Shown here: positions 1 through 64,000 of the stretch, one piece after another | Numbering within the stretch: position 1 is the first letter of the stretch | How the letters are laid out: each line of letters begins with the position of its first letter | Source of the DNA: Bacillota bacterium | GTDB lineage: Bacteria; Bacillota; Clostridia; TANB77; UBA1234 | Direction: 5' to 3' | DNA length: 64,000 bases | Assembly: GCA_016280725.1 (NCBI GenBank) | Contig: JAEEHF010000085.1 | Coordinates: 1-64,000 of the forward strand | The notes under the pieces: generated by a model | Seen by the model: the letters and a program-made list of their open reading frames with translations, nothing else | The model's database searches: none | What the model was told of the DNA's origin: nothing | Position numbers and translations under genes: made by a program

Positions 1-204
1 ATTTGGAGCCTTTTTTCAATTTTTATACTCCCTCCCCCCAATCGATCATCAAAAGTTTGACTTTTTTTAAAAATATTTTTTGTATCTAGAATAAAAATAT
101 TGTTTCGATCAAAAAGTTACAAAATTTTTCAAAAATTTTTCAAAATTTTTAATAAAAACTATAATTTAAAAAGTAATACAATTTAGAATTACCGCCATGA
201 TGGT

Positions 205-246
205 GGGTAGGGATAGGGGATAGGGTGGTAGGGGGGTGGTAGGGGG
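205..246 (+). other. G-quadruplex-forming G-tract cluster
   Basis: Six G-runs of three or more (205-207, 210-212, 216-219, 223-225, 231-236, 242-246) are separated by 2-5 bases, which satisfies the usual G3N1-7 quadruplex rule several times over. It stands out in AT-rich DNA. The minus (transcribed) strand is correspondingly C-rich. Confidence 0.75.
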
Positions 247-700
247 TATGCAACATACAGTATTAGTATACGATGTATACACTCGCATGCCATTACATGT
301 GACTAATGATAACAACATTGTACCATCATCTATGTTGTTACTATTCTTGTACATAGATTACGCAAATAGATACATTACTTATGCAAGTAATAACGTACTT
401 GTGTAGTAACTACATAAACACAATCTGTATCAAACTTCTCACGCTTTTGTCTAGCTATCTCTCAGAGCCTAAAGCTATATAAGCCATTAATACAGTATAG
501 TATTAGGCTGTATAGAATAGGTATTATAGAGACAGTGAAAAGTCTTTAAATATGACCCCTATATAGTAGTATACATACAAAGAATACATACTATTACCAT
601 AACTACTTAAAACAATGCTTTATGTATACATGTGCATAAAACCTCTAAATATGACCCTATATAGAGGGTCCGAAAAGCATAAAAACGGTTTTTAAAAGCG

Positions 701-775
701 ACTTCCTAAACTGTTTACATTAAAACTACTAAGAATATGACAATTCTTATAGCTTTTGCAAACAGTTTAGGAAGT
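701..775. other. 16-bp inverted repeat with nested hairpin
   Basis: ACTTCCTAAACTGTTT at 701-716 is perfectly inverted at 760-775. Inside the loop AAGAAT (731-736) is inverted at 743-748. The right arm runs into a T-stretch, so read on the plus strand it resembles a terminator; on the minus strand it lies beyond the last operon gene and could end that transcript. A cruciform within an origin is the alternative. Confidence 0.65.
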
Positions 776-991
776 TTTTTAAATTTTTGTATAAAAACCA
801 ACATTTTTACAACTTTTTAAAATATGACCCTATTGTTAGTAAGTGTTTATCGCTGTTAACGATAATACTTAACCTAAATATGACCCTACGCATACTGTTA
901 TGATGGTATCACAACAAATATGACCCTTTTTAAAACTGTAAAGATGTTATTGTGTTCTTATAGCTTTTAAAGATAGTATGAAAATATGACT

Positions 992-1309
992 CTATTTAGT
1001 TATGGGCTTAACTGGTACCCAGTTCTCATAATCATCTTCAGTAACTGCTTTATAGTTACCAGTTAAGTTTAATTTAACTATTTCAAATATAGCATCGTTA
1101 ATAGCTCTAGTATACTGTGCAGGGCTAATCTCTTCTGACACATTAGCTACTCGTGCTAAATATGCACTAGTATAGTACCCAAGGTGTACAACTCCATCTG
1201 GTTCTATATGCCAACCATTAGTTCTATCCCAAGCATCCCATTCATCATAGTTAGTAAAGGGATTCCATGGATTGTCAGTAGTAGTTAACATGTATATTGG
1301 CTCATCCAA
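992..1309 (-). CDS. Conserved small phage protein, unknown function
   Basis: Encodes 105 residues, acidic and aromatic-rich. The N-terminal part has the pattern TTTDNPWNPFTNYDEW followed by a YLARVA segment, which I recognise as a recurrent Firmicutes phage family without known function. The start is TTG at 1309, chosen because a GGGGG Shine-Dalgarno sequence sits 7 bases upstream and no ATG fits. It is the last gene of the RNA polymerase operon, 15 bases after that gene's stop. One AAATATGACCC repeat overlaps its ribosome site, so a protein bound there could affect its expression. Confidence 0.85.
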   Translation of the reverse strand: MDEPIYMLTTTDNPWNPFTNYDEWDAWDRTNGWHIEPDGVVHLGYYTSAYLARVANVSEEISPAQYTRAINDAIFEIVKLNLTGNYKAVTEDDYENWVPVKPITK

Positions 1310-1324
1310 AATATGACCCCCTTA

Positions 1325-4123
1325 CTATCCTCTTAGAATCTCATTAACCTTAGTAGTACTAATTCCAAGTGCGTCTGCTATTTCAGCTTGAGTATGTCCA
1401 GAAGCTCGCATCACTTTAGCTCTTGAAATAGTATTAATATTAATACTTCTATTAGTCTTGGGTAATGCAAGCTCTCTAACTCGATCTGCATCAGAAGCTG
1501 CTAATATAGCCTCAAGTCTAGTCTTATGTATTGCTCCAGCTTGTATAGCTTCCCATTGTCTATCAGTTATCTGAATATCGCTCTTTTTAGCGCCAGTACG
1601 TTCACGTGCTTCTCTAAGCGCTTGCTGCTTGATCTTGTTATAGGTGTCTTTATCTTCCTTTATCTCAGGATTTGCTCGAACTTTGGCTTTAACGACAGTA
1701 GAAGCTATAAGTTGTGATTGACGTTCCAATGGCTTATTCTTCTGTGCATTCTTATATGCACTATCTAATTCAGCAACTTCTTTAGAGTAAGCTTTACGAG
1801 CAGATGAAGAATATGGCACTGCTGTAGTAGCTAACGCTTCTTTTCTAGCTTGATTAGCAAGACTTTTCAACCTATTAGCGTGATCTGCATATATGTTCTC
1901 CATAAGGGTGCCCGATGAAAGAGCATATGCATCTTTTTCATCAGCCATTTTGGTCGTCTTAGTCTGAGCCTTTTTTATCTTTCCAGTATCTTCATACTTT
2001 CCAGTTTCTTTGTTCTTCTTTCGCTCAGAATATGTCCTACCGGTCTCTATATAGCGTCTTTCTCCAGTTCTCTTATCAGGTAATATCTCTTTACGTTCAT
2101 TAACTCGTTTTTCACCTTTTGCTTTAGATATTAATGTTGATGCACCAGATCTTGGACCACCTTGATATAGAGTTTTTAATTCAGATATACCATTTTCTCT
2201 AGCAGATCTTCTCCAATCAAGATTATGCTTTTCAGCGTCAATGACAACCATAGAATGTCTAACAGCACGAGCTAATTCGGCATTACTAGCACCTTTTATA
2301 GTCATGTCTGTAATCAAATTTGACACATTGCCCATTTCCTGTTGTTTATTAAAACCATTTTTCTTAGAGGTTTCAGGCATTCCAGGATATGCACGATATG
2401 CATCTTTTGGTTCAAAGTCCTTAAGACCTTTTAGCGGTCCTTGCGCTTTAAGATTAGTACCTTTTGTGGGAATAACCAATACTGTATCGCCGTCAAAGTC
2501 TGCACCTGATAATATAGCAGCCGTTTTAGCATTTATACCTACTGCATCAGGTGAATTTTTACCAATAACTTTTTTAGCAGGTTTAGAATTGTTATTTACA
2601 GTAAGTATAGGAATCTCAAAGCGACCAGCATGAGGATGTCGAACCAAAGCTACTTGTTCACCATTTCTATAATTGGGCGCATATATTTGATTCTCTTTTA
2701 GACCAGGAACTGGTAATATAACATGATTAGATTGTCGTGGTAAAGCAGCAGCTTTAAGATGCACTGCCGACGAATCACATTCATCTGCAAATTCGTTAAG
2801 CAATTTCTTTTTAACTGTTGGATTTGTTAAAGACATTATGTCATCAAATTCAGCTTTTTTAGCATCTGATGCTATTTTTAACTGCTGTTTAGCCATAGCA
2901 GGAGTTTGTTTAGATAAGAATTGAGAAGATAGTGTTGGAGCCCAAGTTTCCCAATCGCCTTCTTCATTAACTACATTTATAGCAGACAATTTCTTTTTAC
3001 CATTTTTATCTACATAATATCTTTGTGCTAATTTAAGGCTATTACTACCATCACCTTCAGTTTTAATAGTGGCGCCAAATGGATTATCCCAATCGACTTC
3101 GCCAGTTTGTTTATCTCTTTTCATAGGTTTGAGAACTGTATTATCTTTATCACCCATCATGGGAGTATTAGAATGCTTATTAGTGTTAAATATGACATCA
3201 ACACCTTTAGGCATGTTATCACTATATACTGCCATTCCTTTAAGATAATGAGTATCTCCAACATTTATACGAACTTGAGCATAATTTGCAGCTCCTAAGG
3301 ATATGTCATCTACTCCTCTACGAAGCTCGATAACACCATCTTTTTCTATACCTTTTCCGCCATCAGGTCCGACATCATCGGCATATCTTATTTTAACTCG
3401 CTTGGGATCTATACCAACAGGCTTTTCAAGTCCAAGCTTAGATCGTCCAGTATCAGAAGTTAAGTCATAAGGCGCATTTACTACACGAATATCTTGTAAA
3501 TTATTAGCAGCTTCAACCCACTCTGTATCAGGAGGACATAAAACTTTCACGGTTGTATCTTTACCTGTACCAGCTTGAGTAACTTTAATGTTATGTACTT
3601 TATAGCCTTCATTCTCTAGCTGTATAACAGCATTTTTAAGTACATACTGAGTAGTGCCCATATACTCTTCACTGCCACGGCCAACATCAATATAACCCCC
3701 ATTTTCAGCAAGGTTATTCTTTAATTCTTCAGCCAATATAGAAGTTCTATTAGCTCGTTCTTGAATATCTTCTTTAAGCAAATTACGTACTTGAGATTCA
3801 TTAATTCCCATACGTCTTGCTGCAGCTGATTGAGAATATCCTTTTTCGATAAGACGTTTAGCTTCTGCAACATCTTCTGCACGATTTTCAGATTTCGCTT
3901 TAGACATTGCAGCTATTAATTCATCTTTAGACATGCCCATACCGCGAGCTATTTCTGCATTAGTCATTCCTTGATGTCTTAAATCTAGTACATATGACCT
4001 AAATGCAGCATTCCGTTGATATGGATTATCTCCAGAACCCCAAGGATATCTTCCTGAATGTCGAGGAGTACCATAATGCATTAAAGAAGAATATGCCTCG
4101 TACTCTTTTTCGTCTACATCCAT
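1325..4123 (-). CDS. Single-chain two-barrel DNA-directed RNA polymerase (DFDGD) with helix-turn-helix segments
   Basis: Encodes 932 residues. ADFDGDTVLVIP at about 541-552 (Asp 542, 544, 546) matches the catalytic Mg-binding loop of the second double-psi barrel of beta-prime. About 45 residues earlier VRHPHAGRFEIP resembles the beta-prime NRQPTLHR motif that precedes NADFDGD. This places it in the YonO/crAss-phage/QDE-1-like superfamily of one-chain polymerases. Helix-turn-helix segments are visible near 47-75 and 91-118 and at the C-terminus (about 903-932, TQAEIADALGISTTKV). The N-terminus carries the tag-like HYGTPRHSGRYPWGSG (about 16-31), a phage motif reminiscent of the HHGIKGQKWG tag seen elsewhere in this window. 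AGGAGG precedes ATG. It overlaps the exonuclease gene upstream by 10 bases. It probably transcribes phage genes; whether it is packaged or made in the cell is open. Confidence 0.8.
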   Translation of the reverse strand: MDVDEKEYEAYSSLMHYGTPRHSGRYPWGSGDNPYQRNAAFRSYVLDLRHQGMTNAEIARGMGMSKDELIAAMSKAKSENRAEDVAEAKRLIEKGYSQSAAARRMGINESQVRNLLKEDIQERANRTSILAEELKNNLAENGGYIDVGRGSEEYMGTTQYVLKNAVIQLENEGYKVHNIKVTQAGTGKDTTVKVLCPPDTEWVEAANNLQDIRVVNAPYDLTSDTGRSKLGLEKPVGIDPKRVKIRYADDVGPDGGKGIEKDGVIELRRGVDDISLGAANYAQVRINVGDTHYLKGMAVYSDNMPKGVDVIFNTNKHSNTPMMGDKDNTVLKPMKRDKQTGEVDWDNPFGATIKTEGDGSNSLKLAQRYYVDKNGKKKLSAINVVNEEGDWETWAPTLSSQFLSKQTPAMAKQQLKIASDAKKAEFDDIMSLTNPTVKKKLLNEFADECDSSAVHLKAAALPRQSNHVILPVPGLKENQIYAPNYRNGEQVALVRHPHAGRFEIPILTVNNNSKPAKKVIGKNSPDAVGINAKTAAILSGADFDGDTVLVIPTKGTNLKAQGPLKGLKDFEPKDAYRAYPGMPETSKKNGFNKQQEMGNVSNLITDMTIKGASNAELARAVRHSMVVIDAEKHNLDWRRSARENGISELKTLYQGGPRSGASTLISKAKGEKRVNERKEILPDKRTGERRYIETGRTYSERKKNKETGKYEDTGKIKKAQTKTTKMADEKDAYALSSGTLMENIYADHANRLKSLANQARKEALATTAVPYSSSARKAYSKEVAELDSAYKNAQKNKPLERQSQLIASTVVKAKVRANPEIKEDKDTYNKIKQQALREARERTGAKKSDIQITDRQWEAIQAGAIHKTRLEAILAASDADRVRELALPKTNRSININTISRAKVMRASGHTQAEIADALGISTTKVNEILRG

Positions 4124-4686
4124 GCATCCTCCTCAGTTTTCATGTCTGTTATTAGTAGATCAAAGTCTCTAATTTTTTGCATAGTATGCAAAATATCTAC
4201 AGTTTCTGGAATATCTATTTCTATATCATCGAATTGATAGATACGAAGTTCTATATCCATAGAATGCGGATCCATGGCATACTCTAAACAGAATAAAGCA
4301 GTATAAATATATAGCTGCTTCATAGACGCAGGAGTAATACCAGTTTTAAGATCATGGATTCTAAGTTTTTTGTTCTTTTCTTGATAGGATATAGCATCAG
4401 CTGTACCAAAACAATTATCTGAAAAATATAGAATTTGTTCAGATTCCATGCGATAGCCGATAGCATCATTAACAAACATGTTTAATGTTTTACGAGTATT
4501 CGGAAGCTTTTGTTTTAGGTTTATGCATTGACTAGCAAAGTTATGAAGAATCGTTCCTCTATACTTTGCTTGCATGTTACGATATGACTCACATAATTTC
4601 TCGGAATCATAATTAAGCCATGAATATTTACTTGCTCCAAGGAATGCATGCTTACCTTCCAGATTTAAATGTTTGTTGAAGTTCAT
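4114..4686 (-). CDS. PD-(D/E)XK exonuclease, RecB/Cas4-like
   Basis: Encodes 190 residues. The pattern GTADAISY (near 93) followed by LRIHDLKTG and QLYIYTALFC matches the GxxD, (D/E)hK and QxxxY elements of RecB/Cas4-type nucleases. It probably works on DNA ends in replication, recombination or host DNA breakdown. It overlaps a VRR-NUC gene upstream and the RNA polymerase downstream, so all are co-transcribed. Its exact substrate cannot be read from sequence. Confidence 0.75.
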   Translation of the reverse strand: MNFNKHLNLEGKHAFLGASKYSWLNYDSEKLCESYRNMQAKYRGTILHNFASQCINLKQKLPNTRKTLNMFVNDAIGYRMESEQILYFSDNCFGTADAISYQEKNKKLRIHDLKTGITPASMKQLYIYTALFCLEYAMDPHSMDIELRIYQFDDIEIDIPETVDILHTMQKIRDFDLLITDMKTEEDAWM

Positions 4687-4951
4687 CTAATACCTCTTCC
4701 TTATTTTCAGGAGATATAAAACTGGCAAACGACATGTTACCAAATTTGTTAATATAATAATCCTGATTAGGTTGATGACGAGCATTAGAACTTCGCTTAC
4801 ATTCAAGCATCGCCCATTTATCATTATACAACACCAATAGATCTGGTATTCCTTGATAATATGACGAATCATTCTTCAACACCATACAACCCGGAAATAT
4901 CTTTTGCAATTCGTTAATTAGAGCGGATTGAAATTCACTTTCTTTTTTCAT
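4652..4951 (-). CDS. VRR-NUC domain nuclease
   Basis: Encodes 99 residues. It shows the VRR-NUC core: QGIPDLLVL followed by WAMLECKRS, giving the catalytic D..ExK arrangement. This family includes phage structure-specific and Holliday-junction nucleases. The start at 4951 is chosen because AAGGAAG lies upstream; the longer frame to 4981 has no ribosome site. First gene after the leader hairpin at 4990-5051, and it overlaps the next nuclease by 35 bases. Confidence 0.8.
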   Translation of the reverse strand: MKKESEFQSALINELQKIFPGCMVLKNDSSYYQGIPDLLVLYNDKWAMLECKRSSNARHQPNQDYYINKFGNMSFASFISPENKEEVLDELQQTFKSGR

Positions 4952-4989
4952 TACCGCACTTCCTTGAGAAAAAATGAGCAAACGTAATT

Positions 4990-5051
4990 CGTAAAAATAT
5001 AAGAGAGAATAGGACTAATAAATCTTTTCAGAATTATAAGGCCTATCTCTC
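4990..5051 (-). ncRNA. Leader hairpin with terminator-like tail (attenuator or small RNA)
   Basis: GAGAGATAGG (5042-5051) pairs with CCTATTCTCTC (5003-5013) through ten pairs and one bulge, followed by TTATATTTTT (4991-5002). It begins directly after the TATA box of the promoter at 5054-5079. It therefore looks like a very short terminated transcript or an attenuator ahead of the nuclease and RNA polymerase operon. Confidence 0.55.
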
Positions 5052-5053
5052 CT

Positions 5054-5079
5054 ATATAAGGCGTGGTTTTTTATGCGCG
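5054..5079 (-). promoter_or_regulatory. Phage-type promoter, RNA polymerase operon
   Basis: Upstream box CGCGCA (5074-5079), 14-base spacer, TTATAT box (5054-5059), then AGG. It is a weaker member of the 26-bp family (consensus TTCGCA-14-TATAAT) and overlaps the spacer next to the helicase stop codon. Confidence 0.5.
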
Positions 5080-5084
5080 GGCAT

Positions 5085-6302
5085 TTATGTCCGAATAAAT
5101 TTTAATGCATTAAAATTACGTTTAGATTTAAGAGCTAACAATATAGCATTGTCTATTGATGATTTGGATACAAACCGATAATAGTACAAATTTTTGTAAG
5201 TAGTATTTATTCTATCTATTCTTCCAGATGCTTGCTCCATAATTTTATATGAATAATTTAACGAATAAAATACGATAGCATTCGTAAGAACACAATTCCA
5301 ACCTTCCGAACCCGAATTATACTGAACTAAATATATCCAACGATCACTATCTGGAATCGAATCATGCCGATGTCCGTTTCTTTCAGCTATGACCGTACCT
5401 TTAGGAAGTAGTTCAGAATCATTAAGAGATCGTAATATTTCTAATTCACAATTTAAATTATAAAACACGATCAATCGTTTATGTTGTTTAACTAATTTAA
5501 GCAATGCATCGATCCGACTATCATCAGTATTAACAATTTTTCGTAAAATATGACAACATTGTCCAGCATCTCTAATTGGTTCATTAGTAAATGGATTCCA
5601 TCTATTTTTGTATGCAACATTGTAAATATCTTTGTCGAATGAAACTTCTATGTCATTAACATAGCGAACTGTTTGTCGATTATCTTTCATAATTACCCGA
5701 ATACTATCTCTATATCGCAGTAATGTATTAGTTCCTAAATATTTAACAATTTTAGGATATTTTGCAAATCGATCATATACAGCATGCTTTTTTAAAAACT
5801 CTGTTCGATTTTTATAAAAACCATTTGCAACAAAGACTGGAATATAATCGGACCATGTATCTCCAGGAGTAGCACTTAATAAAATCCAATCATTTCTTTT
5901 TGTCAACTTCTGAAAAACTTTAACCCATGCTCCAGAACCAACTACTCGTTGTTCATCAAATATAAAAAATGCTCCAGATACACCAACATACTTTTTAATG
6001 TTATTCCATGAATCTATAGTTACTGAAATAGAAGCTACACTGCACGATGAATCGGTTGATAAACCAAATCTAGCGCATTCATTATTCCAATCCAACGTAT
6101 CTCTTTTAAAGGCTGTGGTGATAATATACAACGACCTAGGTCGTAGAGGAGTAGATCGTTTTGAATAATCACCACAACATACTTTATTATAAAAATATGC
6201 TAATGCTGTAATAGACTTACCAGAGCCGACCCCACCAACTAAGATGGAGCCGGTTTTTAGTTTCTCTACAGCCTCTTCTTGCTCAGGTCGTAGCTGTATC
6301 AT
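5085..6302 (-). CDS. Superfamily 2 DNA helicase/translocase
   Basis: Encodes 405 residues with all main SF2 signatures: Walker A GGVGSGKS (about 23-30), a DEQR Walker B in place of DEAD/DEAH, motif III LSATPGDTW, and in the second lobe SGSEGWN with the arginine-finger motif QASGRIDR. It probably unwinds or remodels DNA during replication or recombination, next to nuclease, SSB and polymerase genes. AAGGG lies ahead of ATG. The terminator at 6350-6394 separates it from the SSB-like gene. Confidence 0.85.
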   Translation of the reverse strand: MIQLRPEQEEAVEKLKTGSILVGGVGSGKSITALAYFYNKVCCGDYSKRSTPLRPRSLYIITTAFKRDTLDWNNECARFGLSTDSSCSVASISVTIDSWNNIKKYVGVSGAFFIFDEQRVVGSGAWVKVFQKLTKRNDWILLSATPGDTWSDYIPVFVANGFYKNRTEFLKKHAVYDRFAKYPKIVKYLGTNTLLRYRDSIRVIMKDNRQTVRYVNDIEVSFDKDIYNVAYKNRWNPFTNEPIRDAGQCCHILRKIVNTDDSRIDALLKLVKQHKRLIVFYNLNCELEILRSLNDSELLPKGTVIAERNGHRHDSIPDSDRWIYLVQYNSGSEGWNCVLTNAIVFYSLNYSYKIMEQASGRIDRINTTYKNLYYYRFVSKSSIDNAILLALKSKRNFNALKFIRT

Positions 6303-6349
6303 AATACCCTTCTAAAGCTTCAGAATCAAATCTAAAGCCAGTAAATATC

Positions 6350-6394
6350 TTTTAGGGGTAGTTAAGCATAAAACACACCTAACTACCCCTAAAA
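6350..6394 (-). terminator. 15-bp stem terminator
   Basis: Fifteen bases at 6350-6364 are perfectly inverted at 6380-6394 with a 15-base loop. On the minus strand the stem is followed by GATATTT. It lies between the SSB-like gene and the helicase and probably ends or attenuates the replicase transcript. Confidence 0.7.
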
Positions 6395-6408
6395 TATCTT
6401 AAATCAGA

Positions 6409-6888
6409 TTATTCGTCCTCATCTTGATCTGGTACATCATAATACTTTGAAGCAAATGGATCTTCAACAACTGTAGCATAAATTGCTTGCAGATATGCAT
6501 TAACACCAGTATCACCATTTGGACGACGCCAACGATTAGGACGAATGACAATATCTATATTCTCATACTCATAATCGTCAAGCAAACCGATGTTTTGTTC
6601 ATTTAGCGATCGCTTAACATGCGAATTGATAAGCATAGCAATGGGAGCACGATACTTGTATCCTATATTGACCTTAATATAGCTAACTTGATCATATCCA
6701 TCACGAGGCTTAGTGGTTTTAACATTCATGCCATACTCAAGCGCTTGCTCAAGAGCTTCGCCCTCCAATATAACATTAAAGTTTCTCTCACCAGGATTAT
6801 TATATGGACCTGCTTCTCCCTTGAAATTGGTATAGAAAATAAACTTAGCATTGGGGATGTTAATGGTTGCAAAATTCTCTCGAGGCAT
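6409..6888 (-). CDS. Probable phage single-stranded DNA-binding protein
   Basis: Encodes 159 residues. Beta-rich sequence with the phage pattern NFKGEAGPYNNPGERNF, then YKYRAPIAMLI and a late block with VIRPNRW, ending in a very acidic tail (DVPDQDEDE). This pattern is common in gut phages beside replication genes and is usually taken as an SSB-type OB fold; the acidic tail fits an interaction tip. It lies 2 bases after the replicase stop with AAGGAG ahead of ATG. Inference rests on family resemblance plus position. Confidence 0.65.
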   Translation of the reverse strand: MPRENFATINIPNAKFIFYTNFKGEAGPYNNPGERNFNVILEGEALEQALEYGMNVKTTKPRDGYDQVSYIKVNIGYKYRAPIAMLINSHVKRSLNEQNIGLLDDYEYENIDIVIRPNRWRRPNGDTGVNAYLQAIYATVVEDPFASKYYDVPDQDEDE

Positions 6889-6890
6889 GT

Positions 6891-9800
6891 CTAATTCTCC
6901 TTAATCGATTTCAATAAAACCTCTGAAATATCAAAACCTATGTCACATAGGTCATGATCGTGTTGGAAGTGAGGACAATTATAACAATTATCTATAGTTA
7001 AATCGCCGCATGGCATACTCCATGGAATATCTTTATTGTCCTCGACAAACCAATAATAATCTCCAAACTTAGAGATATCTGCAATAGCATCGTCGACAAG
7101 ATTATCAAAATATGACTTATCAACAAATTGTTCTGTCTCAGTTCCTTTTACACTCTCTGCTTCAAAGAAACGATATCTTTTAGTTCCACTAGCATAAGAT
7201 AGTCGACCATCAGATTCAATGCGTTTAAGTTCTCCTCCACCATGACCACTTTGTATTGGACAGAAACATCCAGCACGTCCTATAAACACAGGCATACTTT
7301 CATCTGGACCAAGTCTTTCATTCATATCCAGATAAAATGCAGACTTAGTAGTCATAGTTATACAATAGTCCTCAAATTTTAGAGGTTCATGCGAGAATAT
7401 CTTTTTAAATACATATGGTTCTTGGAATTGTTTACCAGTTGCTGTCCACTTTCCAGGAGCTTGTGGAGATCTAACACTCTGTTTTCCAACAAACACAGCA
7501 TTATTAACCAAGCATATCTTCTCCCATTCGGCTTCTATTTCAAATGTATATCCATATTTTTGACCAAATTCATAAATAAAAGTTTCAATATCTGGTGTTG
7601 GATCAGCTACTTTTATAGAATCAGTTTTAATATGTACTACTGTAAAGCCTCTGCTTTCTACTTCATCTTGAAGAGTACGCATAAATAAAGCTCCACGAAG
7701 TGCTACAATATTATTTTTATTTCTACGATCCCTAAAAGGATTATCAAAAGTTGCTGATGTTAGACCGTATACTGAATTAATAGCAGTTTTCAAAGCATTT
7801 GACAAATCCTTAGCTTCATCTTTGTTTTTCAAATATCTTTTTAACTTGCCATTAAATAGTTTTCCAACAGATTCATAATCACCATGCTTAATAAACAAAC
7901 GAATATTTACAAGATCTTCGAAACGATCGGTATAATCTCCCAAATATCTTTCCATAATAATTGATCTAGGATGCATGGACGCAACATCATATGTTACACA
8001 ACGCTTATACATGCCAGGATTAGCATATACCCATCCGCCACGTCCGACATCATCCCCTCGATACATATTTTTGCCATTTTTATACTTATAGCCTGGAAAT
8101 TCTTCAGCAAGATCATACCAATTAAGTTTTGGTTTTTTCTCTTTGCCAAATATGATTCGAGTTGTCAAACTATTAGTAGAATCGTTAACAGTCATTCCGG
8201 CAATGTCAGCAAGAATTTCTCGAGCTCTAAAATCTCCGCTAAGATGATTAAAAACCGCTTCAGTAGATATGACATCATTGTCACAGTATTCAGCAACTAA
8301 ACCCCATTGGCTCTCATCAACTGGTTTATCCCATGGGAGACCTAGCTCTTGATGGTGTAGCCCAAGTTCAATTTCCCACTTTTTAAGGGATTTCTTATGT
8401 CCTGCTGATGCAAAATCATAAACATCAGTATATGACAAATTGTAAGCTTCACCAAATGTACTATGAACATTTTTGTCATTACTAATAATTCGTTGACTAA
8501 GTTGGTACAATTCTTCATTATTATAGCCAATATATCTAGCATACAAAATATGGTTATCATACCGCCTATTATTAAATCCAACGAGTTTAAATTTAAATAA
8601 GTCACCGATTTCTTCTGGAGTAGGATTAATCATTCGTACACAACTATCTGCTCCAGCATATTTCCAATTTACTAAAAATAGATTCGGAAATACCTCAACA
8701 TCGAAAAAGACCAAACGATCATCTGCATACCCGCCATCACCTGAAGAGCTTAATTCCTCAGATTTATATGGCATCTCACTAGCTATTCGCATGCAATATT
8801 CTGCTTGATGGGTGCTATTCATAGCAAATATCATAATAGCTTGTTTCATGTCTGATACATCATAAGACAAACCAGATTCTTTTGCTTCTACCAAAATATG
8901 ATTAATAAAATCAACACTTGGCTTAGTAGCACCAAATTCTTTTGATAAAGACCGTTTAATCAAATCTCGAAGCGCCCGCTCACTTTTAACCGCTTCATGA
9001 TTGATCACTTTCTTATTCTCCTTTCTTAATGGTAATCCACTTGATATCGTTCTTATAGGAATCTTATTACATTTGGTAAGTTGTCGTCTTAACGAACTTT
9101 TACCTTTAAAAACCTTAATCTCTATATCATCCGAATATATGGATCTAAGAAGATTTACATCACCACTATAAATATAATGGAGATGAAGACCAGCACCGCT
9201 TTTGCTAAACTCAGCATATGTTGGAGGCCAACAAGATGCTGCTTTTATGTTTAAACTTTCAGACTTTTCTCCAGTAATAGGATCTTTCAAATCAAAATCA
9301 ATAACGATATGATTCTCTGGCATAAGTACATAATGAAGGAAATGAGTGTTGAGCATCTTCAATGTACCGTTAACATTATCCCATTTTACAAAAGGCGTTC
9401 CTTGTTCATTAGCATATTGCGCTGGACAATCTCTGAGCTCATTATCTAATATGGACGATAAGCCAGCCTCATCTGTTAATTGTAACCATGGCGGTACATT
9501 CTCAGTATCTTCATCATCTACTATACGAATATCTTTTTTACCGTCAATCTTCCATGATAAAAACTCTCTATAATAATTATAGACATGTGTACCGTTAACT
9601 GTCGTATTTGGAATGAACTCTTTGAAATACTCTCTAAGCTCTTGTTTAAACTTATGTTTTGGCATCAAATATCTTAGTCCAGATTCAGTTGTAAATTCCT
9701 GAAACATAGCCCAAGCTCGTTTAAGAGTTACTCCGTTTTCTTCTTTAAAAGTAAAATATGACTCTTCTACAAAATTAAAGAAAATATCGGTACGTTCCAT

Positions 9801-10832
9801 CATATCAATCGATCGATATGCATCATAATAATGTATGCCTGCTTTTTTATACACATCTAAACAATGACATGCTATACCGCTCAACTCAAAGTGTATTTGA
9901 TTAACTAATTTAGAATAATATGAACTAGGAATCCTTGCACCGGATGGATTAATATCTATCAAACGCCTAATCATACCCGACTTAGCATCGGTTATTTGAA
10001 CTGGTTCATTTGTCGCAAGAAACAGCATAGCATTTATTTTTACATTGTATGCCGATTTATACAACTCTCTTACTGGAATAGTTTCATGAGAAATTATAGA
10101 ATTCAATCTTGTATTATTTTCTATCTTGCTCAAAATGCTATCATACTCTAAAGCAATTAACGGATTATCTTTGAATGGTGCTGTACTAAATTCTGATGAT
10201 TTACTTCCGATAGCTCTTGATTCAATTATCGTATAATATCCCTCAAATAACTTTGCAATAATATCAAGTATCGTTCCCTTACCAGAACCTGGAGCTCCAT
10301 ATAAAACAAAGAACTTGCTAATCTTTTTAGAATCTCCCGCAACTACTGAACCTATTGCCCACTCGATTTTATGTCTTTCATCTTCAGAATATAACGTGCC
10401 AACCAGTTCATCCCATGCTGAATAGTCACCAGGTTCCAAAGCATATGGAAGCTTTTTCGAAATATAGTCATCTCGATGTCGTGTTTGATTAGAGAATGTC
10501 AATTCATTGTCTAACTCATGATAATTGTCATACATATCTTTTGTGAACTTTTTATAATTAGACCATGAATGAGAGCCATAACTACTCATCCATTGAACCG
10601 ATATAATTCCGTCACATTGATTTTGCATTTCCAAATACTTTTTATTTAATTCTCTATCAACTATTCTTTGAACCATAGATTCATCAGTTGACCAAAAACC
10701 AGTCTCGTCATCATATACTGCATAAAACGAATGCCCTCGTGTCATAAGATCTTTGTGGTTACCGATTATAAAATCAGGATAGATTTCAAGTCCATTTTTA
10801 GTGTTTTTTGTCCTAATCTTGAAGAAATCCAT
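6891..10832 (-). CDS. Replicase fusion: SF3 helicase, AEP-type primase and B-family DNA polymerase
   Basis: Encodes 1313 residues. N-terminal third: Walker A GAPGSGKGT (179-187), then LIALEYDS and LFLATNEPVQI, matching D5/SF3 phage helicases. Middle: IDFDLKD (Asp 512/514) with KSGAGLHLHY (His 550/552), the hDhD and sxH signatures of archaeo-eukaryotic primases. C-terminal half: exonuclease FFDVEVFP (Asp 711, Glu 713), NNRRYDNHIL and YCDNDV, then polymerase motif A TYDVASMHP (Asp 949), motif B KTAINSVYG (Lys 1015) and motif C IKTDS (Asp 1071). Motif C lacks the first Asp of the usual DTDS but keeps the second. The three activities usually sit on separate proteins, so this is a near-complete replisome in one chain. 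Start has AAAGGAGG upstream. Confidence 0.85.
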   Translation of the reverse strand: MDFFKIRTKNTKNGLEIYPDFIIGNHKDLMTRGHSFYAVYDDETGFWSTDESMVQRIVDRELNKKYLEMQNQCDGIISVQWMSSYGSHSWSNYKKFTKDMYDNYHELDNELTFSNQTRHRDDYISKKLPYALEPGDYSAWDELVGTLYSEDERHKIEWAIGSVVAGDSKKISKFFVLYGAPGSGKGTILDIIAKLFEGYYTIIESRAIGSKSSEFSTAPFKDNPLIALEYDSILSKIENNTRLNSIISHETIPVRELYKSAYNVKINAMLFLATNEPVQITDAKSGMIRRLIDINPSGARIPSSYYSKLVNQIHFELSGIACHCLDVYKKAGIHYYDAYRSIDMMERTDIFFNFVEESYFTFKEENGVTLKRAWAMFQEFTTESGLRYLMPKHKFKQELREYFKEFIPNTTVNGTHVYNYYREFLSWKIDGKKDIRIVDDEDTENVPPWLQLTDEAGLSSILDNELRDCPAQYANEQGTPFVKWDNVNGTLKMLNTHFLHYVLMPENHIVIDFDLKDPITGEKSESLNIKAASCWPPTYAEFSKSGAGLHLHYIYSGDVNLLRSIYSDDIEIKVFKGKSSLRRQLTKCNKIPIRTISSGLPLRKENKKVINHEAVKSERALRDLIKRSLSKEFGATKPSVDFINHILVEAKESGLSYDVSDMKQAIMIFAMNSTHQAEYCMRIASEMPYKSEELSSSGDGGYADDRLVFFDVEVFPNLFLVNWKYAGADSCVRMINPTPEEIGDLFKFKLVGFNNRRYDNHILYARYIGYNNEELYQLSQRIISNDKNVHSTFGEAYNLSYTDVYDFASAGHKKSLKKWEIELGLHHQELGLPWDKPVDESQWGLVAEYCDNDVISTEAVFNHLSGDFRAREILADIAGMTVNDSTNSLTTRIIFGKEKKPKLNWYDLAEEFPGYKYKNGKNMYRGDDVGRGGWVYANPGMYKRCVTYDVASMHPRSIIMERYLGDYTDRFEDLVNIRLFIKHGDYESVGKLFNGKLKRYLKNKDEAKDLSNALKTAINSVYGLTSATFDNPFRDRRNKNNIVALRGALFMRTLQDEVESRGFTVVHIKTDSIKVADPTPDIETFIYEFGQKYGYTFEIEAEWEKICLVNNAVFVGKQSVRSPQAPGKWTATGKQFQEPYVFKKIFSHEPLKFEDYCITMTTKSAFYLDMNERLGPDESMPVFIGRAGCFCPIQSGHGGGELKRIESDGRLSYASGTKRYRFFEAESVKGTETEQFVDKSYFDNLVDDAIADISKFGDYYWFVEDNKDIPWSMPCGDLTIDNCYNCPHFQHDHDLCDIGFDISEVLLKSIKEN

Positions 10833-11109
10833 GCCTCACCTCCTTTCATTTTATATAAAAAATTTAGTAAATACTTAAAAATTTCAAAAACACTGTTTTT
10901 TTTCAGTGTTTTTTTTTTTTTAGTGTTGGAAACAGTGTTGCCAAAATAGCAGGTAGATATACTTGTCGGGGTATAAAAACACTGTAAACACTATTTTTTT
11001 TTTAATTATAGAAAATAAATATTACATTTGAAACGCTATATAAAAAAAAGTAAAAGTAAAAAAAACACGCAATTTTTCATGTTTTTAGTGTTTTTTATTC
11101 CTTTTTAAG
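10833..11109. promoter_or_regulatory. AACACTG repeat cluster, replicase control region
   Basis: AT-rich 277-base gap directly upstream of the replicase. It holds repeated AACACTG/CAGTGTT-type heptamers at 10889, 10904, 10922, 10931, 10978, 10987 and 11087, some as inverted pairs around poly-T. Such half-sites look like operators for a repressor; the XRE protein at 14506-14778 is an obvious but untested candidate. I see no clear copy of the 26-bp promoter here. Confidence 0.55.
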
Positions 11110-11736
11110 CTATCTACTACTCACATATTGTTCTAAATATGCATGCATTTGATACCAAATTTCTATACAATCCCAATTATTTATATAAAACCATCCTCCT
11201 TTTTGTCCAAGTCTATCGCCATCGCCATGCATAATATCACTACATATATCATCCACAAACTCTTCACATCTACTAGCTTCAATACTATTTTTTGATCCCC
11301 ATCGAGAATCGTCAACAGCATCGAACCCAACATTTTCCATAATTTCCCAGAACCATCTAGACACACTATTGTATATACCCATGTCTTGCATAAGATCATA
11401 CATACGCATAGACAGAGCAACGAGCATCTCAAGAACTCGACATTCACCAAATATAGCCATAATATCTGGAGTAATAAAATCTCCTTCTCCAGCCTTCTTA
11501 GCTAAAATATCATTATAGCGATATCGTAACTCGAGACCCTCTGCTGCTCTGTCATGATCATTACCAACCGATGGTTCAAACTCGATTTCCCATAATTGCA
11601 TAATTAGTTTGTGATATGACCGACGACGAGTTATATCAACTTGTTCATCAATTGTAAACGACTCTAACCATTCCACATATGATCGGCCATTAAAATATGG
11701 CTCATTTACTGTATAACTATCATCAAGAATAGCCAT
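11110..11736 (-). CDS. Conserved phage protein, unknown function
   Basis: Encodes 208 residues from the start at 11736; the longer frame to 11757 only overlaps the upstream gene. Helical and acidic, with a C-terminal aromatic block (GGWFYINNWD then EIWYQMHAYL) that I recognise from gut phage genomes but cannot assign. No membrane segment or catalytic motif is evident. It overlaps the membrane-anchored protein gene upstream, suggesting co-translation. Confidence 0.8.
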   Translation of the reverse strand: MAILDDSYTVNEPYFNGRSYVEWLESFTIDEQVDITRRRSYHKLIMQLWEIEFEPSVGNDHDRAAEGLELRYRYNDILAKKAGEGDFITPDIMAIFGECRVLEMLVALSMRMYDLMQDMGIYNSVSRWFWEIMENVGFDAVDDSRWGSKNSIEASRCEEFVDDICSDIMHGDGDRLGQKGGWFYINNWDCIEIWYQMHAYLEQYVSSR

Positions 11737-12751
11737 CCTTACCACCATCCCTATCAAGATGGCTTTCGAATTGGCCCATCACTGTATCCTTATATGATCC
11801 TGCATCAAGGACTATTTCATAGTTTAGAGACGTCTTCAAGTTATGTACGAATATGACTCCATTCTCAGCTCCAGGTCCACCTTCGATAAGCCTATTTAAA
11901 GCGGCAAGACCGACAACCTCTTCTGCATTGGGTACTATTTGTTCACCATCATCGCATAGAGTTTTATCACCTTCATAGAATATCATAGTAATAAAATCTT
12001 GCGGGTTGTCGTCTAGAAAAATCTCAATATTCTCTTCTACTCGCTCTAATGTAAACTCATCATGCAAATCTGAATCATAAACTGGTGACACAGCATAGTC
12101 ATCATCTAATGGACTGTCGTCCTCATAATATGACTCGTCCAAGTCTACTCCCGTTCCACTATTAGTTACGGAATAGCTGTCTCTAGATCCTCGTTTTGAG
12201 TTGACTGCGTGGATAGCTTGTTCGATATCTTGTTCTTGATACATTTTAGAATACCTGGTCGATTGGTTTTTAGATCCTCGACCTCGTTGTTCTTCGAACT
12301 TTTTCCCGTGTTTATTTGTGACAGATCTACTTTCCGGTCTCGTAGCATCTTTATTAGAGCTTCTGTAGTAGTCGAGAATGTCATTCTGATTGGACGAGAA
12401 TTCGGAATTATGCTTTTCTCTATTGTTATGTCCACTTTGTCCTCGCCCTGATTGTCTACTACTTCTTCGTCGTTCTGAAATATCTTTTGTATTGTGTCTA
12501 CTACCTTTCGCACCATTCCTACTATCTGACTCATCATACGAGCCAGTTTCTGTATCATTCTCAATATCTTCTCCATTTTCTAAAATATCTTTTGAAAATT
12601 CGAAATCTTCACGATCTTCTAGAGGAATATATTCCTCTATTTCGCCTATTGGTTTGTCCAGTTCTTTTTTCATAATAAGCGTAGTACTGAATATACCAAC
12701 ACCTAAACCAACTAGAAACCAACCTGCTTTGGCAAATCCGTTAATACTCAT
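11723..12751 (-). CDS. Membrane-anchored phage protein with long disordered linker
   Basis: Encodes 342 residues. One N-terminal membrane segment (about 10-28, WFLVGLGVGIFSTTLIM) is followed by about 200 charged Ser/Arg/Asp-rich residues likely to be disordered, then an ordered C-terminal domain (about 230-335). The role is unknown. A bitopic protein tethering a cytoplasmic domain fits the sequence. It lies in a block with two DUF6353-like membrane proteins. AAAGGAGG lies 12 bases before ATG. Confidence 0.8.
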   Translation of the reverse strand: MSINGFAKAGWFLVGLGVGIFSTTLIMKKELDKPIGEIEEYIPLEDREDFEFSKDILENGEDIENDTETGSYDESDSRNGAKGSRHNTKDISERRRSSRQSGRGQSGHNNREKHNSEFSSNQNDILDYYRSSNKDATRPESRSVTNKHGKKFEEQRGRGSKNQSTRYSKMYQEQDIEQAIHAVNSKRGSRDSYSVTNSGTGVDLDESYYEDDSPLDDDYAVSPVYDSDLHDEFTLERVEENIEIFLDDNPQDFITMIFYEGDKTLCDDGEQIVPNAEEVVGLAALNRLIEGGPGAENGVIFVHNLKTSLNYEIVLDAGSYKDTVMGQFESHLDRDGGKDGYS

Positions 12752-12849
12752 TCTATATATCCACCTCCTTTATAAGTATAAAGCCATGGGTAGTTGAAAA
12801 TATCTCTCCAAAATTCTCCACTACCCACAGCATTCATACCATTTTGATC

Positions 12850-13794
12850 TCACATCAGATCATATATGACTCCGTCTACATTGAAGTCAAGCCATACACA
12901 CGGCTCTGCAGCATTAATGAAATCACGTCGAGCGGCATCCTTATAAAGTTCATTATAGATGCCGAAATCTACATAATTATCACCAGCATGATCATCTATT
13001 TCCTTATTCGGGTCCCATACCCAACCAACAATCTGACCTTCGGATGTACGGGGAAGACCAAGTGACTCATATACATCATTCAAAAATAGAATACCTTCTG
13101 CGCGAAGCTTCTCATTTGCAAAATGCTGTTGACCACGAAGAAAAGTTAGATTGGCTACAGGATTGCGAGACCAATTACTGCATGTTTCATCAAATATACG
13201 AGCGTATATCGAATGACCCTCTCCATTGTCTGGAATATAATTAACGGCAGCTTCTACTTCATTGCCATCTTCATCAATAATAGATGCAGCACGCTCTTCC
13301 ATACCAGAACGAAGACGAAATTCCTCATCTTCTCCGAGCTTTTCTACAACCTTTGCTCGATAATCCTTAAACTGAGCGAGAAGAGTAGAATATGCAGCAG
13401 TTAGAGCAATATTGCGTCCGCGAAGAATCTTATGTCCGCCAAATATCATGCCAAAACCTATAATTGCTCCAATTACAGCAGGACCATAGCACTTAGCAAG
13501 ATCGAAGAACGTTCGCCCATAGACCTTCCTACGATCGCTACGAGCATCTTTTGGCGTATAGTCATCAGAATTGCTTACTGTTATAGCCTTCTCAACATCA
13601 GCAAGATCTGAATTAGCCTCTTCCAAAATATCATGGGCCTTTAGTGTCTGTCGGCATGCATAAACAGCTGATGATATTACAACTATAGTTCCTGACACAA
13701 GAAGAATTTCAGGAGCATGCTTATTCAAAATAACTTTAGCTTTTGTAATATGCTTCATTCCCTTGCTAGCTTTTATCAAACTAATAACATTCAT
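12850..13794 (-). CDS. DUF6353-like membrane protein, first copy
   Basis: Encodes 314 residues from the ATG at 13794; the longer frame would start inside its own ribosome site. Two membrane segments (about 29-46, HAPEILLVSGTIVVISS, and about 105-130 after CYGPAVIGAIIG) frame a charged loop, followed by a soluble C-terminal domain with WVWDPN. The layout matches phage DUF6353 proteins. A paralogue lies at 16106-17047. The function of the family is unknown. Confidence 0.75.
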   Translation of the reverse strand: MNVISLIKASKGMKHITKAKVILNKHAPEILLVSGTIVVISSAVYACRQTLKAHDILEEANSDLADVEKAITVSNSDDYTPKDARSDRRKVYGRTFFDLAKCYGPAVIGAIIGFGMIFGGHKILRGRNIALTAAYSTLLAQFKDYRAKVVEKLGEDEEFRLRSGMEERAASIIDEDGNEVEAAVNYIPDNGEGHSIYARIFDETCSNWSRNPVANLTFLRGQQHFANEKLRAEGILFLNDVYESLGLPRTSEGQIVGWVWDPNKEIDDHAGDNYVDFGIYNELYKDAARRDFINAAEPCVWLDFNVDGVIYDLM

Positions 13795-13824
13795 TCCTAT
13801 TTCTCCTTTCAAGAGAATATCTTT

Positions 13825-14493
13825 TTAATCATCAAGCACCTGAGTACGAGGAAGAACGATCAAGAAACCATCACGGATAGGTCTAATCGAAGCTCCTCGA
13901 AGAGACGTCCATCCATATTTATTATCAGTAAACTCACTAGTTATACCGACAATATCATAATAATCAGCAATAGATGCTTGACCATATTTATGAATCATAT
14001 AATCTAACTCTTCTAGAGCGTTCTGAGCTTCTCGACGTGTATTAAGAATAATATCATCTGGATCATTCGGTAGATCACGATATGACTCTCTCTGAGATGA
14101 TTTACGCCCTCGTTCATCATAGAATCGACTATATGACGTACGGCCTTCTCTTCGACTGTCAGAACGTCTCCTAGAGCTTCTTATAGTATCTCCAGTACCA
14201 CCAAATAGCATCAGATCTAATACTTCTGTAGCTGTGTCAAACAATAGCGTTTTGATTCCAGGTATAACAATATCCGCTAATGTTCTTTCACGAGCACTTT
14301 CGACAGTATCTTCAATAATATAACGCGTAAACTTTCGTATAAGCCCTTGCTTTCGAACTTTACCTTGAGCTATCTGTCGAGTTTTTTTAGTAGAAGTATC
14401 AGATGATACTTCATTCTTTTTAGTATGCGAGTTACTTGGATATTTTTCTTTCAATTTAGCAGGATCTGTTTCTGGTATTTCGCGATTCGCCAA
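13825..14493 (-). CDS. Conserved phage protein, unknown function
   Basis: Encodes 222 residues with a TTG start at 14493 behind AAGGAGG. The basic N-terminal half has a hydrophobic helix (about 70-95) and an Arg/Ser-rich linker. The C-terminal domain has ALEELDYMIHKYGQASIADY and FTDNKYGWTSLRGA, a pattern recurrent in Firmicutes phages, ending in a beta-rich LIVLPR segment. Function unknown. Confidence 0.8.
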   Translation of the reverse strand: MANREIPETDPAKLKEKYPSNSHTKKNEVSSDTSTKKTRQIAQGKVRKQGLIRKFTRYIIEDTVESARERTLADIVIPGIKTLLFDTATEVLDLMLFGGTGDTIRSSRRRSDSRREGRTSYSRFYDERGRKSSQRESYRDLPNDPDDIILNTRREAQNALEELDYMIHKYGQASIADYYDIVGITSEFTDNKYGWTSLRGASIRPIRDGFLIVLPRTQVLDD

Positions 14494-14505
14494 CTTATTA
14501 CCTCC

Positions 14506-14778
14506 TTAACGTACAGTTTTTAGAATATCAACCATAGACTTCTTCCATTCTGGACTAGTGTCAGGTCCAAATATCTCATTGAAGTTACAGTCGAAATATT
14601 TGCATAAATCAAGTGCTACATTAAGAGTAACTTCACGAGTTTGCAACATTCTACGAATTGTTTTTTCATGAGAATCGCAAAGAGTACCAAGTTGACGAAT
14701 TGATACTCCTCGATTTTTTATGTAATTTTTGAAAATATCAGGATCAACATGACGCTTAATAACAGCTTTATTAGCCAT
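14506..14778 (-). CDS. XRE/Cro-type transcriptional regulator
   Basis: Encodes 90 residues. The middle has the classic helix-turn-helix spacing: VSIRQLGTLCDSHEKTIRRML then VALDLCKYFDCNFNEIFG, as in Cro/CI-type regulators. It probably binds operators in phage control regions, for instance the AACACTG cluster. AGGAG precedes ATG. A weak relative of the phage promoter (TTCGTA, 14 bases, TATGAA) lies about 20-45 bases upstream. Confidence 0.85.
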   Translation of the reverse strand: MANKAVIKRHVDPDIFKNYIKNRGVSIRQLGTLCDSHEKTIRRMLQTREVTLNVALDLCKYFDCNFNEIFGPDTSPEWKKSMVDILKTVR

Positions 14779-14856
14779 TAAATTCTCCTATCATTTTTCA
14801 TAAATACAATAATTATTACGAAAATATAAATACTCGTATAAGAAGCAAAAGGGAAA

Positions 14857-14876
14857 GGAGCCGTTTTACCGACTCC
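14857..14876 (-). terminator. Terminator after the 14900 gene
   Basis: GGAGTCGG/CCGGCTCC-type hairpin around a TAAAA loop, just after the stop codon at 14900, followed on the minus strand by TTTCCCTTTT. It closes a one-gene transcription unit. Confidence 0.6.
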
Positions 14877-14899
14877 ATAAATCCCTATCTAGGACTTTA

Positions 14900-15304
14900 T
14901 TACTTCTTGGCCTCCCGCACTGTTTTTGCGGAAGTTTTCTTTTCGTTACTCGAGACCTCTTCGGCCATCTCTTCAGCCATTTTCGAAGCCTTTCTCTTCA
15001 ACACTTCTTCCTGGACGCCATCAGTGAATTCGGCAACGTCAGTCAACGCCCGCCTCACGCTATGCTCCGTCACTTCACCAACAGTAAATGAAGTCAGACC
15101 GACTGCTGCATACGTCGCCACTTTTGACGACGTTATAGCCTCCGGCAAGACAGCACTCACTACTGGGACAGTTACGCCTCCCATAGCGAGGCCTGCTAAG
15201 CCTCCAACGATGCCAATCACAGCATCCCGGAAAACCACGCCAGACTTCTCGATGGTAACAATCTCTGTTCCGTCGGGCCGCGTCTCAATAATCTTCCGTT
15301 CCAT
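14900..15304 (-). CDS. Small membrane protein with Gly-rich hydrophobic region
   Basis: Encodes 134 residues. The start at 15304 is set by AAAGG upstream and by the promoter at 15346-15371, which lies inside the longer open frame. The central part (about 25-75) is Gly/Val/Ala-rich and hydrophobic, likely one or two membrane helices. The C-terminus is a charged helix rich in Lys/Glu. Higher G+C than its neighbours, with its own promoter and terminator, so it behaves as an inserted cassette. Function unknown. Confidence 0.75.
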   Translation of the reverse strand: MERKIIETRPDGTEIVTIEKSGVVFRDAVIGIVGGLAGLAMGGVTVPVVSAVLPEAITSSKVATYAAVGLTSFTVGEVTEHSVRRALTDVAEFTDGVQEEVLKRKASKMAEEMAEEVSSNEKKTSAKTVREAKK

Positions 15305-15345
15305 ATTAAAAACCTTTCTCTCTAAGAGACCCTTTGTCTCTGTCC

Positions 15346-15371
15346 TATATACCAAAAGTAAATTTTGCGAA
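15346..15371 (-). promoter_or_regulatory. Phage-type promoter for the 14900 gene
   Basis: TTCGCA (15366-15371), 14 bases with AC at positions 7-8, TATATA (15346-15351), then GG. The leader begins with a hairpin AGAGAC/GTCTCT. Confidence 0.75.
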
Positions 15372-15418
15372 TATTTTACGCAATTCTAACTATTAAAATA
15401 TAAATAAGAAAAAGTGAA

Positions 15419-15442
15419 AGGGACCGTTTTTAGACAGTCCCT
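15419..15442 (-). terminator. Terminator after the 15450 gene
   Basis: AGGGAC/GTCCCT stem with a 12-base loop directly behind the stop codon at 15450, followed on the minus strand by TTTCACTTTTTC. Confidence 0.65.
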
Positions 15443-15449
15443 ATATGAG

Positions 15450-15716
15450 TTACTTACGTACTAGGTATGGCTTTAGAGTCTTTCCGACATATTTTACCCC
15501 ACTGTTAGTCGCATTCATTGCAACACTTGCCAACGAAACGCTTCCCACTTCACGAAGCACCTTCTTCATGATACTATCGTTTGCAGGAGCTTTGTTGAAT
15601 GTTGCGTAACGCACAAGTACATATGCACATACGCCGCCGAACTCGGCAATCCCATCTACAATACCGTCATACGTATCTTTCTTTACCTCATCTTTAAAAC
15701 TAATTACTTCTGCCAT
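15450..15716 (-). CDS. Small cassette protein, unknown function
   Basis: Encodes 88 residues. A charged N-terminus (MAEVISFKDEVKK) is followed by two moderately hydrophobic helices (about 20-40 and 60-75). It has its own promoter and terminator and a higher G+C content than the surrounding genes, like the 14900 gene. No family recognised. Confidence 0.75.
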   Translation of the reverse strand: MAEVISFKDEVKKDTYDGIVDGIAEFGGVCAYVLVRYATFNKAPANDSIMKKVLREVGSVSLASVAMNATNSGVKYVGKTLKPYLVRK

Positions 15717-15757
15717 CTTACTACCCTTTCAACTTTTAGACACTACCTGTGTCTCCT

Positions 15758-15783
15758 ATATGAACAGTGGTTATTTTTGCGAA
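15758..15783 (-). promoter_or_regulatory. Phage-type promoter for the 15450 gene
   Basis: TTCGCA (15778-15783), 14-base spacer with AC, TCATAT (15758-15763), then AGG. A leader hairpin AGACAC/GTGTCT starts about 3 bases later. Confidence 0.7.
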
Positions 15784-15790
15784 ATATCTT

Positions 15791-16018
15791 TTAACAATTT
15801 CTGTTAAATCTATTAGATAATAATCTAAGTGTTAAGATTATTATTACTATTAGGCATATTATTCCTAGATCTAATATCAAAGGTATACCTATTATAAACC
15901 AAGATATAAATTCTAGCGCGCCAATCATTTTAAGACATGCTAAAATAAGAGCGGTAACATGAAGTGAAATCCATAAAAATATCAATGGATGTTGTTCATC
16001 TGAATCTATGTAGTTCAT
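15791..16018 (-). CDS. Small two-helix membrane protein
   Basis: Encodes 75 residues. Nearly all hydrophobic: helices at about 12-35 and 40-65, with a short basic C-terminus (RLLSNRFNRN). No clear Shine-Dalgarno before ATG, so the start is uncertain. Function unknown. Confidence 0.6.
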   Translation of the reverse strand: MNYIDSDEQHPLIFLWISLHVTALILACLKMIGALEFISWFIIGIPLILDLGIICLIVIIILTLRLLSNRFNRNC

Positions 16019-16105
16019 TTACAGTCGCATTCTATTACTTTCCAATCAAATATAAATAGTAGGAGTAAATAGCCTTAAGACTTTTTTACTCCTACCATAA
16101 ACATG

Positions 16106-17047
16106 TTAAACTTCACTAAACCATTCATTAGATGGTAACGACAGATCATTCATCGTTAGTGTTCCAACAGGATTGCCTTTATCGTCTAGATCGGCACCTG
16201 TCTTAAGTCTAATTTCATTATGGACACCAGATCTATCTGGATCGTATATCCATGTTGAATTCTCTCCTAGAGGAATTTCTTTTATTCCTAAAATTCCATA
16301 AATATCATTACGTGTAATAGTTCCATTTGCTTCCAACATTCTTTGAGCTTCTATTTCAGCTTTACGAATATATTCAATATTGCTATAGAAATATCTATCA
16401 GAGTCTACATCATACCATAGACTAAGATCGGGAACATTGCCCATATTCGGTATCACAGTATTTGCTTCAGTTGGAGGATTATTTACAATTTTGTCATGAA
16501 TTACTTGATCTTCAATTTCCTGAGCTTTCTTAGTCCCCACCAATTCTTCAACTTTATCTTTGTATTCCGTTAAAGATTTTTTACTCAAAGCCAAAGCACC
16601 GGTAAGTTGTAGAATGCGTTTCTTATTGATATGATTGCCACTAAATATACAAAATATAGACAATCCCAATGTTACTGCTGCTGGCCAATAGTATTTAGCA
16701 TATAGAAAGATTTTATCCTTTTTATCCATTGGCGTAACTTGCATAAGTTCAGTAACATATTCATTTGCTTCTTCATCGGTTTTAACAACTTTTACGTTAA
16801 GTGTTTTGCAAACAGCAGAACTATCGTAACCCTTATTTATCAAGTCCTCAGCTTGCTTATACTTGTAATATGACTCGCCTTTTTCTTGCTTAATATTCTT
16901 TTCAAGTTCTTCTTGAGCTTTAAGCGTTCCATTAATAGCCAAACCTACAGATGCTGCTGCACCAATCGATCCGACTACTGCTAAAATTGTTGGAGCATTT
17001 TTTATCACAATTTTTTGAAACTTTAGGAATGTAGTTCCTATTGACAT
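16106..17047 (-). CDS. DUF6353-like membrane protein, second copy
   Basis: Encodes 313 residues from ATG at 17047, where AGAAAGGA fits; the longer frame to 17074 is only leader. Same design as the 12850 gene: membrane segment at about 17-40 (NAPTILAVVGSIGAAASVG), charged loop, second segment at about 120-140 (YYWPAAVTLGLSIFCIFSG), and a soluble C-terminal domain with STWIYDPDR. It is a diverged paralogue. Upstream lies the terminated repeat RNA at 17123-17266. Confidence 0.75.
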   Translation of the reverse strand: MSIGTTFLKFQKIVIKNAPTILAVVGSIGAAASVGLAINGTLKAQEELEKNIKQEKGESYYKYKQAEDLINKGYDSSAVCKTLNVKVVKTDEEANEYVTELMQVTPMDKKDKIFLYAKYYWPAAVTLGLSIFCIFSGNHINKKRILQLTGALALSKKSLTEYKDKVEELVGTKKAQEIEDQVIHDKIVNNPPTEANTVIPNMGNVPDLSLWYDVDSDRYFYSNIEYIRKAEIEAQRMLEANGTITRNDIYGILGIKEIPLGENSTWIYDPDRSGVHNEIRLKTGADLDDKGNPVGTLTMNDLSLPSNEWFSEV

Positions 17048-17122
17048 AAATTGTCCTTTCTCTTTTCCTATCATTTTACAAAAATATAAGTGTCACGTTT
17101 CCATAATATCCTTTCTTTTGAA

Positions 17123-17266
17123 GAAATAAAAAAAGGAAGAGACGCTAAACCATAACTAGAATCACTAAAATATGCCTGTGGATCCTTGTAGGACTTAACA
17201 TAACTAGAATCACTAAAATATGCCTATAGATCCTTGCAGGACTTAAATTTGTCTAACATCTCTTCC
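17123..17266 (-). ncRNA. Predicted small RNA with two 48-base tandem repeats, own promoter and terminator
   Basis: Begins at the promoter at 17267-17292. GGAAGAGATG (17257-17266) pairs with CGTCTCTTCC (17135-17144) over ten pairs (one G-U), enclosing two near-identical 48-base units (17151-17198, 17199-17246). Each unit has a TCCT/AGGA mini-hairpin. The closing stem is followed by TTTTTTTATTTC, a textbook terminator. No open frame fits. Function unknown. Confidence 0.7.
17151..17246 (-). repeat. Tandem 48-base direct repeat
   Basis: Two adjacent 48-base units (17151-17198 and 17199-17246) differ at only a few positions, all in or next to the small-hairpin part. Both lie within the predicted small RNA. 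Confidence 0.9.
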
Positions 17267-17292
17267 TATATACTAGGGGTAATTTTTGCGAA
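17267..17292 (-). promoter_or_regulatory. Phage-type promoter for the repeat RNA
   Basis: TTCGCA (17287-17292), 14-base spacer with AC, TATATA (17267-17272), GG. The closing stem of the RNA begins at the very next base. Confidence 0.75.
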
Positions 17293-17497
17293 TATTATCA
17301 TAATATAAATTAAGAAAAAAGTTTTTTATTACGATAGAACTTGTATATCGCTTAGCATTACCTCTGGGTATTTTTAAAAATGGCATTGATTTATTTGCAT
17401 TTCTAACACTTGATTGAATTTTCTTTTCTATATAGTAATTTGATATAATGTCTTTAGGCGTTGAATAATTATGTTTGATATAAGGATTATCATGCAT
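17273..17497 (-). CDS. Small basic protein, unknown function
   Basis: Encodes 74 residues. Rich in Asn, Lys, Tyr and Ile, with no recognised motif. ATG overlaps the stop of the tagged kinase/acetyltransferase gene (TAATG) with AGGA upstream, so it is translationally coupled. Its end runs through the promoter at 17267-17292. Confidence 0.6.
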   Translation of the reverse strand: MHDNPYIKHNYSTPKDIISNYYIEKKIQSSVRNANKSMPFLKIPRGNAKRYTSSIVIKNFFLNLYYDNIRKNYP

Positions 17498-18819
17498 TAC
17501 ACTATTCCTAATTTTGTTTTAGCATGTTCTTTAGCATAAATATAATTGCTACCTAATGGATCTTTTATAAAACCATTCTTTTCCGCAATTCGTATTGACC
17601 CAATATTTTGTTTATCAACTGGCCACCACATTACGTCGTAAATATTCTGATTATCAAACCAATCGACAAGATTTTTAGTTAAACCAGTACCTATACCGCG
17701 ACCTTTTTTAGTAACTCCAATACCAATTTCAACACCATTTGTTCCGTCAATGTTTTGTTCTTTTGGTATTTTTTCAGCGATAACGAAACCGTGATCGCTT
17801 ACTGAATTAAAAGCAGTATTATTTTTATAATATTCTGGACTGCTAAAATAATCTTGTGGTTCATCAGAAATATCAGGATCGATCAATCTTCTATCAGATA
17901 AAGGCATAGATTTATACAATTCATTTATTTTAGAATATGTTTTATCTGAAATATTAGTAGCTGTAGGTTTTAATGGATACGGAGGACCGTTTTGAACGCC
18001 CCATTGTTGACCCTTAATACCATGATGAGCTAAATATGTTCTATTTCCAAATAGAGTACTATGTGATAGATTGTTAATCTTATCTATATTTTTATTGATG
18101 TAATTATACCAGTTTTTTCTTTTAGGATCGAGTACTGTTTTAGCAGTATCTATTAATTTATCGCCATCACGTCTTGATGCTCGTATACTATTACGAATAT
18201 AATTGTTTTTCATAGTGATGGTCGGCTTATCTTTAAAATAATTTTTATCTGGAAACATCGTGTCGTCACCCATTTGGGCGCCTTCTATAATTACACGTTT
18301 TCCACGATTATAGCAATCTCTTCCATAAGATTCTACATGATTGCCAATATCATCGATAGCTTTCCATCTTTCTTTTTTATCAATAGTTGCATCTCGAGCT
18401 TTGTCAATATCGACACCCTTATTTCGTAGAAAATGCTCAAAATCTTTATTGAAAGAAGGAGATTTATGCGCTTCTTTTTCTAAAAGAGTATCGAGATGAA
18501 TTATTGAATCATCATTAGATGCTAGACCTTTTGCAGTTGTAGATTTTCCAGATCCAGAAGTCCCTATAATATATAACACATTATGATTGGGGTCTTTACC
18601 CCATTTATCTAAATTTCTAGCTTTTGCTTTTTTCATATTTTGTTTAGCATAATGTATATAGCCTTCTTGCGTTAAACTTCCATCTGGATTCTGATAACGT
18701 CTTACACCCCATTTCTGTCCTTTAATTCCATGATGAGAAATATCTTCACTAGATTCAGGATCTATGGCTAAAATATCAGTAGCATCTCTAACAACGCGCC
18801 TACCGAACATCTGCATCAT
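17497..18819 (-). CDS. Double-tagged P-loop kinase / GNAT acetyltransferase fusion
   Basis: Encodes 440 residues. Order: tag HHGIKGQKWGVRRYQN at about 29-44; P-loop kinase domain starting IIGTSGSGKSTT (about 84-95) with HLDTLLE and VIIEGAQMG; a second tag HHGIKGQQWGVQNGPPYP at about 272; then a GNAT-like domain with RGIGTGLTKNLVDWF and IGSIRIAEKNGF. The tags resemble those on several late proteins here, so this may be a virion-associated effector modifying host molecules. Substrates are unknown. Its ATG overlaps the DUF4406-like gene upstream by 20 bases. Confidence 0.75.
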   Translation of the reverse strand: MMQMFGRRVVRDATDILAIDPESSEDISHHGIKGQKWGVRRYQNPDGSLTQEGYIHYAKQNMKKAKARNLDKWGKDPNHNVLYIIGTSGSGKSTTAKGLASNDDSIIHLDTLLEKEAHKSPSFNKDFEHFLRNKGVDIDKARDATIDKKERWKAIDDIGNHVESYGRDCYNRGKRVIIEGAQMGDDTMFPDKNYFKDKPTITMKNNYIRNSIRASRRDGDKLIDTAKTVLDPKRKNWYNYINKNIDKINNLSHSTLFGNRTYLAHHGIKGQQWGVQNGPPYPLKPTATNISDKTYSKINELYKSMPLSDRRLIDPDISDEPQDYFSSPEYYKNNTAFNSVSDHGFVIAEKIPKEQNIDGTNGVEIGIGVTKKGRGIGTGLTKNLVDWFDNQNIYDVMWWPVDKQNIGSIRIAEKNGFIKDPLGSNYIYAKEHAKTKLGIV

Positions 18820-19447
18820 ATTCTCCAGGTTCTAATTCATCTGAATGTTCTACACTTTCATCATTCTCAAAATCATCGACTATAACTATAGTTGGAGTAA
18901 GACCTTTATACTCTGCATCTGGGTTTAAATCTGGATCAGATTCAACTAAATCATCTACATCATCATGTTCAAAGCCAAGAGCATCTTCGACATCCTCATC
19001 ATTTAGAATATCGTCCAAACCTTCATCTTCAGCTAATTGGTCACTCAATTCACGATTAATTTCTCCAACCATATCCCAATCATGCGTGTTATCGACTATA
19101 TCATTTTCCAGATCGCCATAATCCATAGAAATATCAAAATAAGGAATATTATACATTGCACAAATCATATGCTCTATAATACAACCACGAGCAGTACGCC
19201 ATTCGGGATGAAATATAGCGAGGTCTGCTTCACAGAGATCTAAAATAGATCCTCCAAGATACCATACACCATCATTTTTAACATCAGGATTCGGACTATT
19301 TTCATTAACTGTGTCGATAAGTTCGACATCTTCACCTGTTTCTTCATAAACAGACTTTACCAAACTGAGAATATCATTCATGTCTTTACGAATTTCATCA
19401 TTAGTTCGATCTCGCATAGGAAGACTAATAAATACTTTTTTAGTCAT
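18800..19447 (-). CDS. DUF4406-like (nucleoside deoxyribosyltransferase-related) protein
   Basis: Encodes 215 residues. The N-terminus KVFISLPMRDRTNDEI, then ADLAIFHPEW and RGCIIEHMICAMY, matches DUF4406 and the nucleoside 2-deoxyribosyltransferase fold, which acts on nucleotides in phage metabolism. The last 90 residues are very acidic and probably disordered. AGAAGGA precedes ATG. Enzyme activity is inferred from fold resemblance only. Confidence 0.7.
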   Translation of the reverse strand: MTKKVFISLPMRDRTNDEIRKDMNDILSLVKSVYEETGEDVELIDTVNENSPNPDVKNDGVWYLGGSILDLCEADLAIFHPEWRTARGCIIEHMICAMYNIPYFDISMDYGDLENDIVDNTHDWDMVGEINRELSDQLAEDEGLDDILNDEDVEDALGFEHDDVDDLVESDPDLNPDAEYKGLTPTIVIVDDFENDESVEHSDELEPGEYDADVR

Positions 19448-19492
19448 AAACAGTCCTTCTTTCTTATTTCTAAAAATGTCAACAAAAAGAAA

Positions 19493-19513
19493 GGGACCGT
19501 TTTTGACAGCCCC
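19493..19513 (-). terminator. Terminator after the 19532 gene
   Basis: GGGGCTG/CGGTCCC hairpin with an A-rich loop, followed on the minus strand by TTTCTTTTTG. Sequence resembles the terminator at 15419-15442. Confidence 0.6.
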
Positions 19514-19531
19514 AAAATTTCTTAGACATTA

Positions 19532-19759
19532 CTAACTATCATTACTTTCTTTATCTTCTTTTGAAATATCAACGTTCGTATCGTCAACAATAGGTTCATA
19601 ATCTTCTGTATAATCAGTAGATGAAATATCATCAGATAGAAAATTAATAAATACAGCACCTAAGATAACAGCAATTCCAGATCCTATTTCTAATTTACGA
19701 GTAGTGTCAATATTTTTATTAAGAAGTTTATCTTTAATGTTAAGTATACGGTCTAACAT
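19532..19759 (-). CDS. Small single-helix membrane protein
   Basis: Encodes 75 residues. A basic N-terminus, one membrane segment at about 27-44 (IGSGIAVILGAVFINFL) and a very acidic C-terminus. Ends at a terminator. AGGAG lies ahead of ATG. Function unknown. Confidence 0.75.
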   Translation of the reverse strand: MLDRILNIKDKLLNKNIDTTRKLEIGSGIAVILGAVFINFLSDDISSTDYTEDYEPIVDDTNVDISKEDKESNDS

Positions 19760-20055
19760 TTTGAGTCTCCTATATCATTAACATTTGGAACTGTTTGAAT
19801 TTTAAAAATTATTAGCGTTTTACGATCATTTCCACAAATTGTATAATAATTATAACCATGCCATACAATTAAATTTTCTGGTTTATAATCATTAAAATAC
19901 ACATCACCATGTATTAAAATATCATTTATTAAATTTTTTACATAATCAGTGATTGTATCATAATCATTACTAGCTGCTATAGGAATATGACCATAATTGT
20001 AGTTTCTATATAAATCGATATAGCTTTTTTGTAAAATGTAGATATATTTACTCAT
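19753..20055 (-). CDS. Hypothetical protein
   Basis: Encodes 100 residues from the ATG at 20055 (four codons inside the longest frame). Tyr/Ile/Asn-rich soluble sequence with KYIYILQKSYIDLYRNYNYG at the start. No family recognised. Overlaps the 19532 gene by 7 bases. Confidence 0.65.
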   Translation of the reverse strand: MSKYIYILQKSYIDLYRNYNYGHIPIAASNDYDTITDYVKNLINDILIHGDVYFNDYKPENLIVWHGYNYYTICGNDRKTLIIFKIQTVPNVNDIGDSKC

Positions 20056-20100
20056 TATCCATACCATTTTGCAGTTGTTCGAAATATAATACTTCTATTG

Positions 20101-20481
20101 TTATACTTCAGGAATTTTTTCAAGCAAGCTAAATGCACGAGCACGTTCTTTTTCAAGTCTTTCGATAAAACTCTTATGATTTCTAATCTCAGGAGCGACT
20201 CGATCAAGAATATAATTACCAATAGCTTCTATAGCTTTATCCCTGTCTGGACCATCAAACCACACTCGATAAGTTGCACTATTAGAATCGTAATATACTT
20301 TACCGGGACCAGAGGCAACAGCTATACGAATCTGATGCATATGACTATTGCCTATAGCAAATATGAGTTCATGCTCATTACGTCCTTCAATGTTAACGGT
20401 TTCTCGTTCCAGCATCAAATTCGATGTTTGGCTAAAACGCTCTTCATCAATATGGTATGTATACAAAAATATTTTTCTCAT
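20101..20481 (-). CDS. Hypothetical protein
   Basis: Encodes 126 residues: beta-rich N-terminal two thirds (IFAIGNSHMHQIRIAV, TYRVWFDG) and a helical, Lys/Glu-rich C-terminus. AGGAG precedes ATG, which overlaps the upstream stop (ATGA). No recognised family. Confidence 0.75.
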   Translation of the reverse strand: MRKIFLYTYHIDEERFSQTSNLMLERETVNIEGRNEHELIFAIGNSHMHQIRIAVASGPGKVYYDSNSATYRVWFDGPDRDKAIEAIGNYILDRVAPEIRNHKSFIERLEKERARAFSLLEKIPEV

Positions 20482-20783
20482 TGTTCTTCTCCTATAATTT
20501 GTCTACGTTTGATTTTTGCACCGCAATTCGAACAATATATGTCAAATGGATTTATAGCTACTTGACAGTTCGAACATTCACAATGACCTATGGCGTTATC
20601 TTCTTTATCCATAGTTATTATTGCATCTGCATAAATTCTAGGAATATATAAAACTGGTGGATCTGATATAGAAATAGAATGTGCATAAATTTTATCAGGA
20701 AAAGGACCTTGAGGATTTAATATACCTAAAAATATATGTTTTATGAAGTCCTTTTTAAAAATTGGAGGTATTTGTTTATCCAT
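20478..20783 (-). CDS. Zinc-ribbon protein
   Basis: Encodes 101 residues. The C-terminus has two CxxC knuckles, CSNCQ and CSNCG, about 15 residues apart, as in a zinc ribbon. The N-terminal 65 residues are not recognised. ATG overlaps the preceding stop (TGATG). One of several zinc ribbons in this accessory block. Confidence 0.75.
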   Translation of the reverse strand: MDKQIPPIFKKDFIKHIFLGILNPQGPFPDKIYAHSISISDPPVLYIPRIYADAIITMDKEDNAIGHCECSNCQVAINPFDIYCSNCGAKIKRRQIIGEEQ

Positions 20784-20989
20784 CACTGATTCCTAGCTAA
20801 ATCAGCATTACACCAAAATAGACATTCTTCAAGTTTTGTTAATGCTAACGACCTTTCTCTAGAATCTGAACAAAAAATATCAATATTATCTGCTAATACA
20901 CCTACAGAGTCGCGAATAATTTTTGATTTACGTTTGGCATCTTCCGTCATAGTATGTGACTTAAAACGCATAGATAGTCCGTCATTCAT
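20783..20989 (-). CDS. Hypothetical protein
   Basis: Encodes 68 residues from ATG at 20989, where GAAGGAG fits; the longer frame overlaps the gene upstream. Charged and helical, ending WCNADLARNQ. Not recognised. Confidence 0.7.
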   Translation of the reverse strand: MNDGLSMRFKSHTMTEDAKRKSKIIRDSVGVLADNIDIFCSDSRERSLALTKLEECLFWCNADLARNQ

Positions 20990-21020
20990 TATAGTATTCT
21001 CCTTCTCAAAATAAAACTTT

Positions 21021-21308
21021 CTAACCACAAATTTCTTGTTCGATAAAATCTATTTTATCCATAACTAAATTGTAGGAATTTCCAAGGAAAGGCGTTGATG
21101 CATTTATTGCTGCTATCAGTTGTTTTAGTTCCTCAATATCTTTTTTGTAAATATCAGTTTCCGGTTTCTTTTTCTGAAGTAATGGACTATATTTATCTAT
21201 AATATCACTAAAATCATAACCGAATAAAAATGATGCATCAGCTTTAACCAATGATTCACCAATAACACTCATAAGTACATTATTAACATATGTTTCATTA
21301 TCACGCAT
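21021..21308 (-). CDS. Hypothetical protein
   Basis: Encodes 95 residues, acidic and mostly helical, with no membrane segment or known motif. AAGGA lies ahead of ATG. Confidence 0.7.
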   Translation of the reverse strand: MRDNETYVNNVLMSVIGESLVKADASFLFGYDFSDIIDKYSPLLQKKKPETDIYKKDIEELKQLIAAINASTPFLGNSYNLVMDKIDFIEQEICG

Positions 21309-21371
21309 TATATGTTCCTTTTTAATATTATATATTTAAGTTCTATAATTGTTTATTACCCTATAAGAAAT

Positions 21372-21400
21372 AAAAGCAGCGTTGCGAGTCTACTGCTTTT
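21372..21400 (-). terminator. Terminator after the 54-residue gene
   Basis: AAAAGCAG/CTGCTTTT stem followed by ATTTCTTAT on the minus strand, about 30 bases beyond the stop codon at 21428. Confidence 0.6.
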
Positions 21401-21427
21401 AAATACCGACCTCTCGCGGATTGATTA

Positions 21428-21592
21428 CTAAATGAAGAGTTGTGTTCCAGTAGGAACTAGATATGTATCGTAAATATTAGTACTAAAATACCGATTAGAA
21501 ATTTCTTGAGCTGTATCGCTGTCGACATCTTTAGCAACAAGTCTAACAGCATTAGCATTACTAATTGGCCAAATATAAACGTCCCACTTCAT
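21428..21592 (-). CDS. Small protein, 54 residues
   Basis: Short gene MKWDVYIWPISNANAVRLVA... ending TGTQLFI. A near-perfect ribosome site AAAGGAG lies 6 bases before ATG, and a terminator follows. The middle (about 18-32) is a charged helix. Unknown function; too short for a simple length cutoff. Confidence 0.75.
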   Translation of the reverse strand: MKWDVYIWPISNANAVRLVAKDVDSDTAQEISNRYFSTNIYDTYLVPTGTQLFI

Positions 21593-21689
21593 GATTATCT
21601 CCTTTCAAGAGATTTTAACGGCTTTCTTTGAGCTTAAAAACTTATTTTTTTATTAGTCTATATAGAGATATAAATTATTTTATTTTTTT

Positions 21690-22232
21690 TTAGAAAGTAT
21701 CTTCTTCACGATCATCTCTAAAATTCTTATAAGAATAAGCACGCGATTTGTTACTATAAATACTGCACAAAGCATTAACAATTGATCTAAGACTATAATC
21801 CATTGAATTGATAAATATATGCGAAAAAGCAGATTCACTAGCTATTTCTCGAATATTATCATCATAACATTCTTCAGCATTTTTAAGAGCAGCAATATTC
21901 TTTTCAGAAGGATCTGACAAATATCGATCGCGAAGTTTATATATCCATTTGTTTTTGAGAGAATACGATGGAGTTATGGTAACAATAGCAAAACCATCTT
22001 GATCATACTTCGACAATTCATCACGAACGCATTTGTGAGATGACGTAAGAACTACAAGTCCTTGCTTAGCCATTGACACAGCTTGTTTACAGTATACAAT
22101 ATACCAATCATTATTTCGAACATTATTAACTTTAAACAAACTGCTTTCGAAGTCTATAAAAGATGTATTATAATGATTAGACAAACTAGATTTACCAATT
22201 CCTTGATAACCAATGACTATCAAACCCGTCAT
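21690..22232 (-). CDS. P-loop nucleotide kinase-like protein
   Basis: Encodes 180 residues. Walker A GYQGIGKSSL at about 8-17, a later SFIDFESS, VVLTSSHKCVRDEL and a basic segment around KLRDRY resemble phage nucleotide or deoxynucleotide kinases of the adenylate kinase fold. Substrate not determinable. AAAGGA precedes ATG. Confidence 0.7.
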   Translation of the reverse strand: MTGLIVIGYQGIGKSSLSNHYNTSFIDFESSLFKVNNVRNNDWYIVYCKQAVSMAKQGLVVLTSSHKCVRDELSKYDQDGFAIVTITPSYSLKNKWIYKLRDRYLSDPSEKNIAALKNAEECYDDNIREIASESAFSHIFINSMDYSLRSIVNALCSIYSNKSRAYSYKNFRDDREEDTF

Positions 22233-22263
22233 ATTCTATTCCTTTCACTATATCCATTAATTT

Positions 22264-22509
22264 TTACAACATTATCCACATAAGATTCTTTGGAAATATT
22301 TTAATTTCTCCTTCATGAGCCAACATTCCATCACTAAATTTAAAACGAGTTTTGCCAAGCCATCTAAAATTTTTTAAATTCAAATTTTCAATGTTTTCTT
22401 TGGCAATGCTAAAATCATCAAATACACCAATAATACGAGTTTGAATACTACCATCAAGATTCATATCAAACCTATCTAATATTACAAAGAAGCTATTTTG
22501 AATATTCAT
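22264..22509 (-). CDS. Hypothetical protein
   Basis: Encodes 81 residues, beta-rich, starting MNIQNSFFVILDRFDMNLDG with a central IGVFDDFSIAKENIENL segment. AAGGA lies ahead of ATG. Not recognised. Confidence 0.7.
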   Translation of the reverse strand: MNIQNSFFVILDRFDMNLDGSIQTRIIGVFDDFSIAKENIENLNLKNFRWLGKTRFKFSDGMLAHEGEIKIFPKNLMWIML

Positions 22510-22600
22510 ATATTATTCATCCTTAAACGAGTATTTTAGAAAATCACTAGCTCTAAAAATTGTCGACTACATGTTGAAAATAAATTCGAAATATAATAGG

Positions 22601-22673
22601 TGCCCTCGACAGGATTCGAACCTGCGACCTTAGGTTTAGAAGACCTCTGCTCTATCCACTGAGCTACGAGGGC
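22601..22673 (-). tRNA. tRNA-Arg (UCU)
   Basis: A 73-nt cloverleaf with acceptor GCCCTCG/CGAGGGC, D-arm GCTC..GAGC, anticodon loop CTTCTAA (anticodon TCT) and T-arm GCAGG TTCGAAT CCTGT. The 27-43 pair is mismatched. The discriminator A is followed by CC but not CCA. It reads AGA, a codon favoured in AT-rich genomes. Confidence 0.93.
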
Positions 22674-22681
22674 ATTTAAAG

Positions 22682-22975
22682 TTATTGCGTAAATATCAAT
22701 TCTTTTCTAGGAAGCTTATAAAAAACTTTATAAAATTCTCCATTATTATTCTTTTGTGGCATACTAAATACTTCAGTATCTAAATATAAATAGACGTCAG
22801 ATGAAGTAAAACATTTAGTTTTTCGTCTTGGAATTGGTGGACTTGGATAAATTCCTTCGATTACTCCAACCCAGAATTTTTTACCAGTAGATATCAATAA
22901 TTTATCATTTTCATATAGATTAGGAATTAACTCATACATGTCTATTCCATCACCATACATTTGTATATTATTCAT
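22682..22975 (-). CDS. Hypothetical protein
   Basis: Encodes 97 residues with a beta-rich, SH3-like feel (DKLLISTGKKFWVGVIEGI) and a basic PPIPRRK segment. ATGAATAA overlap with the upstream gene. Not recognised. Confidence 0.7.
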   Translation of the reverse strand: MNNIQMYGDGIDMYELIPNLYENDKLLISTGKKFWVGVIEGIYPSPPIPRRKTKCFTSSDVYLYLDTEVFSMPQKNNNGEFYKVFYKLPRKELIFTQ

Positions 22976-23165
22976 TTTGTGTTTCTTTAAATTCGGAATC
23001 TATATAGTGAGGTTTTCCAAAAGAATATGAATCGTGTGTAGATACCAATCCACATTGATATATTACCTCATATGCACTAATCGTAAAGTGATCTAGTTTA
23101 ATAGCCATTGCACAATTTTTACCAATACATTCTTTATTTAAAATAGGACAAAATAATGTATTCAT
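22968..23165 (-). CDS. Small Cys-containing protein
   Basis: Encodes 65 residues. N-terminus LFCPILNKECIGKNCAMA has three Cys in a compact pattern seen in phage proteins that may bind metal. Function unknown. Overlaps the next gene by 8 bases. Confidence 0.65.
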   Translation of the reverse strand: MNTLFCPILNKECIGKNCAMAIKLDHFTISAYEVIYQCGLVSTHDSYSFGKPHYIDSEFKETQNE

Positions 23166-23187
23166 TTCTATGCTTTCTCTTGAGCCT

Positions 23188-23289
23188 TAAAATATAATAG
23201 TAGGACCCACCACTTGATTTATTCTCTTCCTTTGTCCGCCTACTATTCGTTGATGCCGTTGTTGCCCATTCAGACACTCCCTCATCAAC
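23188..23289 (-). ncRNA. Predicted structured small RNA (closed domain plus terminator)
   Basis: GTTGATG (23283-23289) pairs with CATCAAC (23249-23255), enclosing a G-rich loop. This is followed by AATAGTAG (23240-23247) pairing with CTACTATT (23196-23203) and the tail ATATTTT. The second hairpin begins with GTAGGCGGA, an element shared with the RNAs at 28703, 42782 and 57579. No coding potential seen. Confidence 0.5.
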
Positions 23290-23310
23290 ACCCACAAATC
23301 TGAGTACTAC

Positions 23311-23817
23311 TTAAATGTAGTTATACCCAGAATATGATCCAATAGATCGTCTGATGGCTCGCTCTGCTGCTTTAGCAGATTCCTCAATTGCTTTGTTATG
23401 CAATTTAGCCGCTTCTTGCTCAGCTTCAAAACGACGCTTGTCAGACTCTCGTTTTGTTTTCTCCTCTTCTTCGAACTTTTTTTGCTCCCAATACTCTGCT
23501 GGAGCATTTTGTTCAAACTTGCGAAGAGCTTCTTTTTCTTTTTCTGCTCGATCTCTAGCATCAAGTTGAAGTCTTTCTTCTGACTCAATTCGTGCTTGGC
23601 GAACCCTAGCATCGGCCTCTGCTTCAGCAGCTTTTGCTGTCCAATATTCTGGAGGATATGTCCCTTCAAGTTCAGCCTTTTTTAGTTCTAGTTCATTATC
23701 TGAAATTTTCTTTTGAAGATCTTGCTTACGACGAATATAATCATCTACTGCAAAACCTCCTATAACAGTAGCTGCGCAAACGCCAACAAAAATCAATACC
23801 TTAGCTTCTCCGGACAT
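23311..23817 (-). CDS. Membrane-anchored coiled-coil protein
   Basis: Encodes 168 residues from ATG at 23817; the longer frame starts in the ribosome site AAAGGAG. One N-terminal membrane segment (KVLIFVGVCAATVIGGFAV) is followed by over 100 residues of Lys/Glu/Ala-rich heptad-like helix. YPPEYWTAKAAEAEA and NAPAEYWEQKKFEEEE form two similar units. Possibly a membrane-tethered scaffold. Function unknown. Confidence 0.75.
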   Translation of the reverse strand: MSGEAKVLIFVGVCAATVIGGFAVDDYIRRKQDLQKKISDNELELKKAELEGTYPPEYWTAKAAEAEADARVRQARIESEERLQLDARDRAEKEKEALRKFEQNAPAEYWEQKKFEEEEKTKRESDKRRFEAEQEAAKLHNKAIEESAKAAERAIRRSIGSYSGYNYI

Positions 23818-23865
23818 AACTCTATCTCCTTTCAAGAGAATTTAACGGCTTTCTAATAAGAGCAT

Positions 23866-24264
23866 CTATTTATTTTCTGGATAGTATTTAATTTCTCGAT
23901 AATACTTTTCTACACCTTGATTACTCATATCTTCTATTACATATGTCGTCCAATCATTTATCTTAAAGAAATGCTTTTCATATCGATTATCACCGATAGA
24001 ACAAAGAATATCAATCTCTCCCTCATCATGATCGGTTTGAACAGAAAATGTTCCAATAAATTCCAAAATGATTTTGTCATTTCGAGTATTTATTATTGTA
24101 AGCTTTCTGGGTGTTTCAAAATTATCAGCATCTCTACTGATTTCTGTAGATTTTCTTTCCGCTTCTGAACACCCAGTAACCGCAATACTTATTGGTATAA
24201 TTAGTAATATAGCTATCATTATGGAGATGAATAGTTCTTTTTTATCATCGATTGGTTTAGTCAT
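23866..24264 (-). CDS. Predicted phage-encoded lipoprotein
   Basis: Encodes 132 residues. Signal-peptide design: positively charged start, hydrophobic core (SIMIAILLIIPISIAV) and lipobox VTGC at about 29-32, then a soluble beta-rich domain with LTIINTRNDKIILEFIG. A lipidated surface protein would fit superinfection exclusion or host-surface alteration, but that is inference. GGAG precedes ATG. Confidence 0.7.
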   Translation of the reverse strand: MTKPIDDKKELFISIMIAILLIIPISIAVTGCSEAERKSTEISRDADNFETPRKLTIINTRNDKIILEFIGTFSVQTDHDEGEIDILCSIGDNRYEKHFFKINDWTTYVIEDMSNQGVEKYYREIKYYPENK

Positions 24265-24267
24265 ATA

Positions 24268-24459
24268 TTATACTCCAATTATTACTTTGCCAGTAGATAT
24301 AAAATCTCTAAATGAATATGATGGACATTCTGTATTACATGATGGGCATCTTAAACATGGAATTATTCCATTATAATCAACATATCTCATAACAATTTCA
24401 AAATCTACATCTTTGTCACATTTTGGACAATGTTCATGAATATATTTATGTATAGCCAT
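24268..24459 (-). CDS. Zinc-ribbon protein
   Basis: Encodes 63 residues. CPKC near residue 11 and CLRCPSC near 36 form a zinc ribbon. The first 19 residues (MAIHKYIHEH..KDVD) are nearly shared with the 26267 gene, indicating duplication of the gene start. GGGG ribosome site overlaps the previous gene. Confidence 0.75.
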   Translation of the reverse strand: MAIHKYIHEHCPKCDKDVDFEIVMRYVDYNGIIPCLRCPSCNTECPSYSFRDFISTGKVIIGV

Positions 24460-24460
24460 A

Positions 24461-24661
24461 TTATCCCCACACTTTACCTTCTAAACCACATTCAATACAT
24501 TTAAATCTATACCAACTCGGATGAGTGTATTGTTTCTTGATTACAATACCATAATTTGTATTTACAGGACATTTACATACAGCATACACATGCAAATCGT
24601 CACGAGATTCAATATATGTTGGCTTAGTTAAAATTATTTCTTCATCATTTTTTAAAATCAT
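24461..24661 (-). CDS. Small zinc-binding protein
   Basis: Encodes 66 residues from ATG at 24661, following AAGGAAAAG. CKCPVN and FKCIECG give two Cys pairs for a zinc site. Overlaps the upstream gene's stop. Same layout as the 27770 gene (beta strands, then Cys pairs). Function unknown. Confidence 0.65.
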   Translation of the reverse strand: MILKNDEEIILTKPTYIESRDDLHVYAVCKCPVNTNYGIVIKKQYTHPSWYRFKCIECGLEGKVWG

Positions 24662-24848
24662 TAGAAAGCTTTTCCTTATGTTCAACGTCTTTAGAATTTT
24701 TAGGAATGCATGCTAATACCAAATTAGTAATCGATGTATTTTGCATATTAAACTCGTTAACCAAATCTATGATATCCGATCCAGTTAATGGATCATCGCC
24801 TTTGTCAATGGCAAAATGTTGTTCATTTAATACTATTACATAAATCAT
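24645..24848 (-). CDS. Hypothetical protein
   Basis: Encodes 67 residues: IYVIVLNEQHFAIDKGD.., short alpha/beta protein without known motif. ATGA overlap with the upstream membrane protein. Not recognised. Confidence 0.6.
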   Translation of the reverse strand: MIYVIVLNEQHFAIDKGDDPLTGSDIIDLVNEFNMQNTSITNLVLACIPKNSKDVEHKEKLSNDFKK

Positions 24849-25075
24849 ATTATTTTGCCTTTCTTATGAACAGCATCTGCAAAAGTTCTACCAGCTTTGT
24901 TATAAATAATTTCTAGACCAACTAGACTGATAAATCCAATAACGGCATTGCTTCTTTGTATAATTTTTATACAAAGATATGCAAAACTCATAGTCTTTAC
25001 TGCCACTAGACTACCAGCCAATACGGTTGCCGAAGCATTCATAGCTTTTATTGAAATATCATTTTTGTTAATCAT
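24845..25075 (-). CDS. Small two-helix membrane protein
   Basis: Encodes 76 residues. Hydrophobic helices at about 10-35 (NASATVLAGSLVAVKTMSF) and 40-60 (IGFISLVGLEII), with basic ends. Overlaps both neighbours by 4 bases. Function unknown. Confidence 0.65.
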   Translation of the reverse strand: MINKNDISIKAMNASATVLAGSLVAVKTMSFAYLCIKIIQRSNAVIGFISLVGLEIIYNKAGRTFADAVHKKGKII

Positions 25076-25236
25076 TTTTCTTCCTTTTTTATAAAAGTAA
25101 TTTGATGAATATTGCTCTTATTTCGATATTGACAATGTAGACTAGAAAATGCAGTACACCAAGCTCTGTCATGTGTAAAACATTCTTTACCGCTACATGT
25201 ATGAATGATGCCATCTCCCCATTTGATTTCTTTCAT
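25072..25236 (-). CDS. Small Cys-rich protein, 54 residues
   Basis: Short gene starting MKEIKWGDGIIHTCSGKECF with four Cys within about 25 residues (TCSGKEC, WCTAFSSLHC), a possible metal site. Its TGA overlaps the ATG of the next gene (ATGA), and AGGA lies upstream. Real by context; function unknown. Confidence 0.7.
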   Translation of the reverse strand: MKEIKWGDGIIHTCSGKECFTHDRAWCTAFSSLHCQYRNKSNIHQITFIKKEEK

Positions 25237-25244
25237 AAATTTTC

Positions 25245-25586
25245 CTACAATCTTAAACGTTTGTTGAAAATATCTTTCAACTCTTTCAAATGATGCATAA
25301 GTGCTTTATCATCATAAGGGTATCCCACAATAGTTATTCGTGGTTCATGATTGACTGTAAAATAACGCTGGTTGTCACAACATAAACTATCGTAAAGTTT
25401 TTCTGATTCTATACTAGAAATACTTAGATTTTGTAACAATAGATTTTTATCGTCATCAATTGATATCAGCAATGTATCTCGTCCGTTAAACGCTTCTAAA
25501 TCGGTGGGAAAAACAGTACCACAATAACTACAGATATAATCGTGGATTGGTGCTCCACAGTTTGGGCAATTCACTAATTGTTTCAT
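25245..25586 (-). CDS. Zinc-ribbon protein
   Basis: Encodes 113 residues. N-terminal zinc ribbon CPNCGAPIHDYICSYCG (7-23), followed by an alpha/beta region with PRITIVGYPYDDKALMHHL. Possibly a nucleic-acid-binding or adaptor protein. No closer assignment. Confidence 0.75.
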   Translation of the reverse strand: MKQLVNCPNCGAPIHDYICSYCGTVFPTDLEAFNGRDTLLISIDDDKNLLLQNLSISSIESEKLYDSLCCDNQRYFTVNHEPRITIVGYPYDDKALMHHLKELKDIFNKRLRL

Positions 25587-25611
25587 AGATAATGTTCCCC
25601 CAATGTAATTT

Positions 25612-25791
25612 TTACAAATCTTTTACCGTAATTATATGCTTTGTTGAAATATATGTTCCATCAATAGCTTTTACATATTCCATGGTTACATTTTCATTAA
25701 ATAAAAGACCAGCTAATTCTTTAGCATTATCATAATATTTGGATTTCTTTAACAGATACTCTTTACCATCCATTGTCGAGACTACTATCAT
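25612..25791 (-). CDS. Hypothetical small protein
   Basis: Encodes 59 residues from ATG at 25791, 8 bases after AAGGA; the longer frame overlaps the gene upstream. Beta-rich (MIVVSTMDGKEYLLKKSKYY). Not recognised. Confidence 0.65.
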   Translation of the reverse strand: MIVVSTMDGKEYLLKKSKYYDNAKELAGLLFNENVTMEYVKAIDGTYISTKHIITVKDL

Positions 25792-25811
25792 ATACATTTC
25801 CTTATTTTTTT

Positions 25812-26054
25812 TTAAATTTCTATAAGATTTAAACAGCATTTCAATGAGGTTCTAAATCGAAGCATATTGGTTATCGAACCATGCAATCTCATATAAATTT
25901 TATAATTACATGAATCAATATAATAATCTAATCGTAGATTATTTATTTCGATTAAAGTAGCAATAAGGTATTGATATCGTTGTAATTTAGAAATAGCATC
26001 TTCAGAATAACAAAGTGTTCCAATAACTGTGTTTTCATATATTTTAATTTTCAT
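25812..26054 (-). CDS. Hypothetical protein
   Basis: Encodes 80 residues from the ATG at 26054; a GTG at 26066 is an alternative and neither has a good ribosome site. Sequence KIKIYENTVIGTLCYSEDAI then helical. Not recognised. Confidence 0.55.
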   Translation of the reverse strand: MKIKIYENTVIGTLCYSEDAISKLQRYQYLIATLIEINNLRLDYYIDSCNYKIYMRLHGSITNMLRFRTSLKCCLNLIEI

Positions 26055-26087
26055 GAAATAAATCACAATCCCAAAAAATTCTGCATC

Positions 26088-26237
26088 TTATGATTCATTA
26101 TTCATTCCCAATTGTTGTTTTTGTTTAGTTTCATAAAAACCGTTCGATCTAAAAAAATCATATAGGATCATCCACATATAAACTGTTTCTTGCGACAACT
26201 TTTTTTCTTTCTTATTTGATTCAGTATTATTTTTCAT
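26088..26237 (-). CDS. Small protein, 49 residues
   Basis: Short Lys/Asn/Gln-rich gene, MKNNTESNKKEKKLSQETVY then MWMILYDFFRSNGFYETKQ. The FRSNGFYET segment resembles FLKNNGFYET in the 29916 gene, suggesting shared ancestry or a short interaction motif. Only a weak ribosome site (GGA). Confidence 0.5.
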   Translation of the reverse strand: MKNNTESNKKEKKLSQETVYMWMILYDFFRSNGFYETKQKQQLGMNNES

Positions 26238-26266
26238 AATAGTTCCATTTTTAAAGTAAAATATAA

Positions 26267-26725
26267 TTATTCAACTAATACTGCATTGCTAATGATTCTT
26301 TTTAGCAATTCAGTTTCGTTTTGCTTTCGTTCATAAATACGACGCAATGAAGCTAGCTCTTCAAAAGTTACTTGTATAGTATACATTTTCTTTGGCAATG
26401 GATCAGCTCCATTTAAAATATCGATAGTTCTTTTAAGATACTTAATAGATTCCGGTCCAACGCCATGCATATTAAGGAGCTCTTTATCGGAAAGTTTAGA
26501 CAATTTAGAAATATCTGTTTCTCCAGTATAAGTATCAATATAATCATACCGAGCTAGAATATTAAAAAGTCTAGCTGGTTGTATCCGTCCACTTCCTAGT
26601 TCATTGTATGCCTGCTCTATTGCTGTGCGAATAATATCATTGTTTACAACCATTGCAGTTTGATCCGAATCCACATCTTTAATGCGTCGTAGACCACGTT
26701 CATGAATACATCTATGTATAGCCAT
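26267..26725 (-). CDS. RNA polymerase alpha-CTD-like helix-hairpin-helix protein
   Basis: Encodes 152 residues. ISKLSKLSDKELLNMHGVGP followed by SIKYLKRTI (about 85-115) matches the alpha C-terminal-domain fold (LSxxELLxxxxxGxxSxxxL) that binds UP elements and activators. It is one of four such proteins here (also 27319, 38478, 41037), but its N-terminus is the MAIH..IHE..KDVD start of the zinc-ribbon gene at 24268 instead of a helix-turn-helix. A role in transcription is inferred. Confidence 0.65.
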   Translation of the reverse strand: MAIHRCIHERGLRRIKDVDSDQTAMVVNNDIIRTAIEQAYNELGSGRIQPARLFNILARYDYIDTYTGETDISKLSKLSDKELLNMHGVGPESIKYLKRTIDILNGADPLPKKMYTIQVTFEELASLRRIYERKQNETELLKRIISNAVLVE

Positions 26726-26771
26726 AATAACTTTTCGCTTTCTATTTGAGCTTTTTTAAAATATATAACAT

Positions 26772-27281
26772 CTATTTAAATGGTCTATATTGTACGTGCA
26801 TCCATCTACGAGTAAGCCCTAGATCGCTTCTAAGTTTATCTATTTTTGCTTTTAGATTTTCTATAAAGTTTGGCGGTAAAATATCAATTATTTCATATTT
26901 GTTTTGTTTGGTATAATCGTAGAATCTTTTTATTTTTATAAGATCACAATACTTATTGTATTTTTCTTCGGATACTTCAAAAACTCCGTTTTCGTTGTAA
27001 GACTCGTCGTCAACATCCAATTCCTCATCTAAAATTTTATAAGCTTCATGTTCGGTCATAAATCCAAGAGGATAATAAATTCTAATAAAATCATCATCTG
27101 GGCCAACCTCTATAAATGCTACATAATATCCTGAGTGAATTTTGTCGATATCGCCAGCAATATATTGAGCTTGCTGACTAAGTTCGCGAAAAAACTTACT
27201 ATCATCAGAATGATTATCGATTTCAGAGACAATGCTTTTAATATTAGATATCTGTTCCTTAATAATATCTTCAAGAGACAT
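26772..27281 (-). CDS. Hypothetical protein
   Basis: Encodes 169 residues, acidic and helical at the N-terminus (coiled-coil-like), with a central beta-rich part (GYYVAFIEVGPDDDFIRIYY). No known motif. Weak ribosome site. Confidence 0.7.
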   Translation of the reverse strand: MSLEDIIKEQISNIKSIVSEIDNHSDDSKFFRELSQQAQYIAGDIDKIHSGYYVAFIEVGPDDDFIRIYYPLGFMTEHEAYKILDEELDVDDESYNENGVFEVSEEKYNKYCDLIKIKRFYDYTKQNKYEIIDILPPNFIENLKAKIDKLRSDLGLTRRWMHVQYRPFK

Positions 27282-27318
27282 TTTTTTTCTCGCTTTCTAA
27301 TTGAGCTACATAGACAAT

Positions 27319-27726
27319 TTACAAATTGCATTTTTGTTTATACAAAATATTAGCTTTTCTAGCAAATTTTAGCGACATCGATCCAAAATTTCTAATTCCT
27401 AACAAAGTTTCATCAGAATATGAATCCAATGATCCATTGTTGATTTCAATTTCACTAATTATACCAGCCCTATCAAGACATCTAAAAACTCTAGTTGCCT
27501 GTGGCTCTGTATCGCATGCTTCTAATATAGAATCATAAAAAAGATAATCAGCATCGCCGTTTACAGCATTGATATGATTTTTTTCTGAAATAATATGCTG
27601 TTTTTCTCTTTTATAAATTTGCATAACTCTTGAAGGACTTATACCAAACTGTATAGCAATATTACTATAAGATTGACCGCAATCTTTCAATGCAACAATT
27701 TCTCGATTTCTCTGTACAAGATTCAT
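27319..27726 (-). CDS. Sigma-region-4-like HTH plus alpha-CTD-like protein
   Basis: Encodes 135 residues. N-terminus REIVALKDCGQSYSNIAIQF then GISPSRVMQIYKREKQ is a sigma70 region-4-type helix-turn-helix (about 6-42). C-terminus SLDSYSDETLLGIRNFGSMS then LKFARK (about 100-125) is a clear alpha-CTD signature. A small protein joining the two DNA-contacting modules of RNA polymerase holoenzyme could redirect host or phage polymerase to phage promoters. That role is inference; the domains are visible. Confidence 0.75.
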   Translation of the reverse strand: MNLVQRNREIVALKDCGQSYSNIAIQFGISPSRVMQIYKREKQHIISEKNHINAVNGDADYLFYDSILEACDTEPQATRVFRCLDRAGIISEIEINNGSLDSYSDETLLGIRNFGSMSLKFARKANILYKQKCNL

Positions 27727-27769
27727 AAATGTATTAGCCTTTCGATATTAATTAAAAATATAATAGGTA

Positions 27770-28024
27770 TCATATTCTATGACTACGAGGGCATTCGTCG
27801 ATTGTTAACTCGCATCTTGAACAGTCAAAATCGCAATCATATTCTTCTCCTATATATCCGCAATCAGCGCATTCATATTTGTACACATGCGGAGATTTAT
27901 AAAGTTTCTTTATTTGTATTCGATATATCAATGGTACATCACAATTACATCTGCATAATAAATGCGTATCCGAATCATAACAATCTATACGTTCTGGATG
28001 AACGAGTAGTATTTCTTTAGACAT
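27770..28024 (-). CDS. Small zinc-binding protein
   Basis: Encodes 84 residues from ATG at 28024 (AGAAAGAG upstream); the longer frame is leader. CRCNC, YECADCG and CDFDCSRC provide multiple Cys pairs for one or two zinc knuckles. Similar layout to the 24461 gene (IYRIQIKKLYKSPHVYKYEC against YGIVIKKQYTHPSWYRFKC), so they are paralogues. Confidence 0.7.
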   Translation of the reverse strand: MSKEILLVHPERIDCYDSDTHLLCRCNCDVPLIYRIQIKKLYKSPHVYKYECADCGYIGEEYDCDFDCSRCELTIDECPRSHRI

Positions 28025-28073
28025 ACAACTCTTTCTCTTAGTGATGCATAATATATGATCAAATATCAATAGG

Positions 28074-28156
<83 letters not shown>

Positions 28157-28166
28157 ATTTAAATAT

Positions 28167-28197
28167 AATAACGAGAGCTTCTTCCACGCTCGTTATT
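28167..28197 (-). terminator. Terminator AATAACGAG/CTCGTTATT
   Basis: Nine-pair stem (28189-28197 with 28167-28175) followed by ATATTT on the minus strand, after the 28210 gene and before tRNA-Leu. Confidence 0.7.
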
Positions 28198-28209
28198 CAC
28201 CGCTTAAAA

Positions 28210-28497
28210 CTATATCATCAGTAAACGATGAATTTTACCATCTACTACATATAGTACACCCTCTGCTCCATCATAAGCATCAATGTAATAGTCGGTTGAT
28301 TCATCAGGAATTTCTACTACAATCAACTCAGAACAGTCACCGCTGCAATCGATACCCAGTTCTATAAGCTCAATAAGTTTCTTATTAGTATGACAATCGT
28401 TTGAATCCCATAGATTAACATCTTCCAGGTTATACTTTTCTATAATATCCTGTTTAACATTAAAACCGCCAATGCAGTTGTTTATAGCAAGTTTCAT
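28210..28497 (-). CDS. Hypothetical protein
   Basis: Encodes 95 residues, acidic, with IELGIDCSGDCSELIVVEIP and a C-terminal beta hairpin EGVLYVVDGKIHRLL. ATGA overlap with the zinc gene upstream. Not recognised. Confidence 0.7.
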   Translation of the reverse strand: MKLAINNCIGGFNVKQDIIEKYNLEDVNLWDSNDCHTNKKLIELIELGIDCSGDCSELIVVEIPDESTDYYIDAYDGAEGVLYVVDGKIHRLLMI

Positions 28498-28688
28498 AAT
28501 TTTTCCTCATTATTTTTGATAAAATCTCTAAAGTCGTTTATGCATTTGTCACATAATTCGACCTCTAGATCAGGACGCCATTCTTTGCCCCAATTTCTTG
28601 GACAATATTTATAGGCACCGAATGCATAATATGCATCATTTCCTGTTATAGTTTTATTACATCGATCACACACTCGAGCTCGTGCCAT
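28494..28688 (-). CDS. Small zinc-binding protein
   Basis: Encodes 64 residues. CDRC at about 7 and CDKC near 50, with a further Cys between, form a zinc site around AYYAFGAYKYCP. AAGGAGAG precedes ATG, just downstream of the hairpin at 28707-28734. Confidence 0.75.
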   Translation of the reverse strand: MARARVCDRCNKTITGNDAYYAFGAYKYCPRNWGKEWRPDLEVELCDKCINDFRDFIKNNEEKL

Positions 28689-28702
28689 ATACTCTCCTTA
28701 AA

Positions 28703-28813
28703 AATATAAATCTAATCCCCGCCTATTAGATTTATGTTGAACTACCCCAACCAGTTGTCACACTTGGACTTCGCTACAGGTACTATTATTTCCCACATTA
28801 GCAAAGGTTCAAC
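28703..28813 (-). ncRNA. Predicted structured small RNA or leader
   Basis: GTTGAAC (28807-28813) pairs perfectly with GTTCAAC (28736-28742) to close a domain, followed at once by the hairpin TAAATCTAAT/ATTAGATTTA (28725-28734 with 28707-28716). The loop reads AGGCGGGG and the tail TATTTTT. Same architecture and GGCGG element as the RNAs at 23188 and 42782. It sits between tRNA-Lys and a zinc-ribbon gene, so it may also act as a leader. Confidence 0.55.
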
Positions 28814-28834
28814 TCCTTAATTAAATATCAATGG

Positions 28835-28907
28835 TGCGCCCTATGGGTCTCGAACCCATGACCTTGAGATTAAAAGTCTCCTGCTCTACCAACTGAGCTA
28901 AAGGCGC
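28835..28907 (-). tRNA. tRNA-Lys (UUU)
   Basis: A 73-nt cloverleaf: acceptor GCGCCTT/AGGGCGC, D-arm GCTC..GAGC, anticodon loop CTTTTAA (TTT), T-arm ATGGG TTCGAGA CCCAT. CCA not encoded. Decodes AAA/AAG. Confidence 0.95.
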
Positions 28908-28919
28908 ATGAATATAATA

Positions 28920-29192
28920 CTAGCAGTCATCTATTTGCAAATGTTCAAGATAAACTGCTAGGAGTCTTCCAATATAAGTTATTTGACTATAGGATTCATT
29001 AAAGCTGTGTGCTATTAGATTTCCACGTGGATCAACTACATTTAATCTACCAAATTTATCTATGCGCAACCCATAATCTCCATCCAAATATGCTTCTTTA
29101 TTCGGATCGATAGAATTAGGAGCATGTTTATATGTATCCAATAGACAAAAAGCAGTGTTTACAAAATGTTCAGATGCTTCTCTATAGTTCAT
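28920..29192 (-). CDS. Hypothetical protein
   Basis: Encodes 90 residues: a helical N-terminus, then a beta-rich YGLRIDKFGRLNVVDPRGN stretch and a helical end. Not recognised. Confidence 0.65.
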   Translation of the reverse strand: MNYREASEHFVNTAFCLLDTYKHAPNSIDPNKEAYLDGDYGLRIDKFGRLNVVDPRGNLIAHSFNESYSQITYIGRLLAVYLEHLQIDDC

Positions 29193-29228
29193 TATATCTC
29201 GCTTTCTAACTGAGCATTAAAAAATTTT

Positions 29229-29789
29229 TTAAAGGTCGAGATCAAAAATATCAGTAAGTGATTTATTAAAAAATTCATAGATATAATCTAGCGATACCGG
29301 AGTATAGTCATTTGCATCTACTCCAACATCAAATCTACGAAGTCCCTGCCATTGGTTTATTTCATTGGTTCTCTTTTTCGAATGAATATGTCCATGACAC
29401 ATAATGGATCCATACTCTCGTCCATTCCATGAAAAGAAAGGATAGTGTGACATACAGATTTTTAGACCATCAATATCAAATTCTTGATAATCATTTATTG
29501 TTTCAAAAATAGGCGGTTTATCATCTTTATAGATATTTCGCTTGTCATGATTGCCAAAAATCAAATGAACGTGATTACAATTAATTTGAGATCGATATTT
29601 CATACATTTTGTATAACTACCACCCATTGTAAAATCGCCAAGTATATACAAAATATCATTAATATTTACTGTATTATTAATATTGTCAATTAAAGTTTTG
29701 TCCATTTCGTCAACATCGTTGAATGGCCGATCAACATACCTAATAATATTAGCATGTCCAAAATGAGGATCTGATGTTAGAAATATCAT
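29229..29789 (-). CDS. Calcineurin-like metallophospho-esterase
   Basis: Encodes 186 residues with the full metal-binding set: TSDPHFGH (D7, H9), ILGDF, FGNHDKR, MSHYPF and CHGHIHS. Such phage enzymes hydrolyse phosphodiesters or nucleotides; some act against cyclic-nucleotide defence signals, but the substrate cannot be told here. GH, GNHD and GHxH are intact, so it is likely active. Confidence 0.85.
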   Translation of the reverse strand: MIFLTSDPHFGHANIIRYVDRPFNDVDEMDKTLIDNINNTVNINDILYILGDFTMGGSYTKCMKYRSQINCNHVHLIFGNHDKRNIYKDDKPPIFETINDYQEFDIDGLKICMSHYPFFSWNGREYGSIMCHGHIHSKKRTNEINQWQGLRRFDVGVDANDYTPVSLDYIYEFFNKSLTDIFDLDL

Positions 29790-29814
29790 TGTATCTCGCT
29801 ATCTGTTGGAAACT

Positions 29815-29905
29815 TTTGAAAATATCCGAGTTGCCCTACCACTTCTATCCTCGGATTTATGTCTAGTCTCTCATATATGGAATATAATACTAGACACCCG
29901 CCATT
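29815..29905 (-). ncRNA. Predicted two-hairpin small RNA
   Basis: GTCTAGT (29889-29895) pairs with ACTAGAC (29861-29867), and ATCCGAG (29850-29856) pairs with CTCGGAT (29824-29830), followed by ATTTTC. GGCGGGTG precedes the first stem. The architecture resembles the other predicted RNAs. It could simply be a terminator with an upstream hairpin. Confidence 0.45.
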
Positions 29906-29915
29906 TTATCTAAAA

Positions 29916-30260
29916 CTATGATGAATGCTTTTCAAAATACTTAGCTGTTTTAACATTACCCTTAAAAATTGCTTGCGAAAGTAGTGCAACACTTATTTTG
30001 CATATAATAATTGTTGCTCCTCCGAAAAATATAAGCATACTCTTTTCCGGATTTTTATCGCACCATTTGGATACTTTATTAAATATTTTCATACTTATCG
30101 ATGTGTCTTCTTGTTGAACATCTTCGTTTGTTTTACTTTCTGCATCATTAATGGCATTATCAGGTGATATAGTTTCATAAAAACCATTATTTTTTAGAAA
30201 GTTTTCAAACTCCTTTGAATCAACAGTTGGTACATTTTTCAAACTATCCGAATGACTCAT
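29916..30260 (-). CDS. Small membrane protein
   Basis: Encodes 114 residues: an acidic, probably disordered N-terminus containing FLKNNGFYET, then one membrane segment at about 78-96 (SMLIFFGGATIIICKISVALL). Own promoter at 30331-30356. AAAGGAG before ATG. Function unknown. Confidence 0.75.
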   Translation of the reverse strand: MSHSDSLKNVPTVDSKEFENFLKNNGFYETISPDNAINDAESKTNEDVQQEDTSISMKIFNKVSKWCDKNPEKSMLIFFGGATIIICKISVALLSQAIFKGNVKTAKYFEKHSS

Positions 30261-30295
30261 TTTTTACTCCTTTCAAGAGTTTTTACAATGAGGAA

Positions 30296-30323
30296 AAATA
30301 TAAGAGAGAGCCTTATCTCTCCC
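30296..30323 (-). promoter_or_regulatory. Leader hairpin with U-rich tail
   Basis: GAGAG ATAAGG CTCTC followed by TTATATTTTT, just downstream of the promoter at 30331-30356. Either an attenuator or the terminator of the 30357 gene. Confidence 0.5.
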
Positions 30324-30330
30324 TCTCCTC

Positions 30331-30356
30331 ATTATACAACCGGAAAATTTTGCGAA
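30331..30356 (-). promoter_or_regulatory. Phage-type promoter for the 29916 gene
   Basis: TTCGCA (30351-30356), 14 bases, perfect TATAAT (30331-30336), then GAGG. It directly abuts the stop codon of the 30357 gene. Confidence 0.75.
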
Positions 30357-30749
30357 TTACTCTGTCTCGTCAGATTGCTTTACTTTTCGTTTAGTAGTCT
30401 TTTCTGTACTTTTAATACGATTTGCAAAAGTTTTTCGACTTTTTCGAGCATTAGACTTTACGCTATCTAAAATATGTTGCGGAGGCATGTTCGGATTCTT
30501 AGTAAGAATTTGAGAAATATCAATCTCGTAAGCAATTGTTTTATTATCTCCTGGAATACGAATCTTTCCGTCGTGATTGTAGAAACTGAATAAAATCTTT
30601 TTGGTATAGATGTCGCGTGCTTGATACTCTATAAATGTAAGATCCGGAACTTCATGTATTGCCACAGTCCTTGGAGTCAACATAAAATATTTAATTATTG
30701 TTTGCCAGTCTTCAATGGTTAGAATGTAATGTCCCTCTCGTTTAATCAT
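30357..30749 (-). CDS. Hypothetical protein with basic tail
   Basis: Encodes 130 residues: an alpha/beta N-terminal domain (HYILTIEDWQTIIKYFML) and a very basic C-terminal 40 residues (SNARKSRKTFANRIKS then TTKRKVK) that could bind nucleic acid. TAATG overlap with the gene upstream. Not recognised. Confidence 0.7.
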   Translation of the reverse strand: MIKREGHYILTIEDWQTIIKYFMLTPRTVAIHEVPDLTFIEYQARDIYTKKILFSFYNHDGKIRIPGDNKTIAYEIDISQILTKNPNMPPQHILDSVKSNARKSRKTFANRIKSTEKTTKRKVKQSDETE

Positions 30750-30922
30750 TATTTTACCTCTTTTTCTATATCCATAATAATCTTTTTGAGTTCTTTCGAC
30801 TTTAATAAAGCTGCTTCCTTCTTTTTGGAGTCCGGAAGAGTCTTAATTCTTAAGTCAATAACTTCTAACTCTCGGAAAATATTTGAAATTACATAATCAT
30901 TAAAAGTATTACCTATATACAT
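30749..30922 (-). CDS. Small helical protein
   Basis: Encodes 57 residues from ATG at 30922 (GGAG upstream). Charged helices rich in Lys/Leu/Glu. Coupled by overlap on both sides (10 bases with the small membrane protein, TAATG with the next gene). Not recognised. Confidence 0.65.
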   Translation of the reverse strand: MYIGNTFNDYVISNIFRELEVIDLRIKTLPDSKKKEAALLKSKELKKIIMDIEKEVK

Positions 30923-31050
30923 AATACAACTCCATAAGCACATATAAATATTGTCGCTAATAAATTTAGAAAAAACATACTAGCTAAATATACGATTACA
31001 ATAATGGCTAATGATATAAGTAATACTCGAATTAGAAATCCGGGCTCCAT
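30913..31050 (-). CDS. Small membrane protein, 45 residues
   Basis: Short gene MEPGFLIRVLLISLAIIVIV... ending VVLCI, almost wholly hydrophobic with two membrane helices. AGGAG lies 6 bases before ATG at 31050, and its TAG lies inside the first codons of the next gene. Function unknown; a regulatory or toxin-like peptide is possible. Confidence 0.65.
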   Translation of the reverse strand: MEPGFLIRVLLISLAIIVIVYLASMFFLNLLATIFICAYGVVLCI

Positions 31051-31059
31051 CATCCTCTC

Positions 31060-31350
31060 CTAGTTATCGTTACGAACTTCTAACCACTTAAAATATTCTT
31101 CAGTAGTTAGTCCTTCTTTTTCAATAGACATAACTCGTTTATTAGTTTCAGCTTGAGTAATTGCGATTTGCATTTGTAAATCTGCATTTCTTTTTTGAAT
31201 ATCAAGCTTAATTAAATCGACACCCCAAGTAAAAAAGAACAATCCAAATATTATCACACCTACTATAATAGATATGATTTTAATTATTTGACGATTATCA
31301 TCCGCATCTTTTTGTAACTTGGCATAAATATGATCTTCAACTTGAACCAT
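31060..31350 (-). CDS. Membrane-anchored coiled-coil protein
   Basis: Encodes 96 residues: one membrane helix at about 21-41 (IIKIISIIVGVIIFGLFFF) and a C-terminal coiled-coil-like helix (LQMQIAITQAETNKRVMSI). GAGG precedes ATG. Function unknown. Confidence 0.7.
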   Translation of the reverse strand: MVQVEDHIYAKLQKDADDNRQIIKIISIIVGVIIFGLFFFTWGVDLIKLDIQKRNADLQMQIAITQAETNKRVMSIEKEGLTTEEYFKWLEVRNDN

Positions 31351-31356
31351 ATATTA

Positions 31357-31602
31357 TTACACCTCGCACATTGTTGAATATTCTAATAAAATCCATTCTG
31401 GAGATTTTATAGTAATATCTGGAATTGGTTCAGACCAAGGAGTGCTACCTTCAGTTACTAACATATAATCATGTAATTCATTCATATCAAACCAATATTT
31501 AGAATATTTTTCAGCATCTTCTCTAGTAAGATGTGGAATTTTTATTAGTTTATCATTTTCTGGAACTACATATAAGTATAGATCATAAAAACCGTTATCC
31601 AT
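31357..31602 (-). CDS. Hypothetical protein
   Basis: Encodes 81 residues from ATG at 31602, 9 bases after AAGGAG. The much longer hydrophobic frame to 31779 is only the shadow of the next gene. Sequence MDNGFYDLYLYVVPENDKLI then TPWSEPIPDI. Not recognised. Confidence 0.7.
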   Translation of the reverse strand: MDNGFYDLYLYVVPENDKLIKIPHLTREDAEKYSKYWFDMNELHDYMLVTEGSTPWSEPIPDITIKSPEWILLEYSTMCEV

Positions 31603-31783
31603 TGTATAATGACTCCTTATATCGTATCCAGTCTTGTCGAAATGCCTCAATATCTTCGGGACTTCCTTCAATGATATAAATATCATCATCGAGCATATGA
31701 ATACAATTGTGTAATCCAACAAGGGATTTGAAGTATTCAAAATCAGGTATATCAGTTTTGAATATATATGTATTATCAATCAT
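31595..31783 (-). CDS. Hypothetical small protein
   Basis: Encodes 62 residues from ATG at 31783, overlapping the upstream stop. Acidic alpha/beta fragment with IYIIEGSPEDIEAFRQDWI. Not recognised. Confidence 0.65.
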   Translation of the reverse strand: MIDNTYIFKTDIPDFEYFKSLVGLHNCIHMLDDDIYIIEGSPEDIEAFRQDWIRYKESLYNG

Positions 31784-32597
31784 TAGCACTATCCTCTGCA
31801 GGTTTTAAAAGCTTCATTTTACGATTTCGCCTTTCTTTTGTTTTAGCACTACGATCCTCGGCATGCTTAAGTTGACTTTTGAATGCTGCTCGAGGATTTG
31901 GAAATCCTAGTGTTTCAAAATATTTACGAGATATGGCCATAGACAGGCCTATCTCTGGATTAAACACATCATTATCCATGCATTTACCAATCGTTTTTGT
32001 AGTGTCAGACCAAAATACTATTACGGCCGGATCATTAATAATAACATGAGTTATAACGGGAATGTTCTTGATCATTATCTCTCCATCGTTTATGGATTTT
32101 ACAATATTTCTAATAGTATCTTTAACATTAACTACTGATTCTGTTTTATTAAATACAACAGGATCACATTTCTCATTAGCTGTAAGTTGTTTGCATCCTA
32201 ACATTGATTCAAAATCCGATACGAACTTTCTAGTATAAACAGCAGTAATCATATTAATTATTCTTGGAGTAGCTGTTATAGCTTGACAATGATAAATATA
32301 TCTATTATCAAGACAACTCCATTCACAACACATATCAGATACTTTGAATATAAATACTTCAAGAATTCTAGTATTAGGATTTGGTCCAACCACTGCTATG
32401 TATATATCGCGATAATCACTTTCTGATAAAATTGGCGTATCCCAACTAATGTTGCATGACAATCTAAAACCGTCATGTTTTAAATCGACATTGGTTGGCT
32501 TATTAATAAAATCAATACCGCAATATGAACAATCTTTTTTATAATTACTAAGAATTGCAACTTCGTACGGTTGATCAAATGCTACTAATCTATTCAT
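31776..32597 (-). CDS. Conserved phage protein, unknown function
   Basis: Encodes 273 residues. An N-terminal domain with CSYCG and several Cys, then a C-terminal block VIVFWSDTTKTIGKCMDND followed by FNPEIGLSMAISRKYF. The second part matches a recurring phage pattern (a polar beta hairpin TKTxxKC.. then a xGLxMAIxKK helix) whose role I do not know. Ends in a basic tail. Overlaps both neighbours. Confidence 0.75.
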   Translation of the reverse strand: MNRLVAFDQPYEVAILSNYKKDCSYCGIDFINKPTNVDLKHDGFRLSCNISWDTPILSESDYRDIYIAVVGPNPNTRILEVFIFKVSDMCCEWSCLDNRYIYHCQAITATPRIINMITAVYTRKFVSDFESMLGCKQLTANEKCDPVVFNKTESVVNVKDTIRNIVKSINDGEIMIKNIPVITHVIINDPAVIVFWSDTTKTIGKCMDNDVFNPEIGLSMAISRKYFETLGFPNPRAAFKSQLKHAEDRSAKTKERRNRKMKLLKPAEDSAND

Positions 32598-32835
32598 TTA
32601 CATACTCTTTCTGTTTAGAAAATTCTATTAATTTTATAAGATACCACTTAGCTTTTTCTAAATCTTCGATTTCGTTGCCTTTATTTTCATATCGCCATAT
32701 GTATTTTAAAATATTACCTTTTAAATATCCACAAAAAGCTTCAGTGGTCATACTAGATTTAATGGCATCAATACATTCAATATCTCCTTGTGTATAGTGA
32801 TCGGGATGATTTACCATATCTTTTTCAAGAACCAT
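32590..32835 (-). CDS. DUF3310 family protein
   Basis: Encodes 81 residues. VNHPDHYTQGDIECIDAI, then CGYLKGNILKYIWRYENKGN and LEKAKWYLIKLI give the full DUF3310 signature, common in phages and often near nucleotide-metabolism genes. Function unproven. AGGAG precedes ATG. Confidence 0.85.
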   Translation of the reverse strand: MVLEKDMVNHPDHYTQGDIECIDAIKSSMTTEAFCGYLKGNILKYIWRYENKGNEIEDLEKAKWYLIKLIEFSKQKEYVNE

Positions 32836-32844
32836 ATATAACTC

Positions 32845-33060
32845 CTAATATTTAGGTGTACGTTTAGCAACTATTCTAACCGTTTCTGATTCAGTATGTT
32901 TTGTTTTAGATGCATTATGTTTTTTATTTCGTTTTTTAGAACAACAATCAGAATATCCATTACGATATCCTAGCATCCAAAATAACAATAATAGAGCAAT
33001 TTCCAATAAACATAGTAATATAATAATTATTACTTGAAATGTAGCTGAGTTTAAAAACAT
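32845..33060 (-). CDS. Small single-helix membrane protein
   Basis: Encodes 71 residues. Membrane helix at about 8-30 (FQVIIIILLCLLEIALLLLF), then a basic cytoplasmic-type tail with YSDCCSKKRNKKH. Function unknown. Confidence 0.7.
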   Translation of the reverse strand: MFLNSATFQVIIIILLCLLEIALLLLFWMLGYRNGYSDCCSKKRNKKHNASKTKHTESETVRIVAKRTPKY

Positions 33061-33064
33061 TATC

Positions 33065-33796
33065 CTATTCCTCTATCATAGTTTCACTAAATAAAACACC
33101 GAGTATAAATCCGCCTAACCAATTTCCAATAGTAGTAAATACCAATTGAATAAATGCTTGCAATATACTAATTTTACCAGCAAGTATACCAAATGGAAGA
33201 AAAAACATATTAGCTATACTATGCTCAAACCCACAAGCAACGAAAGCGGTTATAGGAAAAAGAACAGCTATAAAACGTTCAATTTTAGAACATGTCGGTT
33301 CTATATACACACTTATCCATACCGCTAAACATACTAAAATGTTGCACGCTAATCCTTTTGCAAAAATAACCAATTCAGATTGATTGCATTTAGAAACAGC
33401 TATATCGGTTAGAGTAGAATAATCAAAATTACATGCTACTACTAATGCGAACATAGCCATTGCTCCAATAAAATTAGAAATATAATTTGTTAATAATAAT
33501 TTAGTTGGTGAATATGCTTTATTTGTTGCATCTGTTTCTCCACTAAGCAATCCTCTAATCATGCAGTTTCCAGTGAATAATTCAGCTCCAGTCACAACTA
33601 CAAAAAATAGTCCAGAAGAAAACATAATACCACATACTATTTTATTACATCCTTCTTCCTTGGCTATACTCATAAGTAATGCGCCAATTGATATAAACAT
33701 ACCGGCCAATATACCAAGGTTTATAGATTGATTCAAATGTAATTTATTTTTTAGTATCTTTACCGCAATAATAGCTTTTTTATTTTCGTCTAACAT
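33065..33796 (-). CDS. Formate/nitrite transporter (FNT) family channel
   Basis: Encodes 243 residues. Six hydrophobic segments with the FNT hallmarks: GAELFTGNCM (conserved Thr of the slit loop), TNYISNFIGA, FAKGLACNILVCLAVWIS and GFEHSIANMFFLPFG with the central His. These channels pass formate, nitrite or hydrosulfide across the inner membrane. Length is near the family norm and key residues are intact. A complete anion channel in a phage is unusual and would act as an auxiliary metabolic gene. AAGGA precedes ATG; flanked by small membrane and ADP-ribose genes. Confidence 0.88.
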   Translation of the reverse strand: MLDENKKAIIAVKILKNKLHLNQSINLGILAGMFISIGALLMSIAKEEGCNKIVCGIMFSSGLFFVVVTGAELFTGNCMIRGLLSGETDATNKAYSPTKLLLTNYISNFIGAMAMFALVVACNFDYSTLTDIAVSKCNQSELVIFAKGLACNILVCLAVWISVYIEPTCSKIERFIAVLFPITAFVACGFEHSIANMFFLPFGILAGKISILQAFIQLVFTTIGNWLGGFILGVLFSETMIEE

Positions 33797-33814
33797 AAGC
33801 CAATATTCCTTATT

Positions 33815-34525
33815 TTATAGTAGTTTAAATATTAAGTCGGTCCCATCTGCTTTTTTAAGATTTATGTCAAAAACTTGTTCGGACCAATCAGTTGGTATAG
33901 AATCAACGCCATAATATAATCCAGCAAAAGTACAAGCTAAACCAACAATGTCAGAATTAGTATCTTTAAGATTTGAAGCTTTTTCATAACAAGATACATA
34001 GTCCTCTGAAAATATAAAAGACCATAATGCAGCAAAGAAAATGTCTTTTTCTTGTGTACTACATATAACTTCTGATTCTAGAATGTCGAATTCTGGTAAA
34101 ATATTAAGAATATCAGTTTTATCAATTTTAAACCATAGAATATCATGAAGAAGATGTATAAATTCTACACAAAGAGACTGAATTTTTTCATCCTGATTCA
34201 TAACATTAACTATTTTTCGAATCGTGTCATCAAGTTCATGATGGTGTAACCCGAAAATATCCGCAAACGTTAAAGGTGAAATAGCATATAATATCGATCC
34301 GGTATTTTTGATTTCTGAAATACGATTACAAATATCATTAAGACATACATGCTCTTTTTCAAAAATGCTGTCCATTATTGCAGTCATAACGACAATATTA
34401 TCAATAGAATCGTTGGGTTTTTCATAAATGCAAACATCTTTTACTGGATCTATGAAATATCTAATTTTGCCAACATATGCTCCGCAAAGCATTCCCTCAG
34501 ATGTACGTGCAACTTTTGTTTCCAC
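33815..34525 (-). CDS. ADP-ribosylglycohydrolase-like protein (DraG family)
   Basis: Encodes 236 residues with a GTG start behind GGGG. The C-terminus ASNLKDTNSDIVGLACTFAG then LYYGVDSIPTDW closely follows the DraG/ARH pattern (NLGGDTDTxAAIxGAxAGAxYG..iPxxW), but the metal-binding DTD reads NSD. The N-terminal SEGMLCGAYVGK and VMTAIMDS correspond to the first metal site, also altered. It may reverse or bind ADP-ribose on proteins, for instance to blunt host defence. Activity is uncertain because of the substitutions. Confidence 0.7.
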   Translation of the reverse strand: METKVARTSEGMLCGAYVGKIRYFIDPVKDVCIYEKPNDSIDNIVVMTAIMDSIFEKEHVCLNDICNRISEIKNTGSILYAISPLTFADIFGLHHHELDDTIRKIVNVMNQDEKIQSLCVEFIHLLHDILWFKIDKTDILNILPEFDILESEVICSTQEKDIFFAALWSFIFSEDYVSCYEKASNLKDTNSDIVGLACTFAGLYYGVDSIPTDWSEQVFDINLKKADGTDLIFKLL

Positions 34526-34550
34526 AATTATCCCCTTAACAAATAAAAAA

Positions 34551-34579
34551 GAGAAGGACTCGTTTTATGAATCCTTCTC
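34551..34579 (-). terminator. Strong intrinsic terminator
   Basis: GAGAAGGATTC/GAGTCCTTCTC stem followed by TTTTTTATT on the minus strand, 8 bases beyond the stop codon at 34587. It closes a one-gene unit. Confidence 0.85.
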
Positions 34580-34586
34580 GACAAAT

Positions 34587-34754
34587 CTATCGTAGCATTC
34601 GTCTCACTTGCCGCTCTGCCAGTCGACGGTCTCGACAACCTTTGCGATATCCATCCGCATGGCCCCACCGGTATCCCGCATACATGCAAAGAACCAGCAG
34701 AACCATGAAGAACAAATACATCCAGTCATAGACTGTGATTTCAGAACTTAGCAT
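34587..34754 (-). CDS. Small membrane protein, 55 residues
   Basis: Short gene MLSSEITVYDWMYLFFMVLL..., one membrane helix at about 12-28, then a strongly basic tail (YRKGCRDRRLAERQVRRMLR). GGAG lies 6 bases before ATG. Own promoter and terminator and clearly higher G+C than its neighbours, so a cassette-type gene. Function unknown. Confidence 0.8.
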   Translation of the reverse strand: MLSSEITVYDWMYLFFMVLLVLCMYAGYRWGHADGYRKGCRDRRLAERQVRRMLR

Positions 34755-34782
34755 TGCATTCTCCTTTCTCTACTACGTACCT

Positions 34783-34808
34783 ATAAAAGAGAAAGTTTTT
34801 TCTGCGAG
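34783..34808 (-). promoter_or_regulatory. Phage-type promoter for the 34587 gene
   Basis: CTCGCA (34803-34808), 14 bases with AC, TTTTAT (34783-34788), AGG. Confidence 0.65.
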
Positions 34809-34812
34809 AATA

Positions 34813-35133
34813 TCAATCGAATAGGTTATTTGAATCTGGTATAGCAATCGCTTCCGCTTGACTAGGATGCACAATACATTCTATTTGTTTCATTACACGA
34901 CAAACCATTTCACCATTACTAACATTTGTATTAATTTCAAAGAAATTATTTTGATACATATCGGAAGTAATCATACACCGATATCCAACTTTAGTAAAAG
35001 CAAACCATATAATATAAATAGTTTCAAAATCTATATCCATATTATTATCTTTGAACCATTGCATAACAATATGCTTTGCTTCATTGGATCGTTTATTATA
35101 TTGATAATCGTACATCGCTTTCTTATGAGCCAT
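34813..35133 (-). CDS. DUF6275-like phage protein
   Basis: Encodes 106 residues. The core NEAKHIVMQWFKDN..IYIIWFAFTKVGYRCMITSDMYQN then FFEI follows the DUF6275 pattern (short helical start, then strand-rich VVWFxKxLxNWKAxxST). Function unknown. AAAGG upstream of ATG is distant. Confidence 0.6.
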   Translation of the reverse strand: MAHKKAMYDYQYNKRSNEAKHIVMQWFKDNNMDIDFETIYIIWFAFTKVGYRCMITSDMYQNNFFEINTNVSNGEMVCRVMKQIECIVHPSQAEAIAIPDSNNLFD

Positions 35134-35153
35134 AATAAACTTAATACCTTTCT

Positions 35154-35369
35154 TTAATCATTTAATAAATTAATCAGTGCTGATATGTCGGAATCCATTT
35201 GACCTAACGTATCGCTGAGTGATACTGCAATATCAACTGTTTCATCGCTATCATACACACTGGATACACCTAAATCAAGTAAACCTATAAGTTTATGAAT
35301 TTGGGGTTCTAGTTGTACAATTCTTTTCATATTTTGTTTGATAATGTTTTTCTTATCAGATTTAGTCAT
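35154..35369 (-). CDS. Small helical protein
   Basis: Encodes 71 residues from ATG at 35369; longer frames only run through the end of thyX. Two helices with a short acidic loop. Start overlaps the thyX stop (ATGACTAA). Not recognised. Confidence 0.65.
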   Translation of the reverse strand: MTKSDKKNIIKQNMKRIVQLEPQIHKLIGLLDLGVSSVYDSDETVDIAVSLSDTLGQMDSDISALINLLND

Positions 35370-36018
35370 ATACAACTTCATTTCCATTCCAATACGGAAT
35401 ATCATCAAATATACATGGTAATTCTTTTTTAAGATGTTTAAGAACCGGAATCATAGCCTCGCGCATTTGATAATGAGCTTCTTTAGAACAACGTAGTTTA
35501 AGAATATGCCGCCATTCTCGATAATTGGCGGTTATAATAAGTTCTGTTTTAACGTCATTCGTCAATGCATTTCGTGCAGTATCTGTACTGCATCCAAGTT
35601 TAAGTCGATTGAAATAATTTCGTTCAACATTTTCACATTCGCTAAGCCATTCTTCAAGCATAAAACCTTCAGGAATAGCAGAATCACGAATAAAAATAAC
35701 CTCTTTTCCAAATCTGTCTCGTTCATAGCAACAATATCGCGAACTTTCTTGATTTGGACTCATCATTCTATGGCGAACTAATTCATGAGATACTCCTCGA
35801 TTCGTAATAAATATAACCGAAAGAGATGAGTGCTCAAATGGTGACATGTGCGGATTATCTGGATTACGTTTCTTAAGTCGACTTACAAACTTACAACGCT
35901 CTTCATGAGTAGCAAGATCACCAGACTTATAACAAATCCTAGCAGCTCGAGTAATCCTACGAATATCCTCTTCTGGTTCGAAGTGATCGATTTCAAAACT
36001 TTGATCAATTACTTTCAT
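35362..36018 (-). CDS. thyX: FAD-dependent thymidylate synthase
   Basis: Encodes 218 residues. The ThyX signature is complete: ELVRHRMMSPNQESSRY (RHRxxSxxxxSxR), with SPFEHSSLSVIF for FAD/dUMP contacts and an ITANYREWRHILKLRCSKEA segment near the C-terminus. It makes dTMP from dUMP using methylene-tetrahydrofolate and NAD(P)H, supporting phage DNA synthesis. GGGAG precedes ATG. Nearby MazG-like and kinase genes fit nucleotide supply. Confidence 0.95.
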   Translation of the reverse strand: MKVIDQSFEIDHFEPEEDIRRITRAARICYKSGDLATHEERCKFVSRLKKRNPDNPHMSPFEHSSLSVIFITNRGVSHELVRHRMMSPNQESSRYCCYERDRFGKEVIFIRDSAIPEGFMLEEWLSECENVERNYFNRLKLGCSTDTARNALTNDVKTELIITANYREWRHILKLRCSKEAHYQMREAMIPVLKHLKKELPCIFDDIPYWNGNEVVYD

Positions 36019-36079
36019 AAATATAGCTCCCTAATATAAGCTTCCATCATCGAGTCATACGATCGTTGTCTGCTCATTG

Positions 36080-36517
36080 CTACACATCAGAGTTTTCAAT
36101 CATTTCGTTTACAAGTACTTCCCAAGTAGCACTATCACCAAAGACTCGATCGAATGTAACAGTCAAAGAAATTACGTTTTTACCAGTTTTCTCTTTTATC
36201 TCATTAATATGCCGCTCATCAAGAATATACACTTGTTGTTTCTCTACATCCATAACAATAGATGGAAGTTTATTAGAAAAATCTTCAAAAAATCCAATAC
36301 CCGCAAATCTAATAGGTGGCTGTGTATAGGGGACATCATCTGCATATTGCGGAGGAGAAGGAAATTCCCACCAACCATTTTGAATAAATAACGTATCTGT
36401 ATTGTATTCTAATCGAATAAGCATGCCAGCCATGGCTATAATAGAAACATAATATCGGTATTGCGTTGGAACTTTTTTGGCCTCAATAATAGATTCGGCA
36501 TCGCTAAAAGTTAACAT
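36080..36517 (-). CDS. Hypothetical protein
   Basis: Encodes 145 residues from ATG at 36517 (GAGG 5 bases upstream, overlapping the upstream stop). Contains a Trp/Pro-rich QNGWWEFPSPPQYADDVPYT stretch and a C-terminal alpha/beta part. Not recognised. Confidence 0.7.
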   Translation of the reverse strand: MLTFSDAESIIEAKKVPTQYRYYVSIIAMAGMLIRLEYNTDTLFIQNGWWEFPSPPQYADDVPYTQPPIRFAGIGFFEDFSNKLPSIVMDVEKQQVYILDERHINEIKEKTGKNVISLTVTFDRVFGDSATWEVLVNEMIENSDV

Positions 36518-36518
36518 A

Positions 36519-36827
36519 TCATCCTCTATTTTCATTACGGTTGACCCATCGTTCTGCTTTTTCAAAATATGTTTTCCAGTTTACAACCAACCCACAAGCA
36601 TATGCACTGAGAGTAACATCGGAAAATTCTTCTTCGAGGTTTTTATCTATTTCATCCATATTTTTTGGAGTGTAATTTTCATCTCGAAGTTTTCTAGCTT
36701 TTTTCAAACAAGCTTGAGCTAATTCTGTACATTCTTCGGCTAATTGTTCATATCTTGCTGCTTCTGGAATAATTTTTCTAATTCTCTTAAGATATATATC
36801 TGTCATGTCCATTCTATTATCGCACAT
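36519..36827 (-). CDS. MazG-like nucleotide pyrophosphohydrolase
   Basis: Encodes 102 residues. EQLAEECTELAQACLKKARK followed by LEEEFSDVTL gives the ExxE..ExxD metal-binding helices of all-alpha NTP pyrophosphatases. It probably hydrolyses (d)NTPs or lowers alarmone-type nucleotides. GGAG ahead of ATG; sits in a nucleotide-metabolism cluster with thyX. Confidence 0.8.
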   Translation of the reverse strand: MCDNRMDMTDIYLKRIRKIIPEAARYEQLAEECTELAQACLKKARKLRDENYTPKNMDEIDKNLEEEFSDVTLSAYACGLVVNWKTYFEKAERWVNRNENRG

Positions 36828-37047
36828 AATTACTCCAGTCTATGCCTGCACCACAATATCCACAATATTTATGATCTTTATTTTTTATCAATTTACCACA
36901 GTTAAAACATTTTGGATTTTCTTTATCGATATTGTCTACTTTAAATGTAGCTGGATGTATTGCTATAGCATTTCCATAATGTTCTTTTATTAAAAAATTA
37001 AACATATCGAAATTGTATTTTGTTATAGGAACAATTTCTAATTTCAT
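36817..37047 (-). CDS. Zinc-ribbon protein
   Basis: Encodes 76 residues. C-terminal zinc ribbon CFNCGKLIKNKDHKYCGYCG (about 47-66), with an N-terminal alpha/beta part. TAATG overlap with the kinase gene. Probably an adaptor or nucleic-acid binder. Confidence 0.75.
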   Translation of the reverse strand: MKLEIVPITKYNFDMFNFLIKEHYGNAIAIHPATFKVDNIDKENPKCFNCGKLIKNKDHKYCGYCGAGIDWSNYVR

Positions 37048-37538
37048 TAAAATCTCGCAATCAAGTCATAACCTTCGAATATAATTGGCGGATGCTTTCT
37101 GAGATTGAAATACATCTTCTCTATTACATCTTCTGGTACAATTCGACTCCGCTCGTCATTTCGTCTGATGCATTCGGAGATAGGAGTAGTAGACATAATG
37201 CAAATGATGGTATAAGCATAATCCTTGCACACATCAATTATTTTATATCGATATGTGGATCTGCAATTAGTAGCATCGTAAATAACGTTCTTTCCATTTT
37301 CAAGATTCGTTCTTAGTTGTCCATAAACTCGTCCGAAAACAACATCATTCTGTGTCTGGTTACTAATATCTCCGGTGACTTCTTCTCTGATTTTATCAGG
37401 AGAAATAATTACAAAATTATCAAATTTATCGCAAATACTTTCAGCGATAGTAGTTTTTCCAGAACCTGGAGGACCAACCATAATTATAAGAATACCACCA
37501 TGTTCTAAATCCAAAGTGTTTATAAAATCAAAATTCAT
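37047..37538 (-). CDS. Polynucleotide kinase-like P-loop protein
   Basis: Encodes 163 residues. Walker A MVGPPGSGKTT (about 20-30), IISPDKIREEVTGD, NVIYDATNCR and a basic lid RRNDERSRIVPEDVIEKM match the 5'-kinase domain of T4 Pnkp and related RNA/DNA kinases. It probably phosphorylates 5' ends in nucleic-acid repair, without a phosphatase domain. AAGG precedes ATG. Confidence 0.85.
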   Translation of the reverse strand: MNFDFINTLDLEHGGILIIMVGPPGSGKTTIAESICDKFDNFVIISPDKIREEVTGDISNQTQNDVVFGRVYGQLRTNLENGKNVIYDATNCRSTYRYKIIDVCKDYAYTIICIMSTTPISECIRRNDERSRIVPEDVIEKMYFNLRKHPPIIFEGYDLIARF

Positions 37539-37551
37539 TTTTATTAACCTT

Positions 37552-37740
37552 TCATAGTTTGTACGGTTCTATTTTCCAAGCTTTATTCGGCATAATCGTA
37601 AAAATAACAGGTTGCTTATTATCAAACCATATAGTGATTGCATTTCCTCCATGTGATTTAAAACGCTGGGCTTCTTTAGCTACACTCGGAAAAATGGATT
37701 TGAAAAAATTCCAAATATCAATAGCACTACGAGTTACCAT
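37552..37740 (-). CDS. Hypothetical small protein
   Basis: Encodes 62 residues, basic with a central NAITIWFDNKQPVIFTIMP beta stretch. GAGG before ATG. Not recognised. Confidence 0.65.
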   Translation of the reverse strand: MVTRSAIDIWNFFKSIFPSVAKEAQRFKSHGGNAITIWFDNKQPVIFTIMPNKAWKIEPYKL

Positions 37741-37741
37741 A

Positions 37742-38143
37742 TTAATCCTCGCTTTTAGATGGTAATTTTATATGAAAAATAGCTTTTGTAGCATAGCATT
37801 GATGTGTTTTGTAATCCGTATTTTTAGAATATAATTTTAATCCAAGTTCTCGTATAGACACTAATGATAAAGGCATTTTAGATATTCTATTGTCATCTAA
37901 ATCTAAAGATGTAGCACGTATTCCATTAATACGAATCTTAGTAGCATTAGTAAGCGCAATGGAAATAATAAAAATATCATCATTGTTCATATAAGTTGGA
38001 ACTATTCCTAAAGTCATGAATTTTACAACATCTTTTTTATTAATTTTTACATCAATATAAAAACCTCTATTATCTTTTTTAATAAAAGACGCTGGTCGAA
38101 CTATAGTAGAAAAATCATTATCTTCGAAAAAGCAATTTCTCAT
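37742..38143 (-). CDS. Hypothetical protein
   Basis: Encodes 133 residues from ATG at 38143, 2 bases below the upstream stop; in-frame ATGs up to 38170 overlap the previous gene. Contains IRATSLDLDDNRISKMPLSL, reminiscent of a single leucine-rich-repeat turn. Not otherwise recognised. Confidence 0.6.
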   Translation of the reverse strand: MRNCFFEDNDFSTIVRPASFIKKDNRGFYIDVKINKKDVVKFMTLGIVPTYMNNDDIFIISIALTNATKIRINGIRATSLDLDDNRISKMPLSLVSIRELGLKLYSKNTDYKTHQCYATKAIFHIKLPSKSED

Positions 38144-38144
38144 G

Positions 38145-38465
38145 TTAAGTTCTCTCATGTTCTTCATCAACAGTTCGGTTCATAAATGCTAATTCTTTAC
38201 TTTCTTCAGGATCATTACTCCAGATCCCTACTTCTAGTTCATGATGACTATAGTCTCCATTCTCTCGTTCTTTCATCATTACCTGGTCTATTTCATTTTG
38301 AGAGGGTTCCCATTGATCCCAAAAGTCGTATGCATCATCATAATTATCAAATGTACCTCCATCCCAATGATGAATATACTCATTAGCTTGTTCGCTGTAA
38401 ATGTTGGCTGCGACTGTAAAAGTAGCGTTTTTATTGCGCGGTTCTTCTCCTAAGTCAACAAGCAT
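38145..38465 (-). CDS. Hypothetical acidic protein
   Basis: Encodes 106 residues, acidic and aromatic, with EYIHHWDGGTFDNYDDAYDF and SHHELEVGIW. GGGAT before ATG. Not recognised. Confidence 0.7.
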   Translation of the reverse strand: MLVDLGEEPRNKNATFTVAANIYSEQANEYIHHWDGGTFDNYDDAYDFWDQWEPSQNEIDQVMMKERENGDYSHHELEVGIWSNDPEESKELAFMNRTVDEEHERT

Positions 38466-38477
38466 GATCTTTTATCC

Positions 38478-39110
38478 CTAATCTTCTAGATTTTCTAGTT
38501 CTTTTAGTTCGCCAGTACTGATATTAAGACTTCCTAATTTGCAGATAGACTCATCCAGAAAGAACCACAACTCGTCATGCTCTGCGTAAAATTTCTTATC
38601 TTGTAATCCATGTTTACGAATCAATCTACAAATATCAGCGCCTGTTACATAGTCTCTTGGAGAATCGATTTCCATTAGGTATTCGGGAATCATTTCACCA
38701 TTGTAAATATACTGAGCCACTCGAAGTACTTGTAGTTTACTTCTACCAAGTTGATTGAGCTTTAGAAGTTGTTCATCAGTAAAATGATTTATGTCGGTTT
38801 TATGAGACTCAATGTCATCCAAAGTTATTCCAAGATCAATTTTACGTCTGGAATCAGAATCATGGTTGTATCTATAAAACACATTAAAACAACCTCTAGC
38901 TCTACGTTCATCAACTTTAAGTTCTTTAACTGCTTCAATTATAGCAATATAAAATGGATGCTCAGAACAGAGTCGTTGATGTTCTTTAGCTTTTTGTACA
39001 AGAGCTACAGAATTAGCATAACTCGTATGAAACTCAGCTGAAATATCATCAAGACTTTTACCTGAATTATACATATTCCAAACTTCTTCATATCTTGTGA
39101 ATACTTCCAT
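38478..39110 (-). CDS. HTH plus alpha-CTD-like protein, longest copy
   Basis: Encodes 210 residues. The N-terminus WNMYNSGKSLDDISAEFHTS (about 11-30) fits a helix-turn-helix. INHFTDEQLLKLNQLGRSKL then QVLRVAQYI (about 107-135) is an alpha-CTD-like helix-hairpin-helix. A further 70-residue C-terminal part (YVTGADICRLIRKHGL..) has no match. Related in layout to the 27319 and 41037 proteins. Confidence 0.65.
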   Translation of the reverse strand: MEVFTRYEEVWNMYNSGKSLDDISAEFHTSYANSVALVQKAKEHQRLCSEHPFYIAIIEAVKELKVDERRARGCFNVFYRYNHDSDSRRKIDLGITLDDIESHKTDINHFTDEQLLKLNQLGRSKLQVLRVAQYIYNGEMIPEYLMEIDSPRDYVTGADICRLIRKHGLQDKKFYAEHDELWFFLDESICKLGSLNISTGELKELENLED

Positions 39111-39115
39111 AACTA

Positions 39116-39368
39116 TTATTCGCTTTCTATGAGCTTTAATTCTTTACCTTTTCGCATCTCTGCGAATATACCTTGTTCATCAAATTCTTCAATAACAATT
39201 TCACCAGCTCGAAGAGGTGTAAACTTTGTTGGAGGAAAATCGGGAGTAATCTTACTAATCGAATGCTCTACGTTAGGCGTGTGACAGCATTCTCCTCCAT
39301 TTTTGTAACAATATCGCTTATTGTATTCATCACATGCATAACCATCACAAAAAATATAATTTATCCAT
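39116..39368 (-). pseudogene. Frameshifted Cys-rich small gene (A6/T6 homopolymer)
   Basis: ATG at 39368 (GGAG 9 bases upstream) opens MDKLYF and then hits TGA. Shifting +1 at the six-base run 39349-39354 gives an uninterrupted 76-residue continuation CDGYACDEYNKRYCYKNGG... to TAA at 39116. It has four Cys, a likely metal site and protein-like composition. One base too many in the run is the simplest reading; programmed slippage or a sequencing error are alternatives. Confidence 0.65.
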
Positions 39369-39369
39369 T

Positions 39370-39714
39370 TTAAATAACTCCGAGATCAGCTAGAATATCA
39401 TACATGTCATCGCCATTACGTTTGCGTCGATCTATTACTGCTCTATCTCGATTAGTCAATTTACGACAAAGTTGCCATCTATGTCCAGATCTTCTATCAT
39501 AATAAGTATAATCTGCTCGACGATGTTCCGAACGCATTCTATGTGATACTATAAGACTTTGACTGGATCTAAGTAATAAAGCAATAGACGTTATAATAGA
39601 TACAGCTGCTTGTGGATTATCTATAGCCCATTCACCAGTTTTCCTTACTTTTTCAATGCCGGAATGATATGTGTCAGAAAGTGTATCCAATATTCTGCGC
39701 TTATTTTTGATCAT
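39370..39714 (-). CDS. Small membrane protein with basic tail
   Basis: Encodes 114 residues from ATG at 39714 (AAGGA upstream). The longer frame to 39813 reads through the terminator of the previous gene. A hydrophobic segment at about 38-55 (AAVSIITSIALLLRS) is followed by a very basic C-terminus. Function unknown. Confidence 0.7.
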   Translation of the reverse strand: MIKNKRRILDTLSDTYHSGIEKVRKTGEWAIDNPQAAVSIITSIALLLRSSQSLIVSHRMRSEHRRADYTYYDRRSGHRWQLCRKLTNRDRAVIDRRKRNGDDMYDILADLGVI

Positions 39715-39773
39715 TTGAAAAATCCTTCCAGGAAAAATTTCGATTTTAAAAAATATAATTAAAAGTAAAAAAA

Positions 39774-39800
39774 AGAGACCCACAGTTTTTGCAGGTCTCT
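39774..39800 (-). terminator. Terminator after the 39820 gene
   Basis: AGAGACC/GGTCTCT stem with a 13-base loop and TTTTTTTT tail on the minus strand, within 20 bases of the stop codon at 39820. Confidence 0.8.
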
Positions 39801-39819
39801 CTAAGTAGTACATAGATTC

Positions 39820-40020
39820 TTACTTATCTACTCGCTTGTACAAGACACCGTCAATTATTTTGAACGACGGGTTGTCATTTGATGATGATTGCTCTATGAA
39901 CTCGGATGCCAGCTCTTTCTTACCAGCGTCCTTTCCGAACTCATATATAGCACCTCCTACCAAATATACAACATAACATGCCGTTACTACATTGATAGTC
40001 TTGACAATTACTCTGAGCAT
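39820..40020 (-). CDS. Small single-helix membrane protein
   Basis: Encodes 66 residues from ATG at 40020; the frame to 40035 begins in its own ribosome site AAAGGAG. Membrane helix at about 7-30 (KTINVVTACYVVYLVGGAIY), then a Lys/Glu-rich tail. One-gene unit with its own promoter and terminator, and higher G+C than its neighbours. Confidence 0.8.
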   Translation of the reverse strand: MLRVIVKTINVVTACYVVYLVGGAIYEFGKDAGKKELASEFIEQSSSNDNPSFKIIDGVLYKRVDK

Positions 40021-40055
40021 GGTATCTCCTTTCATTATAGTCCATGCACTTACCT

Positions 40056-40081
40056 ATAACATAAACCGTATTTTTTGCGAT
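40056..40081 (-). promoter_or_regulatory. Phage-type promoter for the 39820 gene
   Basis: ATCGCA (40076-40081), 14 bases with AC, TGTTAT (40056-40061), AGG. Confidence 0.65.
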
Positions 40082-40084
40082 ATA

Positions 40085-40336
40085 TTACTTCGTATTATCT
40101 ATAACTTTTTGAAAATCTTTTAACGCATTGTTAAGCTGTCTAATTTTATCAGATAAGATTGTTATTTTTTCTATAAGATTTTCGTTATTGATACTATGTT
40201 CTTGTAAGTACATCTCTATGAGGTTTTTAGATTCGGTAAGTTGTCTGATAGATTCTTTAGTTTTCTCTATTTCACGAAATAGAAAACTGGAATTATCATT
40301 AGGATTTATAGACAAGTGGGGTTCATCAATTCGCAT
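40085..40336 (-). CDS. Coiled-coil protein
   Basis: Encodes 83 residues, nearly all heptad-like helix (REIEKTKESIRQLTESKNLI, KITILSDKIRQLNNALKDFQ). ATG overlaps the upstream gene by 11 bases, GGAG upstream. Probably oligomeric. Function unknown. Confidence 0.75.
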   Translation of the reverse strand: MRIDEPHLSINPNDNSSFLFREIEKTKESIRQLTESKNLIEMYLQEHSINNENLIEKITILSDKIRQLNNALKDFQKVIDNTK

Positions 40337-40634
40337 TATTGTGCTCCATATCTGATTTAGTAGGGATTAATCGACATATACTTTTTAATAAAGAACAGGT
40401 AAGAATAATTCTTCTAGCTATTTCTTCTATAAGAGTAGCAGTATTATATATAAAAGTTCTATCCAAGTTTTCGCATTTATCAGAAAATGGATGTTGAATC
40501 ATAATTGATATATGATTAATATCTTGTTTAAGCATTCTACTTCTATTTTCTACAATATTAGTTATTTGCTCACGATATTCATGTTCCATTATATCGGATA
40601 GCTCATCTATTTCATATTCTCGCGTGTCTATCAT
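40326..40634 (-). CDS. Hypothetical helical protein
   Basis: Encodes 102 residues, all helical, with a hydrophobic stretch IARRIILTCSLLKSICRLI near the C-terminus. Overlaps both neighbours (23 and 11 bases), forming a coupled trio. Not recognised. Confidence 0.65.
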   Translation of the reverse strand: MIDTREYEIDELSDIMEHEYREQITNIVENRSRMLKQDINHISIMIQHPFSDKCENLDRTFIYNTATLIEEIARRIILTCSLLKSICRLIPTKSDMEHNNAN

Positions 40635-40839
40635 TCAACTCTTTTTCTAATTTATTAGCAAGATCTATAAGATCTGTTGCTATTTTCCGAACAGATAATA
40701 TAATAGGAGAAAGATGCGTTTTATTCATAGGACACGTTGGTTTATAAATAGCTTGCATCCATTGTGCAGAGGTCATTATTCGAAAATAAAGTTTATAGTA
40801 ATATTTTCGAAGTTTTGCATTATGTAAAATATCATCCAT
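40612..40839 (-). CDS. Hypothetical helical protein
   Basis: Encodes 75 residues, basic and helical. Similar in size and style to its neighbour downstream (late hydrophobic helix, Leu/Ile-rich). Starts one base before the next upstream gene's stop. Not recognised. Confidence 0.65.
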   Translation of the reverse strand: MDDILHNAKLRKYYYKLYFRIMTSAQWMQAIYKPTCPMNKTHLSPIILSVRKIATDLIDLANKLEKELNDRHARI

Positions 40840-41028
40840 CTATTTATTATACCCCCTTATACATAAATCGTCACTATACTTTTGTCTAAAATATGGACGT
40901 CTCGTATAATACGGATGTCTAGATGCCTTCACTACTTGATATACAACATATATCACTCCAGCCATAACGACACAATCAGTCACCAATATACCGGTAAAGA
41001 AACCTTTTGCAAATTTAAAATCTGGCAT
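40840..41028 (-). CDS. Small single-helix membrane protein
   Basis: Encodes 62 residues: one membrane segment (GFFTGILVTDCVVMAGVIYV, about 9-28) and a basic, Tyr/Arg-rich tail. AGGAG before ATG. Function unknown. Confidence 0.7.
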   Translation of the reverse strand: MPDFKFAKGFFTGILVTDCVVMAGVIYVVYQVVKASRHPYYTRRPYFRQKYSDDLCIRGYNK

Positions 41029-41036
41029 AGTATCTC

Positions 41037-41390
41037 CTAAAGTTTTTGCGCATACTCAACAATATCTGCAGCTTTTTCTCCAAGCCAATCCATTTTAATT
41101 ACATCATTGCGAGTTAATTTTCGCCAACGGTTTTTAATGTTCAATCGTCTTTTACGTAATTCATTCTGTATACGTCCGTTTATCCAATCACTAGCTCCAA
41201 ATTTTTTACAAGCTATTACTATTTCTGGAACATCAGGATCATTATGATGTTCTCGATATGTAGCTAATTCATTGATTTGTCGGACTCTAACAATACTTAT
41301 ACCATATTCTTTTGCTAAATCAGAATATGATACACCTTGTTTATGTTTAGCTCGTATTTCTCTATTACGATCTATTTTTTCATGACTCAT
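41037..41390 (-). CDS. Sigma-region-4-like HTH plus alpha-CTD-like protein
   Basis: Encodes 117 residues from ATG at 41390, which overlaps the upstream stop (ATGA). REIRAKHKQGVSYSDLAKEY then GISIVRVRQINELA is a sigma-4-type helix-turn-helix; KLTRNDVIKMDWLGEKAADI near the C-terminus is an alpha-CTD-like module. Same two-module design as the 27319 protein (both start with RNREI), so clearly a paralogue. Confidence 0.7.
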   Translation of the reverse strand: MSHEKIDRNREIRAKHKQGVSYSDLAKEYGISIVRVRQINELATYREHHNDPDVPEIVIACKKFGASDWINGRIQNELRKRRLNIKNRWRKLTRNDVIKMDWLGEKAADIVEYAQKL

Positions 41391-41665
41391 GAAAATGCCC
41401 AAACTTGACGCGCGCCATTCATAAGATCTAATGTACCACCAGAAATTTTAATATACTTTTCATCTATATTTACATCATCCTTATCTTTGCAGAATATTAG
41501 TTTAAATGACCAAACATCTCTTTTTTTATCATTCGTTTTCTTAATGGAACTTAGTATAATTTGATTCTCTTTTTCAAAAAATGATCCACTGAAAAAATTA
41601 TTAAGTTCGTTTCTAAATTTATATGCATCTCTCTTTACAGGAAATTCGAATTCAATTGTTACCAT
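41387..41665 (-). CDS. Hypothetical protein
   Basis: Encodes 92 residues from ATG at 41665 (AAGGAAGG upstream). Alpha/beta, MVTIEFEFPVKRDAYKFRNE then IILSSIKKTNDKKRDVWSFK. Not recognised. Confidence 0.7.
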   Translation of the reverse strand: MVTIEFEFPVKRDAYKFRNELNNFFSGSFFEKENQIILSSIKKTNDKKRDVWSFKLIFCKDKDDVNIDEKYIKISGGTLDLMNGARQVWAFS

Positions 41666-41984
41666 AATTGTTTCCTTCCTTATTGATTTGACTGTTAAAT
41701 TTAAAACTATTTCTAAAAGACCAAGTGTCAATTGGTCGCTTAGCCATTAGATCTGATTGAACAGAAAAATATAATCGTTTAAGTTCTTCACTTTTATTAA
41801 TAAGTCTACGAAGTTCATCCTCTGTTACAACTTTACTAGCTATTGATTGTTTGTAATATTGTTGACTTTTTCTAAAAAATTCTTGACGAATCGTATTATA
41901 TTCTCTTTCTAGATTTGTTAATTTTTGTCTAATACTTGGGATTCCATTAAAATTTATGTCATTAGATCCTTCCTTCGATTCCAT
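41652..41984 (-). CDS. Hypothetical coiled-coil protein
   Basis: Encodes 110 residues, charged, Gln/Lys-rich helices (SIRQKLTNLEREYNTIRQEF) and a polar tail. Overlaps the next gene by 14 bases. Not recognised. Confidence 0.65.
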   Translation of the reverse strand: MESKEGSNDINFNGIPSIRQKLTNLEREYNTIRQEFFRKSQQYYKQSIASKVVTEDELRRLINKSEELKRLYFSVQSDLMAKRPIDTWSFRNSFKFNSQINKEGNNYGNN

Positions 41985-42005
41985 AACAAATATAAATCCT
42001 TTCTA

Positions 42006-42497
42006 CTATATTTCTACAATACAATCAGGATTGAGCACTAAAATCGAATCACAATCCCAACCATATAAACTCATATAAATTCGATTTGAATTTACATATA
42101 CTTCTATAGCATCATAACCATCTTTAACTAGTTGTTCAAAATCAAAATATACATTATCATCTGTATGCCAAGGATACTCATATGTATACTCGCATAAACC
42201 TTTTGAAATAATATTATCTAAGTCTGTGTCATTATGGACTTCTATAACTTTTGAACCCTTTTTTAGTTCAAATATAAAAGATTCATTTAAACGATCCATA
42301 TGAAAATTGTTACAGGTACACCAATCAAACCATCCATTATCGGTATTTATTGGCGATGCCCACAATCCAGAATTACGTTCGGGTTTATTCCAAGGCATGT
42401 TACAATTTTTTATTTTTACAAAACGATCTTTATTAAAATGTTTGCAACCATAATGAATGTATTTTTTAGAAGGTTTAGTAAGCGCTATAATATTCAT
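42006..42497 (-). CDS. Conserved protein, possible ADP-ribosyltransferase-like fold
   Basis: Encodes 163 residues. KYIHYGCKHFNKDRFVKI, RNSGLWASP, GWFDWC and YGWDCDSILVLNPD follow a widespread but uncharacterised pattern (LHYG..F, KPxGGLWAS, WDCDSI). The H-Y plus G-L-W-A-S arrangement is loosely similar to PARP/KptA-type folds, and GYDAIEVY could supply the Glu. This is only a hypothesis; a neutral hypothetical label is safest. Confidence 0.6.
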   Translation of the reverse strand: MNIIALTKPSKKYIHYGCKHFNKDRFVKIKNCNMPWNKPERNSGLWASPINTDNGWFDWCTCNNFHMDRLNESFIFELKKGSKVIEVHNDTDLDNIISKGLCEYTYEYPWHTDDNVYFDFEQLVKDGYDAIEVYVNSNRIYMSLYGWDCDSILVLNPDCIVEI

Positions 42498-42519
42498 CAA
42501 TTATTGCTTTCTATTTGAG

Positions 42520-42756
42520 CTAATAGTCCTCTACAACTTTTGAATGCAAGTCAAGTTCAGATAACATTTTGTTGATTTCGTAATATCTTTCTTCGGATCG
42601 CGTAGGACCTTTTGTATGCCTATATTCTGGTGGACAATATTTTTCAATAAATTTTGCTCGACGTTTGTAATCGTCCGATATATACATTAACAACTTTTTC
42701 ATTTTAAGGTAATCATGAGCTGGTATCAAAATATAATTTTTACTCGTCGGTATCAT
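42520..42756 (-). CDS. Hypothetical protein
   Basis: Encodes 78 residues, basic and helical, with KFIEKYCPPEYRHTKGPTRS. No clear ribosome site. Not recognised. Confidence 0.6.
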   Translation of the reverse strand: MIPTSKNYILIPAHDYLKMKKLLMYISDDYKRRAKFIEKYCPPEYRHTKGPTRSEERYYEINKMLSELDLHSKVVEDY

Positions 42757-42781
42757 TTTCTTCGCTTTCTATTTGAGCTTA

Positions 42782-42909
42782 TAAAAAAAATAATAGTTAG
42801 TCCCTCTCCGCCTAACTATTTTGTTTAGCACCAAAAAGTATGATTTATTAGAAGGAGTGCTCAAGAGTTAGGACCATTCGAACGGAAATTCAAACCATAC
42901 TGCTAAACA
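42782..42909 (-). ncRNA. Predicted structured small RNA with strong terminator
   Basis: TGTTTAGCA (42901-42909) pairs with TGCTAAACA (42822-42830) and GTATG (42896-42900) with CATAC (42838-42842), closing a domain of about 88 bases. Next AATAGTTAG (42812-42820) pairs with CTAACTATT (42792-42800) around GCGGAGAGGGA and ends in ATTTTTTTTAT. Best example of the GGCGG-containing RNA family. No open frame. Confidence 0.65.
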
Positions 42910-42920
42910 CCCTAATATTT

Positions 42921-43214
42921 CTACTCGGTTAATGCATCACTTAAAATGTTTTGCATACGAGTAGAAAACCTGCACCAATCATAACACTCAGAAGTTGCTT
43001 CCTTTATAGCCAACTCTATTCCGTTTTTAGTCATCCATGATTGACGATCTGCATATTCTGTTTTTAAAGCTTGTTCTAGAATACGTATCTCAGATTGAAT
43101 CTCGTCATGACGATCTCTGGAAAATTCCAAAATATCAATCAGTTGCGAGATTGAAACATCCATTTCAGGAATTGTAACAACCTTATGTAAACGGTTTTCA
43201 GTACTTGTGCTCAT
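42921..43214 (-). CDS. Hypothetical helical protein
   Basis: Encodes 97 residues from ATG at 43214 (GAGG upstream); the longer frame to 43274 lies in the structured leader. Helical, with SQLIDILEFSRDRHDEIQSE. Own promoter at 43286-43311 and a leader hairpin (AGAGG.. GGGA/TCCC ..CCTCT) with TTATATTTTT tail. Confidence 0.75.
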   Translation of the reverse strand: MSTSTENRLHKVVTIPEMDVSISQLIDILEFSRDRHDEIQSEIRILEQALKTEYADRQSWMTKNGIELAIKEATSECYDWCRFSTRMQNILSDALTE

Positions 43215-43285
43215 AATTCCTCGCTTTCTATAGAGCCCCAATAAAAATATAAAGAGGCGTATGGGACACAACATCCCTACCTCTC

Positions 43286-43311
43286 ACTATAGTAACGGAA
43301 AATTTTGCGAA
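43286..43311 (-). promoter_or_regulatory. Phage-type promoter for the 42921 gene
   Basis: TTCGCA (43306-43311), 14-base spacer, TATAGT (43286-43291), GAG. A leader hairpin follows within 3 bases. Confidence 0.7.
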
Positions 43312-43355
43312 AAAAAATATAAAGACCTGTAAAAGCATCTTTATATTAAGTATAC

Positions 43356-43631
43356 TTATAATACGAATATGTTTATCGGGTGGATTCTAAGTTCCACAAG
43401 TCGACCATTATCACCTCCAATATCTACTCCAGATCGATTTCCGATGCCTCTAACATATTTAGTTCCTTGCAAAAATGGTTCTTGCTTATCAAGTACTACT
43501 TTCTTATAGTCTCGAATCATTTGTGCACAATCTCTAAGTTTATTAGAATTACCATAAATTTCTCTGTGAATAAGTTTGTGTTTGACATAACAACTTTTTA
43601 TAACAACCCATATAACTTGTCGTCTCATCAT
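43356..43631 (-). CDS. Small basic protein
   Basis: Encodes 91 residues, basic and with a hydrophobic start (RRQVIWVVIKSC) and a later GTKYVRGIGNRSGVDIGGDN segment. AAGGAGG before a double ATG. One-gene cassette. Function unknown; candidate host-takeover protein. Confidence 0.7.
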   Translation of the reverse strand: MMRRQVIWVVIKSCYVKHKLIHREIYGNSNKLRDCAQMIRDYKKVVLDKQEPFLQGTKYVRGIGNRSGVDIGGDNGRLVELRIHPINIFVL

Positions 43632-43653
43632 AACCTCCTTCTAAAGTATACCT

Positions 43654-43679
43654 ATTTAATAAAAGGTTAAAAATGCGAA
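43654..43679 (-). promoter_or_regulatory. Phage-type promoter for the 43356 gene
   Basis: TTCGCA (43674-43679), 14 bases with AC, TTAAAT (43654-43659), AGG. Confidence 0.75.
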
Positions 43680-43694
43680 AAAAATAAGCAAAGT

Positions 43695-43738
43695 AAAAAT
43701 ATAAGAGTAGTACCTCCTTTCTAAAGTAGACTCTTATA
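43695..43738 (-). terminator. Repeated terminator element, copy A
   Basis: TAAGAGT/ACTCTTA stem with loop carrying AAAGGAGGTA and tail TATTTTT, just behind the stop at 43742. Near-identical to copies at 44971, 45441 and 45749. Confidence 0.75.
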
Positions 43739-43741
43739 CTT

Positions 43742-43975
43742 TTAGATTTCCAATTCAAATGCTAATTCGCCATAGTCATTTTTGATCTGTTCAACACAGT
43801 CGAGCGTCGTTATAAAATATACTTCGATCATCATACCATAGTGAATAGCTCTCCAATCAATACCTTTCTTATTGGTATCATACTTAGATAAACTATTCAA
43901 AAATTTCTTGATGTTCGAAATATCCTGTGTGAACACTCGCATGTTACACGATACTTCATTACTATGGATAATCAT
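43742..43975 (-). CDS. Small cassette protein
   Basis: Encodes 77 residues from ATG at 43975 (AAAGGAG upstream). Acidic alpha/beta, MIIHSNEVSCNMRVFTQDIS then RAIHYGMMIEVYFIT. One-gene unit between promoter 44000-44025 and terminator copy A. Not recognised. Confidence 0.75.
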   Translation of the reverse strand: MIIHSNEVSCNMRVFTQDISNIKKFLNSLSKYDTNKKGIDWRAIHYGMMIEVYFITTLDCVEQIKNDYGELAFELEI

Positions 43976-43999
43976 TTTATTCTCCTTTCTATTTATCCT

Positions 44000-44025
44000 A
44001 TTATACAGAAAGTAAATTCCGAGAG
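44000..44025 (-). promoter_or_regulatory. Phage-type promoter for the 43742 gene (variant)
   Basis: Upstream box CTCTCG (44020-44025, diverged), 14 bases with AC, perfect TATAAT (44000-44005), AGG. Confidence 0.6.
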
Positions 44026-44041
44026 GCAAAAAATATAATCG

Positions 44042-44143
44042 AGGTATGCGGTACAGGACTCGAACCTGATCCCTCCGAACTTTGTATCCACTCTCTGGTT
44101 GCCCGTCCGGTGTTCTACCTTTTGAACTTCTCCGTCCATACCT
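44042..44143 (-). ncRNA. tRNA-like element with enlarged anticodon loop
   Basis: GAGGTATG/CATACCTC end stem (8 bp), D-like arm GTTC AAAAGGTA GAAC, an anticodon-type stem CCGGA/TTCGG enclosing about 26 bases in place of 7, and T-arm CAGG TTCGAGT CCTG. Extra unpaired bases separate the arms, position 33 is not U, and CCA is absent. It should not read codons as it stands: a decayed tRNA, a tRNA mimic or a structured RNA. It forms the 3' part of the transcript from the promoter at 44254. Confidence 0.55.
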
Positions 44144-44157
44144 CTAAGAAGAACGAG

Positions 44158-44252
44158 TCTAGATCGAGTGATTGATCCAGCTGACCTAGAATGGTGGGGT
44201 TTTCACCCACAACGTTTCTCATCTCATAAGCTTTCGCTCTTTCTCTTCTTCC
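44158..44252 (-). ncRNA. Structured 5' domain of the tRNA-like transcript
   Basis: GGAAGAA directly after the promoter can pair with TTCTTC near 44152. Inside are hairpins GTGGG TGAAAA CCCCAC and TGGATC/GATCTA. No credible gene in 44144-44358. With the tRNA-like element it makes a non-coding transcript of about 210 bases ending in TTATATTTTTT. Confidence 0.45.
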
Positions 44253-44253
44253 T

Positions 44254-44279
44254 ATAATAATGATAGTATTTTTTGCGAA
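44254..44279 (-). promoter_or_regulatory. Phage-type promoter for the tRNA-like RNA
   Basis: TTCGCA (44274-44279), 14 bases with AC, TATTAT (44254-44259), AGG. Confidence 0.75.
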
Positions 44280-44358
44280 AAATATAATCCATGTTTTAAA
44301 CGCGAAAAAGCTAAGGAGCTGTAAATTCCTTTTATCAGCTCTTAGCTTCTTAGACTAA

Positions 44359-44619
44359 CTAAACATATTCTATATTGTAAATTTCTGTATACCAATGATT
44401 ATGCTTTTCATCCCATTTCGACAGTTCGATATACTCATCTGCAAAACCCGCTCTACGAATTTCTTCAACTTCAAACTGTTCGTCTCGATTATCCAAATAT
44501 TTATATAACCATTCGAAAGCTTCTATGAAGTTGTTGAATACAGTATTAGCTATGTTTTTATTGATTTGTTTATCATCCCCACGAAAAATCGTGCAATTCA
44601 TAACGCATTTAATATTCAC
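44359..44619 (-). CDS. Small cassette protein
   Basis: Encodes 86 residues with a GTG start 5 bases after AGGAGG. Acidic alpha/beta, with NTVFNNFIEAFEWLYKYLDN and a Trp/Tyr-rich end. One-gene unit. Not recognised. Confidence 0.75.
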   Translation of the reverse strand: MNIKCVMNCTIFRGDDKQINKNIANTVFNNFIEAFEWLYKYLDNRDEQFEVEEIRRAGFADEYIELSKWDEKHNHWYTEIYNIEYV

Positions 44620-44648
44620 TTTTACCTCCTAAAATAGTTTACTTTCCT

Positions 44649-44674
44649 ATAATAAGAAAGGTATTTTCAGCGAG
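44649..44674 (-). promoter_or_regulatory. Phage-type promoter for the 44359 gene
   Basis: CTCGCT (44669-44674), 14 bases with AC, TATTAT (44649-44654), AGG. Confidence 0.7.
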
Positions 44675-44716
44675 GTAAAAATATAAAGCCCGGTAATTTC
44701 TACCGAGCTCTATAGA

Positions 44717-44917
44717 TCAACGCAAGTCCAAGTCAAATCCGAACATGTCGTTCTCAAATTGAATATCAGCCTGCTCATCATAGTACCGTGCCATTGCCAG
44801 CATTAGTCGCTCTTCGCTCTCAACTTTCTTTTTTAGCATCGAGAGCCTAGTAGCTTCAAATGATGCAATAGTGCCTAGATTACGATAAGCTTTCGCTAAC
44901 TCGCATCCTTTTGCCAC
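44717..44917 (-). CDS. Small cassette protein
   Basis: Encodes 66 residues with a GTG start behind AAGGAGG. Helical N-terminal two thirds and an acidic end (DMFGFDLDLR). Higher G+C than its neighbours; own promoter. Not recognised. Confidence 0.75.
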   Translation of the reverse strand: MAKGCELAKAYRNLGTIASFEATRLSMLKKKVESEERLMLAMARYYDEQADIQFENDMFGFDLDLR

Positions 44918-44946
44918 GATTCCTCCTTTTCTATGGCTTGCCTGCT

Positions 44947-44972
44947 ATTATAAGAGGAGTTATTTTTGCGAA
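44947..44972 (-). promoter_or_regulatory. Phage-type promoter for the 44717 gene
   Basis: TTCGCA (44967-44972), 14 bases with AC, perfect TATAAT (44947-44952), AGC. Leader of about 25 bases to the start codon. Confidence 0.8.
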
Positions 44973-45014
44973 AAAATATAAGAGCAGCACCTCCTTTTAA
45001 AGTAGACTCTCATA
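44971..45014 (-). terminator. Repeated terminator element, copy B
   Basis: Same element as copy A with a few changes (GAGAGT/GCTCTT stem), loop AAAGGAGGTG. Its U-rich tail runs directly into the TTCGCA box of the next promoter. Confidence 0.7.
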
Positions 45015-45019
45015 TCGTT

Positions 45020-45280
45020 TTAATAACCATATAGATATAAATCTTTTAATTCTCTAATAAGCCAGCGAATATCAGTTTCTATAAATTCTATTTCCCAGTC
45101 AAGCCAATCGATATCCGATTGTAAAATATCTTGTTCATTCCAATCTAAATCATCATAATGCTCTGAATAGTACTCTTTTTTTCTATTTAATGCAAATTCT
45201 ATGACATCTATCTTTGAAAACTCGATATTTAATTCTCTTTTTATCATTTTAGCCTTTTTTATAAATTCTGTATTATTCAT
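45020..45280 (-). CDS. Small acidic cassette protein
   Basis: Encodes 86 residues. Helical, with DWNEQDILQSDIDWLDWEIE and many Asp/Glu/Trp, which could mimic DNA or bind a basic host protein (speculation). AAAGGAG before ATG; own promoter and terminator copy B. Confidence 0.75.
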   Translation of the reverse strand: MNNTEFIKKAKMIKRELNIEFSKIDVIEFALNRKKEYYSEHYDDLDWNEQDILQSDIDWLDWEIEFIETDIRWLIRELKDLYLYGY

Positions 45281-45304
45281 ATATAACTCCTTTCTATTGG
45301 TCCT

Positions 45305-45330
45305 ATTTTAGATAAAGTAATTTTAGCGAA
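45305..45330 (-). promoter_or_regulatory. Phage-type promoter for the 45020 gene
   Basis: TTCGCT (45325-45330), 14 bases with AC, TAAAAT (45305-45310), AGG. Confidence 0.75.
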
Positions 45331-45415
45331 AAAAATATGAATAGTTTTTTCAAACTACAGCTGCACGATTGACGCTAACGTTCACGCCTTTACCTAAAGT
45401 GTAGTTATACTATTC
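45331..45415 (-). ncRNA. Predicted small RNA with own promoter and terminator
   Basis: GAATAGT (45409-45415) pairs with ACTATTC (45339-45345) and AACTACA (45400-45406) with TGTAGTT (45353-45359). The closing stem begins 2 bases after TATAAT and is followed by ATATTTTTTT. A GTG with 11 codons (MNVSVNRAAVV) lies inside behind AAAGG, so a micro-peptide cannot be excluded. Confidence 0.65.
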
Positions 45416-45416
45416 T

Positions 45417-45442
45417 ATTATAGAAAAAGTAAAAAATGCGAA
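45417..45442 (-). promoter_or_regulatory. Phage-type promoter for the 45331 RNA
   Basis: TTCGCA (45437-45442), 14 bases with AC, perfect TATAAT (45417-45422), AG. Confidence 0.8.
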
Positions 45443-45484
45443 AAAATATAAGAGTAGTACCTCCTTTCAAAGTAGACTCTTATA
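45441..45484 (-). terminator. Repeated terminator element, copy C
   Basis: Stem TAAGAGT/ACTCTTA, loop with AAAGGAGGTA, tail TATTTTTT, at the end of the 45485 gene. Confidence 0.75.
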
Positions 45485-45682
45485 TTAATCTTCAAATTCT
45501 GTTTCATCAGTTGATAGTATTTTCATACTATTATCGATGTTTTTCTTATCGTCGCTAGATAAACGATCGTATGCAGCATCATGCTTAACGCTAAACTCTA
45601 TAGTCAAGCCATGTTTTGCTGCGAAATGTAGATCGCTTTCTAGAAACCACAAGATATCATCAATTTCATGTTCTCTAACCAT
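45485..45682 (-). CDS. Small cassette protein
   Basis: Encodes 65 residues, acidic, with EIDDILWFLESDLHFAAKHG and YDRLSSDDKKNID. AGGAGG before ATG; own promoter. Not recognised. Confidence 0.75.
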   Translation of the reverse strand: MVREHEIDDILWFLESDLHFAAKHGLTIEFSVKHDAAYDRLSSDDKKNIDNSMKILSTDETEFED

Positions 45683-45705
45683 TACAACCTCCTTTCTAGA
45701 ATCCT

Positions 45706-45731
45706 ATATTAGGAACGGTTAAAAATGCGAA
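45706..45731 (-). promoter_or_regulatory. Phage-type promoter for the 45485 gene
   Basis: TTCGCA (45726-45731), 14 bases with AC, TAATAT (45706-45711), AGG. Confidence 0.75.
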
Positions 45732-45748
45732 AAAAAAAAAGCAAAAGT

Positions 45749-45792
45749 AAAAATATAAGAGTAGTACCTCCTTTCTAAAGTAGACTCTTATA
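45749..45792 (-). terminator. Repeated terminator element, copy D
   Basis: Identical to copy A over nearly its whole length; ends the 45800 gene. Confidence 0.75.
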
Positions 45793-45799
45793 CTTTTGG

Positions 45800-46012
45800 T
45801 TACCCAACGATCATAAATTGGGATTTAACAAATCCAGCTAATCTCAGCTGGTTGCTTAGGAATTTTTTCGTATGACGACTACGTATTACTATACTATCTA
45901 TGCCATCTCCTCCCGGATTAGCAACATGGGCTAGTATATCATAGCCGCATTTTTTTAAATACTTAACCATTCCATCAGCAACCCACGTATTGACATCAAG
46001 TTGAATGTCCAT
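45800..46012 (-). CDS. Small cassette protein
   Basis: Encodes 70 residues, a compact alpha/beta sequence (VADGMVKYLKKCGYDILAHV then GIDSIVIRSRHTKKFL). AAGGAGG upstream of ATG; own promoter at 46043 and terminator copy D. Not recognised. Confidence 0.75.
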   Translation of the reverse strand: MDIQLDVNTWVADGMVKYLKKCGYDILAHVANPGGDGIDSIVIRSRHTKKFLSNQLRLAGFVKSQFMIVG

Positions 46013-46042
46013 AACTCCTCCTTAAAATCGGGTTTACCTGCT

Positions 46043-46068
46043 ATTATATGAAAAGTAAATTTTGCGAA
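46043..46068 (-). promoter_or_regulatory. Phage-type promoter for the 45800 gene
   Basis: TTCGCA (46063-46068), 14 bases with AC, perfect TATAAT (46043-46048), AGC. Confidence 0.8.
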
Positions 46069-46117
46069 AAAAAAAATAAGGAGCCGGAAATCTAACGATT
46101 CCCAACTCCGATAAATA

Positions 46118-46363
46118 CTAGTCGACATACATGTCTAGGCCTCCGCCATTTTGGATAAATTCCTTGAGAGCCATCTTAGTATACAGAGCATCAAGTTTCT
46201 GATCCTCAATATTCTCAAGATCCTCCTTAGCTTTACGATACTCTTTAGACACCTCTTCAAGATGTTCTCTAGCATCTACCTCACAACCACGGAGAAACTC
46301 AATCTCTTGATCCAAATCTTTGATCATGCGCTCTGCACGCTCAATAGAATTCTCGCCTTTCAT
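46118..46363 (-). CDS. Coiled-coil cassette protein
   Basis: Encodes 81 residues, nearly all charged heptad-like helix (ERAERMIKDLDQEIEFLRG) with a short C-terminal GGGLDMYVD. AAAGGA before ATG; own promoter. Higher G+C than its neighbours. Confidence 0.75.
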   Translation of the reverse strand: MKGENSIERAERMIKDLDQEIEFLRGCEVDAREHLEEVSKEYRKAKEDLENIEDQKLDALYTKMALKEFIQNGGGLDMYVD

Positions 46364-46399
46364 ATTATTCCTTTCATCTCGACAATTGTCGACTTACCT

Positions 46400-46425
46400 A
46401 TATGAAAGGAAGTAATTATTGCGAG
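46400..46425 (-). promoter_or_regulatory. Phage-type promoter for the 46118 gene
   Basis: CTCGCA (46420-46425), 14 bases with AC, TCATAT (46400-46405), AGG. Confidence 0.7.
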
Positions 46426-46431
46426 AAATCT

Positions 46432-46881
46432 TTAGTCTTCTTTTATATAATATTGATTAGTCATAACGTCATACACTAGATGTTTTTTATCAAGATTCAT
46501 TTTATCCATCCACTTTTTAACATTTTCAACATCTTTTTTATTTCTTTTTACCCACTTATCCATTCTAGACCGTTCTTGCTCTAATAATCCTTTTGGTACT
46601 TGCTTTTTATAATTTTTTGGATCTAATCGTTTAAATTCAGATAATCGATCAACGTTTCTAGCATGCCCTTTAGCAAAATAGTCAGACACCATTTCATTTT
46701 TACTTGCTTTATTTAGTTTTTTCAAGTATCTTTTTTCGCCATCAGGGGTCAAACTTCCATCCGAATTTTGATAACGTCTTACACCCCAATGCATTCCTTT
46801 AATTCCATGATGAGCTAATGAATTTTTGTAGTTTGGCTGAATATCAGCATGAAGATAATCATAGAACGAAGGATAATTCAC
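46432..46881 (-). CDS. HHGIKGMHWG-tagged protein
   Basis: Encodes 149 residues with a GTG start behind GGGGGG. N-terminus MNYPSFYDYLHADIQPNYKN, then tag AHHGIKGMHWGVRRYQN at about 24-40 and DGSLTPDG. The rest is basic, Lys-rich and helical. Its first 40 residues are almost the same as in the 46953 protein, while the rest differs, so tags are joined to different payloads. Function unknown; packaging or ejection is a hypothesis. Confidence 0.75.
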   Translation of the reverse strand: MNYPSFYDYLHADIQPNYKNSLAHHGIKGMHWGVRRYQNSDGSLTPDGEKRYLKKLNKASKNEMVSDYFAKGHARNVDRLSEFKRLDPKNYKKQVPKGLLEQERSRMDKWVKRNKKDVENVKKWMDKMNLDKKHLVYDVMTNQYYIKED

Positions 46882-46952
46882 TTGTTACCCCCCTCTCTCC
46901 TTAATTAAATACTATTACTTTTTTCACCCAATAAAGAAATAATTATTGCGAA

Positions 46953-47447
46953 TTATTGATTATACTTTACTTCAAACTCATCAACTGGTCTAAACAACGA
47001 ACCACTACGCTGCATAGCTTTAAATGCAGATTCCCCATATTTATTTTTTGCATAAGCTCGGCTATTAGCAGCAGCTTTACGAATCAGCGCATCGTCTTTT
47101 CCAGTAACTCGTCCTTTTCGATATGCTGCATTCCATGCTTCTCCGCGAACATCATAGCCATTATTTCCGAGACGAACTGTTTTTCTAACATGCTCTGGAA
47201 GTTGGTTCATGAAGTGATTCTCCATGTCTTTAGCCATCTTCTTCACATATCGTTTACGTCCTTTATCGTTTAGAGTACCATCATCATTGTGATATCGACG
47301 TTTTCCGGCAGGCGTAAGATGCCCACTAGCATCTTCAAAACGTCTTACACCCCAATGCATTCCTTTAATACCATGGTGGGCTAATGAATCTTTATAACTC
47401 GGCTGAATATCAGCATGAAGAGAGTCGCAGAATGAAGGATAATTCAT
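46953..47447 (-). CDS. HHGIKGMHWG-tagged protein
   Basis: Encodes 164 residues. MNYPSFCDSLHADIQPSYKD, tag AHHGIKGMHWGVRRFED at about 24-40, followed by two HLTPAGKRRY / TLNDKGRKRY units typical of the tag family. The C-terminal part is basic and helical. Tandem partner of the 46432 gene. AAGGAGGGG before ATG. Confidence 0.75.
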   Translation of the reverse strand: MNYPSFCDSLHADIQPSYKDSLAHHGIKGMHWGVRRFEDASGHLTPAGKRRYHNDDGTLNDKGRKRYVKKMAKDMENHFMNQLPEHVRKTVRLGNNGYDVRGEAWNAAYRKGRVTGKDDALIRKAAANSRAYAKNKYGESAFKAMQRSGSLFRPVDEFEVKYNQ

Positions 47448-47471
47448 TTATTATCCCCTCCTTAAATATTA

Positions 47472-47708
47472 TTACTTTTTCCCCCAATAATATGGACGTT
47501 TATCATCTTTTGGAATTTCATCATATGTGAAATATCCAAAAAGTACATCGCAAATATCCCAAGAATTATTGTTCTTTTCACGTCTGTACTTATTACCCGA
47601 TGGATAATCAAGTTGCTTGCGTCTGCGCAGCCGTCTATTAAATAACTTTTTTAAATGCTTATCTCCGCAACCTTGTATGAGTGGATGCTTTTTATAACTC
47701 CTACTCAT
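47472..47708 (-). CDS. Small basic phage protein
   Basis: Encodes 78 residues. N-terminus MSRSYKKHPLIQGCGDKHLK then NRRLRRRKQLDYPSGNKYRR is a common small phage family with many Arg/Lys, likely RNA- or DNA-binding. Function unknown. Confidence 0.75.
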   Translation of the reverse strand: MSRSYKKHPLIQGCGDKHLKKLFNRRLRRRKQLDYPSGNKYRREKNNNSWDICDVLFGYFTYDEIPKDDKRPYYWGKK

Positions 47709-48155
47709 TTATATCATCTTTTCAGTAACCTGTAGTCTACTAGCAAAATCTCTATCAGCCATAAGTCTCATAGCTCGAGTTCTAATATCTTTTTTAAGTT
47801 TACAGGCAAGATCATTAATCCATTTTTGACATTCACTTATAGCTAATGCATCGTTTCGTTCATAAGACCATATATTAAAACTCTTAGAATCACCAAAAGG
47901 TTGAAATTCACTAAGAGCTACTTCTTGTTTACGATACAATCTACCATTATAATAAAAATCAAAGTATCTATGTCCTTCTTTAAGGATATCATTATCGGAA
48001 GAAGACCAAGCTTTGACTACTACAAACTCTTTAAAACTAATAGATGAAGCGTTTTTATTATTCGATCGTACAATCCTATATAAATATACTGGATTTTCTT
48101 TAGAAATAAAACCGAGAGCGTTCATAATGCTCCAATCTAACGTATAAATACTCAT
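47709..48155 (-). CDS. Hypothetical protein
   Basis: Encodes 148 residues, beta-rich N-terminus (YLYRIVRSNNKNASSISFKE) and a helical C-terminus. No clear ribosome site; start uncertain. Not recognised. Confidence 0.65.
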   Translation of the reverse strand: MSIYTLDWSIMNALGFISKENPVYLYRIVRSNNKNASSISFKEFVVVKAWSSSDNDILKEGHRYFDFYYNGRLYRKQEVALSEFQPFGDSKSFNIWSYERNDALAISECQKWINDLACKLKKDIRTRAMRLMADRDFASRLQVTEKMI

Positions 48156-48163
48156 TTAATATT

Positions 48164-48189
48164 TTTAAAGCCGTCAAACGGCCTTTAAA
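48164..48189. terminator. Palindromic hairpin, possible terminator
   Basis: TTTAAAG-CCG tcaaa CGG-CCTTTAAA. Lies between the genes at 48237 and 47709. It lacks a clean U-tail on the minus strand, so termination is only probable. Confidence 0.45.
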
Positions 48190-48236
48190 TAGCTTATCTA
48201 CCTGCGGTTTTGTAAGGGTGTTTTAATCAATCATTT

Positions 48237-48431
48237 TTACTCAATAGGACTTGTAATAGCAAGAAATAACCACCACAATGCTGTCATACCCCAAGAAATT
48301 CCAGCAAGAATATCAACCAATGTAGCATCCATTTCATTTTTATGTCGGTGTTTTTGAGCAAGTTTAAAATCAAGTAATGTAATTGATGTTTGAATTATAA
48401 AAACAATTAAACAGAAAACTTTATATGGCAT
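48237..48431 (-). CDS. Small two-helix membrane protein
   Basis: Encodes 64 residues from ATG at 48431 (AGGAG upstream). Hydrophobic helices at about 3-18 and 38-58 (ILAGISWGMTALWWLFLAI). Function unknown. Confidence 0.7.
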   Translation of the reverse strand: MPYKVFCLIVFIIQTSITLLDFKLAQKHRHKNEMDATLVDILAGISWGMTALWWLFLAITSPIE

Positions 48432-48442
48432 CTTTTCTCCTA

Positions 48443-48619
48443 TTAAACTGGTTCTTTTGGATGAGACAGATTCCATTTAAGATCTGCTAATCGATGATTT
48501 AATAGTTTTCTTTGCATACAAATATCCGACAGTTTTTCTTCGAGATCTGCTATTTGTTTTTCTATTTCGCAAATCTCATCCATTATAGACGTTTTATCAT
48601 CAGACTCAATACAAGTCAT
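48443..48619 (-). CDS. Small coiled-coil protein
   Basis: Encodes 58 residues from ATG at 48619 (GAGG upstream). Heptad-rich helix EICEIEKQIADLEEKLSDIC then QRKLLNHRLADLKWNL. Function unknown. Confidence 0.7.
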   Translation of the reverse strand: MTCIESDDKTSIMDEICEIEKQIADLEEKLSDICMQRKLLNHRLADLKWNLSHPKEPV

Positions 48620-48714
48620 AATATACCTCGCGTCCATTAAAAAAATAACAATAAGTAAAAAGAGAAGAGGTAGATAATCTTTCGACTACCTACCTCTATT
48701 ATGGTGTTCCTTAA

Positions 48715-49137
48715 TTAAATCCCCTTCGGTGCAAGTAATGCATCCAAAGCTTTGACCCACCTCATACTCAGAGGAGTCTGTCGCTCAAGTGCTATAAACA
48801 CGCACGTAACTGTAGCATATGCTATTATAGATACAATCTTAGGAGTCATCTGTCCCCAATCAATTGCTCGGCGTCGATTAGCCTCTGCAATCTGGAGGTC
48901 GACTTTCTTGCGTTCGACAACCATCTTGTCATGCTTTTCAACTGCTTCGCAAAGATTTTTTACAGATTCGCTTCCGCGATTATATTCCGTAGTATCCACA
49001 TGAAAAGTGCTCAATGCTGCTACACCTTGTTGAATTTCCTCCTCCAAGAGCTGAGTTGTGTCATCTACTTCTATTACTACCTCCGGTTCTTTTCTATTAA
49101 ACCCCAAAACTTGAAGTAGTTTCCGATTAAATATCAT
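48715..49137 (-). CDS. C-terminally membrane-anchored cassette protein
   Basis: Encodes 140 residues. Charged, helical N-terminal 95 residues, then a membrane helix at about 100-118 (KIVSIIAYATVTCVFIAL). Own promoter with a leader hairpin AGAGGC/GCCTCT, and higher G+C than its neighbours. AAAGGAG before ATG. Function unknown. Confidence 0.75.
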   Translation of the reverse strand: MIFNRKLLQVLGFNRKEPEVVIEVDDTTQLLEEEIQQGVAALSTFHVDTTEYNRGSESVKNLCEAVEKHDKMVVERKKVDLQIAEANRRRAIDWGQMTPKIVSIIAYATVTCVFIALERQTPLSMRWVKALDALLAPKGI

Positions 49138-49179
49138 ACTCTTCTCCTTTCCAATAGAGGCACACCGTATGCCTCTCCT

Positions 49180-49205
49180 AATTAGAGATAAGTATTTTAT
49201 GCGGA
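49180..49205 (-). promoter_or_regulatory. Phage-type promoter for the 48715 gene
   Basis: TCCGCA (49200-49205), 14 bases with AC, CTAATT (49180-49185), AGG. A leader hairpin follows at once. Confidence 0.65.
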
Positions 49206-49532
49206 CTACTCTACATCAGTACTATTAGAACTGTTATCACAAGAAAACGGCACAATTACTTGAGTCTGTTTCTTATAAACATCGAGATAGCATCGATTCT
49301 TAGCAGCATGATATGTGAATTCAAAATATAAACCATCGCCATCTCTAGGAACTCCGAATAATCCTTTAAAATTTTCTATTGCTTTACACTTCCAAGTAGT
49401 ATATACTTCAGATGCATGAATTCTGCCAAAATTTTTAATAAGATCTTCTTGGCTATTCCACCATTTAGCAATTGATGTAGCTGCAAGAACTTCAAACATT
49501 TTGTCAGTCATACCACCATATAAATCAGCCAT
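49206..49532 (-). CDS. Conserved phage protein, unknown function
   Basis: Encodes 108 residues. FKGLFGVPRDGDGLYFEFTY and RCYLDVYKKQ resemble a small alpha/beta family frequent in gut phages. Function unknown. AAGGAG before ATG. Confidence 0.7.
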   Translation of the reverse strand: MADLYGGMTDKMFEVLAATSIAKWWNSQEDLIKNFGRIHASEVYTTWKCKAIENFKGLFGVPRDGDGLYFEFTYHAAKNRCYLDVYKKQTQVIVPFSCDNSSNSTDVE

Positions 49533-49547
49533 AATATAATTCTCCTT

Positions 49548-51170
49548 TTATTTTTTACGTTTTTTATGAATATTTTTACCGCGTTCGATAAGATCATTAG
49601 TATAATCTATAATTTCTGGTGTAACACTTGATAATGCTGTGATAGCATCTTTATTTTTGACAGCGTTCATGGCTTGCATATAACGTTTGCCAGCGTCAAT
49701 CGCTGTTCTGGCATTTCCTATCGCATTACCCCATGTGCGCACATCATCAGTATCCACATCTTGCATGACTTTATTACGAACGCTGTTTTTAACTTTTTCG
49801 CTAGCAGCTTGTTTAGCTTTAGAAGTTTTGTCACGAATAGTATCGCTTGGTTTTTTACTTCCATTTTGATTTGCTGATGAAGTATTCGGTATTTCAGGAT
49901 TATTAGTATTCTTAGAAGATTTTCCCGTTCCCATTTTATACAATGCGTAGCCTGTACCAGCAGCAAGTGCAGCACCAGCTGCTACTTTACCAGCTTTTCT
50001 AAGAGCTTGTTGCTTTTTAGTAAGACCCTTTTTAGTAGCACCTTTTGGATTTACTTGTTTATAACGTCTAGCTTCCATAGTATAATATGGTACTTTTTTA
50101 GCACTACCAAGTGTTAAAGCACCACCTGCAACTAAAGCAGCAGGGACGAGAGCGCGCGTCTTAGGATTTTGATATAAGGCGTATGCACCAGCCGCAGTTG
50201 CAGCAGCTTTAGCAGCAGTTCCTACCATAGCCCAATTGCGACGATTTTTAGATACTATTTGTCTACCAATATTAATTTCTCGTTGACTCAAATCAGCACG
50301 TTTACGATCAGAACGAGTTTGAACACGTCTAATTCGTTTATCAAGTCGTTCATTTTTCTCAGGATCTCTGTTCTTTTCCTGAGCTCGTTGGAGGCGATTT
50401 ATCTTGTAATATTTTCGTGCATCTTGAACAGCATATCGACGTTTTCCAGCAGCATTAAGAGTACCATCTGGATTCTGATAACGTCTTACACCCCATTTCA
50501 TTCCTTTGATACCATGATGCATTAATGAAGCAGTATAGGATGGCTTTATATCAAAATATAATTCCGAATGTTTAACACGTTTGTTTCTTTGCTTAGTATT
50601 TTTTCTAACTACATGTTTTCCATAGGCATTTTGTATACCCGCAGAAACTTGACCTATTTTTCGTCCAGTAGCTTTACCAATAGCTCCGCCTGCTTTTCCA
50701 CCTAAATCTATAGCAATATCATTCATATCATTATCAAGTATATAATCGTCATTTATATATTTATTAAAATCTTTAGCTTTGTTTGATATCTTCTTCGTGT
50801 TTACTTTTTTAGCGATCTTTTTCGCATTATCATGAACTCCGGTTTTTCTTGAAACTTTTTCAGCAAAATCGCGAGGTTTTTTAGTAGCTTCATAAGTTTT
50901 AGCTCTTGCTTTTGCAGTAGATTTAGTTATAGCATCACTACTCTTACTCGCAACTCTATCTCTATTATTATATAAAAATGAACCAGAAATAGACCCAATA
51001 ACTTTTCCTATTGCTTCTCCACGACGTTCGTGAGAAGATATAATACGTTGTCGTCCTTCAGCAGTTAAAGACCCATCCGAATTCTGATAACGTCTTACAC
51101 CCCATTTCTGTCCTTTAATACCATGGTGAGATAAATATAAATCGTCTCGGTATGAAGGTAGGTACTCCAT
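49548..51170 (-). CDS. Double-tagged large basic protein
   Basis: Encodes 540 residues. First tag SHHGIKGQKWGVRRYQN at about 13-29 behind MEYLPSYRDDLYL. A basic Ala/Lys region follows, with a Gly-zipper-like stretch IAIDLGGKAGGAIGKATG. Second tag MHHGIKGMKWGVRRYQN near 218 behind ELYFDIKPSYTASL, then an Ala/Gly-rich hydrophobic stretch (AAKAAATAAGAYALY, ALVAGGALTLG, AAGAALAAGTGYALY) and a Lys-rich end. It looks like two tagged proteins fused. Small-residue hydrophobic helices suggest membrane insertion or virion packing. AGGAGG before ATG. Confidence 0.75.
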   Translation of the reverse strand: MEYLPSYRDDLYLSHHGIKGQKWGVRRYQNSDGSLTAEGRQRIISSHERRGEAIGKVIGSISGSFLYNNRDRVASKSSDAITKSTAKARAKTYEATKKPRDFAEKVSRKTGVHDNAKKIAKKVNTKKISNKAKDFNKYINDDYILDNDMNDIAIDLGGKAGGAIGKATGRKIGQVSAGIQNAYGKHVVRKNTKQRNKRVKHSELYFDIKPSYTASLMHHGIKGMKWGVRRYQNPDGTLNAAGKRRYAVQDARKYYKINRLQRAQEKNRDPEKNERLDKRIRRVQTRSDRKRADLSQREINIGRQIVSKNRRNWAMVGTAAKAAATAAGAYALYQNPKTRALVPAALVAGGALTLGSAKKVPYYTMEARRYKQVNPKGATKKGLTKKQQALRKAGKVAAGAALAAGTGYALYKMGTGKSSKNTNNPEIPNTSSANQNGSKKPSDTIRDKTSKAKQAASEKVKNSVRNKVMQDVDTDDVRTWGNAIGNARTAIDAGKRYMQAMNAVKNKDAITALSSVTPEIIDYTNDLIERGKNIHKKRKK

Positions 51171-51189
51171 AACTACCTCCTAAAATATG

Positions 51190-51402
51190 TTAGTTGTTAC
51201 TATTCTGTTTATTATAATTACTAGTGCTAATGCCCAGAAGAGCTCCAAGAAATGCGTCAATTGCTGTAATAGTACCAACAATTTGCGTACTATACGGCAG
51301 ACCCCAAATACTTGCAAGAGCAAAATATAAAGTGCCAAGTGCAGGAAGTACAATCATTGCAATCCATTTAAGTGCATTGTATGTTTTATCGTCAAAAATC
51401 AT
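51190..51402 (-). CDS. Phage holin (two-helix)
   Basis: Encodes 70 residues. Two membrane helices (about 10-30, ALKWIAMIVLPALGTLYFAL, and 38-58, QIVGTITAIDAFLGALLGIS) with GLPY between them match the small Dp-1/r1t-type holin family. It would time lysis with the endolysin at 53900. GGAG before ATG. Confidence 0.88.
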   Translation of the reverse strand: MIFDDKTYNALKWIAMIVLPALGTLYFALASIWGLPYSTQIVGTITAIDAFLGALLGISTSNYNKQNSNN

Positions 51403-51416
51403 ATTTTCTCCAATCG

Positions 51417-52310
51417 TTAATAATTATATAATCCCAATGCATATCGTCCGATGGTTGTTATTTTAGATTTATAAACATCGCGCATAGTAGTCTTTTTTAT
51501 TCCGCTTAAAATATAAGAAGACGGATCGAATACTATAACCGGTGAATTAGATGGTAGCGGATGATTTATAGCATCATTAATATCTAGCAACGCACCATAT
51601 CCATCTTTTGTAAGTCTCGTAAATAGTTTAGCTCGTTGATTAACAACATCTTTATTTTGATTAGGTATAACACAATTTATCATATCATATATGGTATGTA
51701 AATCTTTATCAGTAGGTGTATATGTTTTATCATGCATTTTACTTAAAACATTATTGTATTTTTTATCGTTAGGAACATACATTTTTTTTAAATATGATCC
51801 TAGTCTATTTGGATCTCTAACAAAATTCATAAAATCTCTATCGTTAGCATATAAATAAGTTACAGCTTTTGCTCCAGAATCTTGTGAAGCAACTTTAATA
51901 TCGTTTGCTGCTTTGTTTTTAATAGCCCATTTGTATGTTTTACCAGTGCCTATAGAATTACCATTTTCGTCATAAAGAGGCTGAACGTTTTTATGGTTGA
52001 ATATAGCATTATATCTATCTTTATCTGCTTTAGTATAAGCAGCATAAAACATATCAGCGTTGTTAGTTCTTTGTGGATTTCGAGCTAATGTTTGTAACTC
52101 AGTTCCTTCTTTAATTACTTGGTCATAGTGTCGCTTATTATAACGACTATATTTTGCTTTTCGTGCTTTTTTTAAAGCCTTCCATTCTGTTTCTGTATAA
52201 TCGCCACCTTTTAGTGGATAAGGAGGTCCATTACGGGTCCCCCATTTTTGGCCAAGAATTCCATGATGCATTAAATATAAGTCGTCTCGCCAAGATGGTA
52301 AATACTCCAA
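51417..52310 (-). CDS. HHGILGQKWG-tagged protein
   Basis: Encodes 297 residues with a TTG start at 52310, supported by MEYLPSWRDDLYL matching the start of the 49548 protein. Tag MHHGILGQKWGTRNGPPYPL resembles the second tag of the kinase/acetyltransferase gene. Then a domain with ELQTLARNPQRTNNADMFYA (several Arg/Thr/Asn conserved-looking positions), IKVASQDSGAKAV and a late SPVIVFDPS. No family assigned; an enzyme acting in the host is possible. Confidence 0.75.
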   Translation of the reverse strand: MEYLPSWRDDLYLMHHGILGQKWGTRNGPPYPLKGGDYTETEWKALKKARKAKYSRYNKRHYDQVIKEGTELQTLARNPQRTNNADMFYAAYTKADKDRYNAIFNHKNVQPLYDENGNSIGTGKTYKWAIKNKAANDIKVASQDSGAKAVTYLYANDRDFMNFVRDPNRLGSYLKKMYVPNDKKYNNVLSKMHDKTYTPTDKDLHTIYDMINCVIPNQNKDVVNQRAKLFTRLTKDGYGALLDINDAINHPLPSNSPVIVFDPSSYILSGIKKTTMRDVYKSKITTIGRYALGLYNY

Positions 52311-52331
52311 TAGATACACCTCCTTTACTCT

Positions 52332-52357
52332 TATTAAAGAAAGTATAATTTTACGAA
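52332..52357 (-). promoter_or_regulatory. Phage-type promoter for the 51417 gene
   Basis: TTCGTA (52352-52357), 14-base spacer, TTAATA (52332-52337), AG. Upstream box overlaps the stop codon of the 52351 gene. Confidence 0.6.
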
Positions 52358-52509
52358 TTGGTTAAAGCGAGCAGTTCTTCTCTAGATAACTCATGAATAA
52401 TTCCGTTTTCTATCTTAAAACCGACAAAGCAGTCTTGATCGGAATCAGCATCAAGTCCTTCAGGCATTGGTCCAGGTTCGCCTACTGGACATTTTAAAAT
52501 ATCATTCAT
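52351..52509 (-). CDS. Small protein, 52 residues
   Basis: Short gene MNDILKCPVGEPGPMPEGLD... ending EELLALTNS. AAAGGA 11 bases upstream lies in a GGATCC/GGATC hairpin (about 52515-52535) that could mask translation. Acidic, Pro/Gly-rich start, no known family. Confidence 0.7.
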   Translation of the reverse strand: MNDILKCPVGEPGPMPEGLDADSDQDCFVGFKIENGIIHELSREELLALTNS

Positions 52510-52558
52510 ACTTTTTTAGATCCTTTGTTTTGGATCCGACGTGACCGTTGATTGTGGA

Positions 52559-53197
52559 TTAGTTTATACAATAAGTAATGTCAACGTATATTTGTCTTAT
52601 AATTCCTGCGTTGGGTAAATGATTATCCAATAATAATGTTCCGCCAGAGTTTGGTGCCCATAGAAGGTTTGCGACTCTATTCGCAAGACCATTAACAGCA
52701 GAACTGCATGCTGTTGCAGTAACTATCCATTTGGGAGCAGGTGAGCCATTTATCAACATCGTTCCTAATGTGGTTCTGGCATTGGTTGGAATATCTGCGG
52801 TTGCTTTTATATCAAAAATCACATTTATTATTTTCCCACATTTACGTGCTTTTAAATCAGTGTATTCATATCCTGAGTTTAAAGTGATGCTTACCGTTGG
52901 GTTAGTCACCGAATCCTGGAGAGATTTCAACTCACTCCCAATATTAGCCGCTCGTACATTAGTACCTAATATCAATGATCCGCCAGATGAAATTGGAGAG
53001 GTTACTTTATAAAGATGGCCACCATATAAAAGAAATTCCCCGATAGAATGAGCCGCTTGAGTTGGCGAAGTCTCTACTGTAGCTATATCGCCAGCCACTG
53101 CGTCAATCTTATCGAAATTATCGCTAACTGTAGTAAGATCTGCCGGATCGCCAACTTCCAATATTTCAAGATCTAAATTATCTGATTGATAGCTCAT
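52559..53197 (-). CDS. Tail appendage or baseplate-associated protein
   Basis: Encodes 212 residues. The start DNLDLEILEVGDPADLTTVS then NFDKIDAVAG is the usual phage appendage opening. A middle part AHSIGEFLLYGGHLYKVTSP matches the 53219 and 60232 proteins. Beta-rich C-terminus typical of fibre tips. AGGAGG before ATG. Probably a receptor-binding component. Confidence 0.75.
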   Translation of the reverse strand: MSYQSDNLDLEILEVGDPADLTTVSDNFDKIDAVAGDIATVETSPTQAAHSIGEFLLYGGHLYKVTSPISSGGSLILGTNVRAANIGSELKSLQDSVTNPTVSITLNSGYEYTDLKARKCGKIINVIFDIKATADIPTNARTTLGTMLINGSPAPKWIVTATACSSAVNGLANRVANLLWAPNSGGTLLLDNHLPNAGIIRQIYVDITYCIN

Positions 53198-53218
53198 TTA
53201 GCACCTCCTAAAATTACA

Positions 53219-53881
53219 TTAGATAATATACTCGTTTTCTCGTCCAATTACCCATAAGAGAGATATGTATGTATTCTCTATCGCGGATTGTGTTGTTGCA
53301 TAATTATATACGCGAAACAAACCAGAGGTATCAACCCTAAACACAAGGGCATGATCCATATTGTAATTCGGAACTATAGTAAACGAATCAAATGCGGGAC
53401 GATATGCCTGGGGTATCGTGGCGATATTCGTATAAGCTTGCGGTTGCAGAGACGTAAAAGACCTCGCCGTGATAACTGCTATGCGACCAAAAGTAGCTAA
53501 TTGACAGAGATCTGTATGCTCACTAGATAAGCTTAATGATACCGAATTCTGAAGAGCTTGAACAGAAGTATTTAGTGCTGTTATAGCTTGTTCAAGAGTT
53601 ATAGGAGTAGCATTAGAACCTGGCGTAATTGTTTCACCCGAAGCAATTGCTGAGGTAGCTTTATGAAGTACATTATCCAACATAAAGTAAGAACCTATAG
53701 CATGATTTGATTGAGCTGTATGACTCTCTATCATTGCTATGTTTTCTTGAGAAGTTTCCTGATCTTCTAGATACTGTCCATAAGCCTCGTCAATTATTTC
53801 ATTATTATCTTTATAAGTGGAAAAAATATGTTTGTCAGCGGCGGAAGGAACTTCTAGTCCTAAATTATCCGTCTTACTCAT
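53219..53881 (-). CDS. Tail appendage protein
   Basis: Encodes 220 residues. N-terminus KTDNLGLEVPSAADKHIFST then NNEIIDEAYG; a central block [20 protein letters not shown] then [18 protein letters not shown] is nearly identical to one in the 60232 fibre; the C-terminal domain differs. This suggests exchange of tip domains on a shared shaft. AGGAGG before ATG. Confidence 0.8.
   Translation of the reverse strand: MSKTDNLGLEVPSAADKHIFSTYKDNNEIIDEAYGQYLEDQETSQENIAMIESHTAQSNHAIGSYFMLDNVLHKATSAIASGETITPGSNATPITLEQAITALNTSVQALQNSVSLSLSSEHTDLCQLATFGRIAVITARSFTSLQPQAYTNIATIPQAYRPAFDSFTIVPNYNMDHALVFRVDTSGLFRVYNYATTQSAIENTYISLLWVIGRENEYII
53553..53757 (-). repeat. Dispersed coding repeat (copy 1) shared with 60646-60845
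   Basis: About 200 bases are highly similar, with only scattered differences, to 60646-60845, encoding the shared shaft segment of two tail proteins. Suitable for homologous exchange of tip domains. Confidence 0.85.
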
Positions 53882-53899
53882 ATAAGACCTCCTAAAATA

Positions 53900-55945
53900 C
53901 TATTTAGTAATCAAGCCCTTATTAATAGCATCCTGTAAGGCCTTAACGGATTCACGACCAAAATATCCATCTACTTCTAATGTATAGCCAAGACTGTTAA
54001 GATACGTCTGGAATTTCCTAGAAGTATCGGGGCCCCAGTATCCATCTACACCAGATCCGACTTTTCTTTGAATTGCCTTGACTAATTCTGATCCACCAGA
54101 TCCATACTCTACATTAGACATACCCCAATGATAATCCTTACTATCGGGATCTTGACCACTAATGATCCCATCTTCAGTAGTTCCAAATATATGCTGAAGG
54201 TCTATAATGGTATTCCATCCGCCAATACCGTCAACATCCAACTTTCCACCATCACGATTATTCTTTGGAGTAGTATCTACAGAAGGTATAATTCGTCCAT
54301 CGTAAGGAATATAATCAGGTCTTAGCACATATGCTACATTACCCATCTGTCGATATTTTTCTTGAACAGCATTACCGACATTGCCTTCAATTGTAGTAAA
54401 ACCGTAACCGTCAAATGAACCAGTTGCAAAACCTATATGATCAGTTGCATTATCCCAGTTCCAGTTGAATATAATAACATCACCATACTGAACATCGTAA
54501 ATATCATCAATGGCGTATTTACGAGCACCACCGTTCAAAGCGATGTCGGTATTCTGAGTTGGGAATCCATCCATCTCAACTCCACCAAAATATAAACAAT
54601 AGCTAGCAAACATGCAGCACCAGAATATTTCATTAGATGGACCAGCTAACCAATCCTCTCCAGTCAACTCAGCAAGCCATCGTCCAAATAAACTGCCAGG
54701 TTCGGGATCGTCTGGAGCATAATATCCAAGATACTTATAAGCAACTGCTATAACATCTTCCGCTCGTCCTGTAACATTTGGTATTGGCTCAGGCTCTGAA
54801 TCTTTTTCTGGTATCCCATTCCAACCAGTAATATCAACAGGATTATTAGGATCATCAAGCCATATACGAATTGCTTCAAGACGCTTGCCACGTCCTGTTG
54901 TGCCGCATATTTCACCTTCCCCAACAGGTTCGGTCCATCCATAACTTTCTATATGACCCTGATACCTAAGTTTAAGGCCAGTAGTATTTCCAGTTGTAAC
55001 TATTTTAATTGCTTCAAGACGCAGTCCTTGCCCTGTTGTTCCACAAATATCATCGGTTTTGACATCAGTATAGTCTTTCCAACCAATGTTTTGAATATGT
55101 GTGGATACATTTAAACCAGCAATTGTTGAAGGAAGTTTAAATCTTAGAGCTTCCATACGGGTTGAATATCCAGCAGTTCCAGCTGCTTGACCATCTTTTA
55201 CCCAATCCATCCAACCAGTATTTTGACAATGAGCTTGATATGAAAAATTGCTTTCTCGTAAAATATCGCCGGGATTCTGAACTGGATTTGAACGAATAAT
55301 TGGTTCTGGCTCAACTATACCATTAATTTTTGATGGATAATCTATTCGACAAAAATTAAAATCAGTATAATTTCCGCCAACATCATCGTATGCTACATCA
55401 CCAGTAAACGGATCCATGCATCCTTTTTGCCACATACCAATATCGCCGACACCTGATGGCCAATTAGGTCCCCAACAAGCAATCCAATCAGCGTACTTTA
55501 ATAATCGATCCGGATTCATACTGTTGAGCCATGCACTTTTTCCAGTATATAATCCACTAAACTTATCAATATCATTTAGTTTGTCGCAAAAAGCCTCGAT
55601 AACATTAGTTAATGCATTAGATCCTATACTAAGCTGATAACCATCTTCAACATCCATATAACATGGTAAATCAAAGAATTTATCACCTATAAGATCAGCA
55701 AAGTGCTCAGCATCTTTTATAGCTTCATATTCAGATGTAACAGTTGTGTAATAATAAAAACCTATATGAATACCAGCATTTACTGCATCATTATAATGAG
55801 TTTCAAGCCATGAGTCTCTATAACGACCACCCTCATTACCACCAGCTTTTATTATAACACCCCATAAACCATGGCGAGATTTCCAGTATTCGAAATCCAC
55901 AGATTGATCATACTTAGAAATATCAATAAGCAGTTTATCTTCCAT
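53900..55945 (-). CDS. Multidomain endolysin: GH25, ChW repeats, CHAP, peptidoglycan binding
   Basis: Encodes 681 residues. Residues 1-205: GH25 muramidase with DISKYDQSVDFEYW and the catalytic-type YMDVEDG (Asp 98, Glu 100). About 225-375: three ChW-type repeats (NTGWMDWVKDGQAAGTAG, NIGWKDY..CGTTGQGLRLEAI, SYGWTE..CGTTGRGKRLEAI), typical of clostridial cell walls. About 395-550: CHAP-type amidase with FWCCMFASYC (Cys 443) and DHIGFATG. About 620-681: PGRP/PG_binding_1-type repeat (VDGYWGPDTSRKFQTYLNSL). A two-catalytic-domain lysin is unusually elaborate; it may also be virion-bound. AAAGGA before ATG. Confidence 0.92.
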   Translation of the reverse strand: MEDKLLIDISKYDQSVDFEYWKSRHGLWGVIIKAGGNEGGRYRDSWLETHYNDAVNAGIHIGFYYYTTVTSEYEAIKDAEHFADLIGDKFFDLPCYMDVEDGYQLSIGSNALTNVIEAFCDKLNDIDKFSGLYTGKSAWLNSMNPDRLLKYADWIACWGPNWPSGVGDIGMWQKGCMDPFTGDVAYDDVGGNYTDFNFCRIDYPSKINGIVEPEPIIRSNPVQNPGDILRESNFSYQAHCQNTGWMDWVKDGQAAGTAGYSTRMEALRFKLPSTIAGLNVSTHIQNIGWKDYTDVKTDDICGTTGQGLRLEAIKIVTTGNTTGLKLRYQGHIESYGWTEPVGEGEICGTTGRGKRLEAIRIWLDDPNNPVDITGWNGIPEKDSEPEPIPNVTGRAEDVIAVAYKYLGYYAPDDPEPGSLFGRWLAELTGEDWLAGPSNEIFWCCMFASYCLYFGGVEMDGFPTQNTDIALNGGARKYAIDDIYDVQYGDVIIFNWNWDNATDHIGFATGSFDGYGFTTIEGNVGNAVQEKYRQMGNVAYVLRPDYIPYDGRIIPSVDTTPKNNRDGGKLDVDGIGGWNTIIDLQHIFGTTEDGIISGQDPDSKDYHWGMSNVEYGSGGSELVKAIQRKVGSGVDGYWGPDTSRKFQTYLNSLGYTLEVDGYFGRESVKALQDAINKGLITK

Positions 55946-55966
55946 GGCAATCCTTTCAATTGTAGA

Positions 55967-56152
55967 TTAGTCGTCACGTTTTTTAGTCTCTTTACGTTTC
56001 TTCTTTCGACCGTTATCAATGATTCGCTGAACCCTAGCCTTAGCTTCTTCGATACTCGATTCACTGGGTTTTATATCAACTAAATTTTTTCTACGACGAA
56101 TAGAATCTACAAGTTTACTATTACCAACTAGTGTTGAAATATTCTCAATCAT
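55967..56152 (-). CDS. Small basic protein
   Basis: Encodes 61 residues from ATG at 56152 (GGAGG upstream). Very basic, helical, ending GRKKKRKETKKRDD. Function unknown. Confidence 0.65.
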   Translation of the reverse strand: MIENISTLVGNSKLVDSIRRRKNLVDIKPSESSIEEAKARVQRIIDNGRKKKRKETKKRDD

Positions 56153-56197
56153 CTTTGAAAACCTCCAAAAAACTTCCATTTTGAATTTTGTACTTCA

Positions 56198-56650
56198 TTA
56201 AATTTTGTTAATCCAAATAGCATCTATAGTAGAACCGCTAGTGAACATTGCAGCTCCTTCTATATCACTAGTGTGAACAGCATTCATCCACTGCCCACCC
56301 ATAACATGAACAGAAAAAGTATAACCAGCGCCAACGAGTTCTATACCAGTAATATTAGTTCCATCACCAAGATCTGAATCAAAACCAATGTCATAAGGAA
56401 GCCACTTGCCGCGCCGATTACGAACTCTAGCTTTGGAAATTCCATCGCATTCAATCTTAAAGCCGAGCATAGGAAGACCAATAATGCCTGCGTGGTCAAC
56501 GAATGAACCATCATCAGCATCTAAACCAATCATGCCTACGCCCCAACCGTTTTGCGTTTTAGCAACATAGTGCGGTTCTTTCGATTCAGTATTTACTTTC
56601 TTAGTGACATCAGTATCCTTATTATTTTTTACAGTCTCGAGATCCATCAT
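56198..56650 (-). CDS. Cell-wall-binding-type domain protein
   Basis: Encodes 150 residues. After a polar N-terminus, WGVGMIGLDADDGSFVDHAG, GLPMLGFKI, FSVHVMGGQWMN and TIDAIWIN follow the pattern of repeats found at the ends of clostridial phage lysins (VHVKGGxWLP..GYAGIxGxPIDAIxI). It probably binds the cell wall, perhaps aiding the nearby endolysin. GGGG before ATG. Confidence 0.65.
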   Translation of the reverse strand: MMDLETVKNNKDTDVTKKVNTESKEPHYVAKTQNGWGVGMIGLDADDGSFVDHAGIIGLPMLGFKIECDGISKARVRNRRGKWLPYDIGFDSDLGDGTNITGIELVGAGYTFSVHVMGGQWMNAVHTSDIEGAAMFTSGSTIDAIWINKI

Positions 56651-56747
56651 AATCCCCTTTCAATAGATTAATATGTTCAACCCATATGTTGAGTAAAATA
56701 TTCATTTTTAAATAGGGTGACCACAATAATAGTAGTCACCCAAAATA

Positions 56748-57098
56748 TTAAATTTCTTTTATTTCAAGACGCTCGATACGTTCTAAATATTCTGATACAA
56801 AACCATTATTACCTACTAATTCAGTATAACGTTCATATAAATTCATAATAGAGGAAAATTCTTCAGAAGTAATCCATCCTCGTCGTAAACATTTTTCACA
56901 ACTATATACGATATTGATTCGCATATCAGCTTTGGTAGCATTACTAATAGTATCTAACTTTTTATCAAGTTGATCGCGCCATTGTTTACTATCATTTTGA
57001 TAATCTTTTAATTTATCAAGAGCCATCTTAACTATCCAACCTATAATACCGGTAAGTATAGTTTGAATAATCATTTCGATTGGAATAGCCACTTGCAT
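56748..57098 (-). CDS. Membrane-anchored helical protein, possible lysis accessory
   Basis: Encodes 116 residues. N-terminal membrane helix (about 4-24, IPIEMIIQTILTGIIGWIV), a coiled-coil-like middle and a C-terminus with CEKCLRRGWITSEEFSSIMN. Family recurrent in gut phages near lysis genes; may be a holin-like or spanin-like accessory, unproven. No clear ribosome site. Confidence 0.65.
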   Translation of the reverse strand: MQVAIPIEMIIQTILTGIIGWIVKMALDKLKDYQNDSKQWRDQLDKKLDTISNATKADMRINIVYSCEKCLRRGWITSEEFSSIMNLYERYTELVGNNGFVSEYLERIERLEIKEI

Positions 57099-57101
57099 AC
57101 T

Positions 57102-57506
57102 TTAAGCTACCCGTCCGATATATAAGAGCGGGTTCGCGCCAATAGTTATTTCAGTAGTACCGGTATTAATAACTGTAATCGCACCCCCGTTGCAACAACA
57201 AGTATTAACAGAGGTTACTCGATTAACACTATTTAAATCACCAGCAGTAGTAGTTTGAGAAATCATAGTTGTTTCAAGAAGTGGTGCTCCGTCAAATACA
57301 ACAGCTATTTGTGCAGCTCCCGGAGCAGTGGCGCCAATATTAGCACCGCAGTGAACGTTATAAATAGCATTCCTACACCTAAGTCTAACTACTCCAGAAT
57401 TCGGACGAAAACACTCAGCATTACCAGTATGTGAAACTATAGTATCGAAGGTAGCTGACTGACCCGGAGCAAGTGTCTGGGCTACAGAATTGGATAAAAC
57501 GATCAT
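57102..57506 (-). CDS. Small beta-rich virion-type protein
   Basis: Encodes 134 residues, Gly/Ala/Thr/Val-rich beta sandwich-like sequence with VNTCCCNGGAITVINTGTTE. The style is that of exposed virion or head-decoration proteins. GGAGG before ATG. Function inferred only from composition and position. Confidence 0.6.
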   Translation of the reverse strand: MIVLSNSVAQTLAPGQSATFDTIVSHTGNAECFRPNSGVVRLRCRNAIYNVHCGANIGATAPGAAQIAVVFDGAPLLETTMISQTTTAGDLNSVNRVTSVNTCCCNGGAITVINTGTTEITIGANPLLYIGRVA

Positions 57507-57578
57507 CGTTTACCTCCAAAATATAAATTTTTTATTCAAGTTTTTACGAAAAATCCCACTGGGAAAATTTTCAGTTTA

Positions 57579-57677
57579 GAAAAAATAGATAGGCCCGCCG
57601 AGTAGCCACTACACTCCAGAAGCCTTGCGAGAACTTCTATCTTTATGGGCATCCGCGATTTACGCATTTACCTATCT
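57579..57677 (-). ncRNA. Predicted structured RNA with terminator
   Basis: AGATAGG (57671-57677) pairs with CCTATCT (57587-57593), enclosing hairpins AGAAG/CTTCT and GAGTGTAG/CTACTC, then tail ATTTTTTC. GGCGGG lies just before the closing arm, as in the other RNAs of this set. No promoter seen, so it may be processed from the upstream transcript. Confidence 0.5.
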
Positions 57678-57698
57678 TCCATTTTGAATTATTTCAAA

Positions 57699-57758
57699 AA
57701 GTTCTAGCCTAGCTCACACGGATGGGAACTTAAGCACATTTAAACTAAGCTAGAACTT
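57699..57758 (-). terminator. Terminator of the 57779 gene
   Basis: AAGTTCTAGC (57749-57758) pairs with GCTAGAACTT (57699-57708), followed by TTTTTG. The loop is 40 bases. Confidence 0.6.
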
Positions 57759-57778
57759 AGAATATTCGATCTATTTAC

Positions 57779-58501
57779 TTATGCTGCCCAAGCATTTCCA
57801 CAACCACTATTGCAATTGCAGAAGGGATTAAAACCAGCATTATAGGCAGTACTCATCGGATACTTAACTACACCAGACATGGCATTCTGCATCTCAAGAG
57901 TCTGAACCTTCTGCTGAAGACCATCGATCTTATCCTGCTGAATCATCTGACGGGTAGCATTACCCTCTGCCTGAATCGCCTGAAGCACTGCATTATTTTG
58001 CATAGCGGAGTCATAACGAGCCTGAGAGGCCGTCTCAGAAATGAGCATCTTAGTCTCGCAGCAGCACTGTTGCTGAGCAGCCATACCCTGCTGTTGCTGC
58101 ATTGCTACGCCAGCAATATCCCGCTGAAGCTCGTTGTACTTATCATTCAAAGTGCCGGTAATGTACTGAGTGTTCTGATTAGCGTTCTGCATGCCCTGAA
58201 GTGCCTGATTATTGATCGAAGCAAGAATCTCACGCTCATTAGCCATGGAGTTCTGGTTATCAAAGCCACGCTGAACCTCATTAGAGGTAGCAAGATTCTC
58301 ATAACCAATGGCATTCTGGAAGCCACCATTACCCCAGCCAAAGCCGTTTCCACCCCACATCATAGCAAGGAACAGGATGACAATCCAGAAGGAGTTGTTA
58401 CCACCCCATCCATCATTGTAACCACCATAATTTCCACGCATAACAGCTGCAACATCAGCAGGACCCATACCGCCACCGCCTAATACACCATTTTCGCCCA
58501 T
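57779..58501 (-). CDS. Gly-rich, Cys-cluster membrane-type phage protein
   Basis: Encodes 240 residues. The N-terminus is Gly/Asn/Trp-rich with one membrane helix (about 36-49, FWIVILFLAMMWGG). The middle is a Gln-rich coiled coil with QQQCCCETKML. The C-terminus has FNPFCNCNSGCGNAW. This architecture is common in gut Firmicutes phages beside virion genes. Higher G+C than its neighbours. Probably a virion or lysis-associated protein; function unknown. Confidence 0.75.
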   Translation of the reverse strand: MGENGVLGGGGMGPADVAAVMRGNYGGYNDGWGGNNSFWIVILFLAMMWGGNGFGWGNGGFQNAIGYENLATSNEVQRGFDNQNSMANEREILASINNQALQGMQNANQNTQYITGTLNDKYNELQRDIAGVAMQQQQGMAAQQQCCCETKMLISETASQARYDSAMQNNAVLQAIQAEGNATRQMIQQDKIDGLQQKVQTLEMQNAMSGVVKYPMSTAYNAGFNPFCNCNSGCGNAWAA

Positions 58502-58516
58502 GATAGTTCCTTTCTA

Positions 58517-58819
58517 TTAGAAACCTAACATATTTTTTATTTGAGCAGGACTAATATTTTGAAATTGTGAGTAATCCAATCCATGCTCTTGAAATGCTTG
58601 TTCAGGAGTTTTACCTTGCATTGAATCAGCAAACTGTCTAAACTTTGGATTATTCTGATACATACGATTAAATATCATATTCTGAAGAAGATTTCCAAGT
58701 CCCCCACCTTGATTCATAGGTTGGTTAATTGGTCCTGGCATTGAATTTGGCACCGGATTGCTGGTTGCCATTCCTGGAGCCATTTGACCCATTCCCCTGT
58801 TGTTTAGCGGGTTTGGCAT
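58517..58819 (-). CDS. Gly/Pro/Asn-rich small virion-type protein
   Basis: Encodes 100 residues. A disordered N-terminus (NNRGMGQMAPGMATSNP) precedes a helical C-terminus FRQFADSMQGKTPEQAFQEH then YSQFQNISPAQIKNMLG, typical of a small phage structural family. ATG at 58819 with AAGGAG upstream lies inside the previous gene, giving a 95-base overlap. Confidence 0.7.
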   Translation of the reverse strand: MPNPLNNRGMGQMAPGMATSNPVPNSMPGPINQPMNQGGGLGNLLQNMIFNRMYQNNPKFRQFADSMQGKTPEQAFQEHGLDYSQFQNISPAQIKNMLGF

Positions 58820-59921
58820 TCTGTATCATCTCCTTAAGCTCTTCAAACTCTTCACGAGTAACCATATCAGTCATTGGCATACCCGCATTTTGATTATAAT
58901 TTTGTCCATGCATCAAAGGAGATAAATGCTGCGGCATTTCTTCAGAACATTCTTCAAACTGATAAACATTAATATTGTCTACCATACCTTGCTGTCCAAA
59001 TGATACAACATACATTAATGCTTTATCTTCATCAAATACCGCTTTACGAGAATTTGGTGCACCAGTTAAATTTTTAGCACCTTCAATACCCATTACAAAG
59101 CAAAGATCATTGTCCATACCTTGTGGTCCCATAGGCATCTGCGAGCCTTGCATACCACCCATTTGAGGATAACCCGCATTAGCTTGAGAATATCCATTCA
59201 TTTGACCAAGATTGCCCTGAGGATATCCTTGCATTCCACCCTGATTGGGCATCATGCGACTATTAGCAGGATAACCTTGCATGCCATTCATTTGACCTTG
59301 AGGATAACCCATGCCTTGATTCCAAGGTTGTTGATTCTGCCAAGGCTGAGTAGGCATCATGGCATTTGGTCCATAATTCATAGGCATTTCTTCTTCACCC
59401 TCTTCCTCTATATCATCGTATTCATAATATTCGTCGTCTTCGTCATCTTCTGGAGGTCTAAGAACATAATCCCACTCTTTATTAAACGTTATTACAGGAT
59501 GTTTTTCTATTTCTTGGTCTGTTTGGTCTCCTGATTCACCAACATATCCGCCTGTCTCGCTAGACAATGCGCCAATACTTTGTCCTTCACCCACATAGAT
59601 TTCTGCGTGGAGAGCAAGATTCAAAAGAATATCGCCAATTTTCAAATCGCTTATTCCAACATTTGCGAAGGGAAGGATCTGAAAACCGGCCTTTTCGAAG
59701 TCTTTCAGCATCGTACCCGTAAACCTCACCTTATCCCTTCCAATACCAACTGGATACCCTGCATAATCAGCTAAATAATATATCAACGATGAGCAATCGT
59801 AATCTGGACCCCAACGTCCTGATGGTGGCTTTTGTGAATATCCATGGTTTGGATCTGTAGCGATCTCTTCCGCTCTTCGGACCATCTTTTGTATTCGAGT
59901 TTCAGGCGGGTCTTTGTTCAT
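58725..59921 (-). CDS. NlpC/P60-type peptidase with low-complexity tail
   Basis: Encodes 398 residues. The first 150 form an NlpC/P60 domain: WGPDYDCSSLIYYLADYAG (Cys 43), FTGTMLKDFEKAGF, ISDLKIGDILLN and the His motif LHAEIYVGEG. After a run of Asp/Glu/Tyr comes a 110-residue Gln/Asn/Gly/Met/Pro-rich part, then a beta domain with LMYVVSFGQQGMVDN. It probably cleaves peptidoglycan stem peptides as a virion-associated hydrolase. AAAGGAG before ATG. Confidence 0.85.
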   Translation of the reverse strand: MNKDPPETRIQKMVRRAEEIATDPNHGYSQKPPSGRWGPDYDCSSLIYYLADYAGYPVGIGRDKVRFTGTMLKDFEKAGFQILPFANVGISDLKIGDILLNLALHAEIYVGEGQSIGALSSETGGYVGESGDQTDQEIEKHPVITFNKEWDYVLRPPEDDEDDEYYEYDDIEEEGEEEMPMNYGPNAMMPTQPWQNQQPWNQGMGYPQGQMNGMQGYPANSRMMPNQGGMQGYPQGNLGQMNGYSQANAGYPQMGGMQGSQMPMGPQGMDNDLCFVMGIEGAKNLTGAPNSRKAVFDEDKALMYVVSFGQQGMVDNINVYQFEECSEEMPQHLSPLMHGQNYNQNAGMPMTDMVTREEFEELKEMIQNAKPAKQQGNGSNGSRNGNQQSGAKFNARTN

Positions 59922-59961
59922 AATAAGCTCCTTTCATAAATATAAATTACTTTGTATCAAT

Positions 59962-60210
59962 CTACTCCGGAATCTCCGTATCATCTGGTTCGATAATCGG
60001 CTCAGGCTCTGGAGTAGTTTGATGCTTATAGCATTTAGTATCGATGACAAATCCCTCTCCCGTTACCAACATCACAGTATGTATCTCGACAGGGGACTTA
60101 ACAACCTCTGCAAGTACCTGATAATACTTAACTTCAGCATCATCTCGATTGGCATAGGCCCACGTATTGCCGCCTATAGTACCATTTTGCATTTCTACTA
60201 CAATATACAT
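59962..60210 (-). CDS. Small conserved phage protein
   Basis: Encodes 82 residues. YIVVEMQNGTIGGNTWAYAN then DAEVKYYQVLAEVVKSPVEI and VLTGEGF-like VMLVTGEGFVID form a known gut-phage small family located beside tail genes; ends in Pro/Glu. Function unknown. AAAGGA before ATG. Confidence 0.8.
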   Translation of the reverse strand: MYIVVEMQNGTIGGNTWAYANRDDAEVKYYQVLAEVVKSPVEIHTVMLVTGEGFVIDTKCYKHQTTPEPEPIIEPDDTEIPE

Positions 60211-60231
60211 AATTATCCTTTCTTAATTTTA

Positions 60232-62022
60232 TTATATAATAAAAATGGATTCGGGTATCCAATATCGAAGATATTGGGACCCAGCACTATCCACTGTATT
60301 CATATTATATGTATAGTATTGATTTGATAAATATAACCCATTAGAATTAGCCCAAAACAGTATGCCATCCCATCCAGACATAGATGACGATCTCATCCAT
60401 ATACCGACAAGTCGTTGATACGAAGTGGTAAGATCTAGATAAGGATTTGGTGATATACATATAGTTATATGGGAATTAGTGGTAGACGGCGAATTAATAA
60501 GAACATTACCTCTGACTATCATCGCTGTTCGTGCTTTATTCATTCGAATATCAAAATTGCTAGAAGCTAGTGAACCACTACCATCGACAATACTCATCTT
60601 ATTCTGATTCATAGATACCCAGGGATCCCAATCCACTAAATCCTGAAGGGATTGAACAGAGGTATTCAACGCTGTTATAGCTTGTTCAAGAGTTATAGGA
60701 GTGGCATTAGAACCTGAAGTGATTGTTTCACCTGAAGCAATTGCTGAAGTAGCTTTATGAAGTACATTATCTAGCATGAAATAAGATCCGATAGCATGAT
60801 TTGATTGAGCTGTATGACTCTCGATCATTGCTATGTTTTCTTCATGCTTTTTCATTACTCCATCAATAATATCCATATTATCATTGATGGGATCTATGCT
60901 AGCATCAGAATTCAAACCTGGCTTAGTAAGGCCTAACAATTGCGTTGTCGTATCTCCCGAAACACTTATGTCACCCTCTAAATCACCCCAAGTATATGAA
61001 TTTTCTAACTCGCCCCATGTCATTCCATCTCGATAATCATCGACATCAAGTTTAGCATCTAACGCCTGCTTAATCGCACTGTTTCGAACAGGATTATTTG
61101 AAGAACTAGATAATGCAGAATCCGTTTTAGCAGCAATTTCTTGAGCAGTTCTAAGAGGAGTCATGACTTTTGTATTGTTACTACCAGTCTCTGCCTCCGA
61201 TTGCGTAGCATAGTCTAAAGGATTGGAAATGCTTACATAACCATTGCCAGTCCAACGATAAGTATTATTATCTGTAGTATCTACATAAATCTTTCCAGTT
61301 TCACCTGTAACTGGAAAATTCGAAGTACCAGCATACTCAAGAACATCATCAACATATGAAGGCAGATTAGCAGAAGGTACAGTACCTGTTAATTTAGTAG
61401 CATCAAGATTGCTCGTATTGGTAAGGAATCCAGAGTCGTTTGTAAGATCGGAGGTTTTGGATGGAATTGAAGGAATATCCGAATTAGTTATAAACCCTGA
61501 ATCGTTTGTAAGATCGGAGGTTTTAGAAGGAATAGATGGCTTATTCTTTATATAAGCATCGTCTGTGGAATCTGTTTCGTTCCAATCCGACTGAACATTT
61601 ATCTCTCCAGTCCCATCTCCGGGATCACCTTTGGGACCCTGAGGTCCAGTATCTCCTTTGGGACCCTGAGGTCCAGTATCTCCTTTGTCTCCTTTGTCGC
61701 CTTTGGGACCCTGAGGTTCAGTATCTCCAGTATCACCTTTGAGACCTTGAATACCCTGAGGTCCAGTATCTCCAGTATCACCTTTGAGACCTTGAATACC
61801 TTGAGGTCCAGTATTTCCAGTATCACCTTTAGCGCCATCTAAAATATCAACATGTCTTGTTCCATCAACATCTATAATATTTATTCGATGTGTAGCAGGT
61901 GTTCCACCCAACTCAGTTACTGTTACATGCGGCGATACAGCATTAATAATTGTTGTCTCTGCTGCTACAAAATCAACTTCAGAGTCATCAACAACTTCCA
62001 TCGGAATTGGTTCTTCCATCAC
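60232..62022 (-). CDS. Collagen-repeat tail fibre
   Basis: Encodes 596 residues. N-terminal attachment domain (about 1-78), then about 70 residues of Gly-X-Y collagen-like repeats ([16 protein letters not shown] type), two [12 protein letters not shown] units, a shaft with [17 protein letters not shown], the shared segment [20 protein letters not shown] and a beta-rich tip. One collagen unit has Glu for Gly (GDTEPQG). Likely a trimeric receptor-binding fibre. The stop is at 60232, and its start overlaps the 62019 gene. Confidence 0.85.
60646..60845 (-). repeat. Dispersed coding repeat (copy 2) shared with 53553-53757
   Basis: Highly similar to 53553-53757 over about 200 bases; see that entry. 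Encodes the same fibre-shaft segment. Confidence 0.85.
61615..61840 (-). repeat. Short tandem repeats encoding collagen-like Gly-X-Y units
   Basis: Imperfect tandem units such as GGTCCAGTATCTCC TTTGGGACCC (plus-strand reading) recur within the 60232 fibre gene. Such DNA expands and contracts easily. Confidence 0.85.
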
Positions 62023-62378
62023 AACACCTCCTCATAAAGATTTGGATGATGCCGTATTTTTTTAACAATAGTGGCTTTACGCTTATTATTAGAATCAATC
62101 CAATTTACTTGAAGCCGAACAAATCCTTCTTCAAAAAGGGCGTTTTGTTCTTGAGTAAGATTTATTACTATTACAGTATTTGGATTAGAATATGAAACGC
62201 TAGTAGCCTCGATAGTAGTTTCTTTTTTACTATTTATGCCCATATTAAAACCAGACGTCGTATTCGAAACATCTTCCGGTATATATTGACAAATAGTTAC
62301 ATATACATGACTAGCATTACTAAGATCTCTATTCTTGACTAATAGAGATAGAGTTGTATCAGTATATCTACGTGGCAT
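62019..62378 (-). CDS. Tail-associated protein
   Basis: Encodes 119 residues from ATG at 62378 (GGAG upstream). Beta-rich: [39 protein letters not shown] and [19 protein letters not shown] follow a small family that usually precedes appendage fibre genes in Firmicutes phages. It overlaps both neighbours. Confidence 0.75.
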
Positions 62379-62538
62379 CACTCTTCTCCTCTATACCATC
62401 GAGAAATAATTGAATTTTGATATGTCTAACTTTCGAAATAATATCAGAGCGTTCATCAATAGTTAAATCATCACTATCAAGTTGTTTAATATAATCCGAT
62501 AATTCTTGTCGTAATTTATCCGATCTCTTTGAAGACAT
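62368..62538 (-). CDS. Small charged protein, 56 residues
   Basis: Short gene MSSKRSDKLRQELSDYIKQL... with AGGAGG 6 bases before ATG. Acidic/basic helical. Its TAG lies inside the start of the 62019 gene. Function unknown; possibly a small tail accessory. Confidence 0.75.
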   Translation of the reverse strand: MSSKRSDKLRQELSDYIKQLDSDDLTIDERSDIISKVRHIKIQLFLDGIEEKSDAT

Positions 62539-62588
62539 AGTTTACCTCCTGATAAATATGCAATTACTCTGTCTTTTAATGAAAACAT

Positions 62589-62864
62589 TTACGATTTTTT
62601 ATCAGAACTAACTGCAGTCTCTTTTTTCATTATTGATTTTGAATTATTGCTTTGTATATTTTCAACAGCATTGGGAACTTTAATATCATAATTCGTTGTT
62701 ATAGTTTCATATGTATTTAGTCTGGTCTCGTAAACTATTTGCTGTAGAATCATAACTATAAACGATGACGGAATATTATAATTAGTTCCTATCTGATTGA
62801 TAGTTTGAAGAATTTCTCGTTTAGCTTTATCTAATCCAACTTCTATAGGTAAAGAGGTATCCAT
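62589..62864 (-). CDS. Small tail-region protein
   Basis: Encodes 91 residues: LDKAKREILQTINQIGTNYN then SSFIVMILQQIVYETRLNTY is a helical family seen between fibre genes in gut phages. The C-terminus is polar. AAAGG before ATG. Confidence 0.65.
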   Translation of the reverse strand: MDTSLPIEVGLDKAKREILQTINQIGTNYNIPSSFIVMILQQIVYETRLNTYETITTNYDIKVPNAVENIQSNNSKSIMKKETAVSSDKKS

Positions 62865-62867
62865 ATT

Positions 62868-64000
62868 CTAAGCCTTTCGTATATTATCTAATTTCTGTTT
62901 TAACGAAGTTACTTCTTTTTCGAGTGTCTCTATTCGATCCAATGCTTTTTGTAATGTTCTTATTGTAGGTGGAAGTAATCTAATATAATCAAGCTTCCAT
63001 GTTGGAGAACCATCCTCCATCTTTTCCCAGTCATCAAGACCATCTATCTCTTCATCGGTCTCGAAAGCCATACGAGTTCCCCAAGTATCTGCGTGATATA
63101 CATCTTGTGCTATAAGACCCACTTGACGCTCGTTATTAATAGTATATACATAAGGTATTATAGACTTAATAAATTCCACAGCATCGTCATCAAGAGGAAT
63201 TATATCGCTCTTTAATCTTCGATCTGATGAAGCAGCTGCTCCAATAGCCGACCGGAAGTTTGCCGGGCTAGATACACTGTATGTATTACCACCACTTTTA
63301 TTAGTTCTTACACCAAAAACATTATGACCAACTTGTGTACCTGATGCATTTCTAGCATAGCTGTGTAATTCAACACCTATTGTTCCATCAGTATATACTG
63401 ACGATCCTACAAATGCTATATTATAATTATTTACATCTTTTAACTCCATCATTGGAGGCCAGTCATTGCCACTCTTTCCATTATTGCCAGCTTTTAAATT
63501 TACATCATTTCTTTTTACAGTAATTGACCCAGTTAATGTTCCACCACCAGTACCTAAAGCTCCGATATTAGCAGGTGTTAAGTTGACATTACCTGTTCTA
63601 TAACTACCCTCAGCGTTGCCTTTAACGGCAGTAATAGTATTATTATCTTGTGACAGATTTCGAAGGTATTGTATACTTCCACTTGCAAATCGTAAATAAT
63701 ATACTCCCGCGTTAGCTGTCATTCCGCTAATTAAAAGAGTTCCATAGTTACAATTATCGCCATTTGCTTGACCGTTAGTTCCACCCGACCGATGCGGTAT
63801 CCATATATAATTATACCAACTGGCTGGTATTGTAACTCCGTCTTTGGTATATGCACTTCCTGTAGCAAATGATCCCATTTGACCACTTGTGTATCTAAGA
63901 TCATTAACAATATCCGGAATTGTACTACCACTTGGTACTTTAGATCCTATTGCTATGGAATTTAATGATGTAACTATCTCTCCGCCCGCATTAAGACCAC
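62868..64000 (-). CDS. Tail fibre with S74 autocleaving chaperone domain (5' end cut by window)
   Basis: At least 377 residues; the frame stays open to 64000, so the N-terminus is missing. The visible part is beta-rich with VNLTPANIGALGTGGGTLTG, typical of fibre shafts. The last 130 residues form an intramolecular chaperone of the S74 family: AAASSDRRLKSDIIPLDDDA, VYTINNERQVGLIAQDVY, DYIRLLPPTIRTLQKALDRI and a final coiled coil. This domain folds the trimeric fibre and cuts itself off after the conserved Ser. Confidence 0.88.
   Translation of the reverse strand, partial: GLNAGGEIVTSLNSIAIGSKVPSGSTIPDIVNDLRYTSGQMGSFATGSAYTKDGVTIPASWYNYIWIPHRSGGTNGQANGDNCNYGTLLISGMTANAGVYYLRFASGSIQYLRNLSQDNNTITAVKGNAEGSYRTGNVNLTPANIGALGTGGGTLTGSITVKRNDVNLKAGNNGKSGNDWPPMMELKDVNNYNIAFVGSSVYTDGTIGVELHSYARNASGTQVGHNVFGVRTNKSGGNTYSVSSPANFRSAIGAAASSDRRLKSDIIPLDDDAVEFIKSIIPYVYTINNERQVGLIAQDVYHADTWGTRMAFETDEEIDGLDDWEKMEDGSPTWKLDYIRLLPPTIRTLQKALDRIETLEKEVTSLKQKLDNIRKA

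Follow-up and report, generated by a model that had tools for sequence, protein, structure and literature searches.

A gene carried by a tailed phage encodes a protein of 243 amino acids, here called P0001, that is almost certainly a channel of the FNT (formate/nitrite) family. The gene lies on the minus strand at positions 33065 to 33796 of the window, by which we mean the whole 64,000-nucleotide stretch of DNA that was analyzed. Taken alone, it is a new FNT member in an unusual place; the main point of interest is the association of FNT genes with nrdD and nrdG, the genes of class III ribonucleotide reductase (RNR), in other phages. We propose, with a probability of about 45%, that P0001 is a working anion channel, an accessory single-gene gain, that imports formate for nucleotide synthesis. 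Within this proposal we infer expression, transport, substrate, direction, and benefit alike, and the suggested role of the window FNT is read from the nrdDG-linked FNTs of other phages.

A complete FNT gene in a tailed-phage genome

The open reading frame at 33065 to 33796 is uninterrupted and begins with ATG, shortly upstream of which lies a purine-rich AAGGA. A plus-strand reading of the same positions was rejected because it contains many stops. The Pfam profile PF01226 (Form_Nir_trans) matched residues 8 to 235 over profile positions 5 to 236 of 240 (E value, 3e-49; 168 bits versus a cutoff of 34.6), and a nearly end-to-end match so far above the cutoff indicates that the frame is complete and did not arise by chance. 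The slit threonine (ELFTGNC) and central histidine (GFEHSIANM) that an earlier note on this DNA had pointed out are indeed kept, as T75 and H192, which correspond to T91 and H209 of FocA. When P0001 was compared with E. coli FocA, 21 of 21 pore and loop positions were family typical, and the canonical pore comprises F59, L63, L73, F74, T75, N108, K136, N152, V155, K171, F185, H192, A195, N196, and N225. The constriction residues described for the family (F75, L79, L89, T91, V175, F202, H209, and A212) and its invariant residues (N121 and N262; all in 3KCU numbering) (PMC5525234) were all found in P0001.

An AlphaFold model of P0001, built on a 29-row alignment, had a mean pLDDT of 87.9 and a pTM of 0.85. 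Its helices (residues 21-47, 52-69/76-84, 97-121, 141-164, 171-187/193-205, and 211-241) form six membrane segments arranged as in FNTs, the omega and S loops interrupting TM2 and TM5. FocA was the top match to the model in the PDB, followed by HSC and LciA, with TM scores of about 0.8. The reading frame, the PF01226 match, the pore residues, and the model thus bear out the earlier claim of a complete channel gene.

The substrate is a separate matter. As far as sequence can tell, the pore residues of P0001 cannot distinguish a formate channel from a hydrosulfide, nitrite, or bicarbonate channel. The main rival of formate import is that P0001 carries another small monovalent anion (hydrosulfide, nitrite, bicarbonate, acetate, or lactate) for detoxification or for carbon or nitrogen supply. 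We regard this as possible but rather doubtful. It agrees with the residues at the checked positions, which are the same as those of HSC and NirC, with the bicarbonate channel LciA being the best match by sequence among solved structures, and with scores below every curated NCBIfam subfamily cutoff (FocA, 115.7 versus 290.1; NirC, 78.7 versus 293; fnt, 149 versus 232), so that no substrate-specific assignment is passed. However, no nitrite or sulfur gene was seen adjoining the window FNT, and the neighborhoods of other phage FNTs indicate a formate-using NrdD.

The window comprises bases 1 to 64000 of an 89,820-base contig, C117, from a 2.2-Mb bin of 146 contigs with 7.3% contamination. C117 carries genes for a terminase, portal, protease/capsid, tape measure, and tail fibers, together with three on the minus strand: an endolysin (53900 to 55945; GH25 and ChW repeats), a 1,313-aa primase/DNA polymerase (6891 to 10832; phrog_4210), and a 932-aa large polymerase (1325 to 4123; phrog_4291), the endolysin and the large polymerase being phage hallmarks. 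Nearly all of its genes lie on a single strand. C117 is one tailed-phage genome of 89.8 kb, and the structural, replication, and lysis genes that it shares with the FNT gene confirm that the channel is phage encoded. Flanked by phage genes in a verified phage genome, the FNT qualifies as an auxiliary metabolic gene. The window also holds phage tRNA genes for Arg(TCT) (22599-22673), Leu(TAA) (28072-28156), and Lys(TTT) (28832-28907). A short motif, HHGIKGMHWGVRRYQNPDGTLT (DUF7211), occurs seven times across six proteins of this phage and resembles a shared tag or docking motif; its carriers are encoded at window positions 17497-18819, 46432-46881, 46953-47447, and 49548-51170 (two copies) and at C117 positions 84919-85443 and 85450-86874.

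Relatives of the phage were found with the primase/DNA polymerase as the query. Two independent IMG/VR phages, G323 (80 kb) and G325 (82 kb), have a primase-polymerase 80% shared with C117 and are broadly collinear with it, and collinearity of the whole contig with two independent virus records speaks against chimerism, which the earlier note had named as a way for its claim to fall. A DNA-level phage search with positions 40000 to 64000 gave no match, and the neighboring gene at 31776 to 32597 had no relative in IMG/VR. The FNT was present in none of the 24 relatives searched (G323, G325, and 22 more, some of them fragments).

The insertion site can be read directly from these relatives. Eighteen nucleotides upstream of the FNT gene lies a gene for a 236-aa protein (33815 to 34525, minus strand) with a weak C-terminal ADP-ribosylglycohydrolase match, below the Pfam cutoff, and this gene is conserved at the same place in both G323 and G325. 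Downstream, a gene for a 71-aa single-span membrane protein (32845 to 33060, minus strand) starts 4 nt past the FNT stop and is followed by a conserved flank, the DUF3310 phage protein (32590 to 32835, minus strand; PF11753). G325 has the ADP-ribosylglycohydrolase-like gene, then a small membrane open reading frame, and then DUF3310; the window FNT sits between the first two of these. At the corresponding position in G323 and G325, small membrane frames like that at 32845 to 33060 are seen by eye, with no BLAST match, so the FNT alone is extra here. Its position between genes that are adjacent in relatives indicates a single-gene gain here, or a loss elsewhere, rather than a chimera. A hairpin resembling an intrinsic terminator (11 pairs and a T run; 34551 to 34579, minus strand) immediately precedes the run of genes to which the FNT belongs; terminator-like sites are no more common than in shuffled sequence (2 versus 1.7).

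The source bin is fragmented and 7.3% contaminated, which might suggest that a bacterial gene was joined to a phage contig during binning or assembly. This is extremely improbable, because the genes within a few nucleotides on either side of the FNT have homologues that are adjacent in independent phages, a finding that already refutes a local join.

Phage FNT genes and their linkage to nrdD and nrdG

FNTs recur in phages of anaerobes. A pattern-based scan of the 2.9-million-contig IMG/VR collection yielded at least 39 FNT-bearing contigs, an undercount given the nature of the scan. Phage-collection matches in Enterococcus, Listeria, E. coli, and Salmonella records were left out of this count, since many of those records were short, unannotated, or bacterial and resembled host sequence. 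The earlier remark that FNT genes are not common phage cargo thus holds for their frequency but understates their recurrence, and a phage focA has been published (PMC8115048).

In 23 of the 39 contigs, nrdD and/or nrdG lay within about 2 kb of the FNT gene, and linkage persisted in 15 of 30 distinct sequences after copies were merged at 90% identity. Cellular FNT loci picked in the same way were linked to nrdD or nrdG in 3 of 80 cases, two of them Bacteroidales. With sequences treated as independent, the phage and cellular loci differed at a P value of 1.7e-7 (15/32 versus 3/80; Fisher test). The common phage order is nrdD-nrdG-FNT, with the last two genes overlapping or nearly so (L026, L030, L044, L047/49/50, and L048). 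In two Bacteroidales contigs (L089 and L098) the order is nrdD-FNT-nrdG, which suggests that the formate-RNR pairing exists in cells too.

The partner genes were named NrdD and NrdG by NCBIfam. All three phage NrdGs tested scored above the cutoff, as did several linked phage NrdDs with the E. coli NrdD model, and the readable linked NrdDs mostly have an E. coli-type MGCR finger loop and the radical glycine, L029 (CCR) being an exception. The nrdD of FNT phages often matches in separate pieces (L029, L030, L031, L032, L034, L035, L039, L041, and L053); in L035, the frame inserted between the pieces resembles a homing endonuclease. NrdD was encoded elsewhere in the genome in the human-gut phage phAss-1 and four further FNT phages, versus 0 of 11 ThyX-bearing control phages. 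None of the ThyX relatives had an FNT.

The linkage is not universal. In the host order, 3 of 19 FNT loci were linked to nrdDG and the other 16, with short FNTs, were not near these genes. In the reverse check, 5 of 80 phage nrdG loci had an FNT, indicating that the channel is accessory to the reductase.

A quick maximum-likelihood tree placed the short FNTs from phages and from the host order together (SH-aLRT, 93), in a group to which phAss-1, the bin's second FNT, and every nrdDG-linked phage copy belong. P0001 fell outside this clade; its branch is long and lies, without a resolved placement, close to L022, LciA, the HSC/NirC group, and an archaeal/Bacteroidota group. Its position outside the short-FNT clade indicates that FNTs entered phages on more than one occasion. 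P0001 is thus no member of the nrdDG-linked clade, either by its place in the tree or by its surroundings: neither nrdD nor nrdG was found when they were looked for in the 89.8 kb of C117, and the simplest RNR idea fails for this phage. Since P0001 stands apart from that clade, its functional analogy with the short FNTs is one that we infer.

The long branch also bears on whether the gene is a recently gained passenger of no lasting benefit. Such a history would fit the lack of the gene in every one of the 24 relatives searched, fragments among them, and the divergence of P0001, for which a search for a close donor gave a best identity of about 40%. Every pore residue has nevertheless been retained on that branch, which is contrary to neutral drift; moreover, the gene fits tightly between its neighbors, has its own ribosome-binding site, and belongs to a family that recurs in many unrelated phages. 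We therefore consider a passenger gene quite unlikely.

Formate metabolism and class III reductases of the putative host

The host of C117 was assigned by binning alone (bin contamination, 7.3%), to a genus of small-genome anaerobes. Pyruvate-formate lyase (PFL-like protein) was found in none of four genomes of this genus, whereas formate-tetrahydrofolate ligase (FTHFS) was found in all four. FNTs of the genus were confined to C117 and a second phage-like contig, C109, with no chromosomal FNT found. The FNT on C109 (an 8.9-kb contig; 6178-6795, 205 aa) is of the short form, lies beside a band-7-like protein, and has KTNHC in place of GFEHS in its S loop, with the histidine kept. Across the host order, FNTs were present in 19 of 287 genomes, mostly in the short form; the idea that all of these are phage borne was rejected, as chromosomal genes surround several of them on long contigs. 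Canonical FNTs are common at the class level, the best being about 40% identical to P0001.

In mixed-acid fermentation, E. coli FocA exports formate or keeps it in balance. The earlier note had accordingly suggested that the phage channel adjusts host energy or pH balance in this way, and the adjacency of focA and pflB in E. coli and the intact pore of P0001 would agree with that role. The absence of PFL from the four host-genus genomes and the presence of a formate-consuming ligase argue against it, and nucleotide synthesis is the role suggested by the genes around other phage FNTs, so we judge a fermentation role unlikely. What stands of the earlier interpretation is an intact channel in a genuine phage; its account of the role is not supported.

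Use of formate by the host's own class III RNR was also considered and rejected. One contig of the bin (C68, 10685-12829) encodes a complete NrdD whose finger loop reads RSMCCR and whose C terminus is fused to a glutaredoxin/NrdH-like CTNC domain; the gene adjoins that of an NrdG2-like activase. The RSMCCR motif is of the redoxin-type NrdDh kind, and those NrdDh enzymes that have been tested did not use formate (PMC4493059). A second, chromosomal protein (C108, 86991-88985) resembles E. coli-type NrdD, carries Asp where the radical Cys of the finger loop would stand (PMGDR), and lacks the glycyl-radical C terminus; it is probably a dead or repurposed paralogue. In view of these features, the FTHFS/one-carbon route is preferred for the window phage. 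A further NrdD in the bin, with three in-frame TAG codons on a 4-kb contig (C30, 4-1719), probably comes from a TAG-recoding phage.

The window phage encodes a consumer of methylene-tetrahydrofolate (THF), the flavin-dependent thymidylate synthase ThyX (35362 to 36018, minus strand; PF02511), about 1.6 kb upstream of the FNT. With FTHFS in the host genus, PFL missing from it, and ThyX in the phage, a one-carbon/nucleotide route fits better than mixed-acid fermentation. In the sequence of events that we propose, a tailed phage of about 90 kb infecting a gut-type anaerobe acquired one accessory gene, the FNT. Once infection is under way, formate from outside would pass through the channel into a host whose own formate production is low. 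FTHFS would convert the imported formate to one-carbon units for purines, and methylene-THF and the phage ThyX would yield dTMP from the same source. In related phage systems, this formate supply may feed a formate-using class III RNR directly. Put more broadly and just as tentatively, formate channels in phages of strict anaerobes may be part of the anaerobic DNA-precursor machinery, with the short FNT supplying the reductant of class III RNR and the separately acquired canonical FNT of the window phage serving the same end in a PFL-less host. If this is true, the replication of phage DNA would be limited directly by formate, a currency in plentiful supply among anaerobic gut communities, and phages would be seen to drive nucleotide synthesis by importing a small metabolite. 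In gut phages, phAss-1 included, a membrane protein that now lacks annotation would become a testable component of a known enzyme system.

Comparison with known systems

Like the known members of the FNT family (FocA, FdhC, NirC, and HSC; PF01226), P0001 has the same fold, six segments, broken TM2 and TM5, and all constriction residues. It differs from them in being phage encoded, in its identity of at most about 40% to the cellular members found, and in passing no subfamily cutoff.

Phage genes for class III RNR (PMC3653736) likewise provide an anaerobic supply of deoxynucleoside triphosphates, through enzymes that in E. coli and T4 use formate. The nrdDG arrangements seen in that survey are without an FNT, and the nrdDG-FNT order of gut and rumen phages is not among them. 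Full-text literature searches, which cover few subscription journals or preprints, turned up no description of nrdDG and an FNT as a phage module.

The gut phage phAss-1 (OQ749652) shares the carriage of an FNT: its protein WIC39672.1 (89049-89729), annotated as a hypothetical protein, is a short FNT with NAD-salvage genes nearby, in a genome that also encodes NrdD. The paper on phAss-1 mentions neither formate nor nitrite and leaves the FNT unrecognized (PMC10607447). phAss-1 differs from the window phage in being a code-15 phage of another lineage.

A precedent for a phage FNT is the focA-nirA pair of a T4-like marine cyanophage (PMC8115048), in which, as in the window phage, an FNT is a metabolic gene of a tailed phage. 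The cyanophage focA is 86% identical to host focA and is located with a nitrite reductase gene, for nitrite assimilation. In contrast, the window phage probably infects an anaerobe, and its FNT is divergent, is free of nitrite genes, and stands in a context that points to nucleotide synthesis.
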